Under the pieces are notes generated by a model that was not told where the DNA came from, searched no databases, and was given only the letters and a program-made list of their open reading frames with translations. From the NCBI RefSeq assembly GCF_003999255.1, contig NZ_CP034791.1, forward strand, positions 887,001 through 951,000: 64,000 nt of DNA. Direction: 5' to 3'. The stretch comes from Caldicellulosiruptor changbaiensis (lineage in GTDB: Bacteria > Bacillota > Thermoanaerobacteria > Caldicellulosiruptorales > Caldicellulosiruptoraceae). The translations under genes were made by a program, and so were the position numbers. Numbering within the stretch: position 1 is the stretch's first letter; the number at the start of each line of letters is the position of its first letter. This document shows, in pieces, positions 1 through 64,000 of this stretch.

Positions 1-30
1 GATGAAAAACAATCCTGAAATAAAAATTTG

Positions 31-65
31 AGGGAAACACAAAAACAACATTTCCCTTGTCTTAT
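31..65 (+). terminator. possible intrinsic terminator
   Basis: AGGGAAA (31-37) can pair with TTTCCCT (51-57), followed by a T-rich stretch. It may end a gene lying left of the window. No open reading frame of note was seen in 1-200. The stem is short, so this is a weak call. Confidence 0.3.
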
Positions 66-206
66 TTATGCATAATTTATCGTATGAATATTCAATTAGT
101 TCCACTACTAATTTTTGATAATTCAAAAGCTATTTCTGTAGATGTAGTTAAGATGTAAAAATGCTATTTGTAAATTTTTCTCAAGTCTCAAACCCTTTGA
201 TTTATC

Positions 207-283
207 TGGCGCGCCCAGGAGGACTCGAACCCCCAACCCTCAGATCCGTAGTCTGATGCTCTATCCAATTGAGCTATGGGCGC
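207..283 (-). tRNA. tRNA-Arg (anticodon ACG)
   Basis: On the minus strand the sequence folds as a complete cloverleaf. The acceptor stem is GCGCCCA/TGGGCGC with discriminator G and an encoded CCA (207-209). The anticodon stem is TCAGA/TCTGA around loop CTACGGA, so the anticodon is ACG. The T arm carries GGTTCGAGTCC. A-to-I editing of the first anticodon base is expected for tRNA-Arg(ACG). Confidence 0.96.
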
Positions 284-304
284 GCAATTTTTATTTTTTA
301 CATA

Positions 305-338
305 AAAAATAAAGCCCTTTTTGGCAGGGCCTTATTTG
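305..338 (-). terminator. intrinsic terminator after tRNA-Leu
   Basis: Read on the minus strand, GCCCT...AGGGC forms a hairpin extended by flanking A/T pairs and followed by a T-rich tail. It lies between the 3' end of tRNA-Leu and tRNA-Arg, so the two tRNAs may be separate transcripts, or read-through may be partial. Confidence 0.6.
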
Positions 339-348
339 CTTTTTAAGT

Positions 349-436
349 TGGTGCCGAGAGCGAGACTCGAACTCGCACGGGCATAACGCCCACTACCCCC
401 TCAAAGTAGCGTGTCTGCCAATTCCACCATCTCGGC
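349..436 (-). tRNA. tRNA-Leu (anticodon GAG)
   Basis: A class II tRNA of 88 nt on the minus strand with the long variable arm typical of leucine tRNAs. The acceptor stem is GCCGAGA/TCTCGGC with discriminator A and encoded CCA. The anticodon stem CTACT/GGTAG encloses loop TTGAGGG, so the anticodon is GAG. Confidence 0.96.
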
Positions 437-504
437 ACCTCATTGGCTTTGCAATATATATTATAAAAAGCTCTCTCAACTTTGTCAATAACCTTTTTTG
501 AATT

Positions 505-729
505 TTAACTCCCGCAACAGCCTCTATTACCTGAACAGGTACTACAGCTCTCACCTTTTGAACCATTTCCTACAGACGTTCCAAAGTTTATTCGAGAGTA
601 ATCTCTTCTTACATCTTCTGATGCACATTTTGGACAGCTTACTTTAAGACCATTTGAAATCTCTGATATAGATGCTTTTACTTCAAAGACTTCTTCACAG
701 CTATTGCAGATATATGTGTAAAGCATCAC
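505..729 (-). CDS. FmdB-family zinc-ribbon protein
   Basis: A 74-residue protein opening with the FmdB-type pattern YxYxCxxCxxxFE, with a second CPKC knuckle near residues 32-35. The four cysteines should bind one zinc ion. The C-terminal 25 residues are rich in Gly, Ser and Cys (CSTCSG, GCCGS), which is common in this family. The function of these small regulators is poorly defined; some sit beside amidase or stress genes. The second ATG, one codon in, is an equally good start. It lies between a tRNA pair and ferritin, and neither neighbour suggests a pathway. Confidence 0.8.
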   Translation of the reverse strand: MMLYTYICNSCEEVFEVKASISEISNGLKVSCPKCASEDVRRDYSRINFGTSVGNGSKGESCSTCSGNRGCCGS

Positions 730-807
730 AGGTCACCTTCGTGTAGGTTATTATTTTTCTACTCAAATAGTATAGCAGAAAATTATACAAATTCAAATAC
801 TAATTTA

Positions 808-1326
808 TTACTCTGCTTGCATTATTGAAGGTGGTGTGTAAACTCTTGTTGAAAGCTCTTTGTCCAAAAACAAAAGTCCGCTTGGGTCTTCTTTGATAAA
901 TTTTAGTTTTCTCAAGATCTTGTCCATTGTCTCCTCTTCTTCTGCCTGTTCATTTATAAACCATTGCAAAAAGCTGTGAGTTGTGAGGTCCTTTTCTTCA
1001 AGAGCAGTTTTTGCTATCTCATGGATAGAAGATGTTATAAACTGTTCATGAGCAAGTGCCAGCTCAAATACTTCTGTAGGGGATGTGTAATCTATTTTTG
1101 GCTGTTTTAATTCTTTTAGAATAACCCTTCCACCAATCTTGTTAATATAGTCAAAAATCAGCCTTGCATGGTCTAATTCCTCTTTTGTTTGCACCATAAA
1201 AAAGTGTGCAAAACCATCTAAATTTTGTGAAGCAAAATAAGCTTCCATAGCTGTGTAAAAATAAGCAGAAAACAATTCCTTGTTCAGTTGTTCGTTTAAC
1301 ATGTCAATTATCTTTTGATTTTTCAT
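808..1326 (-). CDS. ftnA: non-heme ferritin
   Basis: A 172-residue protein matching the length of bacterial ferritins (about 165-175). It is a four-helix iron-storage subunit expected to form a 24-mer cage and oxidise Fe(II) at a di-iron ferroxidase centre. Ligand positions are visible: an early Glu in the NKELFSAYFY helix (E17), EELDHA (E49, E50, H53) in helix B, and the helix-C and helix-D Gln/Glu residues, including NEQAEEE. The N-terminus MKNQKIIDMLNEQLNKE is typical. A purine-rich ribosome site lies just upstream of the ATG. It is transcribed away from the pan operon, and no Fur-box-like palindrome was recognised. Confidence 0.93.
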   Translation of the reverse strand: MKNQKIIDMLNEQLNKELFSAYFYTAMEAYFASQNLDGFAHFFMVQTKEELDHARLIFDYINKIGGRVILKELKQPKIDYTSPTEVFELALAHEQFITSSIHEIAKTALEEKDLTTHSFLQWFINEQAEEEETMDKILRKLKFIKEDPSGLLFLDKELSTRVYTPPSIMQAE

Positions 1327-1418
1327 CGTACAATCGCACCTCTTTTTTTAAGCATTTTTTTCATAGTTATTTTTACCCTCTAAACAAAAAAACTAACACT
1401 ATTTTTTTTCAGATATTG

Positions 1419-1427
1419 TGGTATAAT
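1419..1427 (+). promoter_or_regulatory. extended -10 promoter of the pan operon
   Basis: TGGTATAAT is a perfect extended -10 element (TGnTATAAT). No good -35 hexamer is present 17 bp upstream, which is tolerated with an extended -10. Transcription would begin near 1433-1435, so the RNA would start almost exactly at the base of the hairpin at 1436. Confidence 0.65.
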
Positions 1428-1435
1428 TAATATAA

Positions 1436-1466
1436 GGTGGCATCGACAAGAATGTCGAGCCATACC
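1436..1466 (+). ncRNA. candidate pan RNA motif hairpin in the leader of the pantothenate operon
   Basis: The sequence folds as GGU-GGC-a-UCGAC / loop AAGAAU / GUCGA-GCC-au-ACC. This is an 11-pair stem with an A bulge on the 5' side and an AU bulge on the 3' side. The described pan motif is a hairpin with conserved bulged adenosines found in the 5' leaders of panB/panC/panD operons in Firmicutes, and this one precedes panG-panB-panC-panD. It lies at the predicted 5' end of the transcript, with an intrinsic terminator between it and the first gene. Assignment to the motif is from memory of its shape; a covariance-model search would settle it. Confidence 0.6.
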
Positions 1467-1586
1467 ATACCTATTTAGACTATCTTCTGTTTAAAAAATT
1501 AAATAGAAAGCTGCCCTGATTTTTTAAAGAACAGGGACTGCTAAAAAGCTTTGCTTCTACACTTTAATAACATTTTGCAAAAAAAA

Positions 1587-1612
1587 GGCAGACTCTGTTC
1601 TGCCTTTTTTAA
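1587..1612 (+). terminator. leader terminator upstream of panG (attenuator candidate)
   Basis: GGCAGA (1587-1592) pairs with TCTGCC (1599-1604), followed by a run of six T, only about 20 nt before the panG start. A second leader hairpin, CCCTG...CAGGG (about 1514-1535), lies upstream. A strong terminator between promoter and first gene implies transcription attenuation of the pan operon. Confidence 0.75.
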
Positions 1613-1632
1613 TTTTTTAGGAGGTAATTTTT

Positions 1633-2475
1633 ATGAAAATCGGTTTTTATGGAGCATCAAGAGCAGGAGTTTCTATGTGTTTTTATCTTATGAGCAAGGG
1701 CATTGAGGTTGCAGGATTTTACAATCGCACATATGAAAAAGCAAAAGAAGCTGCCAATTTGACAAATACAAGGGTTTTTCAAACTGTAGAAGAGTTGATT
1801 AGGTCATGTGATGTAATTTTTCTTAGCATATCTGACTCTGCTATTGAAGAAGTTTCTAAAAATCTTCCTCAAGAACTTTCTAAAAACAAAGTTTTTGCTC
1901 ATCTTTCTGGTGCACTGCTGTCGAGTGCAATAAAAGTGTCTTGCAGAGGAAAATTTTCTCTGCACCCGGTGCAGACATTAAGAGGTCAGATAGAAGATAT
2001 TCAAAAGTTAAGCAATGCAATGTTTTCTTTGGAAGGTGATGAAAAAGGGAAAGAAGTTGGTAAGATAATACTTCAAAAAATGGGGAATAAATATATAGAG
2101 CTTAAAAAAGAAGATAAAGTAAAATATCATCTTGCTGCAACGATTGCTTCGAACTATTTAATTGGACTTTTAAATTTTTCATACAGCATTTATAAAGATC
2201 TAAAACTATCTGACGACATTATATTCTCAATGATAGGTCCTCTTGCAAAGGCCTCATTAGAAAACTTTTTGAAAGATAGATTGAATTCTTTAACTGGCCC
2301 TGCTTCAAGAGGAGATATCTCAACTTTGGAAAAACATTATATGGTACTTCCAGATAGCCAAAAGAGTACATTTTTGGAACTGTTGAAACTGACGTTAGAA
2401 CTCATAAGAGAAAGAGGTCAATTTGATACTTGTGAGAAATTGCAAGATTTTATTAAATCGAAAGGTGGGAATTAG
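1633..2475 (+). CDS. panG: PanG-type ketopantoate reductase (Rossmann / DUF2520 protein)
   Basis: A 280-residue protein with an N-terminal Rossmann fold ([11 protein letters not shown], residues 4-14) for NAD(P)H and a C-terminal DUF2520-type helical domain, with the family motif LHPVQTL near residues 112-118. It is not a classical PanE. Its place as first gene of an operon with panB, panC and panD makes it the expected source of the ketopantoate reductase step (ketopantoate to pantoate). PanG, a DUF2520-type ketopantoate reductase, has been described in Francisella, Enterococcus and Clostridium difficile. The start is supported by AGGAGGT upstream of the ATG, and panB begins 2 nt after the stop. 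The function is inferred from family and context. Confidence 0.85.
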
Positions 2476-2477
2476 TT

Positions 2478-3272
2478 ATGAACAAGGTTACAACAAAGAC
2501 ACTATTCGAAAAAAAACAAAAGGGCGAAAAGATCACCATGCTCACAGCCTATGACTACACTTTTGCAAAACTATTTGACAGCTGTATGGTTGACATCTTG
2601 CTTGTTGGCGATTCACTTGGTATGGTAATACTTGGCTATGACTCAACAATTCCAGTTACCATGGAGGATATGGAACACCATGTAAAGGCTGTTGCAAGAG
2701 GAACAAAGTATTCGATGGTTGTTGCAGATATGCCATTTTTGTCCTATCATACAACACCTGAAGAAGCTGTAAGGAATGCTGGAAGGTTAATTAGGGCTGG
2801 TGCATATGCAGTTAAGATAGAAGGGTGCGATGATGTTATTGACAAGATAGAAGCTGTTATTAAAGCTCAGATTCCTGTTATGGGGCACTTGGGTCTTACA
2901 CCTCAGTCTGTGAATGTATTTGGTGGCTATGATCTTCGTGCAAAAGAGGAAAAAGAAGCAAAAAAGTTAATAGAAGATGCGAAAAAGCTTGAAGAGGTAG
3001 GTGTTTTTGCAATTGTTCTTGAAAAGGTTCCAGCAATGGTTGCAAAACAGGTTCAAGAAAGTGTGAAAGTACCCATAATTGGCATTGGTGCAGGTCCTTA
3101 TTGCGATGGTCAGGTGCTTGTATGCTATGATATGCTTGGAATGTATGAAGACTTCAAACCTAAATTTGTGAAAAGATATGCTGAAGTTGGCAGTATAATT
3201 AAAGATGCTGTGAGCAGATATATTAATGAGGTCAAAAGAGGAGAATTTCCAGGAAAGGAGCATAGTTACTGA
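2478..3272 (+). CDS. panB: 3-methyl-2-oxobutanoate hydroxymethyltransferase
   Basis: PanB transfers a hydroxymethyl group from methylene-tetrahydrofolate to 2-oxoisovalerate to give ketopantoate, the first committed step of pantothenate synthesis. The protein has 264 residues, full length for the family, and forms a TIM barrel. The Mg2+ ligands are visible as D45 in VGDSLGM, D84 in VVADMPF and E115 in AVKIEG, and the catalytic glutamate is E182 in VLEKVP. These match the E. coli numbering closely. It lies 2 nt after panG, and its stop overlaps the panC start by one base, so translation is probably coupled. Confidence 0.97.
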
Positions 3273-4117
3273 TGGTTGTTGTCGAGAGAATTCAAGAAAT
3301 GAAAGATATTGTCAAAAAACTTAGAAAGGAAGGAAAGACAATAGGGTTTGTTCCAACAATGGGATATTTGCATGAAGGACATTTGAGCTTGGTTAGAAAA
3401 TCAAAAAGCCAAAATGATATAACAATTATGAGTATTTTTGTAAATCCAATTCAATTTGGACCAAATGAAGACTATGACAGGTATCCTCGTGATTTTGAGA
3501 GAGACAAAAATTTGGCTGAGAAAGAAGGGGTAGATTATGTCTTCTATCCCTCAGTAAAAGAAATGTATCCAGATGACTTTAAAACAGTTGTATCCGTCAA
3601 GAAGATAACAGATATTATGTGTGGCAAGTCAAGGCCAGGGCATTTTGATGGTGTTGCAACTGTTGTGCTAAAGCTTTTTAACATTGTAAACCCTGATAGG
3701 GCATATTTTGGGCAAAAGGATGCACAGCAGCTTGTTGTTATAAAGCAGATGGTAAAGGACCTGAATTTAGATGTTGAGATTGTTCCATGCCCAATTGTGC
3801 GTGAAGAGGATGGACTTGCAATGAGTTCGCGAAACACATATCTTTCTGGTGATGAGAGAAAATCAGCAACAGTTTTGTATAGAGCGTTGAATTTAGCAAA
3901 GGATTTGATTGAAAAAGGCGAAAGGAATGTTTCAAAGCTAAAAAAGGCAATGGAAGATTTGATTTTAAAGGAAAAGTATACAAGGATTGATTATATTGAA
4001 TTTGTCAATTATGATACATTTGAACCAATTTCAAAGGTTGAAGGTAAAGTATTAATAGCCTTGGCAGTGTTTGTTGGAACAACCAGACTTATCGACAATA
4101 TAGTTGTGGAGGTATGA
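3272..4117 (+). CDS. panC: pantothenate synthetase (pantoate--beta-alanine ligase)
   Basis: PanC condenses pantoate and beta-alanine using ATP, via a pantoyl-adenylate. The 281-residue length is normal. The nucleotidyltransferase signature [10 protein letters not shown] (residues 28-37; H34 and H37 are the HIGH-type histidines) and the KMSKS-equivalent loop around GLAMSSRN are present. FGQKDAQQ, a pantoate-binding segment, is also clear. It starts on an ATG overlapping the panB stop, and its own 3' end overlaps the long-form panD frame by four bases. Confidence 0.97.
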
Positions 4118-4125
4118 TAGAAAGG

Positions 4126-4512
4126 ATGCTGATTGAGGTTTTAAAATCAAAGATACACAGAGCAACTGTTACAGAGGCCAATTTAAATTATGTTGGAAGT
4201 ATCACAATTGATGAAGAACTTATGGAAGCAGCTGGAATATTGGAAAATGAGAAGGTTCAGGTTGTAAATATAAACAATGGTGAAAGATTTGAAACATACG
4301 TCATCAAAGGCGAGAGAGGAAGTGGAACAATTTGCTTAAATGGGGCAGCTGCTCGTCTTGTGCAGGTTGGAGACAAAGTGATTATAATGGCTTATTGTTT
4401 GCTTACAATGGAGGAATACAAAACTCACATGCCAAAGATTGTATTTGTAGATGACAATAATAAGATTGTAAAACTTTCAAACAAAGAAGAACACTCAGAG
4501 TGTCTGTGCTAA
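4126..4512 (+). CDS. panD: aspartate 1-decarboxylase proenzyme
   Basis: PanD makes beta-alanine from aspartate and uses a pyruvoyl group formed by self-cleavage. The cleavage site is Gly24-Ser25 in YVGSITID. Counting from the ATG at 4126 puts the serine at residue 25, exactly as in the E. coli enzyme, which is why this start is preferred over the ATG at 4114 that overlaps the panC stop. The GGAGG at 4108-4112 is 1 nt from the upstream ATG and 13 nt from this one, so neither spacing is ideal. The resulting protein is about 128 residues, the normal length. It is the last gene of the pan operon. Confidence 0.95.
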
Positions 4513-4525
4513 AACAAAAGATTTT

Positions 4526-4577
4526 AAAGGTGGAGTACAAGCAAAAAAATCAAGGAAGTTTTGTGCTCCACCTTTTA
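4526..4577 (+). terminator. terminator of the pan operon
   Basis: AAAGGTGGAG-ACAA pairs with TTGT-CTCCACCTTT, followed by a T/A-rich tail. A long stem just after the panD stop. Confidence 0.85.
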
Positions 4578-4616
4578 ATATTATAACGGCAATAAGCATA
4601 TACTATATTTACTGAA

Positions 4617-5321
4617 ATGGTAAAGTTTTTTGCAGGCAGGATGAAAAGAAAAATAGAGAATAAAAAATTAATAGTAATACTTTCAATAATAGTAATATCA
4701 TTTTGTTTTATCCTGATTTCAGTATTTTCTCAGCATTTTTCAAATCCATACTTAATCTTTGTCTCAATTGATGATAGTAAGCTATATGTATTCAAAAGTG
4801 GAATTCTCTATAAATCGTATCCAATTTCTCCTGGAAAGCCTTCTACACCAACTCCTGTGGGCACATTTAGAATAATATCAAAAGCATACTGGGGCGACGG
4901 TTTTGGGGGAAGATGGATGGGTTTGAATGTTAGATACGGAAAATATGGTATTCATGGAACTATATACGAAAACTATATTGGTGCGCATGTGAGCCAAGGT
5001 TGTGTGAGGATGCGAAATGATGATATAAAGGAATTATTTTCGTACATACCTATTGGCACTACTGTTATTCTCTCAGAAGGTGCATATGGTGAATTTAGAA
5101 ATGGTTTTAGGACAATTTTTCCTGGAGACACAGGCGAAGATGTGATGGCGGTACAGAGGCGGCTTAAAGAACTTGGCTTTTATCATGGTGAGGTTGACGG
5201 AAAGTATGGTCTTGCAATGGAAGCAGCTATAAATCTTTTTCAAAAGAAAAATGGTTTGCCAATAACAAATAAGATAACTCCTTACTTATTGAAAAAAATG
5301 GGATTTTTCTTGTTTGAATAA
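4617..5321 (+). CDS. membrane-anchored L,D-transpeptidase (YkuD) with peptidoglycan-binding domain
   Basis: A 234-residue protein. Residues 17-37 form one membrane helix, acting as a signal anchor. Residues about 45-155 are a YkuD L,D-transpeptidase domain with the catalytic pattern H113-G-T...C129 (YGIHGT and SQGCVRM). Residues about 165-230 are a PG_binding_1 repeat (GDTGEDVMAVQRRL...). The enzyme should make 3->3 crosslinks in peptidoglycan or attach proteins, outside the membrane. There is no clear Shine-Dalgarno for the ATG at 4617. The in-frame ATG at 4641, preceded by GGCAGG, would keep the whole membrane helix and may be the real start. Confidence 0.88.
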   Translation: MVKFFAGRMKRKIENKKLIVILSIIVISFCFILISVFSQHFSNPYLIFVSIDDSKLYVFKSGILYKSYPISPGKPSTPTPVGTFRIISKAYWGDGFGGRWMGLNVRYGKYGIHGTIYENYIGAHVSQGCVRMRNDDIKELFSYIPIGTTVILSEGAYGEFRNGFRTIFPGDTGEDVMAVQRRLKELGFYHGEVDGKYGLAMEAAINLFQKKNGLPITNKITPYLLKKMGFFLFE

Positions 5322-5403
5322 AAAAATCTCGTTATAACAAAAATAAATATGTAGCTTAATAAAAATTTAAATTCTTCTCATTAAAGAAAGGAGGTAGGAA
5401 TAC

Positions 5404-5604
5404 GTGGCCAACATCAGTTCAAAAGAGCTCATGTTTTTAGAAGACAATATTAAGATGATGCAAAACTCAATCAATTTCATCGCAGGTGTTTCTGACCAAA
5501 TTACAGACATCTCACTCAAAAACCTTTGCCAGCAGTGTGTAACCCACTGCAAAAGTGACATAGCTATTTTGTCAAGGTTTATTGAAAATCCGAGCATTCA
5601 ATAA
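5404..5604 (+). CDS. small CotF-like helical protein
   Basis: A 66-residue protein with a GTG start and a strong AAAGGAGGT site 7-10 nt upstream. It is predicted to be all-helical, with two cysteines (LCQQCVTHC). It resembles the short helical proteins often encoded directly before CotF-type spore-coat-like genes in Clostridia. It is followed after 21 nt by such a gene. No enzymatic motif is visible, and the role is unknown. Confidence 0.7.
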   Translation: MANISSKELMFLEDNIKMMQNSINFIAGVSDQITDISLKNLCQQCVTHCKSDIAILSRFIENPSIQ

Positions 5605-5625
5605 CAAAGAAGGGGTGGAATTAGT

Positions 5626-5907
5626 ATGAAGACTTTGTCAGATAGAGACATTGCTTTTTCACTTTTGAACGCTATGAAGCTTCAGGCGATGGCACTTACG
5701 AACTTGATTTTGGAAAGTTCCAACAATGCACTTAGAAAAGAAACTATGTCAATCTTAAACAGAATGTTTGATCATCAAAAGCAAATATTTGATTTTTTAT
5801 CTCAGAAAGGTTGGTATCCTGTTGAGATGGCAAAACAGGATGATATAACAAAAGCACAGAGAGATATTCAGACAATTCAAAATAATGTTCAGATGGTTTC
5901 AATGTAA
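5626..5907 (+). CDS. CotF-family spore-coat-like protein
   Basis: A 93-residue helical protein of the CotF (spore coat) family type. It has the recurring pattern LSDRDIAFSLLNAMKLQA...E..N..LR......L....DHQKQIFDFLSQKGWYP. AAGAAGGGGTGG precedes the ATG. It probably forms an operon with the 66-residue gene upstream. Members occur in organisms not known to sporulate, so a coat role should not be assumed. Confidence 0.75.
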   Translation: MKTLSDRDIAFSLLNAMKLQAMALTNLILESSNNALRKETMSILNRMFDHQKQIFDFLSQKGWYPVEMAKQDDITKAQRDIQTIQNNVQMVSM

Positions 5908-5925
5908 AAAATTGACACTTTGATA

Positions 5926-5963
5926 AAGGGGCTGACCGAAAAGATTTTAACGGCAGCCCCCTT
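5926..5963. terminator. bidirectional terminator hairpin
   Basis: AAGGGGCTG (5926-5934) pairs with CAGCCCCCTT (5954-5963). It sits between the convergent CotF-like gene and the GNAT gene. The T-tract is weak on both sides. Confidence 0.5.
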
Positions 5964-5971
5964 GCTGGTTT

Positions 5972-6589
5972 CTAAAAGTCTTTTTTCATAACAATCCATT
6001 TTCCTTGCGGATCTCGTGACATTCCTATCTGGTAAAATCCAAATTTCTTATAAAGCTTTATAGCCGGTAAGTTATCCGGTCTTACCTCTAACTTGACTTG
6101 TTTTACTCCTTTTGATTTCAGAAAATTTAATCCTGCTTCAACAAGCTTTGTTCCAATGTTTTTTCCTCTATATGATTTGCGTGTAGCAATTGACAGAATT
6201 TGAGCGCAGATTCCACTTCCATATTTTGTCTGGAATTTAAAAAAGTCAAGCTTGTTAGAAAAAATCTTCCAGATTGGTTTTATACCAAATCCATAAAGGC
6301 CTAATATCCACTTGACAACCCATTTGAAGATGGATAATGACGCTACAGCCGCTAACCAGACCTTTTTGATGTCTTTTACCACACAGATATATCCTGCAAT
6401 CTTTTTATTTTCTTTGTCTTCGTACACTAAAAAACCATGAGGTTCGGCAAGAAGGACCACTTTGAATATGTCCTCTATAGCAGAGTTTTTAATTCTGTTG
6501 TTGAAATAAAACTCTATACTGTCACTAAACGCTTCTCTGAAAATCTCGGCAATCTGCGGAAGGTCAGAAAATTTTGCACATCTTATCAT
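5972..6589 (-). CDS. GNAT-family N-acetyltransferase
   Basis: A 205-residue protein with the GNAT fold. The acetyl-CoA pyrophosphate-binding loop (motif A) is YRGKNIGTKLV at about 139-150, followed by the motif B region (KLYKKFGFYQIG). The Y/F residues near the C-terminus are typical. The substrate cannot be read from sequence; it could be an amino acid, peptide N-terminus or small amine. It is alone on the minus strand, convergent with the CotF-like pair. Confidence 0.85.
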   Translation of the reverse strand: MIRCAKFSDLPQIAEIFREAFSDSIEFYFNNRIKNSAIEDIFKVVLLAEPHGFLVYEDKENKKIAGYICVVKDIKKVWLAAVASLSIFKWVVKWILGLYGFGIKPIWKIFSNKLDFFKFQTKYGSGICAQILSIATRKSYRGKNIGTKLVEAGLNFLKSKGVKQVKLEVRPDNLPAIKLYKKFGFYQIGMSRDPQGKWIVMKKDF

Positions 6590-6752
6590 GCAGTTTCACC
6601 TTTATGTTCAAGATATCTTTCCGTATTTACATTTTTGCTATGTGTTATTTTAATTATACTTCTTTCAAAGAAGTTAAAAAAGGTGAACAAAGATTTTAAA
6701 AGGTAAGGTTAAAATCCAAATAATACCAATAAAAATTTTTTTAAAAAGGCTA

Positions 6753-6780
6753 TTGACAAAAAATCTTTTATAGGTATAAT
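6753..6780 (+). promoter_or_regulatory. strong promoter for the tRNA-Asn/tRNA-CAU transcript
   Basis: TTGACA (6753-6758) and TATAAT (6775-6780) are both consensus hexamers with a 16-bp spacer. The leader contains a short imperfect hairpin (GTCgaCGGC...GCCGaaGAC, 6788-6819) before the first tRNA at 6844. Confidence 0.88.
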
Positions 6781-6843
6781 AAATAATGTCGACGGCGCAA
6801 GAAAAAAGGTGCCGAAGACAAGAATAATAAGGGAATAAGAGGT

Positions 6844-6918
6844 TCCTCGGTAGCTCAGCGGTGGAGCATCCGGCTGTTAACCGGAGGGTCGTAGGTTCGA
6901 ATCCTACCCGGGGAGCCA
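6844..6918 (+). tRNA. tRNA-Asn (anticodon GTT)
   Basis: The cloverleaf is complete. Acceptor TCCTCGG/CCGGGGA has one G-U pair, the discriminator is G, and CCA is encoded. The anticodon stem CCGG.. encloses loop CTGTTAA. The T arm is GTAGGTTCGAATCCTAC. It is the first gene behind the promoter at 6753. Confidence 0.96.
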
Positions 6919-6927
6919 ATTTTTTAA

Positions 6928-7003
6928 GGGCCTTTAGCTCAGCTGGTAGAGCGGCCGGCTCATAACCGGTTGGTCTGGGGTTCGAATCCCTAAGGGCCCA
7001 CCA
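6928..7003 (+). tRNA. tRNA with anticodon CAT (elongator Met or lysidine-modified Ile2)
   Basis: The cloverleaf has acceptor GGGCCTT/AGGGCCC, discriminator A and encoded CCA. The anticodon loop is CTCATAA. CAT is shared by initiator Met, elongator Met and Ile2 tRNAs. The normal 1-72 pair excludes an initiator. The GGxCCTTTAGCTCAG start and CGGCTCATAACCG arm look somewhat like bacterial tRNA-Ile2, but an elongator tRNA-Met cannot be excluded. It follows tRNA-Asn by 9 nt. Confidence 0.9.
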
Positions 7004-7019
7004 ATTTCAAAAATAATAA

Positions 7020-7033
7020 GGGGCTGTCCAAAA
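7020..7033 (+). repeat. left terminal inverted repeat of the IS1182-like element
   Basis: GGGGCTGTCC followed by AAAA. It matches the right end with a single extra C in the right copy. Confidence 0.8.
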
Positions 7034-7058
7034 AGATGAATGGACAGTCCCTTTAATT
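7020..7058 (+). terminator. terminator-like hairpin at the left end of the IS
   Basis: The left terminal repeat GGGGCTGTCC (7020-7029) pairs with GGACAGTCCC (7042-7051), followed by TTTAATTTT. Transcripts coming in from the tRNA promoter would be ended here, which both trims the tRNA transcript and keeps read-through out of the transposase. Confidence 0.65.
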
Positions 7059-7127
7059 TTGCTCTTTTGACATAGTGATATATTTTTGATATAATATATC
7101 AAAAATGATAACATGAGGTGATAACCC

Positions 7128-8867
7128 ATGGCTCGTAAACATGATAAAATTGTCTTCAAAAATTACAATCCATACCAATATTTAATGCCTATCGACCCAG
7201 AAGCTTTTATCCCTCAAAATCATTTGGTCAGAGTAATTGATAAAATCATTGATAAGATAGATATATCAACCATAATGGAAAAGTACAAAGGTGGTGGTAC
7301 AAGTAGTTATCATCCACTGATGTTATTAAAAGTTTTAATCTATGCTTACATACAAGGTATTTATTCATCGAGAAAAATAGCTCGGGCTTTACGAGAAAAC
7401 ATTACTTTTATGTGGCTTTCAAAATATCAAGCTCCTGATTTCAGAACTATCAATAGATTTAGAAAAGAAATTTTGGGAGAGGCAATTGAAAATATCTTTG
7501 CTGAGGTGGTTAAACTTCTTATAGAGTTAGGGTATGTAAACTTCGACTATTATTATCTCGATGGGACAAAAGTTGAAGCTAATGCAAACAAGTATTCTTT
7601 TGTTTGGGCTAAAAGTACAAGAACTTTCGAAAAAAAGTTAAGAGAGAAAGTGAAAAACATAATCGAAGAGATTGAAAAAATAAATGAAGAGGAAGATAAA
7701 GCATTGGGAGATTTAGATGTAAAGTTAGAAGCTGACTATGATAGCAAGCAGTTAGAAGAAAAGATTGAGCAAATAAATCAAAAACTTGAGGAGGCTGAGT
7801 TTAAAAGCAAAAGAAAAGAAAAAAGAGTAAAGAAGCTGGTAAAGGTATTGAAAAATGATTGTGTTTTCAGACTCAAAAAGTATGAGAATTATGAGGCAAT
7901 TTTAAATGGCAGAAACAGCTTTTCTAAGACAGACAATGATGCCACATTCATGAGGATGAAGGATGACCATATGAAAAATGGGATGCTAAAACCTGGGTAT
8001 AATGTACAAATCGGCACACAGAACCGATTTGTGATAGGTTTTAGCATCCACCAAAGTCCCACAGACACTGTCTGCCTAAAAGAGCATCTTTAGGTTGTGA
8101 AGAAGATGACAGGATTCACACCCAAGAATGTTGTGGCAGATAGTGGCTATGGGTCTGAAGAAAACTACCTTCATCTGAAAAAATGTGGCATTAATAGCTA
8201 CATTAAGTATAACACATTTGACTTGGAGCAGACAAGGAGGTTTAAGAAAGATATTTTCAATGTAAGGAACTGGGAGTACATAGCTGAAGAAGATGCCTAT
8301 GTTTGTCCTGCTGGTAAGAAGGCTAAATATTTGTATCCGAAGATAAGTGCAAATGAGAGAGGATTTGTAAGTTATGAGAAGGTATATCAATGTGAAGATA
8401 TTTGTAATGGCTGTGAATACAGAGAAAAATGTTATAAAGGTAAAAGATGGAAGAAGAGATTTAGTGTAAGACCAAGGTTAGAGAAATTGAAGGAAGAGGT
8501 AAGGCAAAGGCTATTGAGTGAAGAAGGCAAAGAAATTTACGAAAAGAGGAAGATAGAAGTTGAGACAGTATTTGGGATAATAAAGAACAATAAAGGATTT
8601 AGGAGGTTCCTGCTCAGGGGTATTAAGGGTGTAAAACTTGAGTGGGGTTTGGTTTGTATTGCCTATAACATAGAAAAATTAGCGAAGATAATAATAGAGG
8701 GCTGGGGTAAAACTGCCACCCAACCCTTTTTTTGTTTGCTATATAGTTCAATATTGGTATTTAATAGCATCAAATGCCCGATTCTGGTTATTAAAAATTA
8801 TTGTTTTGGGACAGCCCCTTTTATTTTTTGTCTATTCTTGCGAAGGTTCTTCATGGTTTTTAGCTAA
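7128..8867 (+). pseudogene. IS1182-family transposase interrupted by an in-frame amber codon
   Basis: The first half (7128-8090, 321 residues) has the DUF772-type N-terminal domain ([16 protein letters not shown]) and the first catalytic Asp region ([15 protein letters not shown]). The second half (8097 onward) has VVADSGYGSEENY (second Asp), a Cys-rich insert (CEDICNGCEYREKCY) and the ERRR-like EKRKIEVETVFGIIK (Glu). The two halves are in the same frame, separated only by TAG at 8091-8093, so a single base change of a sense codon such as AAG or GAG explains the break. After the catalytic domain the frame stays open past the right repeat to 8867, so the normal C-terminus may also be altered. 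The element is probably inactive unless the amber codon is suppressed. Confidence 0.85.
8804..8818 (-). repeat. right terminal inverted repeat of the IS1182-like element
   Basis: TTTTGGGACAGCCCC, the complement of the left end with one additional base. Confidence 0.8.
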
Positions 8868-9389
8868 ATTCTCAAAAAGAAGTCTATAAACCGTCTCAGC
8901 GTTTTTGTTCCAGTTTCGGCAAATTCTCTTGGCAATTTCTACATGAGGGACATTTACTTTTACCTCAAATAGTATGCTATTTCCTTCACGCAAAGAGCAC
9001 ACAACTAAGTATTCGTTTTGGCTGAGTATCTTGTAGTCTGAATAAACTTCAGTGTTTAGTTTTATTTTCCTATAGTTTTTCTTTATGTATTCTTCTATTT
9101 CTTCAAGTGTAAGCTTTGGAATTAAGTTTAACAATATCTCTAATACATCCTTACCACTTTGTGAGATTTCAATGTATGTTCTGAGCTCATCATCGTATCT
9201 ATGTATAAGCTTTTGAGCCTCCAGCTCTTTAAGGTATTGCTGGTATTCAAAAAAGTTCATGTACTTTGTTGAGAGAATAAACTCGTCAAGCTGCTGAGTT
9301 GAAATAGGAATGCTAATTTTATTTAGGAAAAATAGGATGATGAGCTTGTTTTGGGCAAGGGTATGTATTTCATTGTACTCATCAGACAT
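8832..9389 (-). CDS. DUF4364 family protein
   Basis: A 185-residue protein from the ATG at 9389, chosen because GGAGTG lies 9-10 nt upstream. A longer frame begins at 9437 but runs through a terminator hairpin. The N-terminal half looks like a winged helix (LAQNKLIILFFLNKI...TQQLDEFIL...YLKELEAQKLI). The C-terminal half is alpha/beta (YLVVCSLREGNSILFEVKVNVP). DUF4364 proteins are common in Clostridia and are probably transcription regulators, but no ligand or target is known. The IS1182-like element ends 13 bp beyond its stop codon, so its native terminator may have been lost. Confidence 0.8.
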   Translation of the reverse strand: MSDEYNEIHTLAQNKLIILFFLNKISIPISTQQLDEFILSTKYMNFFEYQQYLKELEAQKLIHRYDDELRTYIEISQSGKDVLEILLNLIPKLTLEEIEEYIKKNYRKIKLNTEVYSDYKILSQNEYLVVCSLREGNSILFEVKVNVPHVEIAKRICRNWNKNAETVYRLLFENLAKNHEEPSQE

Positions 9390-9414
9390 TCTTTTTTTCA
9401 CTCCTTTTACTTTT

Positions 9415-9454
9415 AAAGCCGCCATATTTTTGTACAAAAAATACGGCGGCTTTT
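9415..9454. terminator. strong hairpin, probable terminator
   Basis: AAAGCCGCC (9415-9423) pairs with GGCGGCTTT (9445-9453), with extra A/T pairs within the loop. It lies between two minus-strand genes. The better T-tract (TTTTGTATTTTT) is on the plus strand; on the minus strand the tail is TTTAAAAG, so termination of the upstream gene may be partial. Confidence 0.6.
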
Positions 9455-9480
9455 GTATTTTTCTGAAATTTTTCTCGAAG

Positions 9481-9876
9481 TTATCTTAGATTGAACTCAC
9501 CAAGTGTTTTCATTCTTTCGATTTCTTTTAATACAATGTCATATAAATTCAAATCCAAGGTGTTACAAATGGAAGCTAAATAAAAAAGTGTACTTCCAAT
9601 CTCTTTTTCAATCAAGTCTCTGCAGTTTTCACAAAGCTGACCTTCTACATGAGTCTTTAAATACTTCTTTGCCTCTTTCAAGCTCACATCTATTGGAATC
9701 TCTTGTTTTTTAGCATTTATTCTTATACATCCACAGTTTGTGACAGACTTTATTATGCTCCTGTTGACCCTTGCTGCTGATTCAGAAAATTTGGTAAGAC
9801 TATCAAGTATACTTTTGTTTCTTATTAGCAACTCGTCAACTACGTATTGGAAATCGTCTATAAAGATGTCCTTCAA
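9481..9876 (-). CDS. MazG-like small protein of unknown function
   Basis: A 131-residue protein. The C-terminal segment ENCRDLIEKEIGSTLFYLASICNTLDLNLYDIVLKEIERM resembles the helical EEIGDxLFYLAxLaNxLgIdL core of MazG-type nucleotide pyrophosphohydrolases, but the full set of metal-binding acidic residues is not evident. The N-terminal half contains FQYVVDELL..NKSILDSLTKFSESAARVNRSIIKSVTNCGCI, a conserved arrangement in Clostridial homologues, with a CGC motif and a CENC motif. Four cysteines could bind a metal. Activity cannot be assigned. Confidence 0.7.
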   Translation of the reverse strand: MKDIFIDDFQYVVDELLIRNKSILDSLTKFSESAARVNRSIIKSVTNCGCIRINAKKQEIPIDVSLKEAKKYLKTHVEGQLCENCRDLIEKEIGSTLFYLASICNTLDLNLYDIVLKEIERMKTLGEFNLR

Positions 9877-10025
9877 TATATTTCACTCCTAAAAAATGAC
9901 TTTAGTTTAATTATAAATTTCTTCAAATTCAAATGTCAATAAGAAAATAAGCTTTGCTTTTCATATCAAAAACAATAGTGTAAAATATTAAAAACAGCAC
10001 TTTTTAGGGGAGGATTAAATTCTAA

Positions 10026-10832
10026 ATGAAGATTAGCTTTTCAACTGTTGGATGTCCAAATTTTACATGGAACGAAATACTCGCAACTGCGAAGGACTTT
10101 GGATATGATGGTATTGAACTTAGAGGGATATGTGATGAGCTTGAGGTTTATAGAGCATCTCCTTTTGTTGGTGATAATTTGAAGTTCACAAAAAAGAGAT
10201 TAGATGACCTAAATCTGGAGATTTCTTGTATAGCAACATCTTGTTATCTCTTTGACAAAAAAGCCAAAGATGCCACAATTGAGGCAGCAGAAAAACATAT
10301 GAGGTTAGCAAAAGAACTTGACTGCAAATACATAAGAGTCTTGGGAGATGAGTGGATAACACCAGGGGAAAATGTAGACGAGGAATTTGTAAAAGAGATG
10401 CTATGCATGCTGTGTGAGATAGCAAAAAGTTATGATGTTGATGTTTTGATTGAAACAAATGGCATTTGGGCAAATTCTCAAAAGCTTGCAGCTTTGCTTG
10501 AAAAGGTGCCATATCAGAATGTTGGAGTTGTTTGGGATATTCATCATCCATATAGATTTTTTAATGAGGATGTAGAGTACACATATAGTAATTTAAAGGA
10601 CTATATAAAACACGTTCATGTAAAAGATTCAAAAATAGAAAATGGTAAACTTGTGTTTAAGATGATTGGAGAAGGTGATGTTCCAATCGAAAAAGCTATT
10701 AATTTGTTAATCAAGGATAATTATACAGGGTATATTTCGCTGGAATGGGTAAAAAGATGGTTCTCTGAGCTTGAAGAGCCCGGCGTTGTGTTTTTAGGGT
10801 TTATAAACAAAATAAAAAGCCTTGTTAAATAA
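10026..10832 (+). CDS. sugar phosphate isomerase/epimerase-like TIM-barrel protein
   Basis: A 268-residue protein of the AP-endonuclease-2/xylose-isomerase-like TIM-barrel superfamily. Typical strand ends with metal ligands are visible: IELRG, VLIETNGIW (Glu), VGVVWDIHHPY (Asp/His), HVHVKDSK (His..Lys/Asp) and YISLEWVKRW (Glu). Such proteins isomerise or epimerise sugars, inositol derivatives or hydroxypyruvate; the substrate is not determinable here. AGGGGAGG precedes the ATG. It is alone in its unit, with a terminator directly after. Confidence 0.82.
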   Translation: MKISFSTVGCPNFTWNEILATAKDFGYDGIELRGICDELEVYRASPFVGDNLKFTKKRLDDLNLEISCIATSCYLFDKKAKDATIEAAEKHMRLAKELDCKYIRVLGDEWITPGENVDEEFVKEMLCMLCEIAKSYDVDVLIETNGIWANSQKLAALLEKVPYQNVGVVWDIHHPYRFFNEDVEYTYSNLKDYIKHVHVKDSKIENGKLVFKMIGEGDVPIEKAINLLIKDNYTGYISLEWVKRWFSELEEPGVVFLGFINKIKSLVK

Positions 10833-10841
10833 AATAAAAAA

Positions 10842-10889
10842 GGGCACAGTGAAAAGGCAAGAGACATTTTATACCTTTTTGCTGTGCCC
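10842..10889. terminator. bidirectional terminator overlapping the aroA 3' end
   Basis: GGGCACAG (10842-10849) pairs with CTGTGCCC (10882-10889), preceded by an A-run on the left, which serves as the U-tract of the minus-strand transcript. The right arm lies inside the last codons of aroA, so the coding end is part of the terminator. It serves both convergent genes. Confidence 0.75.
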
Positions 10890-12170
10890 AAGAAGAATTT
10901 TATAAAAGTTTGGAAAAGATATTGATACACACTCTGCATTCGTAATTGTACTTTCACCATCAACTGCACATGCCAAAATAGATGCTGCCATGGCAATTCT
11001 GTGGTCGTTGTATGAATTGACAACGCCAGCTTTTAGATTGTCTCTTGAACCAACAATTTCTAATCCATTTTCAAGCTCATAGCACTCAGCTCCAAAATTT
11101 TTTAACATCTCAAGGGTTGTTTTTATCCTATCACTTTCCTTTACCCTAAGTTCTGAGGCATTGTCTATAATGGTCTTTCCATCAGCAAAAGCTGCAGCAA
11201 CAGCCAAGATTGGTATCTCATCTATAATCCGGGGAATATCATTTTTGTCAACCGTTGCTCCTCTTAAACTGCTGGTTTTTGCAACTATTGTGCCAATGGT
11301 CTCGCCATTTTGAATTTGAACATTTTTAATCTTAATATCAGCACCCATTTGTTTTAGAATGTCGATTATACCTGTTCGCGTAGGGTTTAAAATGCAATTC
11401 TCGATTATTACTTCACTATCTTCACATATAAGAGCAAGCACAATAAAAAATGCAGCAGAAGATATATCCGAAGGAACTTTTATCTTAAGCGCCTCTAAAT
11501 TACTTGGCATAACCTCTATCTTGTAAAAACCATTTTCAAAACAAGTAGCAATATCTGCTCCGGCAGACTTTAACATAAGTTCTGTGTGGTCTCTTGACAT
11601 AGGTAACTCTTTTATAACGCTTTTTCCCTCTGCTTTCAAAGCTGCAAAAATAAGTGCTGATTTTACCTGTGCACTTGAAACTGGCAATGTGTAATCAATG
11701 GGTTTTAAATTCTTTTTGCCTTTTACCTTTATTGGAAGACAGTCCTCTTTTTCTAAAAATTCGAAGCATGCACCCATTTGTCCCAAGGGCTGTGTTACTC
11801 TTTTCATAGGTCTTTTTCGAAGAGAACTGTCGCCATCTAAAACTGCCTCAAACTCTTGTGTTGACAAAATCCCAAGTAGCAATCTTGTAGTTGTTCCAGA
11901 ATTACCGCAATCTAATACCTGTTGAGGGGCGGATAAACTATAATTTTTTCCTTTTACAATAACCTTGTCATTTTTTATTTCTATCTCAGCGCCAAGTTTT
12001 TTGAAGCAGTTTATTGTGCTTAGACAGTCTTCAGCAAACAAAAAGTTTTCTATCTCGGTTGTTCCTCTTGCTAAACTTCCAATCATTATACTTCTGTGTG
12101 ATATAGATTTATCAGGTGGTATAGTAACCTTTGCTCTTATCTTTCTTCTGCCTTCAATTTTTACATTCAT
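10869..12170 (-). CDS. aroA: 3-phosphoshikimate 1-carboxyvinyltransferase (EPSP synthase)
   Basis: AroA joins phosphoenolpyruvate to shikimate-3-phosphate. The protein has 433 residues, a normal length. Motifs visible: PPDKSISHRSIMIGSLA at the N-terminus (catalytic Lys and the shikimate-phosphate site), LDCGNSGTTTRLLLG (PEP site), KRPMKRVTQPL, the DEIPILAVAAA catalytic Asp/Glu region, and KESDRIKTTLEML near the C-terminus. GNSGTTTR, where Gly is followed by Thr in the PEP loop, resembles class II (glyphosate-insensitive) more than class I enzymes, though this is tentative. The start overlaps the tyrA stop (ATGA-type), so it is translationally coupled in hisC-aroF-tyrA-aroA. Confidence 0.96.
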   Translation of the reverse strand: MNVKIEGRRKIRAKVTIPPDKSISHRSIMIGSLARGTTEIENFLFAEDCLSTINCFKKLGAEIEIKNDKVIVKGKNYSLSAPQQVLDCGNSGTTTRLLLGILSTQEFEAVLDGDSSLRKRPMKRVTQPLGQMGACFEFLEKEDCLPIKVKGKKNLKPIDYTLPVSSAQVKSALIFAALKAEGKSVIKELPMSRDHTELMLKSAGADIATCFENGFYKIEVMPSNLEALKIKVPSDISSAAFFIVLALICEDSEVIIENCILNPTRTGIIDILKQMGADIKIKNVQIQNGETIGTIVAKTSSLRGATVDKNDIPRIIDEIPILAVAAAFADGKTIIDNASELRVKESDRIKTTLEMLKNFGAECYELENGLEIVGSRDNLKAGVVNSYNDHRIAMAASILACAVDGESTITNAECVSISFPNFYKILLGHSKKV

Positions 12171-13006
12171 TTACTATCACTCACAATCTTATCTCTTATT
12201 GATTTTGCTCGTTCAAAGTATGAGTAAATATCATTGTAGTTGTCACTTTCAAGATTTGATTTAAAGTTTATCAATAAGTCTATATACTTATCTATCAGTT
12301 CAAGCAAAACCTTTTTGTTTGAAAAGGATATATCTGCCCACATCTTAGGGCTGGAGGAGGAGATACGAGTGATGTCTTTAAAACCCCCTCCAGCAAATTT
12401 GCAAAAGATGCTATTTTCATTTAACATATTCACAAGCGCAGCAGACACAATGTGAGGAAGGTGAGAAATTACTCCTGTTATTGTGTCGTGGAGGCTATAG
12501 TCAATTTCCTCAACTCTGCACCCAATTGTGTTCAAAAGTTCTTTTAATTTCTGAACATTGGCTTTCTCATTTATATCAAGTGGTGTAATAAAATAATAAG
12601 CGCCTTTAAAGAGAGTGTCAAAAGAATACTCATATCCTATTTTTTCTGTACCTGCCATTGGATGACCGCCAATGAAGTTAGAAATTCTATTTTTCAAAGC
12701 AAACTCACAAATCTGAGCTTTTGTGCTACCAACATCTGTAATAATTCCTTTTTTTATCTTTGACGATAGTTTTTCTAAAACACCAATACTTTCTAATACA
12801 GGCACACATATGAAACTAAAGGCATATTCATCTTCTACATCTTCTAAATCCTCTATTTTCTCTTTTACAATACCTTCTTTTATTGCCTTTTCAATTGAAT
12901 TTTGATTTATATCATGTGCGTGGACTTCAAATCCACATTTGTTAAATGCCTTGGCAAGTGAACCACCAATCAAGCCAAGCCCAACCACCAAAATCTTATT
13001 TCTCAT
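12167..13006 (-). CDS. tyrA: prephenate dehydrogenase
   Basis: TyrA oxidatively decarboxylates prephenate to 4-hydroxyphenylpyruvate for tyrosine synthesis. The N-terminal dinucleotide-binding motif GLGLIGGS lies within the first 15 residues. GGHPMAGTEKIGY contains the conserved catalytic His, and SHLPHIVSAALV is the helical-domain signature. The ATG at 13006 is preferred because it places the Rossmann strand at the very N-terminus and begins 4 nt after the aroF stop. A longer in-frame start at 13039 overlaps aroF. No ACT regulatory domain is present, so feedback control, if any, is not through ACT. Confidence 0.94.
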   Translation of the reverse strand: MRNKILVVGLGLIGGSLAKAFNKCGFEVHAHDINQNSIEKAIKEGIVKEKIEDLEDVEDEYAFSFICVPVLESIGVLEKLSSKIKKGIITDVGSTKAQICEFALKNRISNFIGGHPMAGTEKIGYEYSFDTLFKGAYYFITPLDINEKANVQKLKELLNTIGCRVEEIDYSLHDTITGVISHLPHIVSAALVNMLNENSIFCKFAGGGFKDITRISSSSPKMWADISFSNKKVLLELIDKYIDLLINFKSNLESDNYNDIYSYFERAKSIRDKIVSDSK

Positions 13007-13010
13007 CTTC

Positions 13011-14024
13011 TCATACACTCTTTCCGATTGATTTAGCAATTTGAGATATTTCCTTTACAAGTTTATCGAATTCATCAGGTGTAATCGACTGTGGACCATC
13101 AGATAGAGCCTGCTTTGGATTTGGATGCACTTCAATCATAAGCCCATCAGCACCTGCTGCAATTGCTGCTTTTGAGAGTGCTGGAACATACTTTGCTTTT
13201 CCAGCTGCATGGCTCGGGTCCACAATAATTGGCAAGTGGCTCTTTTCCTTCACAACTGGTATTGCAGATATGTCAAGCGTATTTCTTGTTGCTGTCTCAA
13301 AAGTTCTAATTCCTCTTTCGCAAAGTATGACATTAGGATTTCCTTCGCTCAAAATGTACTCAGCAGCATTTAGCCACTCTTCAATTGTTGCAGCAAGACC
13401 ACGCTTTAAAAGCACAGGTTTATCTTGTCTTCCTACATATTTTAGTAAATTAAAATTTTGCATATTTCTTGCACCAATCTGAAAGATGTCTACATAATCG
13501 TATGCTTTGTCAACAGCATTTTCACTTATAACTTCTGTTATAACCAAAAGGTCATATCTTGTTGCTGCCTCCTTTAATATCTTTAAACCTTCTTCTTCAA
13601 GACCCTGAAACGAATATGGAGATGTTCTGGGCTTGTAAGCTCCACCTCTTAGTATTTTTGCTCCACTTTTTTTGATCTTTTCAGCAACTTCGAACATCTG
13701 CTCATAGCTTTCAATTGCACAAGGACCGCCAATAAGTGTTAACGTATTTCCACCAATTTCAACATCTTTAATTTTTATAACTGTTGGCTCGCTCTTGAAT
13801 GTCCTGCTTGCGAGTTTGTAGCTCTCTAAGATTGGTATTATCCTATCAACTCCAGGAAGAAGTTCAACTGGCACATCTGAAAGTATTCTCTCATCACCAA
13901 TAACACCAATTACAGTTCTTTCAATACCTTGAGAGATGTGTGGGCGAAGCCCAAGTGATGTGATTAGCTTTACAACCTCTTCAATTTCTGATTCTTTGCA
14001 ATCTTTTTTCATAACAATAATCAC
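13011..14024 (-). CDS. aroF: 3-deoxy-7-phosphoheptulonate (DAHP) synthase, type I-beta with regulatory N-domain
   Basis: This enzyme condenses PEP with erythrose-4-phosphate, the first step of aromatic amino-acid synthesis. Motifs: IGGPCAIES, GGAYKPRTSPYSFQG, QIGARNMQNF, KRGLAATIEEW, CERGIRTFE and VDPSHAAGK. The N-terminal 65 residues form the small ferredoxin-like regulatory domain (ISQGIERTVIGVIGD) known from Thermotoga maritima DAHP synthase, where Tyr/Phe bind. A GTG at 14024 with GGGGG 8 nt upstream gives VIIVMKK at the N-terminus, aligning with the Thermotoga start and length (337 residues). The frame continues up to 14087. Confidence 0.94.
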   Translation of the reverse strand: MIIVMKKDCKESEIEEVVKLITSLGLRPHISQGIERTVIGVIGDERILSDVPVELLPGVDRIIPILESYKLASRTFKSEPTVIKIKDVEIGGNTLTLIGGPCAIESYEQMFEVAEKIKKSGAKILRGGAYKPRTSPYSFQGLEEEGLKILKEAATRYDLLVITEVISENAVDKAYDYVDIFQIGARNMQNFNLLKYVGRQDKPVLLKRGLAATIEEWLNAAEYILSEGNPNVILCERGIRTFETATRNTLDISAIPVVKEKSHLPIIVDPSHAAGKAKYVPALSKAAIAAGADGLMIEVHPNPKQALSDGPQSITPDEFDKLVKEISQIAKSIGKSV

Positions 14025-14098
14025 GTTACATACCCCCATCCTACAATGTAATTCATTATCCTTTATCTCCATTCTACCGTTCTGCAAACCTTTGCTTT

Positions 14099-15175
14099 TT
14101 ACAGAACTTCTTTCAAAGCCTTTATAAATTCCATGTTATCACTCTCCAGTCCTGTTGTTACTCTAATATATGTGGGCATGTCAAAAATATCCCCTGGTCT
14201 TACAATTATACCTTTTAAAAGGAGCTTTTTAAACACCTCAACAGCATCTTTTGTTACATCTACCATTACAAAGTTGCCGTAAGACTTAATATATGGAAGG
14301 TTCATTTCCTCAAAACTTTTGTAGAAAAATTCGAGTGACTTTTTGTTAAGCTCCTTTGCCTTCTTTATATGTTCTTGGTCATCAAGTGCGGCAATTGCAG
14401 CAATCTGAGCTACATGATTGACGTTAAAAGGTGGTCTTACCCTGTTTAGCTTTTCAATTATTTCTTCTGAAGCTATAGCATAACCAATTCTAAGTGATGC
14501 AAGACCATAAATCTTTGAGAATGTCTGAAGTACAATCAAGTTTTTAAACTCATCAAGCCAGTGGATAGCATCTGGATATTCTGGGTCGTCGATGTACTCT
14601 TTGTATGCTTGGTCAACAACAACTGCAATTTCAGATGGTACAGATTTGATGAAGTTATAAAGCTCATCTTTTTTGACAATTGTACCTGTTGGATTGTTGG
14701 GGTTGCAAATCCATATTACTCTTGTTCTTTCATTTATATGTTTGGAGAATTCTTCAAGGTCATGAGTATGGTTTTTTAGAGGAATCTCAATGGGAATACC
14801 GCCCATCACTTTGGTCACAGTTTCGTATCTTGGAAAAGAAGGTCTTGCCATTATTGAGTTATCGCCGGGATTAATAAATATGCTGGCTATAAGCTGAGTA
14901 ATTTCATCAGAACCAGCACCAAATATTATCTGCGTAGGCTTTACATTTAGCTTCTTTGCAAGCTTTAACTTTAGTTCTGTACAGTTTCCGTCAGGGTATA
15001 AGCTTAAGTCGTCCAAACTTTCTTTTATTGCTTTTTTGACATTTTCAGAAGGTCCTAATGGATTTTCATTTGAGGCAAGCTTTATAACCTTTTCAAGTCC
15101 CAGTTCTCTTTTTACTTCAGAGATTGGTTTTCCAGGGATATATGGCGAAATAGTACGTATGACCTCTCTGAACAA
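14099..15175 (-). CDS. hisC: histidinol-phosphate aminotransferase-like (aromatic aminotransferase)
   Basis: A PLP-dependent class I/II aminotransferase. The PLP lysine lies in TFSKIYGLASLRIGYA, and other marks are ASNENPLGPS (N-terminal), IWICNPNNPTG and VDQAYKEY. HisC enzymes often also transaminate phenylpyruvate and 4-hydroxyphenylpyruvate. As first gene of the aroF-tyrA-aroA operon it probably supplies that last step for Tyr and Phe, with histidine synthesis possible as well. Start: the TTG at 15175 follows AAAAGGGGATG with good spacing and gives the usual FREVIRTISPYIPGKP start; another TTG at 15241 would add 22 atypical residues. Confidence 0.9.
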   Translation of the reverse strand: MFREVIRTISPYIPGKPISEVKRELGLEKVIKLASNENPLGPSENVKKAIKESLDDLSLYPDGNCTELKLKLAKKLNVKPTQIIFGAGSDEITQLIASIFINPGDNSIMARPSFPRYETVTKVMGGIPIEIPLKNHTHDLEEFSKHINERTRVIWICNPNNPTGTIVKKDELYNFIKSVPSEIAVVVDQAYKEYIDDPEYPDAIHWLDEFKNLIVLQTFSKIYGLASLRIGYAIASEEIIEKLNRVRPPFNVNHVAQIAAIAALDDQEHIKKAKELNKKSLEFFYKSFEEMNLPYIKSYGNFVMVDVTKDAVEVFKKLLLKGIIVRPGDIFDMPTYIRVTTGLESDNMEFIKALKEVL

Positions 15176-15343
15176 TCTACCACATCCCCTTTTGTTAAAG
15201 TTATTTTCATTAATTTTATTATCAACCTTTGGGGTTGTCAAGAGAAGAGAGTAGAAAGTGAAAGATGTAGAATTTAATTAGTTTAAATTGCTTTAGCAAG
15301 GAGCTATAAAAATACTGAGATTATAGTTTAAAAACAAGTCAAG

Positions 15344-15403
15344 TTTATGGGGTAAAATTATTAAATTTTTTAGGGTCACAAGTTTTAATTTTATAGTTAT
15401 AAT
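15344..15403 (+). promoter_or_regulatory. promoter and candidate activator site upstream of the first solute-binding protein
   Basis: The 15176-15484 gap holds no gene. A TATAAT (15398-15403) has a poor -35 (TCACAA at 15376-15381, 16-bp spacing). Directly upstream lies the block TTTATGGGGTAAA...AGGGT. The repeated core (G/A)GGGT at 15349-15353 and 15372-15376 is spaced 23 bp. The same block stands before the second binding-protein gene at 18365. A direct repeat two helical turns apart abutting a weak -35 is the usual layout for AraC-type activators, such as the regulator encoded at 24172. Confidence 0.55.
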
Positions 15404-15484
15404 TTACATGTAATGATTAGAGGATTTTCTTTTAGTGCTGGTGTGGTATGTATAAAAAAAAATCTAGAAAGGGGAGGAGTTTGA

Positions 15485-17155
15485 ATGTCAAAAAGATTGA
15501 AGGTTGTTGCGACGCTTATTTGTATGGTATTTATTCTTTCAAATGTACTTTTGGTTGGTACTTCTACCTCTAATTCTGTGAAAGCGGCTTCAAGTAGTCA
15601 GCAGGTAAAAGTATTGACATTTTTCTACGGCGACTCTAATGCAGACCCACATCCGGATTTATTTAGTACACCAGTAGGTAAGGAACTAACAAAGCTTACT
15701 GGTGTAAGACTTAAAATTGAGTACTTAGCAGGACAGGATGAGGCGACAAAAATAGGACTTATGCTTGCATCAGGCGATTTGCCAGATTTAATTCATGGAC
15801 ATCAAGAGCATGGAAAGTTAATTGAAGCAGGTGTTTTGGTTCCTTTGGACAACTACATTCAAAAGTACGGAAAATATTGCAAACAAATCTATAGTGCAAA
15901 AGATCTCAAGAGACTCAGACAAAAAGATGGACATATCTATTTCTTGTCTCCATACAGAAATGAAATCACACCAGATTTAAAACCAGATGGTTTCTGGCTT
16001 CCAATTGATTTGCTTGAAAAGGCAAAGTGGCCAAAAGTAAGATATTGGGAAGATTACCTACAGCTCATAAGAGATTATGTAAAGAAAAATCCAAAGATTG
16101 AGGGTAAGCCTACAATTGGATTTACCTTTATTACAGAAAGCTGGAGATTCTTTACTCTTACAAATCCGCCATCATACCTAATGGGTTATCAAAACGATGG
16201 CGATGTCATTGTTGATCCAAAAACTTACCAGGCAAAAGTATATGCAACTATGGAAGAGTCAAAGCGATATTACAGGGATTTGAACAAGTTGTGGAAAGAA
16301 GGGTTAATTGACAAAGAAGTATTTGTTCAGAACTATGACACTTATCTTTCAAAGATTGCTCAAGGTAGAGTAGTAGGATTTTATGATCAATGGTGGCAAT
16401 TTGGATATGATGCGGAAGCATCACTCAAAAATGCAAAGAAATACAACAGAATGCACATTTCATTCCCTGTTGTTTACAAAGGTGTGCAAAGAGCAAGATA
16501 TCTTATGATTCAACCAATAGGAGCTCGAGATGGAATCAGTATTACCAAGAAATGTAAAGATCCACTTACAGCATTTAAGTTCTTGGATACACTATGTTCT
16601 TTAGAAGCACAAAAGCTAATGTATTGGGGAATCAAAGGTGTTGATTATAGTGTAGATAAGAATGGTAAAATGTATTTAACAGACAAACAGAAGAAACAAA
16701 GAGAAGATCCCGTATATCGTAAAAAACAGGGCCTTGGTTACTGGTGGGTATTCCCACATGCATATTTGAAACTGCAAGATGGAAACTATAGAGAGCCAGG
16801 ATTTGACCCAGACTATGTATACAAGAATTTCTCACCAGCTGAGAAGAAAGTACTTGATGCTTATAAAGCAAAAACCTTCATGCAGCCGCCATTTACAGAC
16901 ACACCACTTGAAACACCATATGGTTTTGCATGGGAGATTAACATTCCTGCTGATAGAACAGATGTAACTATAGCAACTCAAAAGATGAGCGAGGTACAGA
17001 GAAAGTATCTTCCACAACTTGTAATGGCAAAGAGTGATAGTGATTTTGAGAGAATATGGAAAGAGTATGTTAAAGCTTTTGAGAAGACAAACTATAAGGT
17101 ATATGAGAAATTTAAGACTGAGATGATTCAGTGGAGAGTAAAGAATTGGAATTAA
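15485..17155 (+). CDS. extracellular solute-binding protein of an Lpl-type sugar ABC transporter (paralogue 1)
   Basis: A 556-residue protein with an N-terminal secretion signal (hydrophobic core ATLICMVFILSNVLLVG, probable cleavage after SVKA). It belongs to the large binding proteins of the LplA/YtcQ type for oligosaccharides. Notable motifs are LMLASGDLPDLI, GVLVPLDNYIQKYG and GISITKKCKDPLTAFKFLD. There is no cysteine at the signal-peptide end, so the usual lipobox anchor of Gram-positive binding proteins is missing. It is collinear with the paralogue at 18484. The strong GGGGAGG site supports the ATG. A hairpin follows the gene, which would lower expression downstream. Confidence 0.88.
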   Translation: MSKRLKVVATLICMVFILSNVLLVGTSTSNSVKAASSSQQVKVLTFFYGDSNADPHPDLFSTPVGKELTKLTGVRLKIEYLAGQDEATKIGLMLASGDLPDLIHGHQEHGKLIEAGVLVPLDNYIQKYGKYCKQIYSAKDLKRLRQKDGHIYFLSPYRNEITPDLKPDGFWLPIDLLEKAKWPKVRYWEDYLQLIRDYVKKNPKIEGKPTIGFTFITESWRFFTLTNPPSYLMGYQNDGDVIVDPKTYQAKVYATMEESKRYYRDLNKLWKEGLIDKEVFVQNYDTYLSKIAQGRVVGFYDQWWQFGYDAEASLKNAKKYNRMHISFPVVYKGVQRARYLMIQPIGARDGISITKKCKDPLTAFKFLDTLCSLEAQKLMYWGIKGVDYSVDKNGKMYLTDKQKKQREDPVYRKKQGLGYWWVFPHAYLKLQDGNYREPGFDPDYVYKNFSPAEKKVLDAYKAKTFMQPPFTDTPLETPYGFAWEINIPADRTDVTIATQKMSEVQRKYLPQLVMAKSDSDFERIWKEYVKAFEKTNYKVYEKFKTEMIQWRVKNWN

Positions 17156-17179
17156 AGATATAAAAGTGATATATTTAAA

Positions 17180-17212
17180 GGGAAGGCCTTTTAGGGTCTT
17201 CCCTATAATTTT
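17180..17212 (+). terminator. intercistronic terminator/attenuator after binding protein 1
   Basis: GGGAAGGCC (17180-17188) pairs with GG-T-CTTCCC (about 17195-17203, one G-U pair), followed by TATAATTTTT. It probably gives partial termination so that the binding protein is made in excess over the next genes. Confidence 0.7.
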
Positions 17213-17262
17213 TAATAATGAAAGATAATTGATTTTTTTTGAGAAAGGAAGTGTTGAAGCTG

Positions 17263-18348
17263 ATGAATGAAATAAAAATTGATTTAAAGGCATTCTGGGA
17301 GGAAAATGACTACTGCAGGCAAAACTTTGACAAAAAAACGCGCATTCCAATTCATTTTTGGCTTGATGACCACTTCTTATTTGAGTTTGTTGGTCCATTT
17401 TCTACTGTCAAGTACTACACCGACAAAGCTGTTAGATTGGAGATTCATAAAAAGGCAAATGATATATTGGAAAAAGAGCTTGGAATGAGATTTTATTCAG
17501 AAGAAGAATTAGACCCGCCTGAGCCAACGAGGTTTGAAGTTGTCATGGGTTCGAAAGTGGTTATTTCTGAAGGGGGAACACCTTGGCTTGAGCCTGCAAT
17601 TGACTCTGTGGATGAGGTAAAGGACTTAATTAGAAAGCTTGAAAAGGTTGAAATAAAAAATGTGGTAACTACTGAGCTTATAGATGCTAAAAATAGCTAT
17701 GAACTCCAAACTGGCAAAAAACTAAGATGGGGCTCTATGATAAGAGGACCAGCAACAATTGCAACAAGTTTATTGGGTACAACTAACCTTTGCATTTTGC
17801 TGATGGATGAACCAGAGCTTATGGATGAGTTTTTTAAAATTTTGGGAACAAAACTTGTTGAGTACATAAGGCTTTTAAGAAGTTATTGTGATATTGAATA
17901 CAACGGAATATCAATTAATGATGACAACTGCTTTTTGTTTTCACCAAAGCTTTATGAAAGATATTGTGCGCCTATAATGGAGAGCTTATTTAAAGAATTT
18001 GCTCCAAACAAAACTGACACAAGATATCAGCACTCAGACAGCAACATGCAGCATATAATTCCTATTTTGAATGATTTGGGAGTAAATGCAGTGAACTTTG
18101 GGCCAGAAATACATCCTGCTACTATAAGAAAACTTATGCCAAATGCACGAATCTATGGCCAAATGCCACCTTTTGTTCTTAGAAATGGTACAAAAGAAGA
18201 GATAATTGAAATTGTAAAAAGAGATATGGATGTGTTAAAAGCAGATGGCAATTTTGTTGAAACTCCTGCTGGTTCTATTGCTTCTGGTACACCTTTAGAA
18301 AATATTAGAATTTATATGTGGGCTGTGCAAGAATATGGCAGATTATAA
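17263..18348 (+). CDS. URO-D-fold protein (uroporphyrinogen decarboxylase / corrinoid methyltransferase-like)
   Basis: About 361 residues from the ATG at 17263; the in-frame TTG at 17239 gives 369. AAAGGAAG lies upstream. The fold signature is clear in RWGSMIRGPATIATSLLG, LLMDEPELMDEFFKILG, ISINDDNCFLFSPKLYERYCAP and ETPAGSIASGTPLENI. The family includes heme-pathway UroD and MtaA/MtbA-type corrinoid methyltransferases. The methyltransferase zinc ligands (HxC...C) are not conserved: the equivalent segment reads QHSDSN, and the later Cys is Ala/Gly. It lies between two sugar-binding-protein genes, so a role in carbohydrate metabolism is likely and heme synthesis unlikely. The reaction is unknown. 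Confidence 0.75.
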   Translation: MNEIKIDLKAFWEENDYCRQNFDKKTRIPIHFWLDDHFLFEFVGPFSTVKYYTDKAVRLEIHKKANDILEKELGMRFYSEEELDPPEPTRFEVVMGSKVVISEGGTPWLEPAIDSVDEVKDLIRKLEKVEIKNVVTTELIDAKNSYELQTGKKLRWGSMIRGPATIATSLLGTTNLCILLMDEPELMDEFFKILGTKLVEYIRLLRSYCDIEYNGISINDDNCFLFSPKLYERYCAPIMESLFKEFAPNKTDTRYQHSDSNMQHIIPILNDLGVNAVNFGPEIHPATIRKLMPNARIYGQMPPFVLRNGTKEEIIEIVKRDMDVLKADGNFVETPAGSIASGTPLENIRIYMWAVQEYGRL

Positions 18349-18364
18349 ACTTCTATATATCAAT

Positions 18365-18423
18365 TTTATGGGGTAAATATGTTAGATTTTAAGGGTTGTT
18401 TTTAAACAAATACTATGTAAAAT
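18365..18423 (+). promoter_or_regulatory. promoter and candidate activator site upstream of the second solute-binding protein
   Basis: TAAAAT (18418-18423) is paired with TTGTTT (18396-18401, 16-bp spacing). Immediately upstream is TTTATGGGGTAAA...AGGGT, with GGGGT at 18370-18374 and AGGGT at 18392-18396, 22 bp apart. It is the same block and same position relative to the -35 as at 15344. No other copy was noticed in the window. Confidence 0.55.
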
Positions 18424-18483
18424 GAACAATAGAGGATGTAAAAAATAATCCTCAGAAAATTAAAAGAAGGAGGCATTCTTAAA

Positions 18484-20160
18484 GTGAGTTTTAAAAAGAA
18501 AAGTGCTTTGATAGTAGCTTTAATCTTTATTTTTGCAACAATTGCTGGCAGCTTTGTTCCTGTTGGAACAAAAAATGCAGAAGCTGCATCTAAAAAAGTT
18601 GTAACTTTCACAATGTTTAGTGCTGATGCAACAGTGCAATACCATCCTGACATTTTTAGCACAGCAATAGGTCAAGAAATTACAAAAAAGACAGGTGTTA
18701 GACTTAAGATTGAACACTTTGTTGGTATGGACCAGGCAACAAAGGTATCGCTGATGCTTGCATCGGGTGACTTGCCAGATCTTGTATATGGTAGCGGTGA
18801 GCACAAACAGTTTATTCAGAACAAAGTCTTAGTACCACTAGAAGGATATATTCAAAAATATGGAACATGGACAAAGAAGGCATATTCAGAGGCTGACTTA
18901 AAGAAACTGCGTCAGGCGGACGGTCATATTTATTTCTTGAGCTACTCAAGAGGAGAAGTATCTCCAAGCTCAATGGGTGAAGGTTTATATGTAATGATTG
19001 ATATGCTAAAGAAAAATAAGTGGCCAAGGCTTAGATATTGGGAAGATTTGGTTCCAATGTTGAGAGCTTATGTTAAGAAGTATCCAAAATACAAAGGTAT
19101 GCCTGTTATAGGGATGTCTGCAATTACAGAAGGTTCAAGATTTTACGTCATTCAAGACCCAGCGACAGGGTTAAATGGACTGATTGCAGACACTGTTCAG
19201 TTTGATCCAAAAACTTATACGGCATCTTATGACCCGGCAGGTGTGGGAATGTACAAAGCATACAAAGCATTGAATCAGCTGTGGAATGAAGGATTATTTG
19301 ATAAAGAAGCATTTGTCCAAACATATGACCAATGGCAAGCAAAGATAGCTCAGGGTAGAGTAGTAACTTCATGGGGAAGGTCATGGCATTTCACTAATGC
19401 ATTTAATACACTGAGAAAGAATGGAGAAGACGATAGAATATTGGTTCCATTTGGGATAGTTTTCAAAGGTGTTAAAAAGTCAAGGTATGTTATGTTACAG
19501 TCAATTGGCACGCGTGATGGAGTAAGTATAACTAAAAAGTGTAAAGACCCAGTTACAGCATTTAAGTTTTTAGACTCATTATTAAATCCTGATGTTCAAA
19601 AACTCATGTTCTGGGGAATCAAGGGGAGAGACTACCTTGTTGACAAGAAAGGCAAGATGTACAGAACTCAAGCTATGATAGACAAGGCAAGAGATCCTGT
19701 ATATCAGAAACAAGAAGGACTTGGTTATTGGAATATTTATCCAAGATGGCAATTAAAACTTCCAGATGGCAACTATGTAAAACCTGATCTTGATCCAGAT
19801 ATTGCATACATGCAATGGGCACCTGCACAAAAACAAGTACTTGATGCTTATAAAGCAAAGACATTTGTAGAACCACCATTTGCAGATGAACCTGAATCTC
19901 CAAAATGGGGTTATGCTTGGGAGATTAATGTTCCACCAGAAAAACAAAAAGAAATCCAGGTTCCTTTAAATATTGCTAATGATTTAGCAAGAAAGTACAT
20001 TCCACTGCTTATTATGGCACCAAAGGGCAAATATGATGAAGTATGGAATAAGTATAAAACCGAAGTAAGGCAAAAAATAAATAGCAAAGTTATAGCAGAT
20101 TTCTATACACAAGAACTAAGAAAACGTATGGAAGATTGGTACGGAATTAAGATTAAATAG
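18484..20160 (+). CDS. extracellular solute-binding protein of an Lpl-type sugar ABC transporter (paralogue 2)
   Basis: A 558-residue paralogue of the protein at 15485, collinear through its whole length (LMLASGDLPDLV, VLVPLEGYIQKYG, DGVSITKKCKDPVTAFKFLD, YAWEINVP). The N-terminal signal MSFKKKSALIVALIFIFAT continues to a likely cleavage after NAEA. Again no lipobox Cys is present. GTG start with AGAAGGAGG upstream. It is the binding protein nearest to the permease pair and probably its main partner. The presence of two binding proteins for one permease pair suggests two ligand ranges, for example differently decorated xylo-oligosaccharides (inferred from the downstream genes). Confidence 0.88.
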   Translation: MSFKKKSALIVALIFIFATIAGSFVPVGTKNAEAASKKVVTFTMFSADATVQYHPDIFSTAIGQEITKKTGVRLKIEHFVGMDQATKVSLMLASGDLPDLVYGSGEHKQFIQNKVLVPLEGYIQKYGTWTKKAYSEADLKKLRQADGHIYFLSYSRGEVSPSSMGEGLYVMIDMLKKNKWPRLRYWEDLVPMLRAYVKKYPKYKGMPVIGMSAITEGSRFYVIQDPATGLNGLIADTVQFDPKTYTASYDPAGVGMYKAYKALNQLWNEGLFDKEAFVQTYDQWQAKIAQGRVVTSWGRSWHFTNAFNTLRKNGEDDRILVPFGIVFKGVKKSRYVMLQSIGTRDGVSITKKCKDPVTAFKFLDSLLNPDVQKLMFWGIKGRDYLVDKKGKMYRTQAMIDKARDPVYQKQEGLGYWNIYPRWQLKLPDGNYVKPDLDPDIAYMQWAPAQKQVLDAYKAKTFVEPPFADEPESPKWGYAWEINVPPEKQKEIQVPLNIANDLARKYIPLLIMAPKGKYDEVWNKYKTEVRQKINSKVIADFYTQELRKRMEDWYGIKIK

Positions 20161-20178
20161 CGGATAAGAATAGATAAT

Positions 20179-20217
20179 TAAGGAGGGGAGAGGCAAAACA
20201 TCCTCTTCCCTTCTTTA
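20179..20217 (+). terminator. intercistronic terminator/attenuator before the permease genes
   Basis: AAGGAGGGGAGAGG pairs along 14 positions with CCTCTTCCCTTCTT, including two G-U pairs, followed by T and A residues. It probably limits permease expression relative to the binding protein. Confidence 0.7.
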
Positions 20218-20283
20218 AAAACTTTTTAAGAATTTCTGAAAATATACAGTAGTATAGTTGTTGAATGTTTAAAAAGGAGGTCA

Positions 20284-21228
20284 GTGACATTGGAATCAGC
20301 AATTTATTACTCTTCTAAAAAAACTTTTTGGCAAAGAGTAAAAGAGCAAAAAGAGTTAGTTTTTATGATATTTCCTTTTGTATTGTACGTTATTCTTTTT
20401 CACTATATTCCACTATGGTGGTGGATAATTGCTTTTAAAGAATATAGGCCTTATGAAGGTGTATGGGGATCTGAGTGGGTTGGCTTTCAACAGTTTAAAG
20501 ATTTGTTTAGTGACTCAGGATTTTGGCTTGCTATGAGAAACACAATTGTTATAAGTTTTTTAAAACTTGTGACCTCTTTTGCTGCGGCAATTTTACTTGC
20601 ATTGATGTTAAATGAAGTAAAGAATATGTTATTTAAGCGAACTATTCAGACCATTTCCTATCTTCCCCACTTTGTATCGTGGGTTGTTGCTGCAAGTATT
20701 GTTATAAGTGCGCTTGCACCAGAGTCAGGTATTGTTAACCAAATTTTGATGTCCCTAAAAATTATCAAACAACCGATTGTATGGATGGGTGAAGGGCATT
20801 ATTTTTGGTGGATATTAGCACTATCCAGTGTGTGGAAAGAAACAGGATGGAATGCTATTGTATATTTAGCTGCAATAACGAGTATTGACCCTGAACTTTA
20901 TGATGCTGCAAGTGTTGATGGTTGTGGAAGGCTTCAAAAAATAAGGTATGTAACTTTACCAGGGATTGCACCAACAATTAGTATGCTTTTAATATTAAAT
21001 GTTGGTTGGCTTTTGAACGCAGGATTTGAACAGGTGCTTTTGTTAAGAAATCCTCTTGTTCAAGACTATGCCCAAATTCTTGACACATATGTTCTTGATT
21101 ACGGTATTACCATGTACAGATATTCGTATGCAACAGCTGCTGGTATGTTCAAAAGTGTTGTAAGTATTTTCCTTGTATTATTTGCTAATAAGATTGCTCA
21201 AAAATTAAATGCTTCAACTGTTATGTAA
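20284..21228 (+). CDS. LplB-type sugar ABC transporter permease
   Basis: A 314-residue integral membrane protein with about six helices, starting FMIFPFVLYVILFHYIPLWWWIIAF. The cytoplasmic EAA loop that contacts the ATPase is seen as DPELYDAASVDGCGRLQKIRYVTLPGI. It belongs to the LplB/MalF-like family of oligosaccharide importers. GTG start 4 nt after AAGGAGG; a TTG two codons later is possible. No ATPase gene lies in the cluster, so a shared MsmK/UgpC-type ATPase encoded elsewhere is probably used. Confidence 0.92.
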   Translation: MTLESAIYYSSKKTFWQRVKEQKELVFMIFPFVLYVILFHYIPLWWWIIAFKEYRPYEGVWGSEWVGFQQFKDLFSDSGFWLAMRNTIVISFLKLVTSFAAAILLALMLNEVKNMLFKRTIQTISYLPHFVSWVVAASIVISALAPESGIVNQILMSLKIIKQPIVWMGEGHYFWWILALSSVWKETGWNAIVYLAAITSIDPELYDAASVDGCGRLQKIRYVTLPGIAPTISMLLILNVGWLLNAGFEQVLLLRNPLVQDYAQILDTYVLDYGITMYRYSYATAAGMFKSVVSIFLVLFANKIAQKLNASTVM

Positions 21229-21266
21229 AATATCTATTAGAGGATAAAATAGGGGGTATATGTTAA

Positions 21267-22166
21267 ATGCTTAGAAAAAAGACAGCCGAAGACATTATAG
21301 TTGACTTGGTAGTCCATATAAGTTTGATATTTGTTGGTATTGTAACATTGTATCCCTTTCTGAATGTTCTTGCAGTATCCTTTAATGATGCTCTTGATAC
21401 AGTAAGAGGCGGGATATATATTTGGCCAAGAAAATGGACCTTAAAAAATTATGAGATTATCATAAGCAATCCACAGATATATAATGCAACTCTTGTATCA
21501 GTGGCAAGAACAGTCTTAGGAACTGTTCTTGGAATCATATGCACAATGTTTGTTGCATATCCTCTTTCAAGAAAAGATTTTGTCTTAAGAAGACCTTTTT
21601 CTGCTATAATGGTTTTAACAATGTACTTTGGAGCAGGATTAATACCACAATATTTACTATATAGAAGTTTACATCTTTTAAATACATTCTGGGTGTATAT
21701 TATTCCTGCTCTTTTAGGAATGTTCAACGTGGTAGTTGTGAGAAGTTACATTGAATCTCTCCCTACAAGTCTTATAGAGTCAGCCAAAATTGATGGTGCA
21801 AGCGAATTTAGGATACTGTGGCAGATAATCTTCCCTCTTACACTACCAGCAGTGGCAACAATCGCACTATTTATAGGTGTTGGGCACTGGAATTCATGGT
21901 TTGACGTGTATATTTTTAACTCCCAGAGACCTGACCTCAGTACTTTGCAGTATGAGCTACAAAAGATTTTAGCATCTGTAAGTATGCAGGTTGGAAGAAA
22001 CCCTGACTACCAGATGGGCGCAATGGCAGAAACCCAGCAAGTAACGCCTACTTCAGTAAGAGCAAGTATGACAATTGTTGCGACAGTGCCAATTATAATT
22101 GTATATCCATTTTTACAAAAATATTTTGTCAAGGGGCTCACTCTTGGGAGTGTTAAAGGAGAATAG
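21267..22166 (+). CDS. LplC-type sugar ABC transporter permease
   Basis: A 299-residue membrane protein, the second half of the permease dimer, with the EAA loop SLIESAKIDGASEFRILWQIIFPLTLP. It ends with FLQKYFVKGLTLGSVKGE, a typical MalG/LplC terminus. Start ATG at 21267 with AGGGGGTA upstream. A 38-nt gap separates it from lplB. A terminator follows. Confidence 0.92.
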   Translation: MLRKKTAEDIIVDLVVHISLIFVGIVTLYPFLNVLAVSFNDALDTVRGGIYIWPRKWTLKNYEIIISNPQIYNATLVSVARTVLGTVLGIICTMFVAYPLSRKDFVLRRPFSAIMVLTMYFGAGLIPQYLLYRSLHLLNTFWVYIIPALLGMFNVVVVRSYIESLPTSLIESAKIDGASEFRILWQIIFPLTLPAVATIALFIGVGHWNSWFDVYIFNSQRPDLSTLQYELQKILASVSMQVGRNPDYQMGAMAETQQVTPTSVRASMTIVATVPIIIVYPFLQKYFVKGLTLGSVKGE

Positions 22167-22229
22167 AGGGAGAGCGGAATTTGTCGAATTTTTTGGCAAA
22201 TTGTATTGTTTAACTTCATTGAAATAAAT

Positions 22230-22259
22230 AAAAGTGGGTGTTAAAAAGCCCACTTTTTA
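22230..22259 (+). terminator. terminator of the binding protein/permease operon
   Basis: AAAGTGGG (22231-22238) pairs with CCCACTTT (22249-22256), with a TTTTT tail. It separates the transporter from the regulators. Confidence 0.82.
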
Positions 22260-22260
22260 A

Positions 22261-22289
22261 TTCACCTATGTTAATAGATATGCTATAAT
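22261..22289 (+). promoter_or_regulatory. promoter of the two-component regulator genes
   Basis: TTCACC (22261-22266), a 17-bp spacer, then TGC-TATAAT (extended -10; hexamer 22284-22289). It gives a short leader of about 15 nt before the kinase ATG at 22311. Confidence 0.7.
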
Positions 22290-22310
22290 TAAAATCAAAG
22301 GATATCAAAG

Positions 22311-24152
22311 ATGAACTTGGTGACAAAGGTGATTTGTAAATTCTCAGCTAAATTAAAAGAAAGATTGTTGACAGGACTTGACAATCTCTCAGTTAGAAAG
22401 AAATTACTGTTAGTTTATATACTGTGCGTGTTAATTCCAACAATTGTTACTCATTTTATTTTTACATTGTTTATTGTGAAAAATCTTCAACAACAAAAGA
22501 TTGATCAGATAAAAGGTGCCTTTAATATTTTGAATGCAAATATTAAAAAAGTAATTGAAGAAGCTATTCTTTATTCCAATACATTGTATACAGATGAGTT
22601 GTTAAATGATATGCTTGATATAGAATACAAAGGATTGGAAGATTTTTATTCCAGTTATGAGGGGTATTTGAGAAATAAGATTTATCAAGGTAGGAATGTT
22701 TATTCCAATATAGCACGTGTTACCATTTATACTAACAATCCAACTATTGTAGATAGCGATGGTTACAGAAAATTAAATGAGGGAGAAGCAAAAGAATGGT
22801 TCAGTTTAGTTATGGATAATCAGCAGGGGATCATAGTGATTCCTACTGTGGATGAAGGTGTGAATGGAGAAGAGGGATATGTGTCGCTGTTTAGAAATTT
22901 AAACCAGTTTGAAAGGAGAAGCACATCAAGAGGAAATAACAGTAAGTATCTAAAAATAGCTAAAATCGACATGTACTTAGCAAGCTTTTTCAATTCTATA
23001 AATTTTGAAATATTTGGTGGCGAGATTTACCTTCTTGACAAGTCAAATAGGATTATTGCTGCACGTAGTAACAACAGTGTTATATTTGCAAAGCCTTTTA
23101 TAAAATTTGACAAGAGAAAGTTTGTTTCTAAGGATTCCTATATATTTGAAGAAAGATTGGATTACAATTTACTATCTTGCTGGAAATTAGTAGGTGTATT
23201 TTCAAAATCATACATGCTTGGAAAAATCTATAGGGCAATTGAGTATATACTCTTTATTTCAGTCTTGAGTCTACTTTTTGCAACTCTTTTAATTAGGATG
23301 ATTACCTCGTCATTGTCAGCAAGATTGGAACTTTTGACAAGGCACATTAAGAAAATCAAAAAGCAGAATTTTGAGATTCTCAATTGCAAAGAAGGAAATG
23401 ATGAGATTGGCAATGTAATAAAAGAGTTTAACAATATGACAATAAAGTTAAAAGAACTCATTGAAAAAGAGATGCTCTCTGAAATACAAAGAAAGACTTT
23501 AGAAATTGAAAAGAAACAGGCAGAGTTAAACGCTTTGCAGAGTCAAATAAATCCTCATTTTCTTTTTAACACATTGGATTCGATAAGAATGAGGTCAGTA
23601 CTTAAAAACGAGCTTGAGACAGCTGAGATTATTAAGTATCTCACAAGGACGCTCAGAAGGCTTATTTATTGGGGGAATGATATCACTACTGTAGAAGAAG
23701 AGATTGGCTTTGTAGAGGACTTTTTAAAGATTCAAAAGTACAGGCTGGGAGAAAAACTTGCATATCGTATTTATGTGGATGAAGTAGCGAGAAATTGTTT
23801 AATACCAAAGATGACCATCCAACCGCTGGTTGAAAATGCGTGTATTCATGGTATTGAAGAGATAGAAGGGAATGGGGAGATTATAATAGAGGTTAAAAAA
23901 GAAGAGGCTTACCTTGTCATAAAGGTTGAAGACAATGGTATTGGTATGGATGAAGAGAAACTTTCTCAGCTTTATGAGAACCTGAGCAATAATACATACG
24001 AAAAGAATATTGGTCTTAAAAATGTTTACAAAAGGCTTATGCTCTATTACAACAATGCCGTTGATTTTAAAATACATAGCAATTTTAAACAGGGTACAAG
24101 GATTGTTATCAAAATCCCGTTAGAACTTCCTGCATTTGTATATAAAATCTAA
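22311..24152 (+). CDS. YesM-type sensor histidine kinase
   Basis: A 613-residue membrane sensor. Residues about 30-55 and about 305-325 are membrane helices enclosing an extracytoplasmic sensor domain of about 250 residues. A HAMP linker follows (about 325-380, GNVIKEFNNMTIKLKEL), then the His_kinase domain with the phosphorylated His in QSQINPHFLFNTLDSIR. The HATPase domain has the N box PLVENACIHG and the G box VEDNGIGM. Such kinases pair with AraC-type regulators and sense extracellular sugars or binding-protein complexes. No strong ribosome site was seen before the ATG at 22311. It is followed 19 nt later by its partner regulator. Confidence 0.92.
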   Translation: MNLVTKVICKFSAKLKERLLTGLDNLSVRKKLLLVYILCVLIPTIVTHFIFTLFIVKNLQQQKIDQIKGAFNILNANIKKVIEEAILYSNTLYTDELLNDMLDIEYKGLEDFYSSYEGYLRNKIYQGRNVYSNIARVTIYTNNPTIVDSDGYRKLNEGEAKEWFSLVMDNQQGIIVIPTVDEGVNGEEGYVSLFRNLNQFERRSTSRGNNSKYLKIAKIDMYLASFFNSINFEIFGGEIYLLDKSNRIIAARSNNSVIFAKPFIKFDKRKFVSKDSYIFEERLDYNLLSCWKLVGVFSKSYMLGKIYRAIEYILFISVLSLLFATLLIRMITSSLSARLELLTRHIKKIKKQNFEILNCKEGNDEIGNVIKEFNNMTIKLKELIEKEMLSEIQRKTLEIEKKQAELNALQSQINPHFLFNTLDSIRMRSVLKNELETAEIIKYLTRTLRRLIYWGNDITTVEEEIGFVEDFLKIQKYRLGEKLAYRIYVDEVARNCLIPKMTIQPLVENACIHGIEEIEGNGEIIIEVKKEEAYLVIKVEDNGIGMDEEKLSQLYENLSNNTYEKNIGLKNVYKRLMLYYNNAVDFKIHSNFKQGTRIVIKIPLELPAFVYKI

Positions 24153-24171
24153 AAAATTGAGGGTGTTAAAA

Positions 24172-25704
24172 ATGCTTAAAGTTCTTTTGGTTGAAGATGA
24201 AGTCTATATGAGAAAGGGTATTATAAAGCTTGTAGACTGGAATGGACGTGGATTTGTGATATATAGGGAAGCTAGCAATGGTCAGGAAGCGCTTGAGATT
24301 TTGAGAAAAGAGCATATTGATGTGGTGATTACAGATATAAAGATGCCCGTTATGGACGGAATTGAGCTGATAAGAAGGATTTCAGAGGAGTTTGAAAACC
24401 GGCCAGCTGTCATTATTATTAGTGGGTACAATGAATTTGAGTTTGCAAAAGCCGCTATAAGATATGGTGTCAATGACTATTTATTAAAACCTATAGATGA
24501 GGCAGAGCTCATTCAGACGTTGGAAAGAATAAAAACTAGAATTCTCAATGAGAGAGAGTATCACAGGAGAAAAAACCTATTTGAATATTTGAAAAGAAAC
24601 TCAAGGTTTATGAGGATGATTGAGTTTGATGAGGTATCGACTATAGAACAATTTGAGACAAATGATACCACAAGATGGATGGGAATTGGCAAAAAAGAAG
24701 ACCTGCAATATGAAGATGACTTGACTATTTGTGAGAGTTTATTAGAGGTTGAAAAAGAGGTTAACATAAAGTTTGCAAACAAAGGAATTGACTTTAGATG
24801 TTACTGGGACAGCTTTTTTAACATAATACTTATCATTGAGACTGAGCAGAAAAATAAAAAGAATCAGGTGATAAGACAAGTATACGAACATGTGACAAAG
24901 AGATTGAACTTGCAATCAATAGTGTTTGATGAAATCAAGAGCTTCCAAAATATACATAGTTTTTACAAACAGCTTCTTAAGAAACTTAGCTTTGCGCAAT
25001 TTTATGAAAAGATTGGAGTGATTGAAGCAACTCAAATAGAAGATTTTGAGATGTACATTGAGGATAAGAAATTGGGCAGTGAACTTATTAAATTGATTGA
25101 AGAAAGAAAATGTGAAGAAATTAGATACAAACTTTCTCAATTTTTTGATGAGTGCCACAACAAAAAGATTTCTCCTGAGATAATTAAAGGTTACATACTT
25201 CTTACGTTACTCGAGGTTATAGATTATTTTGAAGTGTATCAACTTTTTGAGGCAGACAGTCTCAAGTTTATCTATAGGAGTAGTCTCCAAAAGAGCAAAT
25301 TTATTGAAAAGGTAATGGAGATATTACTTCAAATAGCAGAATACGTTACTGAAGCTACAAAGTTCAACAGTTCAAGCTTTATGAAGAAGATTGAGCTGTT
25401 CATAAAGGAAAACTACAATAAAGATATCACTATAAAAAGCATTGCTCAGCAGTTTTATATCAATCCAATTTACTTGGGCAGGATGTTTAAAAAGCACTTT
25501 AACATGCCATTTAATAAGTATTTGCACATATTAAGAATCGAACAGGCTAAAAAACTTTTACTCAAGACCGATAAAAAAATTTATGAAATTGCAAAAGAAG
25601 TGGGTTATAATGACACTGATTATTTTGCGCTAAAGTTTGAGGAGTATGTAGGTAAAAGCCCATCTAAATATAGGAGTTCAATGATAGGCGAAACTAATTA
25701 TTAA
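24172..25704 (+). CDS. YesN-type response regulator with AraC DNA-binding domain
   Basis: 510 residues from the ATG at 24172 (GAGGGTG upstream; the frame extends back to 24136 inside the kinase gene). Residues 1-120 are a receiver domain with the phosphoacceptor Asp in VVITDIKMPVMDG and the switch Lys in YLLKPID. The C-terminal 100 residues hold two AraC-type helix-turn-helix units (IKSIAQQFYINPIYLGRMFKKHF and IYEIAKEVGYNDTDYFALKFEEYVG...SPSKYR). Probable targets are the direct-repeat sites upstream of the two binding-protein genes. Confidence 0.92.
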   Translation: MLKVLLVEDEVYMRKGIIKLVDWNGRGFVIYREASNGQEALEILRKEHIDVVITDIKMPVMDGIELIRRISEEFENRPAVIIISGYNEFEFAKAAIRYGVNDYLLKPIDEAELIQTLERIKTRILNEREYHRRKNLFEYLKRNSRFMRMIEFDEVSTIEQFETNDTTRWMGIGKKEDLQYEDDLTICESLLEVEKEVNIKFANKGIDFRCYWDSFFNIILIIETEQKNKKNQVIRQVYEHVTKRLNLQSIVFDEIKSFQNIHSFYKQLLKKLSFAQFYEKIGVIEATQIEDFEMYIEDKKLGSELIKLIEERKCEEIRYKLSQFFDECHNKKISPEIIKGYILLTLLEVIDYFEVYQLFEADSLKFIYRSSLQKSKFIEKVMEILLQIAEYVTEATKFNSSSFMKKIELFIKENYNKDITIKSIAQQFYINPIYLGRMFKKHFNMPFNKYLHILRIEQAKKLLLKTDKKIYEIAKEVGYNDTDYFALKFEEYVGKSPSKYRSSMIGETNY

Positions 25705-25733
25705 ATAAAAAAACTTCGGATTTAAGTTAAATA

Positions 25734-25745
25734 GAAATCGGTTTC
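25734..25745 (+). promoter_or_regulatory. candidate LacI-family-type operator upstream of the glucuronidase gene
   Basis: GAAATCGGTTTC is an imperfect palindrome (GAAAyCGrTTTC) with a central CG, as in LacI-family operators. It sits about 42 nt before the ATG of the GH67 gene. No LacI-type regulator is encoded in the window, so this is a pattern only. Confidence 0.3.
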
Positions 25746-25786
25746 AAATAGAATAATGATTTTCATTTAAGAAGGAGTGTAGACTT

Positions 25787-27877
25787 ATGGAACACCTCAA
25801 ACAAAAAGGAGTGCCACAAAATCAATATACTATGTGTTGGCTTGATTACAAAAGGTGCGAAGATGAAGAGTATTTGAAAAAGGTTATACCTTTCATTTCA
25901 AACATTTTTATATTGGATAACAATTACTATTTTCGAAATGCTGCCCTTGAGCTAAAAGAGGCTATTAAAAACATTTTTGGAGTAGAACCCAATATACAGA
26001 CTACTTCTTATCTTGACTTTCATCGTGGTACATTGATAGGAAAGTTAGGAAATGAAGTAATAGAAAAGTTTCTTGAAAAAGAGGAAAAAGAACAAATTGG
26101 CAATGAGGGATTTTTGATAAAGGTTGTTGCAACTAAAACGCAAAACATTATTCTACTTGTTGCTAAAACTGAGAGTGGAATAATTTATGGTACATTCGAA
26201 CTTATCAATAGGCTGAGGGTAAAAAGCAATTTAAGTAGTTTATATATCATAGAAAATCCAAAAGCACCTTTGAGGGTGATCAACCACTGGGATAATATGG
26301 ATGGAAGCATTGAAAGAGGTTATGCAGGAAGTTCCATTTTTTTTTCAAACAACAGGGTAAAAAGGTCTTTAAAACGTGTAAGAGACTATGCAAGGCTACT
26401 TGCGTCAATTGGTATAAATGGGGTGGTAATTAACAATGTCAATGTCAGAGGAAAGGCAATTTGGCTGATAACTCCAAAGTATTTGCCTGAGCTTTCTGAA
26501 ATTGCTGAGACTTTCAGATTATATGGTATAAAATTGTATCTTAGCATAAATTTTGCAAGTCCAATTTATATCGGAGGACTTTCAACTGCAGACCCTCTTG
26601 ACCCTGATGTATTTAAATGGTGGCAAGAGACGGTCAAGACAATTTATAGCTATATACCTGACTTTGGGGGTTTTTTAGTAAAAGCTGATTCTGAGTTCAA
26701 TCCTGGCCCATATGTATATGGCAGGAGCCATGCGGATGGAGCAAACATGCTTGCAAAAGCTCTTTTGCCATATGGTGGAGTTGTCATCTGGCGCGCGTTT
26801 GTCTACAACTGTCTTCAGGACTGGAGAGACACAAAGACTGACAGGGCAAAGGCTGCGTATGAAAACTTCAAACCTCTTGATGGAGAGTTTCTTGATAATG
26901 TTGTACTTCAGATAAAATATGGTCCAATGGACTTTCAGGTAAGGGAGCCTGTATCACCACTTTTTGGTGGTATGGAAAAGACAAATCAGATGATAGAATT
27001 ACAAATAACTCAGGAATATACAGGCCAGCAGATTCATCTTTGCTATTTAGGTACCTTGTGGAAAGAGATTTTAGAGTTTGACACCTACTGCAAAGGCAAA
27101 GGTTCATATGTCAAAAGAATAGTAGATGGAAGTCTATTTGGATGGAAGTATTGTGGATTTGCGGGTGTGTCAAACATAGGTAGTAGCATAAACTGGACAG
27201 GACACGATTTAGCCCAGGCAAATCTTTGGACGTTTGGGAAACTTGCTTGGAATCCAGATAGGTCAGTTGAAGATATTGCTAAAGAATGGATTTTGCTTAC
27301 ATTTGGGGATGATAAAAAGGTTGTAGAAAATATTCTTTGGATGCTTTTAAATTCGCATAGAATCTACGAAAAGTACACAACACCTCTTGGTTTGGGGTGG
27401 ATGGTAAATCCGGGTCACCACTATGGTCCTAATCCAGAAGGGTATGAGTATTCAAAGTGGGGGACCTACCACAGAGCAGATACAAAAGCAATTGGGGTTG
27501 ACAGGACATCAAAGGGTACAGGATATACTTTGCAGTATCATCCGCATTGGCAAAAAATCTTTGACGATATAGAAAAATGTCCAGAAGACCTTTTACTATT
27601 TTTCCACAGAGTGCCATATACTCACAGATTAAAATCAGGCAAAACGCTCATTCAGTTCATGTATGATTCGCACTTTGAAGGTGCTGAAGAGGTAGATGTT
27701 CTTATCCAAAAGTGGGAAGAGCTAAGAGGAAAGATAGATGAAGATATCTTTAATAGAGTTTCTGAGCGGCTAAAGATGCAAAAAGAACATGCAATTGAGT
27801 GGCGAGATGTGATCAATACATACTTTTACAGAAAAACAGGAATTCCTGATGAAAAAGGAAGACTCATATATCCGTAA
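25787..27877 (+). CDS. aguA: GH67 alpha-glucuronidase
   Basis: A 696-residue enzyme that releases (4-O-methyl)-D-glucuronic acid from the non-reducing end of xylo-oligosaccharides. The catalytic acid is E303 in [10 protein letters not shown]. The catalytic base pair is D382 in [12 protein letters not shown] and E410 in QITQEYTGQ, with the same spacing between the last two residues as in characterised GH67 enzymes. The N-terminal 150 residues form the GH67 N-domain. There is no signal peptide, so it acts in the cytoplasm after import by the transporter encoded upstream. GAAGGAGTG precedes the ATG. It starts a glucuronate operon with uxuB and uxuA. Confidence 0.96.
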
Positions 27878-27919
27878 AATAGAAACTTGAGTTTTTGTAG
27901 AAAGGACGAGGTGCCAAAA

Positions 27920-29545
27920 ATGCTAAAGTTAAATAGAGAAAGCCTTGCACATAAAGATTTGTGGCAAAAGATTCAAATTGAGATGCCTCAATTTGATATA
28001 GAGGATGTTATAAAAAACACATATGAAAATCCCACATGGATTCACTTTGGAGCAGGAAATATTTTTAGAGGGTATATTGCAGCACTTGAGCAGGATTTGT
28101 TAGAAAGAGGCGAGGTTCAGACAGGGGTTATTGCAGCAGAGCTATTTGACTATGAAATAATTGATAGAATCTACAAACCATATGACAATCTTTCCTTGGT
28201 TATTACAGCAGATGCAAAAGGAAATCTGCAAAAAAGAGTAATTGCAAGTATTACTGAGGCGCTAAAGTGCGACCCTGATTTTAAAGATGACTGGGCAAGG
28301 CTTTGTGAGATTTTTAAAAGTGCATCTTTGCAGATGGTGACATTTACTATTACAGAAAAAGGGTACAATATTGTTGATTTAAATGGTGAATATCTGCCAC
28401 AAGTAAAAGAAGATATAGAAAACGGACCAGAAAAACCAAAAAGTAGTATGGGGAAGGTTGCCTCACTTTTGTATGTGAGGTACAAAAATGGCAAGCACCC
28501 AGTTGCAGTTGTGAGCCTTGATAATTGCTCAAAAAACGGTGAAAGGCTTTATAATTCAATCATTCAAATAGCAAAAGAGTGGGTAAAAAACAAATTAGTA
28601 GAAGAAGGTTTTGTTGAGTATCTTAGCAATTCTTCATCAGTTAGCTTTCCATGGAGCATGATAGACAAGATTGTTCCAAGACCTTCTGAGAGCATAAAGG
28701 AGTTACTTGAAAAAGACGGGTTAGAGAAAATGGAGATAATTTGCACTTCCAAAAACACATATATAGCACCTTTTGTCAATACAGAAAAATCTCAATATCT
28801 TGTGATTGAAGACAACTTTCCAAATGGCAGACCACCTCTAGAGAAGGCAGGAGTTTATTTTGCGGACAGGCAGACAGTCGAGAACTCAGAGCGGATGAAG
28901 GTTCAGACGTGTCTCAACCCACTTCACACAGCTTTGGCCATCTTTGGATGTTTACTTGGTTACAAGACAATCTATGAAGAGGTAAAAGACGGGTGTTTAA
29001 AGAAGCTTATAGAGAAGATAGGGTATGAAGAGGGCTTGCCAGTTGTGGTTGACCCAAAGATAATTGACCCAAAAGAATATCTTAAGGAGGTAATTGAAGA
29101 AAGGTTTCCAAACCCATATATACCAGATGCACCACAAAGAATAGCGACAGACACATCACAGAAGATGCCAATTAGATTTGGTGAGACAATAAAGGCGTAC
29201 AGCGAAAGTCCTAATTTGGATGTAAAAAGTTTAAAATTCATACCGCTTGTGATAGCAGGATGGTTAAGATACTTGATGTGTGTAGATGACAGTGGCAAGC
29301 CTTTTGAGCCAAGTCCCGACCCGCTTTTAGATGAGCTGAAAAAACAAATGAATGGGATTGAGCTTGGCAAGAAGGTAGAAAACTTAGATGAAAAGCTAAA
29401 GCCAATATTGTCAAACGAGATGCTCTTTAGAGTAAATCTTTTTGAGGTAGGCCTTGCAAACAAGGTTATAGATTATTTTAAAGAGATGACAGAAGGTGTT
29501 GGTGCTGTGCGAAGGACACTTGAGAAGTATCTTGAATGTGATTAA
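27920..29545 (+). CDS. uxuB: D-mannonate oxidoreductase (fructuronate reductase)
   Basis: UxuB reduces D-fructuronate to D-mannonate with NADH. It is a 541-residue long-chain mannitol-dehydrogenase-family protein. THFGAGNIFRGYIAALEQDLL (split here) is the nucleotide-binding start, and SFPWSMIDKIVPRP and VQTCLNPLHTALAIFGC are the family signatures. The ATG at 27920 follows GACGAGGTG with good spacing, whereas the frame opening at 27887 has no ribosome site. It lies between GH67 and uxuA, matching the order of the glucuronate pathway. The isomerase that makes fructuronate (UxaC) is not in the window. Confidence 0.92.
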   Translation: MLKLNRESLAHKDLWQKIQIEMPQFDIEDVIKNTYENPTWIHFGAGNIFRGYIAALEQDLLERGEVQTGVIAAELFDYEIIDRIYKPYDNLSLVITADAKGNLQKRVIASITEALKCDPDFKDDWARLCEIFKSASLQMVTFTITEKGYNIVDLNGEYLPQVKEDIENGPEKPKSSMGKVASLLYVRYKNGKHPVAVVSLDNCSKNGERLYNSIIQIAKEWVKNKLVEEGFVEYLSNSSSVSFPWSMIDKIVPRPSESIKELLEKDGLEKMEIICTSKNTYIAPFVNTEKSQYLVIEDNFPNGRPPLEKAGVYFADRQTVENSERMKVQTCLNPLHTALAIFGCLLGYKTIYEEVKDGCLKKLIEKIGYEEGLPVVVDPKIIDPKEYLKEVIEERFPNPYIPDAPQRIATDTSQKMPIRFGETIKAYSESPNLDVKSLKFIPLVIAGWLRYLMCVDDSGKPFEPSPDPLLDELKKQMNGIELGKKVENLDEKLKPILSNEMLFRVNLFEVGLANKVIDYFKEMTEGVGAVRRTLEKYLECD

Positions 29546-29574
29546 ACAAAATACAGAAAGGAGCAGATGTAAAG

Positions 29575-30663
29575 ATGGGTTTTAAAATGACATTTAGATG
29601 GTTTGGTCCCAAAGATGACAACATTCCACTTGAGTATATTCGTCAGATTCCAGGAATATATGGAGTTGTGACTGCTCTTTTTGACATTCCGGTTGGTGAG
29701 GTATGGCCAGAAGAGAAGATATTTGAGCTAAAAAAGATGGTAGAGGACGCAGGGCTCAAATTTGAGGTGATAGAAAGTGTAAATGTTCACGAGGATATAA
29801 AGCTTGGACTTCCAACAAGAGATAGGTATATAGAAAACTACAAGCAGACCATAAGGAACTTAGCAAAAGCAGGTGTAAAGGTAATATGTTACAACTTTAT
29901 GCCTGTATTTGATTGGCTGAGGACAGACCTTGCTAAAAAGCTACCTGATGGTTCAGAGGTTATGGAATACAACCATGAGATGCTAAAGAATCTCACGCCA
30001 GATGAATTGGTAAAGAGTATGGAAAGTGGTTCGAGAGGATTTTCGCTTCCTGGCTGGGAGAGCTACAGGCTAAAACAGCTGCAAAATCTTTTTGATCTGT
30101 ACAAAGATGTTGACGAAGAGAAGCTTCTTCAAAATCTAATATACTTTTTAGAGAACATAATCCCTGTTTGTGAAGAGTGCGATGTTAAGATGGCAATTCA
30201 TCCTGACGACCCACCATGGTCGTTATTTGGACTGCCAAGGGTTGTAACAAATAAAGAGAACATAGAAAGATTTTTAAAAGCTGTTGACAGCCCATATAAT
30301 GGTCTTACGCTCTGTACAGGTTCACTTGGAGCAAACAAGGAAAACAATATCCCAGAGCTGATAAGGTATTTTGGTAAGATGGGCAGGATTCACTTTATGC
30401 ATGTGAGAAATATCAAATTTACAGGTGAGAGGTCTTTTTTTGAAACATCGCACCTGTCGACAGATGGCTCATTTGATATGTTTGAGATAATGAAAGCGAT
30501 ATACGATATAGGATTTGAAGGGTATTTGCGACCTGACCATGGAAGGATGATTTGGGGCGAAAAGGGAAGACCTGGCTATGGGCTTTATGACAGAGCCCTT
30601 GGCATTGCATATCTAAATGGTCTATGGGAAGCTATTGAAAAGATGTCAAAATATCAAGGCTAA
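29575..30663 (+). CDS. uxuA: mannonate dehydratase
   Basis: UxuA dehydrates D-mannonate to 2-keto-3-deoxygluconate. It has 362 residues and a TIM-barrel fold. MTFRWFGPKDDNIPLEYIRQIPG at the N-terminus (read in two parts) and MAIHPDDPPWSLFGLPRVV are family signatures. Metal ligands lie in HPDD, LCTGSLGA, HVRN and RPDHGRM. AGGAGC lies 12 nt before the ATG. It is last in the operon and followed by a terminator. The downstream KDG kinase and aldolase are not in the window. Confidence 0.95.
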   Translation: MGFKMTFRWFGPKDDNIPLEYIRQIPGIYGVVTALFDIPVGEVWPEEKIFELKKMVEDAGLKFEVIESVNVHEDIKLGLPTRDRYIENYKQTIRNLAKAGVKVICYNFMPVFDWLRTDLAKKLPDGSEVMEYNHEMLKNLTPDELVKSMESGSRGFSLPGWESYRLKQLQNLFDLYKDVDEEKLLQNLIYFLENIIPVCEECDVKMAIHPDDPPWSLFGLPRVVTNKENIERFLKAVDSPYNGLTLCTGSLGANKENNIPELIRYFGKMGRIHFMHVRNIKFTGERSFFETSHLSTDGSFDMFEIMKAIYDIGFEGYLRPDHGRMIWGEKGRPGYGLYDRALGIAYLNGLWEAIEKMSKYQG

Positions 30664-30679
30664 TAAAAAAGTGTGCGAG

Positions 30680-30723
30680 GTTGTTCCAAAAACCGCCTGC
30701 TGGGGCTGGAACAACTTCTTTTA
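30680..30723 (+). terminator. terminator of the glucuronate operon
   Basis: GTTGTTCCA (30680-30688) pairs with TGGAACAAC (30707-30715), then TTCTTTT. Inner segments CCGCC and GCTGGGG can alternatively pair with GGCGG (30727-30731) and CCCCAGC (30743-30749), so a competing fold is possible. Confidence 0.7.
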
Positions 30724-30749
30724 CATGGCGGAAAAATAAATACCCCAGC

Positions 30750-30786
30750 CGTCTGAACGGTGATATATATGTGTGCCGTTCAGACG
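30750..30786 (+). promoter_or_regulatory. perfect 11-bp inverted repeat in the leader of the GH2 gene
   Basis: CGTCTGAACGG (30750-30760) and CCGTTCAGACG (30776-30786) form an 11-bp perfect stem with a 15-nt loop. It lies just before the likely GH2 start at 30802. It could be an RNA hairpin controlling translation or a protein-binding site. Confidence 0.55.
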
Positions 30787-30801
30787 ATTTGTACTTTAGT
30801 T

Positions 30802-33234
30802 ATGAAGAAAGTCAATATAGACAAATCATGGGAATATGCTGAAAGTTCCCTGTACAGCGTATTGAATGTAGCCAACTTAGAGTGTGAGTGGAAACCTGTA
30901 GATTTGCCACATGATGCTGTGATTGAAAGACCAAGATGCGAAAATAATCCTTCAGGTGCCTCAGAAGGATATACTCCCGGGTGTAGTTTATATTACAAAA
31001 AAGAGTTAATGTTAGAAGAAGAGTGGAAGGGCAAAAACTTAATTCTTGAATTTGAGGGAATTATGGGAATCTCTGAGGTTTTTGTAAATGGAAGGCTTGT
31101 TGCTAAGCATTTCAATGGCTATACAAGTTTCTTTGTGGACATAACAAAACATGTTAAGTTTGATGATAAGAACACTATTGTTGTGCATGTGGAAAATACT
31201 CACAAACCAAGTTCACGGTGGTATGCAGGCTGCGGCATATATCGGCATGTATGGCTTCATGTAGGTGGTAAAGTTTACATAAAACCGTGGCATTTGCATG
31301 TTGAAACCAAGGCTATTGAAAATGAAACGGCAATATTAGAAGTTAGAGCGACTGTAGCAAATAGTACAAATGAAAGTGTTCAAGGAGTTATGAAGTTTAG
31401 TATCTTTTCTAACGATGGTGAGCTTATAATAAGCAGTAAGGAACAATTTATTCTCAGTAAAAATGAGGAAAAGACAATTAGTAAAATCATAACATTATCA
31501 CCATTTAAGTATTGGGATATAGAAAATCCTTACCTTTATAAAATCCTTGCAACAATTAAAATAAATGAAGACATTGAAGATAGCAGTTCTGCGTTTTTTG
31601 GAATACGGACAATTTCGGTAAGCCCCAAGGAAGGTTTAAAGCTCAACGGTAGGGTTATAAAGCTAAAAGGTGGATGTATCCATCACGACAACGGACCTCT
31701 TGGGAGTGCCAGCTATGACAGAGCAGAAGAGAGAAAAGTTGAGCTTTTAAAAGCTTCTGGGTTCAATGCAGTAAGACTTGCCCATAATCCATTTGCACCA
31801 GCACTTTTGGATGCCTGTGATAGATTAGGTATGCTTGTAATTGAAGAATTTTTTGATGTCTGGACAGCAGGTAAACTGAGTTTTGATTATCATCTCTTCT
31901 TTGACAAGTATTGGGAAGAAGATTTAAGAGCCACCATTATGAGAGATTATAATCATCCCTCTATTATAATGTGGTCTATTGGTAATGAAATTACCTGGGG
32001 TGTGGGAATTGATGTAGATGATGAAGAAGGATATTCGAGCATTTATACATGGTGCAAGCGCTTGTCGCAAAAAGTAAAAGAATTGGATTCAACAAGATTG
32101 GTCACTGCAGCGTTTTGTGCTATTCCAGCTGATTATGAGAGTTTGCTCACAACAATTGAAGATGGAAATTATGTAATAAGAATGTTAAAACAAGAGGCAG
32201 TAGCTGGTAACGACAAATGGGGGAAAGTAACAGAAAAATTCTTTAAGTTTTTAGACGTTGCAGGTTATAACTACAAGATCGATAGATATTCATATGATTT
32301 AGAAAAATATCCAAATCGTATCATATGCGGAACGGAGACATATCCATATACTTTATTCAAAAACTGGACTGAAACTGTAAAGAATCCAAATGTTATTGGA
32401 GATTTTGTATGGACTGCTATTGACTATTTAGGTGAAGCTGGGATAGGTAGAGTTTGCACAGACGAAAATGAAGCTAAGATGTTTGGTGGGAAATTTCCAT
32501 GGTTTTATGCAAATTGTGGAGATATTGATATTTGTGGAGATAAACGCCCTCAGTCGTATTACAGGGATGTGGTTTGGGGATTGAGAAAAGAGCCCTATAT
32601 TGTAGTCCTTCCACCACAACTTTTTGGGAAAAAATTGTACTTTAGACCCTGGGCGTGGGAACCAGTTGAGCGCAGCTATACATTTCCAGGTTATGAGGGA
32701 ATGCCTATAGCAGTTCATGTTTATGCAGATGCTGATGAGGTAGAAGTATTTGTAAATGGTCGAAGCTTAGGAAGAAAAGTATGTGGAATAAATACCCAAT
32801 TCAAAGCAGTTTATAACACAGTTTATGAACCAGGTAAAGTTGAAGCTGTGGCATATAAAAATGGCAAAGAAATTGGCAGAGATAAGATAGAAACAACTGA
32901 CAGGCCAGTTGCTTTAAAACTGCTGCCTGACAGAAATGTCATTTCTTCTTGTGGTGATTTGTGCTATATAAAAATTATTGCAGTAGATAAGAATGAAAGA
33001 GAAGTACCATATGCAGATAACACAGTAACTGTAGAAGTTGAAGGTGCAGGTAGGTTTATGGCATTAGGAACGGCTGACACATTGTCAACCGAGCTTTTTG
33101 TTAGCTCTCAAAGAAAGCTGTATAAAGGACGTGCACTTGTAGTTGTAAAAAACATTAGAGAGAAAGGAGAGATTAGAGTTAGAGTTTTAGCAGAAGGTCT
33201 AAAGAGTGCAGAGGTTGTTATAAAGTGCATATAG
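30802..33234 (+). CDS. GH2 family glycoside hydrolase (beta-galactosidase/beta-glucuronidase type)
   Basis: An 810-residue intracellular enzyme. The order is a sugar-binding jelly-roll domain (residues about 5-155), an immunoglobulin-like domain, a TIM barrel, then C-terminal domains of the DUF4982/Big type (MPIAVHVYADADEVEVFVNGRSLG). The catalytic acid/base Glu is in WSIGNEITWG and the nucleophile Glu in ICGTETYP. The substrate cannot be read: galactosidase, glucuronidase, xylosidase and arabinosidase activities occur in GH2. There is no signal peptide. The ATG at 30802 is preferred, since the earlier GTG at 30760 lies inside a perfect inverted repeat; neither has a clear Shine-Dalgarno. Confidence 0.88.
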   Translation: MKKVNIDKSWEYAESSLYSVLNVANLECEWKPVDLPHDAVIERPRCENNPSGASEGYTPGCSLYYKKELMLEEEWKGKNLILEFEGIMGISEVFVNGRLVAKHFNGYTSFFVDITKHVKFDDKNTIVVHVENTHKPSSRWYAGCGIYRHVWLHVGGKVYIKPWHLHVETKAIENETAILEVRATVANSTNESVQGVMKFSIFSNDGELIISSKEQFILSKNEEKTISKIITLSPFKYWDIENPYLYKILATIKINEDIEDSSSAFFGIRTISVSPKEGLKLNGRVIKLKGGCIHHDNGPLGSASYDRAEERKVELLKASGFNAVRLAHNPFAPALLDACDRLGMLVIEEFFDVWTAGKLSFDYHLFFDKYWEEDLRATIMRDYNHPSIIMWSIGNEITWGVGIDVDDEEGYSSIYTWCKRLSQKVKELDSTRLVTAAFCAIPADYESLLTTIEDGNYVIRMLKQEAVAGNDKWGKVTEKFFKFLDVAGYNYKIDRYSYDLEKYPNRIICGTETYPYTLFKNWTETVKNPNVIGDFVWTAIDYLGEAGIGRVCTDENEAKMFGGKFPWFYANCGDIDICGDKRPQSYYRDVVWGLRKEPYIVVLPPQLFGKKLYFRPWAWEPVERSYTFPGYEGMPIAVHVYADADEVEVFVNGRSLGRKVCGINTQFKAVYNTVYEPGKVEAVAYKNGKEIGRDKIETTDRPVALKLLPDRNVISSCGDLCYIKIIAVDKNEREVPYADNTVTVEVEGAGRFMALGTADTLSTELFVSSQRKLYKGRALVVVKNIREKGEIRVRVLAEGLKSAEVVIKCI

Positions 33235-33400
33235 GGGGATTTGAGTTTAAGAGAAGGAAATTTTATGATGTTATTTGCCTTTACTTTTTTAAAATATCTT
33301 GATAAAATTAAAGTTGAAGTTTCACTGCTACGAAAGCAGGGAAATGTAAAATAAAAACCAAAAACTATAAAAATTAAAGAGTAGCAAAAGTAATAAGAAT

Positions 33401-33443
33401 AAGCCCACGAAGGGTTGAAAAACCTGAAGTGGGCTTTTATTAT
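33401..33443 (+). terminator. terminator between the GH2 gene and cbiM
   Basis: AAGCCCAC pairs with GTGGGCTT (33401-33437), enclosing an inner stem AGGGTT/AACCT separated by symmetric GA steps, then TTATTATTTT. It may end the GH2 transcript or act as a leader terminator for cbiM, which starts about 65 nt later. A further hairpin, TTTC-CTGCT/AGCAG-GAAA, lies near 33325-33352. No known riboswitch was recognised in 33235-33500. Confidence 0.7.
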
Positions 33444-33506
33444 TTTCTGCAGGCTAATCTTTGAATTTATTAAATTAAATTCAAGTTTAAAGGAGGTTGA
33501 TTGAAT

Positions 33507-34178
33507 TTGCATATTCCAGACGGTTATTTAAGTCCTCAGACGTGTGCAACATTTTATGCGGTATCAGCAGCTGCAGTAGGTTATGCTTTTAACAAATTTA
33601 GAAAACAGGCAGATGAAAAGACCTACATTCAGTTATCTGTTGCATCAGCTTTTACATTTATAGTCATGATGTTTAACTTTCCTGTTGTCGGTGGAAGCTC
33701 TGCTCACATAACCGGAATACCGCTTATAACATTTTTGTTTGGACCAATGGCTTCAACAGTTGCCTCAAGTGTTGTTTTGATTATTCAAGCACTACTTTTT
33801 AGAGACGGTGGAATTTTGGCGCTTGGGACAAATATATTTAACATGGCAGTGGCAATACCTTTAACTGCGGTTCTTATAAGCAAACTTTTGGAAAAATTAG
33901 GTCTCAAAAATGAAAAGGTTCGGATATTTATATCGTCTTATTTCTCAATAAACTTTGCAGCACTTTTGACAGCCTTTGAGCTTGGACTTCAACCGCTTTT
34001 ATTTACAAAAGCAGGGAAGCCTTTGTATTTCATGTATGATTTAAAGACCACCATTCCTGCAATGATGATACCCCACATTTTGGTTGTAGCGGTAGTTGAG
34101 GCAGTACTGACAGTTTTACTCTATTCACCCTTAAAAAATTTTGCTACAATTAAAGCTGAAGAAAAAAGAGGTGAATAA
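33507..34178 (+). CDS. cbiM: CbiM/NikM-type substrate-binding subunit of a Co/Ni ECF transporter
   Basis: A 223-residue membrane protein. The TTG at 33507 is chosen because it gives the N-terminus MHIPDGYLSP. In the NikM structure the metal is held by the N-terminal amine, His2 and a His near residue 67, so the exact start matters. The matching second His is in GGSSAHITG. AGGAGG lies 10 nt upstream; an earlier TTG at 33501 would add two residues and displace His2. About six to seven hydrophobic helices are visible. It is followed by a CbiN-like small protein, the T subunit and an ATPase. Confidence 0.92.
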   Translation: MHIPDGYLSPQTCATFYAVSAAAVGYAFNKFRKQADEKTYIQLSVASAFTFIVMMFNFPVVGGSSAHITGIPLITFLFGPMASTVASSVVLIIQALLFRDGGILALGTNIFNMAVAIPLTAVLISKLLEKLGLKNEKVRIFISSYFSINFAALLTAFELGLQPLLFTKAGKPLYFMYDLKTTIPAMMIPHILVVAVVEAVLTVLLYSPLKNFATIKAEEKRGE

Positions 34179-34184
34179 GTTAAA

Positions 34185-34508
34185 ATGAAAGAAAAAAATT
34201 ATAAAAGCAGTATAAAAAGAATTTTTATAGTCCTCTTGACGCTTGCTTTTCTGACCCCCATTGGGCTTTTGACTCAAAACCCTACTTTTGGAGAGTGGAG
34301 TCAAGAAGAGATAAAAAAGATGCTTGGGTTTGTGCCAGAAGGAATAAAAAAGTATGCTGATATATACAAATTTGATTTGTTTGACGGTTACACAGTAAAG
34401 TTTATTAACAATGATTATATAGGATATATCTTGTCCGCAATAATTGGAATTGTAGTTATATTTGCACTATTTTATATCTTGAAATTCGTAATGGCTGAAA
34501 GGAAGTAG
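34185..34508 (+). CDS. CbiN/NikN-like small membrane subunit
   Basis: A 107-residue protein with two membrane helices, residues about 12-30 (IFIVLLTLAFLTPIGLL) and about 80-100 (YILSAIIGIVVIFALFYIL). The loop between them carries VPEGIKKYAD, like the PDGLE/CbiN loop that threads into CbiM and helps metal loading. It lies 6 nt after cbiM and 7 nt before the T-subunit gene. Confidence 0.85.
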   Translation: MKEKNYKSSIKRIFIVLLTLAFLTPIGLLTQNPTFGEWSQEEIKKMLGFVPEGIKKYADIYKFDLFDGYTVKFINNDYIGYILSAIIGIVVIFALFYILKFVMAERK

Positions 34509-34515
34509 TTATAAA

Positions 34516-35313
34516 GTGTTACCAGAGTTTTTAAAGAGCGAAGATACCTTTGCAATAGATGTTGAAAAAGAAAGCTATGTACAAAAATCCATTTCTGAGT
34601 ATTTAAAGCTTTCGCAGTGGTTCTTTAAAACAAATAAAAGTGCTTTTTCAAAAATTGATGAATGGGCAAAACTTATATTTTTGATTTGGTTTAGTTTTTT
34701 AGTTGCTACATCACAAAGTTTATATTTTATAGCATTGTCATTTGCACTAATTATTATTATTGCTCTTATTTCAAAAGCAGATTTAAAAGCATTGTTAATT
34801 TCTTCATGGGCTTTTGTCCCGCTTTTGACGTTTGTAATAGGTATTCCTTACGCGGTGTTGACTAAAAATTTCATTCCCACCGTCTTACAGAGCTTAAAAG
34901 TGGGTATTATAATTATGATAGGTGAGGTTATAATCTACAACTCAAAAATCGATAGGCTTTTTAAGCCTTTTTCTTTTTTTAAGGGATTGAGAGAATTTAC
35001 ATGGTTTGTGGAACTTACCTTGAGAAATATTTTTATTCTCATTACAACAATCACCCAGATTCTATTTGCAAAAAAGACAAGGACAGTAGGTAAGACTGCC
35101 AACAAGATAGTGTTTGTAGGACAAATGCTCAAGGTTATAATGGTAAAGAGTATGTATGTCTCAGAAAATACACTTATTGCAATGAAAACACGAGGATATA
35201 GTTCTAAAAATAAAAGTGTTTCTACAACATATAAATTCAAAATGGGAATAGGTGAAATTCTCACGCTTTTAATGGCATCAATATTAGCAATTTTGGAGAG
35301 GATATTGATATGA
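34516..35313 (+). CDS. cbiQ: CbiQ/EcfT-type transmembrane subunit
   Basis: A 265-residue membrane protein of the energy-coupling-factor T family. Helices span about 45-130 and the C-terminal end. The coupling-helix signature, normally A-R-G-like, appears as AMKTRGYSSKNK near residue 225. GTG start with AAAGGAAG upstream. The ATPase gene begins inside its stop (4-nt overlap). Confidence 0.9.
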   Translation: MLPEFLKSEDTFAIDVEKESYVQKSISEYLKLSQWFFKTNKSAFSKIDEWAKLIFLIWFSFLVATSQSLYFIALSFALIIIIALISKADLKALLISSWAFVPLLTFVIGIPYAVLTKNFIPTVLQSLKVGIIIMIGEVIIYNSKIDRLFKPFSFFKGLREFTWFVELTLRNIFILITTITQILFAKKTRTVGKTANKIVFVGQMLKVIMVKSMYVSENTLIAMKTRGYSSKNKSVSTTYKFKMGIGEILTLLMASILAILERILI

Positions 35314-36071
35314 ACGTTTATTCGGCAAAGAATTTGACCTATAAAATTAACAATAAAATTATTCTTGATAACCTAAATTTTGAAATAAAAAAAGGAAAGT
35401 CATACGCACTCATTGGCTGCAACGGCAGTGGCAAGACCACGCTTATGAAGATTCTTGCAGGGGTAGAACTTAACTTTGAAGGTGAACTTTATTTTTTTGA
35501 CAAAAAGCTTGACAAATCCAGTTTTGAAAAGCTGTTCAAAGAAGGATTTTACAAGAAGGTTGGCTATTTGTTTCAAGATACTGACCTACAGCTTTTTAAT
35601 CTTAATGTGTTTGATGAGATTGCATTTGGACCAAGGCAGTACATAGCCGATGAGAAAGAAATAGAAAAAAGGGTTTTGGAGATTGCAAAGCTTTTGGGTA
35701 TTGAGAATTTATTACAAAGTGATATACTTGTTTTAAGCGGGGGTGAAAAGAAAAAGGTAGCGATTGCATCAATCCTTGTAAACAATCCAGATATTCTTAT
35801 TTTAGATGAGCCAACAAACGACCTTGATCCCAAAAGTATAAGATTCATTGCAAAAGTTTTGAGCGAGCTGAAAAATGCGGGAAAGACAATTATTCTCTCA
35901 ACTCATCATTTTGACGTGCTTTTGCTGCTTGCTGATTTTACAATTGTTATGTCTTCTGACCACAAGATTTTAAAAATTGGCAAGACAGAGGAAATATTGA
36001 AAGACAAAGATCTTTTAGTAGAAGCAAACGTGATAGATGAGGAATTTGAAATTTTTAAAAAATTTTTTTAA
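35310..36071 (+). CDS. cbiO: CbiO/EcfA-type ATPase of the Co/Ni transporter
   Basis: A 253-residue ABC ATPase. Walker A is GCNGSGKTT (about 37-45), the Q loop is YLFQD, the signature is LSGGEKKKV, Walker B is ILILDEPTNDLD, and the switch His is in LSTHH. It powers the CbiM/N/Q complex from the cytoplasm, probably as a homodimer because only one ATPase is encoded. It is followed after 18 nt by a nicotinate phosphoribosyltransferase, possibly in the same transcript. Confidence 0.93.
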   Translation: MNVYSAKNLTYKINNKIILDNLNFEIKKGKSYALIGCNGSGKTTLMKILAGVELNFEGELYFFDKKLDKSSFEKLFKEGFYKKVGYLFQDTDLQLFNLNVFDEIAFGPRQYIADEKEIEKRVLEIAKLLGIENLLQSDILVLSGGEKKKVAIASILVNNPDILILDEPTNDLDPKSIRFIAKVLSELKNAGKTIILSTHHFDVLLLLADFTIVMSSDHKILKIGKTEEILKDKDLLVEANVIDEEFEIFKKFF

Positions 36072-36089
36072 AGGAAGTGAGACAGGTCC

Positions 36090-37121
36090 ATGAGAATTAA
36101 CAGACTTGAAGATGTTGAAAAGCTCAAAGTGAATACAGGCAGACTTTTTTTCTCTGCACAGCATGATGAAATAAAGATGGGATTAACTACCGACATTTAT
36201 TTTATAAAAACACTTGAGGTATTAAGGTATCTCAAAAGAGAAGATGCAGTTGTGAAGGCTGAGATTTTTGCAAGGAGAGATGGGGTTTTTTGTGGCCTGC
36301 CCGAGGTTTTAAATCTTTTAAAAGATGTAGATTGTAAAGTGTACTCCTTAGAAGAGGGAGAGAGCTTTTCAGCAAAAGAGGTTGTGATGAGAATTGAGGG
36401 CAAGTACACAGAGTTTGGCATATTTGAAACACCAATTCTTGGCATTCTTGCAAGCTCATCTGCGTGGGCAACAGCTGCGCATGAGTGCAAACAGGCAGCA
36501 GGTGACAAGCCAATTTTGTGCTTTGGTGCACGCCACATCCATCCTTCAGTTGCGCCTGTGATGGAAAGGGCTGCAAAAGTGGGTGGCGCTGATGGGGTAA
36601 GCTGCATATTGGCAGCCAAAATATTGGGAATTTCTCCATCGGGAACAATTCCACATGCTGCAATACTGATTGCCGGGTCAACAGAAGATGTTGCAGTAGC
36701 CTATGATAAGGTGATTCCAGAAGACTCACCTCGCATCATACTTGTTGACACGTTCAAGGACGAAGCACAAGAGGCACTGGATGTTGCAAGGATATTGAAA
36801 GAAAGGCTACAAGGCATCAGGCTTGACACACCGGGTGAAAGAGGTGGGGTTACCCCTGAGCTTGTGTATGAGGTGAGAAGAAGGCTTGATTTGGAGGGTT
36901 TTTCACATGTGAAGATATTTGTCTCAGGCGGACTTTACCCTGAGAAGATAAAAGCTTTATCTGAAGCAGGAGCTGATGCTTTTGGTGTTGGAAGCTATAT
37001 TTCTGGTGCACCTCCAATTGACATGACGATGGATATAAAAGAGGTTGACGGCAAACCTGTTGCAAAAAGAGGAAGAATTCCTGGAGTGACAGAAAATAAG
37101 AGGCTAAAGAGGGTAAAGTGA
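36090..37121 (+). CDS. pncB: nicotinate phosphoribosyltransferase
   Basis: A 343-residue enzyme of the short NAPRTase type seen in archaea and Clostridia. It makes nicotinate mononucleotide from nicotinate and PRPP for NAD salvage. Signatures: the central FGARHIHPSVAP segment with the catalytic His, DGVSCILAAKILGISPSGTIPHA, ILVDTFKDEAQEA, and the phosphate loop FVSGGL...FGVGSYI. AGGAAGTGAG precedes the ATG. No obvious hairpin terminator is seen in 37122-37280. Confidence 0.9.
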   Translation: MRINRLEDVEKLKVNTGRLFFSAQHDEIKMGLTTDIYFIKTLEVLRYLKREDAVVKAEIFARRDGVFCGLPEVLNLLKDVDCKVYSLEEGESFSAKEVVMRIEGKYTEFGIFETPILGILASSSAWATAAHECKQAAGDKPILCFGARHIHPSVAPVMERAAKVGGADGVSCILAAKILGISPSGTIPHAAILIAGSTEDVAVAYDKVIPEDSPRIILVDTFKDEAQEALDVARILKERLQGIRLDTPGERGGVTPELVYEVRRRLDLEGFSHVKIFVSGGLYPEKIKALSEAGADAFGVGSYISGAPPIDMTMDIKEVDGKPVAKRGRIPGVTENKRLKRVK

Positions 37122-37280
37122 TTTCTGGGTATGCCAAATTCAAAGTGATATAGATTGGGAATTTTCACAGATTGAATTGATTGAGAAATAATTTAGTAAT
37201 TGGTAAAATAGATAACAAAGAATAAAATGACTATAGTATAATATTTATTGTGTCAATAAAGTTTAATCGGAGGGGTTGAT

Positions 37281-39725
37281 TTGGCTGGTGACAAAATAAC
37301 CTTAAGACAGCTTGAAACCCATCTTTTCAAGGCAGCTGATATACTCAGAGGTAAGATGGATGCCTCTGAGTATAAAGAATATATTTTTGGTATGCTTTTT
37401 CTAAAATACACCTCAGATGTTTTTGAAGAAAAAAGGCAGGAGTTGAAAGACAGATTTATAGCTATGGGATTTTCTGAAAAACAAATACGTGAACTATTAG
37501 AAGATCCAAGCTCTTATGGTGATGCCTTTTTTGTCCCTGAAAAGGCAAGATGGGAAAATATTTTGAAATTAAAAGAAGATGTTGGGAATCAGCTAAATAA
37601 AGCTCTGAGCGCTTTAGAGGAAGCAAATTCAGAGCTTGATGGAGTTTTGAAACACATAGATTTTAACGCAGTAAAGGGAAAAACCCGACTCAAAGATCAG
37701 CAACTTATTGACCTTATTAACCATTTCAACAAGTATAAACTAACACCTTCAAACTTTGAATTTCCTGATCTGCTTGGTGCTGCTTATGAGTATTTGCTAA
37801 AGGAATTTGCCGATTCAGCTGGTAAAAAAGGAGGAGAATTTTACACACCATCACATGTTAAAAAATTGATGGTAAGGTTAGTTAAGCCCCGTGAGGGCAT
37901 GTCAATTTACGACCCAACTGTGGGCTCTGGTGGTTTCTTGATTGAGGCATTCCACTACGTTGAGGAACAAGGACAAAACCCAAGAAACTTAGCACTTTAT
38001 GGGCAAGAACTTAATGGATTGACATGGTCTATATGCAAAATGAATATGATTCTGCACGGCATTAATGACGCGCACATAGAAAATGAAGATGTATTGACAA
38101 CCCCCATGTTTTTGGAAAATGGATACATAAAAAGGTTTGACAGAATATTAGCCAATCCACCTTTTTCAGAAAACTATACCCGCGCAAATATGCAGTTTGA
38201 AGAAAGATTTAAATATGGCTTTACTCCTGAGAATGGAAAAAAGGCAGACCTTATGTTTTTGCAGCACATGATCGCAAGCCTGAAAGATGACGGAGTAATG
38301 GCAACAGTTATGCCACATGGAGTTTTGTTCAGAGGTGGGCAGGAGAAAGTTATAAGGGAAGGAATTGTAAGAGATGATCTAATTGAGGCAATAATAGGAC
38401 TGCCGCCTAAGCTTTTCTACAACACTGGAATACCAGCTTGTATTATTGTGATTAATAAAAACAAGCCAGAACATTTAAAAAATAAGATCTTGTTTATTAA
38501 CGCTGATAGAGAGTATGGAGAAGGTAGAAATCAGAATTTCTTGAGACCAGAGGACATAGAAAAAATAGTTACAGTGTTCGATGAAAAGAAAGAGATACCT
38601 AAATACTCCAGGTTGGTTGATATAAAGGAGATAGAAGAAAACGATTTTAATCTGAATATTAGGCGTTATGTGGACAATTCTCCAGATCCTGAAATCGAAG
38701 ATGTTCGTGCACATCTTTTTGGTGGTGTACCGAAGAAAGAAGTATTGCTGTATGAAAAACAGTTGAGGAAATTTAACTTGAGCTATGATATTTTGCTGGC
38801 AGAGAAGAGTGAAGATTATTTGGAGTTTAAAAAGGACATTACTGACAGAAATCAAATTAGGGAACTGATTGATAATTGCACTGAAGTGAAAGTTACAATA
38901 GAAAAACACAAAGAAAAACTTTTGGAGTGGTGGCAGGTTGTAAGGACTGAAATTGAACAGTTTTACGGCAAAAACAATCTTTGGAACTTTAGAAATGAAG
39001 CTTTGGAAAAATTGAAAGATAGCTTATTGCCAATTGGAACATTTGATGAGTTCAAAATAGCGGGCATATTTGCAAATTGGTGGGAAGAGCTTGTTTATGA
39101 TTTCAAAAGTATAGTTTCTGCTGGTTGGAATAGGAATTTGGTTGAAAGAGAAAGGATTAAGGAAAAGTATTTTAAAGAAGATGTAGAAGAAATGGAAGAA
39201 CTTGAAAGCACGCTTGCAGAACTCGAAGCAGATTTAAGTGAGCTTTTAGAAGAGGTTGAAGATTGGGATGAAGAGCAGCAGGGAGATAAAACTGCAAGCA
39301 AGGTCAAAGAGTTTTTGAAGGACTTGGTTAAAGATTTAAGATCAAAAGACAGCGAGGCTGCAAGAAGAGAAGCAAAAAAATGGGAAGATTTGTTAGAAAA
39401 TATTGCTCAAAAAGAAAAGGAAATTAAAAAGGTGAGAAGTGAGATAAGCAGAAAGCAAAAGGAAATTGAAAATAAGATAGATGAAAAGATTGAATCTATT
39501 ACCGAAGAAGAAGCAAAAGAGCTATTGCTCGAAAAGTTCTTTGAATTTATTAGCAATCAACTTGAAAAGTACTTAAATGCAGAGAAAAAAGAACTGATAA
39601 AGATTTTTGAAAAGCTTTGGGATAAATATCATGTGTCTCTTGAACATCTTTTAAAGGAACGAGAGCAGGAGGTCAGTAGGTTAAATAAATTTTTGGAGGA
39701 ACTTGGATACTATGAGAGAGTCTAA
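37281..39725 (+). CDS. hsdM: type I restriction-modification DNA methyltransferase subunit (HsdM) with long C-terminal coiled coil
   Basis: An 814-residue N6-adenine methyltransferase. Residues about 5-150 are the HsdM N-terminal helical domain and about 155-470 the methyltransferase domain. The SAM-binding motif is DPTVGSGG (211-218) and the catalytic motif is NPPF (292-295). The C-terminal 300 residues are Glu/Lys-rich and mostly coiled coil, making it much longer than classical HsdM (about 500-530). TTG start with CGGAGGGG upstream. A TATAAT lies at 37237-37242 with no good -35. It heads an operon running to 46917. Confidence 0.94.
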
Positions 39726-41022
39726 ACAAGTGGAATTTAAAGCACATTGGAACGACGAGCATCTTAAAACAATCTGTGCATTTGCTAATTCAGAAGGTGG
39801 AATAATATACATAGGTGTAGATGACAAAGGCAATCCTATTGGAATAACCAATATGGATAAACTTCTTGAAGACATACCAAATAAAATTTTAAGCAAACTT
39901 GGAATTATTGCAGATGTTGATGTTGAAATGGTAAAAGGGCAGGAGGTAATAAAAATAAAAGTGGAAAAGTCAGAAGTGCCGATCTCATATGATGGCAAGT
40001 TTTACATTCGGACAGGTTCGACCATTCAGCAACTTAGCGGAAATGAACTTGTGAGATTTATGTTAAAAAAACAACGAATTTCGTGGGATTCATTACCTTC
40101 TGAGGCAGGCGTTGACGAAGTAGACATCGAAACAATAGAAAGGTTTAAAAGAATGGCAAAGAAAAGATTGCCCGAAATATCCGAAGAAGATTCCATCGAA
40201 AAGATTCTCAAAAACCTTGAACTTGTAAAAGAGGATAAACTTACAAATGCAGGATTGTTGCTTTTTGGTAAAAAACCTCAAAAGTATATCCACAGTGCAG
40301 GTGCCCGTGTTGGAAGATTTAAAACTCCAACCATCATACTTGATACCATTGATGTTAGTGGAAATCTTTTCAAACAGCTTGATGGATTAATGGAAGCTAT
40401 TAAAAAACATTTGAATGTTCGATTTGAAATAAAAGGGATAGAAAGAGAAGATATATGGGATTATCCTCTTGAAGCTATAAGAGAGGCAGTAATAAATGCA
40501 TTAATTCATAGGGATTATTTAAGCCTTGCGGACATTCAAATAAAGATTTATGATAATAAAATTTGGTTTTTCAATCCGGGTAAACTGCCAGAAGAAATAA
40601 CAATTGAGATGCTAAAACAAGATCATGGATCAATACCACGCAACAGGCATATTGCTTATGTATTTTTCCTCGCAGGATTGATTGAAAAATGGGGAAGCGG
40701 TACAAAAAGAATGGTTGAACTTTGCAGGGAAGCAGGACTGCCAGAACCTGAGTTTAAAGAAGAAGGCGGTTTTGTGGTCGAATTTTATAAAGACATATAC
40801 ACAGAAGAGTATTTAACCAAGCTTGGGTTAAATGAAAGGCAGATAAAGGCAGTTATGTATGTAAAGGAGAAAGGAAGAATCACGAATAAGGAATATCAAG
40901 AGATCAACAAAGTTTCAAAAAAGACTGCAAGTAGAGATTTTGAAGAACTTGTTAAAAAAGATGTACTTAAAAAAGTAGGAATAACAGGAAAGGGAACTTA
41001 CTATTCATTAAAAGATCTCTAA
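39712..41022 (+). CDS. AlbA/Schlafen-type putative DNA-binding protein with ATPase-like domain
   Basis: A 436-residue COG2865-type protein. Residues about 5-120 are an AlbA_2 (Schlafen AAA-4) domain ([23 protein letters not shown], split here; [22 protein letters not shown]). Residues about 245-350 are a GHKL-like ATPase region ([45 protein letters not shown]). The C-terminal 60 residues look like a winged helix. It overlaps the hsdM end by 14 nt, and GGAGG lies 12 nt before the ATG; the TTG at 39703 is also possible. Such genes often accompany type I systems, with unknown function. Confidence 0.85.
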
Positions 41023-41023
41023 A

Positions 41024-41062
41024 GGGGTCAAATGGGTCACAATGGGGTCATAAAGGGGTCAA
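41024..41062 (+). repeat. four imperfect GGGGTCA direct repeats before hsdS
   Basis: GGGGTCA-type units begin at 41024, 41034 (GGGTCA), 41044 and 41055, a spacing of 10-11 bp, each followed by A/T-rich filler. They lie between the stop of the AlbA-type gene and the proposed hsdS start. Confidence 0.8.
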
Positions 41063-41073
41063 ATGGAGGTAAT

Positions 41074-42399
41074 GTGAAAGTGGCTAATAATGCAGAGTTT
41101 CCAAAAGAATGGACAATAGTGTCTCTTGAAAGAGATTGTGTTTTAATATCGGGTCTAAGGCCAAAAGGTGGTGCTTCAGATGAAGGAATACCAAGTTTAG
41201 GGGGAGAACATATAACTTTAGATGGTAGGATAAATTTTTCAGATGTAAATGCCAAATATATCCCTGAGAAATTTTTTAAAATTATGACAAAGGGAAAAAC
41301 AGAGGAAAATGATATACTTATAAATAAGGATGGTGCCAACACTGGAAAAGTTGCAATGTTAAAAAAGAAGTTTTATAAGGATATAGCTATTAATGAACAC
41401 CTTTTTATTCTCAGGAGCAAAAAATTATTCGTTCAACAATATTTATTTTACTGGCTTTTTTCACGTTTTGGTCAAAAACAAATAACAGATAGAATAACAG
41501 GATCTGCTCAACCCGGTTTATCGTCAACTTTTATTAAAAATTTTTTAGTACCAAGGCCTCCTCTCCCCGAACAACGCAAAATCGCTGAAATACTTGAGAC
41601 AATTGACAGTGCAATTGAGAAGACTGACGCCATTATAGAAAAATACAAACGCATAAAGCAAAGTTTGATGCAAGATTTGCTTACTAAAGGAGTGGTAAAT
41701 GAGGGTGAGGGTGAAAGTGAGAGGTGGAGGTTGAGAGATGAGAATATTGATAAATTCAAGGACTCACCGCTTGGGAGGATTCCGGAAGAGTGGGAAGTGG
41801 TGGATGTCTACGGACATGTCAACTTAATTAATGGAGGAACTCCAAGCACAGCAAGGCCCGAGTTTTGGAATGGAAGTATACCTTGGCTATCTGTAGAAGA
41901 TTTTAATATAGGCAAAAGATGGGTTTTCTCAAGTTCAAAATACATAACTGAATTAGGTTTAAAGCAAAGTGCAACAAAGCCACTTAAGAAAGGTATGTTG
42001 ATAATATCTGCACGCGGTACAGTAGGTGTGTTAGCACAACTTGGGGCGGATATGGCTTTCAATCAGTCATGCTACGGCCTTGATGCAAAAGATAAAATGA
42101 AGCTCTCCAATGATTTTCTGTATTATGCTTTAAAACATTTTATTACTTTATTTTTATCATTAGCATATGGAAATGTATTTAATACAATTACGAGAGAAAC
42201 CTTTAAGGAAATTTTAATTCCTCTTCCATCCCTTCCCGAACAGCAACGCATAGCTTCAATTTTATCTCAAATAGATGAAGCCATAGAAAAAGAGCAAGCC
42301 TATAAGGAAAAACTTGAAAGAATCAAAAAAGGCTTAATGGAAGATTTGCTAACAGGCAAAGTCAGGGTAAACCACCTTATTGAGGAGGAAGAAAAATGA
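41074..42399 (+). CDS. hsdS: type I restriction-modification specificity subunit (HsdS)
   Basis: About 441 residues. Two target-recognition domains are each followed by a conserved helical repeat: PLPEQRKIAEILETIDSAIEK after the first and SLPEQQRIASILSQIDEAIEK after the second (each 21 residues in the protein; the LPEQ cores are diagnostic). The second domain starts at FKDSPLGRIPEEWEVVD. The GTG at 41074 follows GGAGGT by 3-4 nt. A GTG at 41080 has equal or better spacing, and an ATG at 41032 inside the GGGGTCA repeats is a third option. The DNA target cannot be read from sequence. Confidence 0.92.
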   Translation: MKVANNAEFPKEWTIVSLERDCVLISGLRPKGGASDEGIPSLGGEHITLDGRINFSDVNAKYIPEKFFKIMTKGKTEENDILINKDGANTGKVAMLKKKFYKDIAINEHLFILRSKKLFVQQYLFYWLFSRFGQKQITDRITGSAQPGLSSTFIKNFLVPRPPLPEQRKIAEILETIDSAIEKTDAIIEKYKRIKQSLMQDLLTKGVVNEGEGESERWRLRDENIDKFKDSPLGRIPEEWEVVDVYGHVNLINGGTPSTARPEFWNGSIPWLSVEDFNIGKRWVFSSSKYITELGLKQSATKPLKKGMLIISARGTVGVLAQLGADMAFNQSCYGLDAKDKMKLSNDFLYYALKHFITLFLSLAYGNVFNTITRETFKEILIPLPSLPEQQRIASILSQIDEAIEKEQAYKEKLERIKKGLMEDLLTGKVRVNHLIEEEEK

Positions 42400-42686
42400 A
42401 CAATGATATACAAGTAATTCTACAAGAACGAAAAAATTATTTAGTGGAAAAGTTCGGAGTAATTGAAATTGCTATCTTTGGCTCCTATGCAAGAGGCGAA
42501 CAAAGAAAAGATAGTGATGTAGATATCATTGTTGATTTTAAAGAGGGTTACAAAACATTCGATAATTATATGAATTTGAAATTCTACCTTGAAGAACTTT
42601 TTGGTAAAAAGGTTGACCTTGTGATTAAATCAGCTATAAATCCACGTCTAAAGCCTTTCATAATGGAGGAAGCAGTATATGTCTAA
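42396..42686 (+). CDS. mntA: MntA-type nucleotidyltransferase antitoxin
   Basis: A 96-residue minimal nucleotidyltransferase with the GSx10DxD motif complete: G29-S30...D41-V-D43 in [17 protein letters not shown]. In characterised HepT/MntA pairs the antitoxin AMPylates a Tyr of the HEPN toxin to silence it. It overlaps the hsdS stop by 4 nt and the hepT start by 8 nt. Confidence 0.92.
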
Positions 42687-43026
42687 AAAGCGTATACTAA
42701 AAGTAATTCTTGAAGACATCATTGAAGAGATTGACCGCATTAAAAAGTTTACACAAGGAATTGAAAAATACAACAATTTTGTTGAAAATGAACTGGTTTT
42801 TTATGCAGTTTTAAAAGCTCTTGAAAATATTGGTGAAGCTGTTAAGCAGATTCCGGATGATAAAAGAGAACTTTATCCGATAGAATGGAGGAAAATCGCT
42901 GGTTTAAGAGATATTCTTATTCATGAGTATTTCGGAATAGATGCTGAAATAATCTGGGAGGTTATCAAAAAGAAGCTGCCGGAACTAGAAAAGGCAGTAA
43001 AATTCCTTCTTGAAAAGGAGAGTTAA
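42679..43026 (+). CDS. hepT: HepT-type HEPN toxin (DUF86)
   Basis: A 115-residue helical protein with the HEPN RNase motif Rx4HxY intact: R77, H82 and Y84 in [12 protein letters not shown]. The Tyr is the residue modified by MntA in known pairs. The toxin cleaves RNA or tRNA when released. Placed between hsdS and hsdR and co-translated with mntA, it may act as a second layer triggered when the restriction system fails (inferred). Confidence 0.92.
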
Positions 43027-43028
43027 AA

Positions 43029-46000
43029 ATGTTTTACAAACTTGACGAAGAACATTATGTTGAAAATCCATTCCTCTTTCAGCTTCAAAGGCTTGGATGG
43101 AAGATTTATAGACAAAACAAAGATAACCCTGAGGATACAAAAGAAATAATATCGTTCACTTCTTCATTAGAACCTGAATATGGTGAAAGCCAAAGATTCA
43201 GAGAAAGCTTTAAAGAAGTAATCCTTGAGGGAGTTTTAAGGGAGTCTTTAAAGAGAATAAACCCATGGATAGAAGATGACCAAATAAGTGAAGTTGTTCG
43301 AAGAATTACAACACCACAGTCAAACTCTCTTTTAGAGGCAAATAAAGAAATCCACGACTTGCTTTTAGAGAACACCTCAGTTTCTGAAAATAGAAAAACA
43401 GGAGAAAAAAGCCCAACTGTTAAGTTTATTGATTTTAAAAATCCGGACAATAATTCATTCATTGCTATATCACAGTTTAAAGTGAATATAACGGGGACTG
43501 AAAAACATATTGTTCCCGATATAGTTCTTTTTGTAAATGGTTTGCCTCTTGTGGTGGTTGAATGCAAATCTCCAGCAGTTGCTGACCCAATTTCTGAAGC
43601 AATTACTCAGCTTATGCGCTATTGTAACAGACGTGGCGTAATTGAGGGAAATGAAAAGCTTTTCTGGTACAACCTCTTTATGGTTGCTACCTCGAATCAG
43701 GTTGCAAAGTATGGCACAATAACCTCAGAGTATGAGCACTTTGTTGAGTGGAAAGACCCTTATCCTTTTTCGCTGTCAAGCGTAAATCCAGATGGAAATG
43801 TAACAAGCCAGCAGGTTTTGATTCATGGCATGCTTTCAAAAGAAAACCTTCTTGATTTGCTACATACATTCACCGTCTTTAAAGAAGATCCAAAGAGCAA
43901 AATGATAAAGGTTGTTGCAAGATATCAGCAATTTAGAGCAGTAAAGAAGATGATAAAAAGGCTAAAAGAAGGCAAAACACCAACCGAAAGAGGAGGAATT
44001 GTTTGGCATACACAAGGCTCCGGTAAATCTTTGACAATGATGTTTATGGTTCGAGAGCTTTATCACAATCCTGAGTTTGGAAACTACAAAGTTGTTTTTG
44101 TCACAGATAGAAGAGATCTTGAAAAGCAGTTAAATGAAACATCAAGAAGTGTTGGATTTACTGTTAAGTTAGCAAGAAGCATTCAGGAACTTAAAGAACT
44201 TTTAAAAACTGACACACCCGAACTTGTCATGGCTATGGTTCATAAATTTCAAGAGAGGGAATTAAAAGGAGAATTTCCTGTCCTCAATACATCACCTAAT
44301 ATTCTAATAATGATAGATGAAGCACACAGAACCCAATACAAGCTGCTGGGTGCAAATTTAAGAAAAGCTCTTCCAAATGCAACAAAAATAGCATTTACAG
44401 GTACACCTATAGAAAAGACCGAGATGACATTTGGCGATTACATAGACAAGTACAGCATAAAGCAGGCAGTTGAAGATGGTGTGACTGTTGAGATTGTATA
44501 TGAAGGAAGAGTCCATAGCGCAGAGCTTACCGATGAAGAGGCAGCAAATGCAAAGTTTGAAGATGTTTTCAAAGACGTTGATAAAGATACAAAAAGAATG
44601 ATAATGGGAAGATTCACATGGAGAGCATATCTTGAAGCTGAAGAGGTAATCCGCGACAAAGCCAGAGATATGATAGAGCACTATATAACTCATATATTCC
44701 CAAATGGATTTAAAGCTCAAGTTGTTACAGTGTCACGTCTTGCTGCAATAAGATATAAAAAAGCACTTGAAGAGGCTCTCAAAGAAAAGATTTCTGAATT
44801 GGAAAAAGAAAATAATTCAAAAATAGATTTAGAAACATTGAAAAAGTTAGAGGTTGGTGTGGTTATTTCAGGAGCTCAGAATGACCCACCTGAGTATCGT
44901 CCTTATACTGACCCAAATGAGCACGAAAGGATAATCAAAAGTTTTAAACTTCCATTTGACAAAGTGGATGAAAATGGTATCAGCGGCAATGTTGGTATTT
45001 TGGTTGTTCAAAATATGCTAATAACTGGTTTTGATGTACCTGTTGAGCAGGTTATGTATCTTGATAATGTGATAAAAGGACATAACTTGCTACAAGCTAT
45101 TGCAAGAGTAAACAGAGTTTATAAAAATAAGTCATGTGGTTTTGTTGTAGATTATGTAGGTGTTTTGAAACATTTAAAAGAGGCCCTGGCTATTTACGCA
45201 GATGAAGATATTGAGGAAATTTCAGAGGTTGTAAAGAACAAAGCAAAAAGCATTGATGAGCTAAAGTATGTTCACAATCTTATTGAAGAGTTTTTTGAAA
45301 AATATGGCATTAGAAACTGGCGCCAGAATGTAGATGAATGTATTGACATTCTTGTTGATGAGCAGGTCAGAAATGAATTTATAGCTCTTGTGAGATGGTT
45401 TAACCGTTGTATGGACGAGGTTTTTCCTGACCCTGCAGCACTAAGATACCTTACTGACTTGAAAATTCTTGCCTTCATAAAAGAATCCGCGCGAAATAGA
45501 TACAGAGATGATAAGCTGAGTATAAAAGATGCAAGCAATAAGATAAGAGAAATTGTGGAAGAATACCTGATTTCTCAGGGAATAGATCCCAAAGTACCAC
45601 CTACTCCACTTTTTGAAGACAAATTCCTTGAAAAACTTCACAAAAAATCAAGCAAGGCAAAAGCTCAAGAGCTTCAGCATGCGATAATTGAGTATATTGA
45701 TGAGCATTGGGAAGAAGACCCAGAACTTTATGAGAGGTTTTCAGATAGACTAAAGAGGTTACTTCAAGAATACAAAGAAAATTGGGATGCTCAATGTATT
45801 GAATTAGAAAAATTAAGAGAAGAGTTGAAAAAAGGGAGAGAAGCAGAACAGACTTATGGGCTTGACCCTAAGAAAGAAATGCCGTTTTTTGGGTTACTAA
45901 AAGACCAAATATTTGGGAAAAAACCTGTAAGTGAACTTTCTGAGAGCGAAATAGATTTTCTTGTTAGCACAACAAGAGATTTGGTAGAATTAATAAGCAG

Positions 46001-46238
46001 AGAGGTTCAAGCGGTTGATTTTTGGGAAAGTGCAACAAAACAAAGAAAGTTGAAATTCTTTATAATTTCACATTTGCTTGAAAAAATATCACCTGCTATG
46101 TATGAAAACAACCATGATGGAGTTAAAACTGAAACTGCAGTATATATCTCTAATTCTTCCGGTCAAAATATATTCAACAAGAGAAATGAAATAGCTCAAA
46201 GACTTTTAGAACTTGCTTATCATCATTTTAGGAAGTGA
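43029..46238 (+). CDS. hsdR: type I restriction enzyme motor/nuclease subunit (HsdR)
   Basis: A 1069-residue protein. The N-terminal nuclease has the PD-ExK pattern: D164 in IVPDIVLF, and E178-C-K180 in VVVECKSP. The SF2 motor follows, with Walker A TQGSGKS (329-334), motif Ia VFVTDRRDL, DEAH box IDEAH (429-433), motif III FTGTP, and motif VI QAIARVNRVYK. The C-terminal 200 residues are helical, as expected for HsdM/S docking. All key residues are intact, so the enzyme is probably active. It begins 3 nt after hepT. Confidence 0.95.
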   Translation: MFYKLDEEHYVENPFLFQLQRLGWKIYRQNKDNPEDTKEIISFTSSLEPEYGESQRFRESFKEVILEGVLRESLKRINPWIEDDQISEVVRRITTPQSNSLLEANKEIHDLLLENTSVSENRKTGEKSPTVKFIDFKNPDNNSFIAISQFKVNITGTEKHIVPDIVLFVNGLPLVVVECKSPAVADPISEAITQLMRYCNRRGVIEGNEKLFWYNLFMVATSNQVAKYGTITSEYEHFVEWKDPYPFSLSSVNPDGNVTSQQVLIHGMLSKENLLDLLHTFTVFKEDPKSKMIKVVARYQQFRAVKKMIKRLKEGKTPTERGGIVWHTQGSGKSLTMMFMVRELYHNPEFGNYKVVFVTDRRDLEKQLNETSRSVGFTVKLARSIQELKELLKTDTPELVMAMVHKFQERELKGEFPVLNTSPNILIMIDEAHRTQYKLLGANLRKALPNATKIAFTGTPIEKTEMTFGDYIDKYSIKQAVEDGVTVEIVYEGRVHSAELTDEEAANAKFEDVFKDVDKDTKRMIMGRFTWRAYLEAEEVIRDKARDMIEHYITHIFPNGFKAQVVTVSRLAAIRYKKALEEALKEKISELEKENNSKIDLETLKKLEVGVVISGAQNDPPEYRPYTDPNEHERIIKSFKLPFDKVDENGISGNVGILVVQNMLITGFDVPVEQVMYLDNVIKGHNLLQAIARVNRVYKNKSCGFVVDYVGVLKHLKEALAIYADEDIEEISEVVKNKAKSIDELKYVHNLIEEFFEKYGIRNWRQNVDECIDILVDEQVRNEFIALVRWFNRCMDEVFPDPAALRYLTDLKILAFIKESARNRYRDDKLSIKDASNKIREIVEEYLISQGIDPKVPPTPLFEDKFLEKLHKKSSKAKAQELQHAIIEYIDEHWEEDPELYERFSDRLKRLLQEYKENWDAQCIELEKLREELKKGREAEQTYGLDPKKEMPFFGLLKDQIFGKKPVSELSESEIDFLVSTTRDLVELISREVQAVDFWESATKQRKLKFFIISHLLEKISPAMYENNHDGVKTETAVYISNSSGQNIFNKRNEIAQRLLELAYHHFRK

Positions 46239-46242
46239 TATT

Positions 46243-46917
46243 ATGCTAGACATTAAAATTGAAAAAATCATACGCTCAAATAGAAAAACCATAGCTTTGC
46301 AAATAACAGAAAATAGCACACTCATAGTCAAAGCTCCGATCAATGTGGATGAAAAAACAATATGGGATGTTATTCAAAAACATAGAAAGTGGATTGACAA
46401 GAGAAAGAAAGAGATAGAAGCGAGAGATCCCAAAGTCTTGCCAAAAGAATTTGTCAGCGGAGAGGGATTTTTATACCTTGGCAGGTATTATAAACTGCAC
46501 ATAGTGGAAAACCAAGATGTCCCGCTCAAATTCGAAAATGGGTTTTATCTCTCAAGAAGTGCTTTGCCAGAAGCAAAGAATGTATTCATAGATTGGTATA
46601 AAAAAGCTGCCTATGAGAAGATTCTTGAGAGAGTAAACTGGTGGGCTCAAAAAAGAGATTTTAAATACAACAAAGTAAATATAACAAATGCACAGAGAAG
46701 ATGGGGTTCTTGTTCTGCAAAGGGTAACTTGAACTTTTCTTGGAGACTTATTATGGCACCGCTGTCTGTAATAGACTATGTGATTGTTCATGAGCTTGTG
46801 CATCTTGAAGAGAAAAATCATGGCAAAAATTTTTGGACAAAGGTAAAACTGCTCATGCCTGATTATAAAAAAAATGAGGATTGGCTGAAGAAGAATGGGT
46901 ATTTATTAAATATCTAA
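46243..46917 (+). CDS. YgjP-like (DUF45) zinc metallopeptidase
   Basis: About 224 residues from the ATG at 46243 (AGGAAG upstream). The frame opens at 46213 inside hsdR. The WLM/YgjP fold is marked by RRWGSCSAKGNLNFSWRL and the zinc site HELVHLEEKNHG: H183, E184, H187 and H193. Genes of this type are frequently attached to type I restriction operons, but the role is unknown. It is the last gene of the defence operon and followed by a strong terminator. Confidence 0.9.
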   Translation: MLDIKIEKIIRSNRKTIALQITENSTLIVKAPINVDEKTIWDVIQKHRKWIDKRKKEIEARDPKVLPKEFVSGEGFLYLGRYYKLHIVENQDVPLKFENGFYLSRSALPEAKNVFIDWYKKAAYEKILERVNWWAQKRDFKYNKVNITNAQRRWGSCSAKGNLNFSWRLIMAPLSVIDYVIVHELVHLEEKNHGKNFWTKVKLLMPDYKKNEDWLKKNGYLLNI

Positions 46918-46923
46918 AAGAAT

Positions 46924-46970
46924 ATAGGGTTGCCAGATAACTTGTATTGCTGGCAACCCTATTATTGCCT
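46924..46970 (+). terminator. terminator of the restriction-modification operon
   Basis: ATAGGGTTGCCAG (46924-46936) pairs perfectly with CTGGCAACCCTAT (46950-46962), followed by TATTGCCTCT. The stem is strong and the T-tract modest. Confidence 0.75.
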
Positions 46971-47423
46971 CTATATAAAATGTAAAGTGGTAATAAACTT
47001 AATCGGCATAACATAATCCTTCAAAAGCATCACGAGCATCAATGTTGTTGTCAGGAAGATATGAAAAATCTTTCACAAGAAGCCAGCCTTTTTTGCCCGA
47101 CAATGTTTCAATTAAACACCATTTTTTGCCATCGCAACCGATAATATTTATTATCTGTCCTTCCTTGAGAATAAAACAGTCACTTTTTTCACTTCTTGTT
47201 GTGTGAAGTTTTATATCCTTTTTCACAAATACATAAAAATTTGTTTTATAAATATCTTGAGAAATTGGTTTAAACTTATGGTTTTTTAAAGCATATTTCT
47301 CCTTGAGATACCATGTTTGAAGAATATGTGGACGAATTATTCCTTCAACAATACCATTTCCATAAACATGTAATCCAATTTTATAAATTCCGCCTATTTC
47401 ACCAATTTTAACAAGTTTATTAT

Positions 47424-47433
47424 TAAAAAATTG
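47424..47433 (+). repeat. target-site duplication, left copy
   Basis: TAAAAAATTG, identical to 48548-48557. It flanks the IS. Confidence 0.85.
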
Positions 47434-47483
47434 TAGGTTGTTGAATAAAAAATATTACCAACAATACATAAAATAAACAAAAG

Positions 47484-48427
47484 TTATTGATTCCATTCAT
47501 AAGCGAAAGAAAACTTCTTACCTTCTAACTTTCTAAGAAGTTGCTCAAATAGAAAAGTAATTAGTATCCAATCAATATACCTTTTATAATTTCTAAATCC
47601 CTTGAGCCTCACATTCTCAAGATTATATTCACCTTTTAATTTGCTAAATAGTCTTTCAATCTTTGTTCTCTGCTTGTATAGCTTTTTACCCTCTTCAGTT
47701 TCTAAAAATCTTATGTTCTTGCTTCTAAAACTATTGCTAACATTGTTTTTATTTTTCATGTTTCTTTTGTTTATCCCAGCAACAAATTTAACTTTAAGCT
47801 CATTTGCTATATTAAACCATCTGCTACAATCGTATCCCGCATCTGCTAATACAATCTCACAGCCAAAGCCCCATGCCCTATACAAAAGCTCTTCTTGTCT
47901 TGAGTCATGTTCATTTGCCCCTGTTAAAATCCAGAAAAGTGGTATTACTTCTTCTTTACCTGTACACAAAAGATGTAATTTGTATCCCCTGAAAAATCCT
48001 ATTGTAATATGTATACCTATTTTTGCTTCTGAATCATTTTTGGCACTTCTCAGCGGCGTAGAGTCTACTATCGCTATACTCATATCAGGTTCTATCTTAG
48101 CTATTAATATGTCTTTTATATCTTGCATGTATTCTTTTTCTATTTTTCTTGACAACTTTGCAAAATATGAATAGTCCGGACTTTCTTCTATACCTACTAC
48201 TTGCTTAAACTCTGTGTCTTGATTTATTCGATATTCTAATTCTCTGAAACTCTTTATCCCCTTTTTAACTTTATAAACCAAACAAGCTATTATCTGAAAC
48301 AGATTAAATTTCCTCGGTCGTCCCCTTCTATTTTGCTTTATCTTCCTCGATAAAACTTCAGTAACCTTTTTTATACAAAAAGCAGCTTTAAAAATTTCTT
48401 ATTTTGTGCTTTAATATTCTTAGTCAT
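47484..48427 (-). CDS. IS transposase, probably in two overlapping frames
   Basis: A DDE transposase. The first Asp is in IAIVDSTPLRSAK, the second in IVLADAGYDCSRW, and the Glu in KQRTKIERLFSKLKG. The clean 265-residue frame spans 47484-48281, but coding similarity continues upstream (RRGRPRKFNLFQIIACL). An ATG at 48427 starts a frame that reads 18 codons, then stops. A -1 shift in the overlapping stretch around AAATTTTTAAAG (about 48385-48400) would join the two. This could be programmed frameshifting or a disabling indel; no classic slippery heptamer in phase was found. Confidence 0.8.
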
Positions 48428-48433
48428 CTTTTT

Positions 48434-48488
48434 CCCCCTTGTGTTTTGTTGTGGTTTTCTCTTAAATTAAAATTATAACACAAGGGGG
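48434..48488 (-). terminator. 12-bp perfect hairpin upstream of the IS transposase
   Basis: CCCCCTTGTGTT (48434-48445) and AACACAAGGGGG (48477-48488) are exact complements. The hairpin lies between the right IS end and the transposase ATG. It would terminate or occlude translation of transcripts entering from the host gene, a common IS self-limiting device. Confidence 0.65.
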
Positions 48489-48547
48489 CTTTTTTCTTTT
48501 GTTACTATGTTTACTCTATATGGTTATTTCTTTTATTCAACAACCTC

Positions 48548-48557
48548 TAAAAAATTG
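48548..48557 (+). repeat. target-site duplication, right copy
   Basis: TAAAAAATTG, identical to 47424-47433. Confidence 0.85.
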
Positions 48558-49442
48558 ATAAAAAATTGATGTATAATCATTGCTTGGACCTTCGTCAAAG
48601 ATAACAATCTCTTTATAGTTGTCAGACTTGTCGATATCAACAATTGCAAATCTTTTCTGGAGGTTTGTATACAGTTCATTTGTTGTTAATTGATTATTTA
48701 CCTGCAGAGAAAAACCTTTATTAATGATTTTGTAAGTGATAGATTCTTTTTTTCCATCGTTGTTTAAATCAAAATGAACTACTTTGTCTGCAGGGAAGAA
48801 AAGTATCTCGTCTTTATATTTGTTATCAACAAATAATTTGCTTTTATAATAATATTTTTCAAAGTATAAAATTAACATAACATTGTATTTTTCTATACTG
48901 TTGAGTTGATCAAAAGACACTTTTTTAATAGGCTTATACCATTTTTTAGATAGAAAATATTTTCGTAGTTCTTTGTTGTCAAAAATATGTCCATGTCTTG
49001 CAAAAATTTCGTTCCGAGCAATATTTAATTTTCTATATGCGTCAAGAGTATTAAAGATGTCTTCAGAAGTTAGTTTTTTGATATGACTTTGAGGAAAAAC
49101 AAAATCATCATTTGCAACTGTCTTAATTGGACAGGTAAATATAAGAACAAGAAACAATAGTGTAAAGATGAATAAACGCAATTTAAACATATAATTCCTC
49201 CTTTCATTATTGATTTTATAATCGTTCCACAGTTCATAATTATTGCAAAGTATTTCTTTAAAAAGATATACTATTTATGTAGAAAAGTCAATATACAATA
49301 AAAATTTCAGTATAATTTAAATAAACTAAACAATGATTTACAAAGACTTGGCAACTAATGTAATCTAAAACCTGGAATAATACAATACCACCTTAAGAGA
49401 GTATCTGCGAAAAGAAAAAAAGAAGTGTTTTAGAAAGGTTAA

Positions 49443-49519
49443 TGGTGCGCCCGAGAGGACTCGAACCTCCGGCACATGGTTTAGGAAACCATTGCTCTAT
49501 CCTGCTGAGCTACGGGCGC
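49443..49519 (-). tRNA. tRNA-Arg (anticodon CCT)
   Basis: A complete cloverleaf on the minus strand. Acceptor GCGCCCG/CGGGCGC, discriminator A, CCA encoded. The anticodon loop is TTCCTAA within stem ATGGT/ACCAT. The T arm is GGAGGTTCGAGTCC. The 252-nt gap between it and the YARHG-type gene shows nothing recognisable. Confidence 0.96.
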
Positions 49520-49565
49520 ATCTTTTTAAATTTTGCAAATAATATAATACAACATTTCTTGGGGT

Positions 49566-49595
49566 TTGTAAAGTGGCAGCTTTTTGTGATAAAAT
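49566..49595 (+). promoter_or_regulatory. probable serS promoter
   Basis: TTGTAA (49566-49571) and TAAAAT (49590-49595), 18-bp spacing. The leader of about 95 nt has no T-box features. Confidence 0.5.
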
Positions 49596-49666
49596 ATTTA
49601 CAAGCTCTGAAAACACTGATAAGATTTAAACTATAGATAACTTTATAATCAACCTTAGAAAAATAA

Positions 49667-50956
<1,290 letters not shown>

Positions 50957-50965
50957 AAAAACAGA

Positions 50966-51004
50966 AAAGGTAGCAGCCTTTTAAAAAGGCTGCTACCTTT
51001 TTTT
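50966..51004. terminator. bidirectional terminator between serS and the TVP38 gene
   Basis: AAAGGTAGCAGCCTTTT pairs with AAAAGGCTGCTACCTTT, flanked by A- and T-runs on both sides. The right arm covers the stop codon of the minus-strand gene. Confidence 0.9.
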
Positions 51005-51691
51005 ATGAACAAGAGAAGATATCTTTTTTATAATTTTTTCATGGTAAACAAGACCGATTATGAAAAGAACAATTGCCACAACTGCAACTGCGATTGCAAC
51101 TTCATAATTTTTCTTTTCTAAATTGCTGCCAAAATAAGATGAAAAGAAAATTCCAGGGAATCTTGCAATGGCTGTTATTATGAAGAAATTAATAGGTTTA
51201 ATTGGAGAAAGTCCAGCAATGTACACCAGTATATCTTTTGGTATTCCAGGAATTAAAAATAGAAGAAATATCACTGCCTCAATTTTTGGCGAGTTTATTA
51301 CAAAGTAAAATTTTTCTAAACTTTTCTCTGATACAATTTTTTTGATTAAGTTATATCCTAAAAGTCGGGAAAGACAAAAGACTATTACTGAACCGAGCAT
51401 TATCCCAGTGAGTGAGTAAAAAGTGCCCGCGAAAGTTCCATAGATGTATCCACCAGAGACCTGAACAGCTTCACCTGGAATAACTGACACTACAACTTGT
51501 AGAACCTGGAAAAGTATAAAAACCAGTACGCCCCACTTTCCATAAGAAAGTACCCAATCTCTGAATTTGCTTGGGCTTGATGTGAGTGCTATTATTTGTT
51601 TTGAATACTTTGCTCCAACTAAGACAATTGCAATTAAAAAAAGTAATATTGCAATAATGTTTAACACAATTTTAGCATTTTTGCCCTTCAC
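50993..51691 (-). CDS. TVP38/TMEM64 (DedA-superfamily) membrane protein
   Basis: About 232 residues from a GTG at 51691, which has GGAGGG 6 nt upstream; a TTG at 51706 is the frame limit. Five to six hydrophobic segments are present. The conserved VTT-domain motif appears as SVIPGEAVQVSGGYIYGTFAGTFYSLTG and LFLIPGIPKDILVYIAGLSPI (both split). Family members are lipid scramblase- or transporter-like. A substrate is not assigned. Confidence 0.88.
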   Translation of the reverse strand: MKGKNAKIVLNIIAILLFLIAIVLVGAKYSKQIIALTSSPSKFRDWVLSYGKWGVLVFILFQVLQVVVSVIPGEAVQVSGGYIYGTFAGTFYSLTGIMLGSVIVFCLSRLLGYNLIKKIVSEKSLEKFYFVINSPKIEAVIFLLFLIPGIPKDILVYIAGLSPIKPINFFIITAIARFPGIFFSSYFGSNLEKKNYEVAIAVAVVAIVLFIIGLVYHEKIIKKISSLVHKKR

Positions 51692-51809
51692 TTTCTCCCT
51701 CCACAAGCTTCTTTTAAAAATTTTTCATCGAAAATAACTATACCCTATATACAAAAACAAATCAAGCCATATAACAAATAATTACAGTTATGGTGTATTC
51801 AAAAATATG

Positions 51810-51838
51810 TTGATTTTTTAACATTTAAAATATATAAT
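51810..51838 (+). promoter_or_regulatory. promoter of the por operon
   Basis: TTGATT (51810-51815), a 17-bp spacer, then TATAAT (51833-51838). It gives a leader of about 70 nt. AAAGGAGGT precedes the first gene. Confidence 0.78.
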
Positions 51839-51916
51839 AAAAGGGTAGTATTAAATATTGATTCTCTTGATAGTTCAAATAAAAGACTGTAACGTTTTAA
51901 AAAAGGAGGTACGAAC

Positions 51917-52492
51917 ATGGGCAAGATGATTGAAATAAGATGGCACGGAAGAGGTGGACAGGGTGCCAAGACAGCGTCACTGCTTTTAGCAGAGGCAGCT
52001 TTCAACACAGGGAAATACGTTCAAGGATTTCCTGAATATGGTCCTGAGCGAATGGGTGCCCCAATCACAGCTTACAACAGAATAAGCGATGAGAGAATTA
52101 CAATCCATAGCAACATCTATGAACCAGACTATGTTGTGGTTGTTGATGAGACACTCATTGGCAGTGTTGACGTTACAAAAGGGCTCAAAAAAGATGGTGC
52201 AATCATTGTAAACACTCCAAAGTCTCCAGATGAGATCAAGAAGCTTTTAGGTGACTTTGATGGCAAGGTTTACACAATCGACGCAAGAAAGATTTCTATA
52301 GAGTGCTTGGGCAAGTATTTCCCAAATATCCCAGTGTTGGGTGCTGTTATTAAGGTAACAGGCATTATTCCTGAAAATGAAGCTATTAAGGATATGGAGG
52401 AGTCACTCAAGCACAAGTTTGCAACCAAACCAGATGTTATAGAGGGTAACTTAAAGGCGTTTGTTAGAGGAATGCAGGAGGTGCAAGGATAA
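51917..52492 (+). CDS. porC: pyruvate:ferredoxin oxidoreductase, gamma subunit
   Basis: A 191-residue subunit of the four-subunit enzyme that converts pyruvate and CoA to acetyl-CoA, CO2 and reduced ferredoxin. The domain III signature is WHGRGGQGAKTASLLLAEAA near the start. PEYGPERMGAPITAYNRIS is typical of the POR gamma chain. Gene order gamma-delta-alpha-beta matches Thermotoga and archaeal PORs. Related 2-oxoacid (isovalerate) oxidoreductases cannot be fully excluded. Confidence 0.92.
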   Translation: MGKMIEIRWHGRGGQGAKTASLLLAEAAFNTGKYVQGFPEYGPERMGAPITAYNRISDERITIHSNIYEPDYVVVVDETLIGSVDVTKGLKKDGAIIVNTPKSPDEIKKLLGDFDGKVYTIDARKISIECLGKYFPNIPVLGAVIKVTGIIPENEAIKDMEESLKHKFATKPDVIEGNLKAFVRGMQEVQG

Positions 52493-52791
52493 TGAGAAAG
52501 ATGAAGATAACAGAAGAGGTTACATGGAAGGAGATAACCCCAGCGGGTGTAATCATCGACCCAGGCAATGCAGAGGATTTCAAAACAGGCGACTGGAGAA
52601 CAATGAGACCTGTTTGGCATGAAGATAAATGCAAGCAGTGCCTATTTTGCTTCTATGTATGTCCAGATTCATCTATAAAGGTTGAAAATGGCAAGATGAT
52701 TGGCGTTGATTATGACCATTGCAAAGGTTGTGGCGTTTGCACAGAGGTTTGCCCATTTAAGGCTTTTGACTTTGTAGAAGAACAGAAGTAA
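52492..52791 (+). CDS. porD: pyruvate:ferredoxin oxidoreductase, delta (ferredoxin-like) subunit
   Basis: A 99-residue protein with two 4Fe-4S motifs, CKQCLFCFYVCP and CKGCGVCTEVCP, passing electrons to external ferredoxin. The ATG shares one base with the porC stop. The unit GVIIDPGNAEDFKTGDWR before the clusters is typical of POR delta chains. Confidence 0.94.
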   Translation: MRKMKITEEVTWKEITPAGVIIDPGNAEDFKTGDWRTMRPVWHEDKCKQCLFCFYVCPDSSIKVENGKMIGVDYDHCKGCGVCTEVCPFKAFDFVEEQK

Positions 52792-52818
52792 GAATTTAAT
52801 AGAGGAGGGAATAGAATA

Positions 52819-54000
52819 ATGGCAATTCGTGATAGACTTAGCGGTAACGAGGCAATAGCGTATGCTATGAGACAGATAAACCCTGATGTTGTTGCCGCGT
52901 TTCCAATAACACCTTCAACTGAGGTACCACAGTATTTTTCTCAATTTGTTGCAAATGGTGAGGTAGATACAGAGTTTGTTGCTGTTGAGTCTGAGCACAG
53001 TGCAATGAGTGCTTGTATCGGTGCTTCAGCAGCAGGTGCTCGAACAATGACAGCTACATCCTCACAAGGTTTAGCTCTGATGTGGGAGATGCTATATATT
53101 GCTGCTTCAATGAGACTTCCGATAGTAATGGCGGTTATAAATAGAGCACTTTCTGGTCCTATCAATATTCACAATGACCATTCAGACTCAATGGGTGCAA
53201 GAGACAGTGGATGGATTCAGATTTATTGCGAAAACAATCAAGAGGCATATGACTCTTTGATTCAGGCAATCCGGATTGCAGAGCACAAGGATGTAAGACT
53301 TCCTGTTATGGTATGTTATGATGGATTTATCACAAGCCATGCTGTTGAGAATATAGAACTTTTAGAAGATGAGGTTGTCAGAAACTTCATCGGTGAGTAC
53401 AATCCTGAATATTACCTTTTGAATGAACAAAATCCAATTTCAATGGGTCCGTTAGACTTGCCACCGTACTACTTTGAACACAAAAGACAACAAGCAGAGG
53501 CTATGAGAAATGCAAAGAAGGTAGTTTTAGAGGTAGCTGATGAGTTTGCAAAGATAAGTGGAAGAAAGTATGGACTTTTTGAAACCTATAAACTTGATGA
53601 TGCTGAGGTTGCAATTGTTGTTATGAACTCAACAGCAGGAACGGCTAAAGCTGTGGTTGACGAGTACAGAAGCAAAGGATACAAGGTAGGTTTGCTTAAG
53701 CCAAGGCTTTTCAGACCATTCCCAGTTGAAGAGATTGTAGGGGCACTTAAGCACCTTAAAGCAATTGCTGTAATGGACAAGACAGACAGCTTTAACGCTG
53801 CAGGTGGTCCTCTATTTACAGAGGTTACAAGTGCTCTTTATGGTAGAGCAGATGGCATCAAAGTTATCAACTACATTTATGGTCTTGGTGGAAGAGATGT
53901 TAAAACCGATGACATTGCTAAGATATATGACAGACTTCTTGACATTGTCAAAACAGGCAATGTTGGAGAAGTTTACAACTACATTGGCGTGAGAGAATAA
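52819..54000 (+). CDS. porA: pyruvate:ferredoxin oxidoreductase, alpha subunit
   Basis: A 393-residue subunit carrying the pyrimidine-binding (TPP) domain and the transketolase C-domain. SGNEAIAYAMRQINPDVVAAFPITPSTE is the family start (split here). The catalytic/TPP Glu is in FVAVESEHSAMSACIGA, and NIHNDHSDSMGARDSGW is the pyruvate-site region. GAGGAGGG precedes the ATG. Confidence 0.95.
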   Translation: MAIRDRLSGNEAIAYAMRQINPDVVAAFPITPSTEVPQYFSQFVANGEVDTEFVAVESEHSAMSACIGASAAGARTMTATSSQGLALMWEMLYIAASMRLPIVMAVINRALSGPINIHNDHSDSMGARDSGWIQIYCENNQEAYDSLIQAIRIAEHKDVRLPVMVCYDGFITSHAVENIELLEDEVVRNFIGEYNPEYYLLNEQNPISMGPLDLPPYYFEHKRQQAEAMRNAKKVVLEVADEFAKISGRKYGLFETYKLDDAEVAIVVMNSTAGTAKAVVDEYRSKGYKVGLLKPRLFRPFPVEEIVGALKHLKAIAVMDKTDSFNAAGGPLFTEVTSALYGRADGIKVINYIYGLGGRDVKTDDIAKIYDRLLDIVKTGNVGEVYNYIGVRE

Positions 54001-54016
54001 GGAGGTGCGCTTTAAA

Positions 54017-54955
54017 ATGGCATACAATATAAAAGAGCTTGCTGCAAGACCTGAAAGATTTACAGGCGGGCACAGAATGTGCGCAGGCTGCGGTGCGCCC
54101 GTTGCTGTAAGAGCAATTTTAAGAGCTTTAAAGCCAGAAGACAGAGCAGTTGTTGGTGTTGCAACAGGTTGTTTGGAGGTTTCAAGCTGTATTTATCCGT
54201 ACACAGCATGGAAGGATTCATTTATCCACAGTGCATTTGAAAACGCTGCTGCAACAATTGCAGGTGCTGAGGCAGCGTACAGGGTTTTGAAGAAAAAAGG
54301 AAAAGTTCAAGGTGAATTTAAATTCATCGCATTCGGTGGCGATGGTGGAACATACGATATAGGTCTTCAGTCGCTTTCCGGTGCAATGGAAAGAGGTCAC
54401 AACATGGTATATGTTTGCTATGACAACGGTGCTTATATGAACACAGGTATCCAGCGATCTTCTGCAACACCGCTTTATGCTGATACAACAACCTCACCCC
54501 AAGGAAAAGTTTTACCTGGTAAGATGCAATGGAGAAAAGATTTGACCGAGATAATGGTTGCACATGGTATCCCATATGTTGCTCAAACAGCTTTTATTAC
54601 TCCAAATATGAAAGATTTGATTGAAAAGGCTGAAAAGGCTTTATACACAGATGGACCCGCATTTTTGAATGTTTTGGCTCCATGTCCAAGAGGTTGGAGA
54701 TATGAAACATCAAAGCTAATTGAAATTTCAAAACTTGCAGTTGATACATGCTTCTGGCCACTCTACGAGGTTGTAAATGGGCAGTATCGTCTCACATACA
54801 AGCCAAAAGAAAAGCTTCCTGTTGTTGAGTTCTTAAAGACACAGGGGAGATTCAGACACCTATTCAAGAAAGGAAATGAGCATCTAATTGAGCAGATTCA
54901 GCAGGAAGTTGATAGAAGATGGGAGAGACTTTTAGAGCTTTGTGGTGAAAAGTAA
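54017..54955 (+). CDS. porB: pyruvate:ferredoxin oxidoreductase, beta subunit
   Basis: 312 residues from the ATG at 54017 (GGAGGTG 9 nt upstream; the frame opens with a GTG at 54005 inside that site). It binds TPP diphosphate through GGDGGTYDIG...YDNGAYMNTG and a 4Fe-4S cluster through MCAGCGAP and further Cys residues (TGCLEVSSC, LAPCPRGW). It is the last gene of the por operon. Confidence 0.95.
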   Translation: MAYNIKELAARPERFTGGHRMCAGCGAPVAVRAILRALKPEDRAVVGVATGCLEVSSCIYPYTAWKDSFIHSAFENAAATIAGAEAAYRVLKKKGKVQGEFKFIAFGGDGGTYDIGLQSLSGAMERGHNMVYVCYDNGAYMNTGIQRSSATPLYADTTTSPQGKVLPGKMQWRKDLTEIMVAHGIPYVAQTAFITPNMKDLIEKAEKALYTDGPAFLNVLAPCPRGWRYETSKLIEISKLAVDTCFWPLYEVVNGQYRLTYKPKEKLPVVEFLKTQGRFRHLFKKGNEHLIEQIQQEVDRRWERLLELCGEK

Positions 54956-54982
54956 AGTTTTTATAATATAAATGGGCTTTCC

Positions 54983-55029
54983 AAAAGGGTTCTTTGGCCG
55001 CAAGTTTACTGGTCAAAGGACCTTTTTTG
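54983..55029 (+). terminator. terminator of the por operon
   Basis: AAAAGGGTTCTTTGGCC pairs with GGTCAAAGGACCTTTT (with small mismatches), followed by a TTTTTT tail. Confidence 0.88.
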
Positions 55030-55105
55030 TTTAACTTTATTTTGAGCCTTTAATACTTATAAAATCAATGTTAAAATATATAAAAAGCAGATTTGAGGTG
55101 AAAAG

Positions 55106-55924
55106 GTGAAGGTTGCCTATTTAGGTCCCATTGGTTCGTATTCTTATGAAGCTGCAAAAAGATTTATAAAAGATGAAAATATAGACCTCCTACCTTGTGA
55201 TACAATAGATGATGTATTTGAGGTTGTAGATGAGGATGAAAAAACCTATGGTGTTGTACCTGTTGAGAATTCCATTGAAGGAAGCGTATCAACAACACTT
55301 GACAATCTTTTGAGAGCAGATGTTTATATCATAAGAGAAATAGTTTTAAAGGTTGAGCATTACCTCTGTAGCAGAGAGAATACAAAGAAGATAAGGTCGA
55401 TTGCTTCACATCCGCAGGCATTTTCACAATGTCATGACTATCTAAGACAAAATTACAAGGGCGCAGAGCTAATACAGGTAAACAGTACATCGTATGCGGC
55501 AAGGATGTGCGCAGAGGGTAAGGTTGATGCCGCCATCTGTTCGCTCTTTGCAGCAAAGCAAAATAACCTGCAGATTATAGATGGACCAATAAATCATGAC
55601 AATAACTTTACAAGGTTTTTTGTTTTGAATAAGATTCCTAATTTTGAAAGAGGAGAAAAGAACAAGACATCAATAATATTCTCAACATATGACAAACCTG
55701 GAAGTTTATATAAGATTTTAGCCATATTTAATCTATATGATTTAAATTTAACTAAAATAGAATCAAGACCGGCAAAGACAAGTCTTGGCGAGTATGTTTT
55801 TTTTGTTGATATTGATGGGTTTATAGATGAAGAGGATGTGAGTGATGCTCTAAAAGTTGTGCAGAGAAAGTCTGCATTTTATAAGCTTCTTGGGTCTTAT
55901 TCGGTAATTACAGAAGTAAACTAA
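55106..55924 (+). CDS. pheA: prephenate dehydratase
   Basis: A 272-residue protein that decarboxylates and dehydrates prephenate to phenylpyruvate. The PDT domain covers about 1-180, with the catalytic motif NNFTRFFVL (Thr) and VPVENSIEGSV. The ACT domain covers about 195-270, with the phenylalanine-binding ESRPAKTSLGEYVFFVDIDG motif. Phe feedback inhibition is therefore likely. GTG start with AAAAGG just upstream. The gene lies far from the hisC-aroF-tyrA-aroA operon. Confidence 0.95.
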   Translation: MKVAYLGPIGSYSYEAAKRFIKDENIDLLPCDTIDDVFEVVDEDEKTYGVVPVENSIEGSVSTTLDNLLRADVYIIREIVLKVEHYLCSRENTKKIRSIASHPQAFSQCHDYLRQNYKGAELIQVNSTSYAARMCAEGKVDAAICSLFAAKQNNLQIIDGPINHDNNFTRFFVLNKIPNFERGEKNKTSIIFSTYDKPGSLYKILAIFNLYDLNLTKIESRPAKTSLGEYVFFVDIDGFIDEEDVSDALKVVQRKSAFYKLLGSYSVITEVN

Positions 55925-55927
55925 AAA

Positions 55928-56854
55928 ATGAGGATGGATGAGAAGAGTATGAAGAAGTTGGCAAAAGAATTTTTATTTATTAGTGTTTTTGCTCTGCTTC
56001 AATTTGTATTATTTTTATCACAGTTTAATCCTCTGCTGCTACTTTTATTTGTTCATTTATATACTTTATTTTCTAAAGAAAATTTTATTCCAAGGGTTAT
56101 AATCTCATATGTCTTTGCAAGTATTGGACTTATGTTGATGAGTAAAGTTCCAATAGCATTTGTGTATCTTTTGATTATCTACATTGTACCGGTTACAGTT
56201 TATATTGTTTTAAAATACGTAAAAAGCTATATATTGGATATTTTAACTCTGGCAGTTGGGTTTTTGATACATCTGGTTTTTACAATAAAGGCAATCAAAA
56301 GTTTGTATAGGATTGACGTTATAAATGAAATGATTTTGTTTTTAAAGAAAATTCTTGAGGGATATTTTAAAGCTTTAAACGAAGATGTTTTGCTTGACAA
56401 GTTTGCTGAATTTTTAAAACTCATGGTACCAAGTTTTGTCATAGTAGTAGCAATTACACTTGGTTTTATTGCCTACTATATTCTAAAATGGACTGCAAAA
56501 AGGTTAAAAATTGAAAGGGATTTTCTGAGCTTTGAAAATCTATTTATGCCAAAAGAAGTTACAATAGGTGTTATTATATTTTATATACTTTCCTTCTTCC
56601 TGACACAGGTGAGTCTATTGTACATTGTTGTCAGCAACATGATAATAATTCTCTTATGGCTTCTTTTTATCCAATCCCTTTCTTTAATATATGCAATTAT
56701 TACTGAGAAGATTTCTTCGCCATTTTTTAGAGGCTGGATGATGATTGTTATTATAATTTTTAGTTTTCAAATTTTACCGATAATGTTTTTAATCGGCTTT
56801 TTAGATTTGGTATTTGATTTTAAGAAAAGAGGACCAAAGAAGGTGAAATTGTGA
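55928..56854 (+). CDS. DUF2232 (YybS-like) polytopic membrane protein
   Basis: A 308-residue protein with about eight hydrophobic helices, beginning FLFISVFALLQFVLFLSQF. It sits immediately upstream of gdpP, rplI and dnaB, the same order as yybS-gdpP-rplI-dnaC in Bacillus subtilis. The function is unknown. It overlaps gdpP by 4 nt and starts 3 nt after pheA, so pheA may belong to the same transcript. Confidence 0.85.
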   Translation: MRMDEKSMKKLAKEFLFISVFALLQFVLFLSQFNPLLLLLFVHLYTLFSKENFIPRVIISYVFASIGLMLMSKVPIAFVYLLIIYIVPVTVYIVLKYVKSYILDILTLAVGFLIHLVFTIKAIKSLYRIDVINEMILFLKKILEGYFKALNEDVLLDKFAEFLKLMVPSFVIVVAITLGFIAYYILKWTAKRLKIERDFLSFENLFMPKEVTIGVIIFYILSFFLTQVSLLYIVVSNMIIILLWLLFIQSLSLIYAIITEKISSPFFRGWMMIVIIIFSFQILPIMFLIGFLDLVFDFKKRGPKKVKL

Positions 56855-58854
56855 AAGATAAAAAAGCCCATTTTAAATTTGATTTTTCTGTTTCTCAAGC
56901 AGGTTTTGTACTTTCTCTTGTTTTTAATTTGGTAATTTTATACTATAACCTTCAAATTGGCATCATCTGCTTTTCGCTTATAATCTTACTTGCAGCATAC
57001 AATATTACGATAAACAGAAAGAAAAATAGACAGTTATTAGAATTTATCGAGACATTGACACTAAACATTGATACAGCGTCAAAAGACACACTTTTAAAAT
57101 TCCCTTTGCCTATACTTATAACAGAGTACAACGGAGACATTATATGGCATAACCAGAAGTTTCTGGAAATATCAAAAAACAAGAGGCTAATTGGAAAAAA
57201 TCTAAAAGATGAACTTCCAGAACTTTATCAGGCAATTTTAGATAACAAGCCAAGGCTGGATAGTTTTGAGTATCAGAGCTATTTTTTCAATGTCTTTATT
57301 ACTCTTGTTGAGGTAGAGGGAGAGAAAAACGACAAAAGGTATTTGAGGCTTTTTTACTTTATTGACATAACAGATTATGTTGCACTTCAGAAAACTTTTG
57401 AACTTCAGAATGTGGTCTTTGGATATCTTACGATTGACAACTACGACGATGTTTTAAATTCTGCACCGGAGGTTTCAAAATCGAACATTGCATCTGAGAT
57501 TGAAAGGCGGGTCATGGACTGGTTTTATAACCAGATAAGGTCTGATGTGTTTTTGATGAAATATGAAAGAGACAAGTACCTTTTCATCTGTAATACAGAA
57601 GCGTTTTACAAAATGCAAGAAAGAAGATTTAATATACTTGATCAGATAAAAGAGGTAAACTTGTATAATCGAATAATTCCTACAATAAGCTGTGGTATTG
57701 GAATAAGAGATGACTCTATATTCCAAGCTCAAAAAGATGCAAAAACAGCGCTGGACATGGCACTTTCACGTGGTGGCGACCAGCTTGTGGTTTTCTACAA
57801 TGGAAAGTTTGAATTTTATGGCGGGAAGACAAAAGAGCATGAAAAACGCTCAAAAGTCCGCTCACGTGTCATGGCACAGACTATAAAAGAAATTATAAAG
57901 CACTCTGACAAGGTTTTTATCATGGGCCATCAGTATTTTGACTTAGACTGTTTAGGTGCCTCAGTTGGTCTTGCGAAACTTTGCTTAAATTTAAACAAGG
58001 AGACATATATTGTTATAAATTCTTTTAACCCAACTATAAAGGATTTCGTTGAAATGATAAAATCAGATTCTCAATATGAAAACATGATAATTGACGAGCA
58101 AAAGGCGCTCAAGCTAAAGACAAAAAATTCACTTTTGTTTGTTGTTGATACGCAGAGGATAAGTTACGTTGATATGCCAAATATGATTCTGAGTTTTGAG
58201 AAGATAATTGTAATTGACCATCACAGAAGAGCAGCTGACTGGATTGAACAAGCTCTCATTTGCTATTCAGAGACATATGCATCGTCTGTATCAGAGCTCG
58301 TTGCTGAGCTTTTGAGTTATGAAGGAATAAAGCTCAAAAAAGTTGAAGCAGAAATTATGCTTGCTGGTATTATGATTGACACGCGAGGGTTTACCAAAAA
58401 TGTAGGTGTTAGGACATTTGAGGTTGCAACATACCTTAGAGAAAATGAGGCATTGCCTGAGAATATAAAGGAATATCTAAAAGAGGACTTGGAAGACTTC
58501 ATTTTAAAGCACCAGCTTATATCAAATGCACAGGTACTTTATGGAAATATTGCAGTTGTTATTGATTATTCACAAACTTGCAGGAATAATGTTATAATAG
58601 CAAAGGTAGCAGATGAGCTTTTGAATATAAAAGGGATTGATGCATCTTTTGTAGTCTGCAAAATAGACAACACAGTATTAATTAGTGCCCGGTCAAACGG
58701 CAAGATAAATGTCCAGCTAATTTTAGAAAAAATAGGTGGTGGCGGACACTTGGAGACAGCAGGTAGCAAGCTTGAAAATGTAACCTTGGAAGAGGCAAAA
58801 GATATACTTTTCGAAGCAATTGATGAATACATTATGGAAAATCAAAAAACTTAA
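56851..58854 (+). CDS. gdpP: cyclic-di-AMP phosphodiesterase GdpP
   Basis: A 667-residue membrane enzyme that hydrolyses c-di-AMP. Two membrane helices (about 12-55) are followed by a PAS-like domain (about 75-180), a degenerate GGDEF domain (about 185-320, ending ISCGIG...ALSRGGDQLVVF) and DHH/DHHA1 phosphodiesterase domains. Metal residues are in MGHQYFDLDCLGAS, VVDTQR, IVIDHHRR and IDTRG. DHHA1 ends with GGGGHLETAGSKL. GTG start overlapping the previous gene. Confidence 0.94.
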   Translation: MKDKKAHFKFDFSVSQAGFVLSLVFNLVILYYNLQIGIICFSLIILLAAYNITINRKKNRQLLEFIETLTLNIDTASKDTLLKFPLPILITEYNGDIIWHNQKFLEISKNKRLIGKNLKDELPELYQAILDNKPRLDSFEYQSYFFNVFITLVEVEGEKNDKRYLRLFYFIDITDYVALQKTFELQNVVFGYLTIDNYDDVLNSAPEVSKSNIASEIERRVMDWFYNQIRSDVFLMKYERDKYLFICNTEAFYKMQERRFNILDQIKEVNLYNRIIPTISCGIGIRDDSIFQAQKDAKTALDMALSRGGDQLVVFYNGKFEFYGGKTKEHEKRSKVRSRVMAQTIKEIIKHSDKVFIMGHQYFDLDCLGASVGLAKLCLNLNKETYIVINSFNPTIKDFVEMIKSDSQYENMIIDEQKALKLKTKNSLLFVVDTQRISYVDMPNMILSFEKIIVIDHHRRAADWIEQALICYSETYASSVSELVAELLSYEGIKLKKVEAEIMLAGIMIDTRGFTKNVGVRTFEVATYLRENEALPENIKEYLKEDLEDFILKHQLISNAQVLYGNIAVVIDYSQTCRNNVIIAKVADELLNIKGIDASFVVCKIDNTVLISARSNGKINVQLILEKIGGGGHLETAGSKLENVTLEEAKDILFEAIDEYIMENQKT

Positions 58855-58881
58855 AAATAAAAAAGGGGAGTAGGTTTTGCT

Positions 58882-59328
58882 ATGAAAGTTGTGCTTCTTC
58901 AGGATGTCAAGGGCTTGGGTAAAAAAGACTCAATTGTTGAAGTAAATGATGGGTATGCAAGAAATTACTTAATTCCAAGAAAGCTCGCAGCACCTTTAAC
59001 AGAGGGGTTAGAAAAGCACATAAAAGAAAAGAAAGAGGCTGAGCAGAAGAAAAAAGAAAAAGAGCTTATGCTTGCCAAAGAGCTTGCAGACAAGCTTGAG
59101 AAAAATTACGTAATTATAAAAGCGAAAGCAGGTGAAAACGGAAAACTCTTTGGGTCTATTACAAACAAAGAGATAGCTGATGAGATAAAAAGACAGCTTG
59201 GAATTGACATTGACAAGAAAAAGGTTGATCTTGAAGATCCAATAAAACAAATTGGAAGTTATGAGGTTTCAATTAGGCTTTATCAGGGCGTTTTGGCAAA
59301 GCTGAAAGTCCATGTGACCTCAAGCTAA
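58882..59328 (+). CDS. rplI: 50S ribosomal protein L9
   Basis: A 148-residue protein with the standard N-domain MKVVLLQDVKGLGKKD...NDGYARNYLIPRKLA, a long central helix rich in Lys/Glu, and the C-domain ending KLKVHV. AAAGGGGAG lies upstream of the ATG. It lies between gdpP and dnaB, as in many Firmicutes. Confidence 0.98.
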   Translation: MKVVLLQDVKGLGKKDSIVEVNDGYARNYLIPRKLAAPLTEGLEKHIKEKKEAEQKKKEKELMLAKELADKLEKNYVIIKAKAGENGKLFGSITNKEIADEIKRQLGIDIDKKKVDLEDPIKQIGSYEVSIRLYQGVLAKLKVHVTSS

Positions 59329-59340
59329 AGAGGAAGTGAT

Positions 59341-60693
59341 TTGACCATGGAACCTGATATTCTCCAAAGCCACAGTGAAATGCCAGAAAGCCGCGAGGCA
59401 GAAGAGGCTGTTGTGGGGGCAATGCTTCTTGACAAAGAGGTAATATCTGACATCACAGAGATTTTGACAGAAGAAGATTTTGCAACCCCACAGCTAAAAG
59501 AAGTTTTTGCGGCTATCATGGACCTTTTTGAAGAGGGTAAGCCCATAGATGTTATAACAGTTTCAGAACGGCTAAGGGAAAGAGGAAGCTTTGAGGCGGT
59601 TGGTGGAAGTGAATATTTGACAAATCTTGTTATAAACACGCCAACATCTGCAAATGCTACATATTATGCAAAAATTGTTGAGGAAAAGTCGCTACTTAGA
59701 AAGCTTATAAACTCATCAATGAAGATAATAGAAAAGTGTAAAAGCCAGACAGAAAGAGTTGAAGATATAGTTGATTTTGCTGAAAAGACTATCTTCAATG
59801 TGATTTCTCACAAAAGCTCAAGAGATTTTTCTCATTTAAAAGAAATATTAATTGAAACATACAATAAGATAGAGGAACTGTATCTCAGAAAATCACATAT
59901 CATAGGTGTGCCAACAGGATTTGCTGAATTTGACAGAATGACAGCAGGGCTTCAGCCATCAGATCTGATTTTGATTGCTGCAAGGCCTGCAATGGGCAAG
60001 ACAAGCTTTGCACTTAACATTGTCCAGCATGCAGCCTTAAGGGCAGGTGTTCCTGTTGCTATATTTTCGCTTGAGATGTCAAAAGAACAGCTTGTAACCC
60101 GTATGATTTGCTCAGAAGCAATGATAGACAGTCACAAACTTCGTACTGGCAACTTAGAGGATGAAGAGTGGAAAAAGTTTGCAAAGGCTTTGGCACTTTT
60201 GTCAAATGCTCCAATTTATATTGACGACACACCTGCCATAACAGTTAGCGAGATGAGGGCAAAGTGCAGAAGGCTAAAACTAAAAGAAAAGGGACTTGGA
60301 CTTGTTATGGTTGACTATTTGCAGCTTATGACTGCTCGCGGCAGGTTTGAGAGCAAACAACAGGAGATTGCCGAGATTTCAAGGTCATTAAAAGCCTTGG
60401 CAAGAGAGCTAAATGTCCCAGTACTTGCTCTTTCACAGCTGTCCCGTGCACCTGAAACAAGGGCTGACCACAGACCGATTCTCTCTGACCTTCGTGAAAG
60501 TGGTGCAATTGAGCAAGATGCTGACATTGTTGCGTTTTTGTACAGGGATGAGTATTACAATCCTGACACTGACAAAAAACACATAGCAGAGCTTATAATT
60601 GCAAAGCATAGAAATGGTCCGACCGGAACAATTGAGCTTTTGTTCTTGGACAAGCATACAAAGTTCAAGGACTTAGAAAAAAACAGAGTATAA
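59341..60693 (+). CDS. dnaB: replicative DNA helicase
   Basis: A 450-residue hexameric helicase. The N-terminal domain (residues about 10-110) has the PESREAEEAVVGAMLLD start, and a RecA-like motor follows. Walker A is ARPAMGKTSFALN, Walker B is LVMVDYLQLM, and motif H3 lies around ALSQLSRAPETR. No intein is present. The TTG at 59341 follows GAGGAAG; the ATG two codons later (59347) is an alternative. Confidence 0.97.
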   Translation: MTMEPDILQSHSEMPESREAEEAVVGAMLLDKEVISDITEILTEEDFATPQLKEVFAAIMDLFEEGKPIDVITVSERLRERGSFEAVGGSEYLTNLVINTPTSANATYYAKIVEEKSLLRKLINSSMKIIEKCKSQTERVEDIVDFAEKTIFNVISHKSSRDFSHLKEILIETYNKIEELYLRKSHIIGVPTGFAEFDRMTAGLQPSDLILIAARPAMGKTSFALNIVQHAALRAGVPVAIFSLEMSKEQLVTRMICSEAMIDSHKLRTGNLEDEEWKKFAKALALLSNAPIYIDDTPAITVSEMRAKCRRLKLKEKGLGLVMVDYLQLMTARGRFESKQQEIAEISRSLKALARELNVPVLALSQLSRAPETRADHRPILSDLRESGAIEQDADIVAFLYRDEYYNPDTDKKHIAELIIAKHRNGPTGTIELLFLDKHTKFKDLEKNRV

Positions 60694-60710
60694 ATAAACT
60701 AAAAAAGGAT

Positions 60711-61964
60711 GTGGTGTTGTTGGCAATCATAAAAGACCATTGTCTATGGGAAGAAGGGCTGAGGAAGATTCTGTGGGCAAAGAGGTTTATGCCTATACTT
60801 GAACAGATAAGAAAAGATTATATTAATAAAAAACCTTTAAACGGTATAAATGTGGCAATCTCGGTTCATCTTGAGGCAAAAACGGCAAATTTGGCACTGC
60901 TTTTGAAAGACCTTGGAGCAAATGTGTATGTGACAGGCTCAAACCCTTTGTCAACACAAGACGATATTGCAGCAGCGCTTGTGCATGAGGGTATTGAAGT
61001 CTTTGCAATAAGAGGCGCAACTGAAGAAGAATACTTTTACCATCTTGAAAAGACGCTTGAAAATGATATTAGGCTGATAATAGACGACGGTGGTGATTTG
61101 ACATACCTTCTTCACACAAAACTTGAAAACCTCTCTGATAAGATAATGGGCGGATGTGAGGAAACAACAACAGGTATAATAAGACTAAAAGCATTAGAAA
61201 AGGATGGAAAGCTTAAATTCCCTATGATTGCAGTCAATAATGCATACTGCAAACACCTTTTTGACAACAGGTACGGTACAGGTCAGTCAACATGGGATGG
61301 GATTATAAGGACAACTAACATCACAGTTGCAGGAAAGTATGTTGTTGTTGCAGGGTATGGTTTTTGTGGCAAAGGCATTGCAAAAAGGGCTCAAGGTCTT
61401 GGCGCGAAGGTAATAGTGACAGAGGTTGACCCTATAAAGGCTTTAGAGGCGTATATGGACGGGTTTGAGGTAATGAAGATGGAAGATGCTGCAAAGATAG
61501 GTGATATATTTGTCACTGCAACAGGATGCAAGGATGTTATAAGATATGAGCACATTTTGAATATGAAAGATGGAGCAATTTTGAGTAATAGCGGACACTT
61601 TAACGTTGAAATTGACATAGAAACGCTTGAGAAAAAAGCTATAAAAATTTATGAAGCAAGGAAGAATATCACAGGTTACAAGCTTGAAAATGGCAAAGAT
61701 GTATTTGTACTTGCAGAAGGCAGGCTTGTCAACCTTGCAGCAGCAGATGGCCATCCAATAGAGATTATGGATATGTCATTTGCCATTCAGGCACTTTGTA
61801 CCATTTATGTTGCGCAAAATTACAAGAATTTGGATAAAAAAGTCTATCAGGTGCCAAGCGAAATTGATTCTTATGTAGCGATGGCTAAACTTAAATCGCT
61901 TGGAATTGAAATAGATAGGCTCACAAGCGAGCAGGAAAAATATCTTAATAGTTGGGAAGTGTAG
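60711..61964 (+). CDS. ahcY: adenosylhomocysteinase family protein (S-adenosyl- or S-inosyl-homocysteine hydrolase)
   Basis: A 417-residue NAD-dependent hydrolase. HLEAKTANLALLLKDLGA, GSNPLSTQDDIAAAL, DDGGDLT, EETTTGIIRLK, NRYGTGQSTWDGI, the NAD motif GYGFCGKGIA and the C-terminal EIMDMSFAIQAL are present. This is the short prokaryotic/archaeal form without the 40-residue insert. It shares an operon with an SAH/MTA deaminase 3 nt downstream, which raises the possibility that its true substrate is S-inosylhomocysteine. Several GTG/TTG codons near 60711-60720 could start it; AAAAAAGG lies just upstream. Confidence 0.9.
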   Translation: MVLLAIIKDHCLWEEGLRKILWAKRFMPILEQIRKDYINKKPLNGINVAISVHLEAKTANLALLLKDLGANVYVTGSNPLSTQDDIAAALVHEGIEVFAIRGATEEEYFYHLEKTLENDIRLIIDDGGDLTYLLHTKLENLSDKIMGGCEETTTGIIRLKALEKDGKLKFPMIAVNNAYCKHLFDNRYGTGQSTWDGIIRTTNITVAGKYVVVAGYGFCGKGIAKRAQGLGAKVIVTEVDPIKALEAYMDGFEVMKMEDAAKIGDIFVTATGCKDVIRYEHILNMKDGAILSNSGHFNVEIDIETLEKKAIKIYEARKNITGYKLENGKDVFVLAEGRLVNLAAADGHPIEIMDMSFAIQALCTIYVAQNYKNLDKKVYQVPSEIDSYVAMAKLKSLGIEIDRLTSEQEKYLNSWEV

Positions 61965-61967
61965 ATA

Positions 61968-63254
61968 ATGGACTTATTAATAAAAGGTGCAACTATAATA
62001 ACTCTTGATGGAGAGAATGAAGTTTTAAAAGGAGATATCTTGATTGAGAATGGCAAGATTTCAGAGATTTCACAAGGTATAGAACTATCAAAAGAGAAGA
62101 TGTTTGCTACCAAGGTTATAAATGCAGAAAATCTCATTGCTCTGCCCGGATTTATAAATGCACATACTCACTGTGGTCAAACCATTTTGAGGTCGTATGC
62201 AGACGACCTTCCTCTTTATGAGTGGCTTTTTGAAAAGATTTTTCCTGCTGAGGAGAAATTAACAAAAGAGATAGTTTACTATTCCTCTTTGCTTGGTATT
62301 GCTGAGATGCTAAAATGTGGAACAACAATGTTTTTTGACATGTACTTTCATGAAGATATGACAGCAAAAGCAGCTCTTGAAACTGGAATCAAGGCTGTTT
62401 TGTCAAGAGGACTTCAAACAGATGAAAGACAGCAGCAGCGACTTGATGAGACAAAAGAATTGATTTATAATTATTCAAGCGACAAGATAAAGGTCTTCTT
62501 TGGACCTCATTCTGTGTATACCTGCTCATATGAGCTGCTTGAAAAAGTTGCTGAGCTATCAGAAGAATTTAACACTGGGATAATGATACACTTAAGCGAA
62601 TCTGAAGATGAGGTAAACCAGTGTTATGAAAAATACGATATGTCGCCTGTGAAGCTATGCCAAAAAGCTGGGCTTTTTACAAGACCATGTATTGCAGCAC
62701 ACTGTGTGTATGTTGATGACGAGGACATTGAGATTTTAGCTGAAAATGGTGTCACAGCTGTTTACAATCCAACAAGCAATCTAAAGCTTGGCAATGGATT
62801 TGCTCCAGTTTTTAATTTGATTAAATCAGGTGTTAATGTTGCAATTGGCACAGATTCTGCAGCAAGCAACAACAACCTCAACATCTTAGAAGAGATTCAC
62901 ATTGCAGCACTTTTGGAAAAGGGAATGTATAGGCTTGCAGAGATATTAAAGGCGGAAGAGGTTTTGAAAATGACAACTGTAAATGCTGCGATGGCAGCAG
63001 ATATTCACAACACAGGCAGACTAAAAAAGGGTTTTAGAGCTGATATTGTATTGATAAAAGCAAATGATTTAAATATGCTTCCTTGCTACAATCCTATTTC
63101 AAACATCGTTTATAGTAGCAATCCTTCAAATGTTTATGCTACAATTGTTGACGGTGAGATTTTATACATGGATGGAAAGCTTTTAACAATTGATGAAGAG
63201 TCATTAGTTAAAGAGATTAAGAGTATTGAGAAGGTTTTAAAAGAAAGCATATGA
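61968..63254 (+). CDS. mtaD: S-adenosylhomocysteine / 5'-methylthioadenosine deaminase
   Basis: A 428-residue amidohydrolase. Metal and catalytic residues: HxH in FINAHTHCGQT, GPHSVYTCS, the His/Glu in MIHLSESEDEV, AAHCVYVDDEDI and the Asp in GTDSAASNNNLN. Family members (for example Thermotoga TM0936) deaminate SAH, MTA and adenosine to the inosyl forms. It begins 3 nt after ahcY and is probably co-translated with it. Confidence 0.92.
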   Translation: MDLLIKGATIITLDGENEVLKGDILIENGKISEISQGIELSKEKMFATKVINAENLIALPGFINAHTHCGQTILRSYADDLPLYEWLFEKIFPAEEKLTKEIVYYSSLLGIAEMLKCGTTMFFDMYFHEDMTAKAALETGIKAVLSRGLQTDERQQQRLDETKELIYNYSSDKIKVFFGPHSVYTCSYELLEKVAELSEEFNTGIMIHLSESEDEVNQCYEKYDMSPVKLCQKAGLFTRPCIAAHCVYVDDEDIEILAENGVTAVYNPTSNLKLGNGFAPVFNLIKSGVNVAIGTDSAASNNNLNILEEIHIAALLEKGMYRLAEILKAEEVLKMTTVNAAMAADIHNTGRLKKGFRADIVLIKANDLNMLPCYNPISNIVYSSNPSNVYATIVDGEILYMDGKLLTIDEESLVKEIKSIEKVLKESI

Positions 63255-63302
63255 TAAAACCTTTTTTGAAACCTTTTTGAATATGAAAGGAAGGAACATA
63301 AA

Positions 63303-64000
63303 TTGCAGTTCAAGAAAGCAACAAAGATAGCATTGCAACTTTTTGCTGTAACAGTCTTTACAAAGCTAATAGGATTTATTAGAGAGGTAGCGTTTGGTGC
63401 AAGGTTTGGCACCAGTATAAAAGCAGATGCTTTTCCTTTGGCCTTGCAGCTTCCGAATATACTCTTTGCTTCTGTATTTGCTGCATTTTCAACTTCTTTT
63501 ATTCCTTTTTACACTGAGATTAGAGAGAAAAAAGGTGAAGATGAAGGAGTAAGGTTTACAAACAGCGTAATAAATACATTACTTCTTGCATCGAGCATTG
63601 TAGCAATTTTAGGTTTTATCTTCTCAAAACAGCTGATTTTACTTCAGGTAAATGCAAGTAAAAGCGAGCAGATATTTTATGCATCAAGGTTACTTAAAAT
63701 AACCATATTCATGATACTGTTTACAAGTTCTGCAAACATTTTGCAAGGATTTCTTCAGGCAAATGGCAATTTTATAAAACCAGTTTTGTCAAGCATTCCG
63801 TTTAATTTTGCAATCTTTGTTGCTATATTTTTATCATATTTTGGGTATTTTAAGAAGATAGACATATACATTGTTGCAGTTGGTTTTGTCTTTGGGTATT
63901 TTTTGAGCCTTGTCTATCAGCTATACAATGCCAAAAAATACGGATTTAAATTCTATCCTGTGGTTGGATTGAAGGATAGAAATATTATAAACATGATAAA
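63303..64000 (+). CDS. murJ: MurJ/MviN-type lipid II flippase (partial, runs off the window)
   Basis: A frame open to the end of the window (about 232 codons) starting at a TTG 8-10 nt after AAAGGAAGG. The N-terminus has the family pattern LIGFIREVAFGARFGTSIKADAF, then PNILFASVFAAFSTSFIPFY. Several membrane helices are visible. MurJ flips the peptidoglycan precursor lipid II across the membrane. The C-terminal half is missing. Confidence 0.88.
   Translation, partial: MQFKKATKIALQLFAVTVFTKLIGFIREVAFGARFGTSIKADAFPLALQLPNILFASVFAAFSTSFIPFYTEIREKKGEDEGVRFTNSVINTLLLASSIVAILGFIFSKQLILLQVNASKSEQIFYASRLLKITIFMILFTSSANILQGFLQANGNFIKPVLSSIPFNFAIFVAIFLSYFGYFKKIDIYIVAVGFVFGYFLSLVYQLYNAKKYGFKFYPVVGLKDRNIINMI

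Follow-up and report, generated by a model that had tools for sequence, protein, structure and literature searches.

We analysed a 64,000-nucleotide stretch of DNA from the thermophilic plant degrader Caldicellulosiruptor changbaiensis (the window), which carries, within a glucuronoxylan-utilisation cluster, a gene of the uroporphyrinogen decarboxylase (URO-D) superfamily. The best reading of our results is that one bacterial family, the Caldicellulosiruptoraceae, has drawn an uncharacterised clade of this superfamily into the breakdown of (methyl)glucuronate. 4-O-Methylglucuronate is a major side chain of xylan. The literature searched yielded no account of an anaerobic pathway for the methyl ether it carries, and a UroD-fold enzyme encoded in a glucuronate operon, from a clade free of corrinoid partners, is a concrete candidate; C. 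bescii is genetically tractable. Tentatively, and at rather less than even chances, we favour an accessory enzyme of glucuronoxylan catabolism that would act on a 4-O-methylated uronic acid, or on a derivative of it, and clear the methyl group at a metal site.

A URO-D gene linked to glucuronate utilisation

The URO-D gene is real and is maintained under purifying selection. The open reading frame starts at an ATG (17263) with AGGAAG upstream, and a longer start (TTG, 17239) is also open in frame. A chance frame can be dismissed because intact orthologs in the genus are 81-96% identical and dN/dS is about 0.07-0.15 in genome pairs inside the genus. The match to PF01208 scored 92.8 bits (curated cut-off 23.9), which places the protein in the superfamily, and it is the sole such match in the 2.9-Mb genome. 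An earlier sequence-only reading of this DNA had described the frame, its QHSD motif and its neighbourhood correctly; its placing of the gene between two sugar-binding-protein genes, upstream of GH67, is borne out by the open reading frames and Pfam (Table 1).

Table 1. Features of the glucuronoxylan cluster (positions in the window)
Feature	Position	Strand	Evidence
Sugar-binding protein SBP1 (BxgL1-like), presumed operon partner of the URO-D gene	15485..17155	+	PF13416/PF01547; synteny in 6/7 genus genomes read; operon bxgL1-X in PMC8579813
Terminator-like hairpin, SBP1/URO-D intergenic	17179..17204	+	11-pair stem and T-rich tail; consensus match only
URO-D-superfamily enzyme, 361 aa	17263..18348	+	PF01208 E 2.8e-26; candidate metal residues H257, D259, H264; conserved D221, R254
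Second sugar-binding protein SBP2 (BxgL-like)	18484..20160	+	PF13416
Two ABC permease genes (LplB-like, YtcP-like)	20284..22166	+	ORFs, synteny; names by sequence similarity
Two-component system: sensor kinase and AraC-type response regulator (BxgRS-like)	22311..25704	+	ORFs, synteny, BxgRS in PMC8579813
XynR-type operator before GH67, GAAATCGGTTTC	25734..25745	.	2 strand matches of one palindromic site vs 0.20 expected
GH67 alpha-glucuronidase	25787..27877	+	PF07488 E 1e-160
UxuB-like dehydrogenase (mannitol dehydrogenase family)	27887..29545	+	PF08125/PF01232; fructuronate reductase model 138 bits, below cut-off 603
UxuA mannonate dehydratase	29575..30663	+	PF03786 E 9e-171; TIGR00695 423 bits, over cut-off
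GH2 glycoside hydrolase	30760..33234	+	PF02836, PF18565
CbiM, after a gap behind GH2	33501-34178

The site before GH67 agrees with the published XynR-type operator, tttagaaatcgttttctaaa. The score of the UxuB-like protein on the fructuronate reductase model is about equal to that for D-arabinitol dehydrogenase; judged from its sequence, its substrate may differ from that of classical UxuB. The uronate isomerase (UxaC) is encoded outside the window, elsewhere in the genome. Elsewhere in the window lie a transposase-like gene (7128-8867), split by a stop codon into two consecutive same-frame ORFs and probably inactive, and an Rfam 'pan' motif (1434-1544) marginally above its gathering score.

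The URO-D gene, or a broken copy of it, was found in 11 of the 12 genus genomes, and the same 11 are GH67-positive; the remaining one (G008) has neither. The order SBP1, URO-D, SBP2, permeases, two-component system, GH67 is identical in six of the seven genus genomes read, the exception being G010. G012, from another genus of the same family, carries a 57%-identical ortholog downstream of UxuA, followed by genes for a KDPG aldolase and a kinase of the PfkB type; the cluster there reads GH67, GH52-like, UxuB, UxuA, URO-D, KdgA, KdgK. A shared function is well evidenced by this gene, which was relocated away from the binding protein yet kept inside the glucuronate operon. In C. bescii, the operon bxgL1-X is controlled by the two-component system BxgRS and responds in its expression to xylan, cellulose, xylose and glucose, and the function of X is left blank in the main text of that study (PMC8579813). 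X is very probably the URO-D gene, given its place after bxgL1 in the BxgRS-regulated glucuronoxylan cluster. Independently, a 2025 paper reports that some members of the order have lost the glucuronide operon. Conserved linkage, co-absence with GH67, relocation within the G012 cluster and the published regulon support the view that the gene belongs to the glucuronoxylan/glucuronate system.

The enzyme might instead act on some other oligosaccharide-derived substrate imported via SBP1, with the glucuronate genes as mere neighbours. URO-D is the presumed operon partner of SBP1; G010, where SBP1 is missing from the region, has a broken URO-D gene while SBP2 and GH67 persist; and the response published for C. 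bescii (xylan, cellulose, xylose, glucose) is broader than that of GH67. We nevertheless consider this account improbable, for the G012 gene is placed between UxuA and KdgA/KdgK and not next to the binding protein, and in G008 it is absent along with GH67.

The association is confined to one family. In G007 the URO-D copy has a nonsense codon at Gly162, and in G010 only a fragment without the N-terminus is left, flanked by transposase-like genes; both stand beside an intact GH67/UxuA cluster, and the gene is therefore dispensable. In a draw of 398 genomes from the phylum, none of the 17 GH67-positive genomes outside the family had a URO-D gene near GH67, and 12 of them had none anywhere. Conversely, GH67 was absent from all nine genomes in which members of the wider URO-D clade occur outside the genus. 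Co-occurrence with GH67 across genomes, proposed in the sequence-only reading as a test, therefore holds inside the Caldicellulosiruptoraceae but breaks down beyond them. Clostridial-class GH67 clusters of one genus (g6; L061, L062, L063, L066 and L068) have two consecutive GFO/IDH/MocA-type dehydrogenase genes right after GH67, a possible alternative means of handling methylglucuronate.

Sugar-acid or inositol-type contexts recur around the closest relatives of the protein. The gene for one (L022, 61%) follows those for a tripartite tricarboxylate transporter, a GFO/IDH/MocA protein, a flavoprotein and a zinc alcohol dehydrogenase, and another (L023, 57%) has as its neighbours a second URO-D gene, an IolB-like protein and a 5-keto-L-gluconate epimerase that scores above the IolO cut-off. 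Contexts are mixed among the clade members that are more distant. Relatives were not found on viral contigs, and three distant ones lie on plasmids. Two unrelated URO-D paralogs also stand side by side in several genus members (L053:6338-8312), close to a maltodextrin-type ABC cluster and some 12 kb away from the gene for the corrinoid protein; the window's own genome has neither paralog.

Family, fold and candidate metal site

The best NCBIfam models were MtaA-like and scored far below their cut-offs (38.1 vs 400, 50.1 vs 235.4 and 62.3 vs 244), as did the HemE model TIGR01464 (18.7 bits vs 302.95). Searched with phmmer, the single URO-D sequence matched no solved structure; the clade profile alone did so, best to MtaA (4ay7, E 7e-10), then to tobacco UroD (1j93, E 3e-4) and CdmB (9rui, E 0.002). 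A structure model of medium quality (mean pLDDT 62.5), built on three sequences, has a predicted UroD-type TIM-barrel fold that is about equally close to UroD (Z 14.8) and MtaA (Z 13.7). CdmB, MtvB and similar proteins were not in the structural match list, which is uninformative in either direction.

In the profile alignment to 4ay7, H257 of the QHSD motif (H257-S-D259) falls on the zinc His and D259 takes the place of the first HxC Cys; no later Cys is present. HSD and TAGS thus stand where MtaA-type enzymes have HxC and C, and the His-Cys-Cys zinc site is lacking, in line with the earlier observation that these ligands are replaced. The 22 clade members form one supported group (0.99) and have D221, R254, H257, D259, M262, P281, D321 and G337 in common, with H264 in all but one. 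R254, M262, H264, P281, D321 and G337 were not seen in 17 outgroup proteins; His-x-Asp is found in other URO-D paralogs too.

Strict membership of MtaA/MtbA is ruled out by the sub-cut-off scores and the missing His-Cys-Cys site. The Pfam name and the fold would also fit a uroporphyrinogen decarboxylase (HemE) present in the cluster by chance. This identity is rejected with near certainty: the HemE model score is far too low, the protein groups apart from a HemE-like protein in the tree, and the gene is lost together with GH67. The earlier view that the protein is neither a classical UroD nor a coenzyme M methyltransferase is therefore upheld by the HemE and MtaA/MtbA scores and by the loss of the Cys ligands.

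Corrinoid genes and the O-methyl question

The window encodes no corrinoid protein, RACE or MtaB. The whole genome has one stand-alone corrinoid protein (MtaC/MtgC-like) and one corrinoid activase (RACE), as do all 12 genus genomes, G008 included, so that the claim of an absent corrinoid protein is right for the window but not for the genome. Corrinoid protein, RACE and MtaB were likewise absent from 21 clade loci (389 kb), in a search that detected both of its positive controls, the mta-like cluster of G012 and a Thiodictyon plasmid locus; local corrinoid linkage of the clade is accordingly rejected (0/21 loci). G012 has a methanol methyltransferase-like cluster (L100:20-6931, G012:C2) that encodes MtaB, a pair of corrinoid proteins and a URO-D protein of MtaA-like type with a thioredoxin-like domain fused to it. 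The sole stand-alone corrinoid protein of the window's genome lies in an apparent operon with a GH106-like (rhamnosidase-type) 996-aa protein and a class II aldolase (L098:9425-13781; G000:C1, about 442.9-447.3 kb); the arrangement recurs in G005 (L102), and no methyltransferase is adjacent. The activase is encoded at 487 kb of the genome.

According to published work, His-Cys-Cys is the site of the superfamily's S-methyltransferases, whereas in O-methyl enzymes the Cys positions are taken by carboxylates or non-ligands, and some do without any zinc; O-demethylating UroD relatives have Asp or Glu where Cys stood (PMC10418091). The change from HxC to HSD, earlier counted against O-demethylation, therefore counts mildly in favour of an oxygen substrate.

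A corrinoid-dependent O-demethylase (methyltransferase I, MtvB/OdmB/VdmB-like) for methylglucuronate, using the genome's corrinoid protein and activase in trans and feeding the methyl group to folate or methionine synthesis, has to be weighed here. Ether-demethylating methyltransferases exist in the superfamily, the protein has the replacement of Cys by carboxylate or non-ligand (HSD, TAGS) that suits an O-substrate, and every genus genome supplies one corrinoid protein and one RACE protein. Against it, the 389 kb around 21 clade members lack all three corrinoid-system genes although the controls were detected, and G008 keeps the corrinoid protein and RACE with neither URO-D nor GH67, so that these two have another role. 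A corrinoid methyltransferase acting in trans is the less likely reading, and we give it a low probability. The cobalt transporter, offered earlier as a pointer to corrinoid chemistry, does follow the cluster in the genus as CbiM, but its support is weak: the genes read over as much as 4 kb beyond the cluster in G012 (the second genus) did not include it, and Rfam detected no cobalamin riboswitch in the window.

Fate of the methyl group and comparison with known systems

By our mapping of the established pathway, C4 of glucuronate ends up as C3 of mannonate, and it is the oxygen on this C3 that UxuA expels. The 4-O-methyl group would thus be carried by the leaving group, and a dehydratase that tolerates it would give methanol and ordinary 2-keto-3-deoxygluconate. 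A separate demethylase is possible, yet the pathway does not show a need for one, and UxuA alone could free the methanol. The proposal that UxuA and UxuB force a separate demethylation step therefore falls, the more so as GH67 genomes outside the family do without the gene, and as it is broken in two genus members whose GH67/uxuAB cluster is intact. Most GH67 organisms could lack such an enzyme because UxuA expels the methylated oxygen. The mapping predicts methanol at the mannonate step, from UxuA or from the URO-D enzyme. The literature searched contained no report of a methylglucuronate enzyme of the UroD type, nor of a mannonate dehydratase that releases methanol.

The protein might instead catalyse a different sugar-acid step (isomerisation, epimerisation, decarboxylation or retro-aldol) that is unrelated to the methyl group, any methanol then coming from UxuA. 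The inferred carbon mapping of the established pathway, the outside-family GH67 genomes without URO-D, the 5-keto-L-gluconate epimerase and IolB-like genes beside clade relatives and the tolerance of broken copies would all agree with this. However, UxuA, UxuB and a UxaC cover the known steps and leave none vacant, and no mechanism is named; we hold this alternative to be somewhat unlikely.

The methyl-clearing accessory enzyme that we favour draws on the co-occurrence with GH67 in 11 genomes (G008 having neither), the relocation in G012, the bxgL1-X regulon and purifying selection. It is further favoured by Asp in place of a zinc-ligand Cys, the sugar-acid and inositol-type neighbours of relatives and the lack of corrinoid genes at clade loci. 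It is weakened by the broken copies in G007 and G010, by the 17 outside GH67 genomes without a nearby URO-D gene and the nine clade genomes without GH67, by the possibility that UxuA alone yields methanol and by the response of bxgL1-X to cellulose, xylose and glucose as well. Coexpressed with a dedicated oligosaccharide-binding protein (SBP1), the URO-D protein would most likely have as its substrate the 4-O-methylated uronic acid that GH67 releases, or else a keto or aldonate derivative of that acid. At an oxygen-preferring metal site, with His257, Asp259 and probably His264 as putative residues, it would remove the methyl group. The most economical way would be to expel methanol from the carbon at which UxuA takes off the oxygen; alternatively, the methyl could be handed over to an acceptor. 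The place of the gene beside UxuA in G012 would fit a methanol-expelling step. In its most specific form, which we think fairly improbable, the enzyme would be a 'methoxy-sugar lyase' of UroD fold that depends on a metal but not on a corrinoid and expels methanol in the 4-O-methylglucuronate pathway, from a compound such as 3-O-methyl-mannonate or 4-O-methyl-fructuronate. If true, the superfamily would gain a new reaction class, and the methyl ether of xylan a dedicated anaerobic route.

Among known systems, MtaA (methylcobamide:CoM methyltransferase) and the MtaA/CmuA family share the URO-D fold, the best profile match and the zinc His at H257 with the window protein, which differs in having Asp for Cys and no third Cys, in scoring 38-62 bits against cut-offs of 235-400 and in lacking a corrinoid partner nearby. 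HemE is alike in fold (Z 14.8) and differs in model score (18.7 vs 303 bits), in the His-x-Asp site and in the sugar-operon setting. UxuA is a functional likeness and not a homolog: as a methanol lyase, the URO-D protein would act on the same carbon, but UxuA belongs to an unrelated Pfam family and is itself already in the window. MtvB, OdmB, VdmB and CdmB have the same fold, with Cys ligands lacking or replaced by carboxylates, and CdmB is a weak profile match (E 0.002); they are encoded with a corrinoid protein, MT II and an activase, whereas the clade of the window protein has no corrinoid protein or activase nearby.
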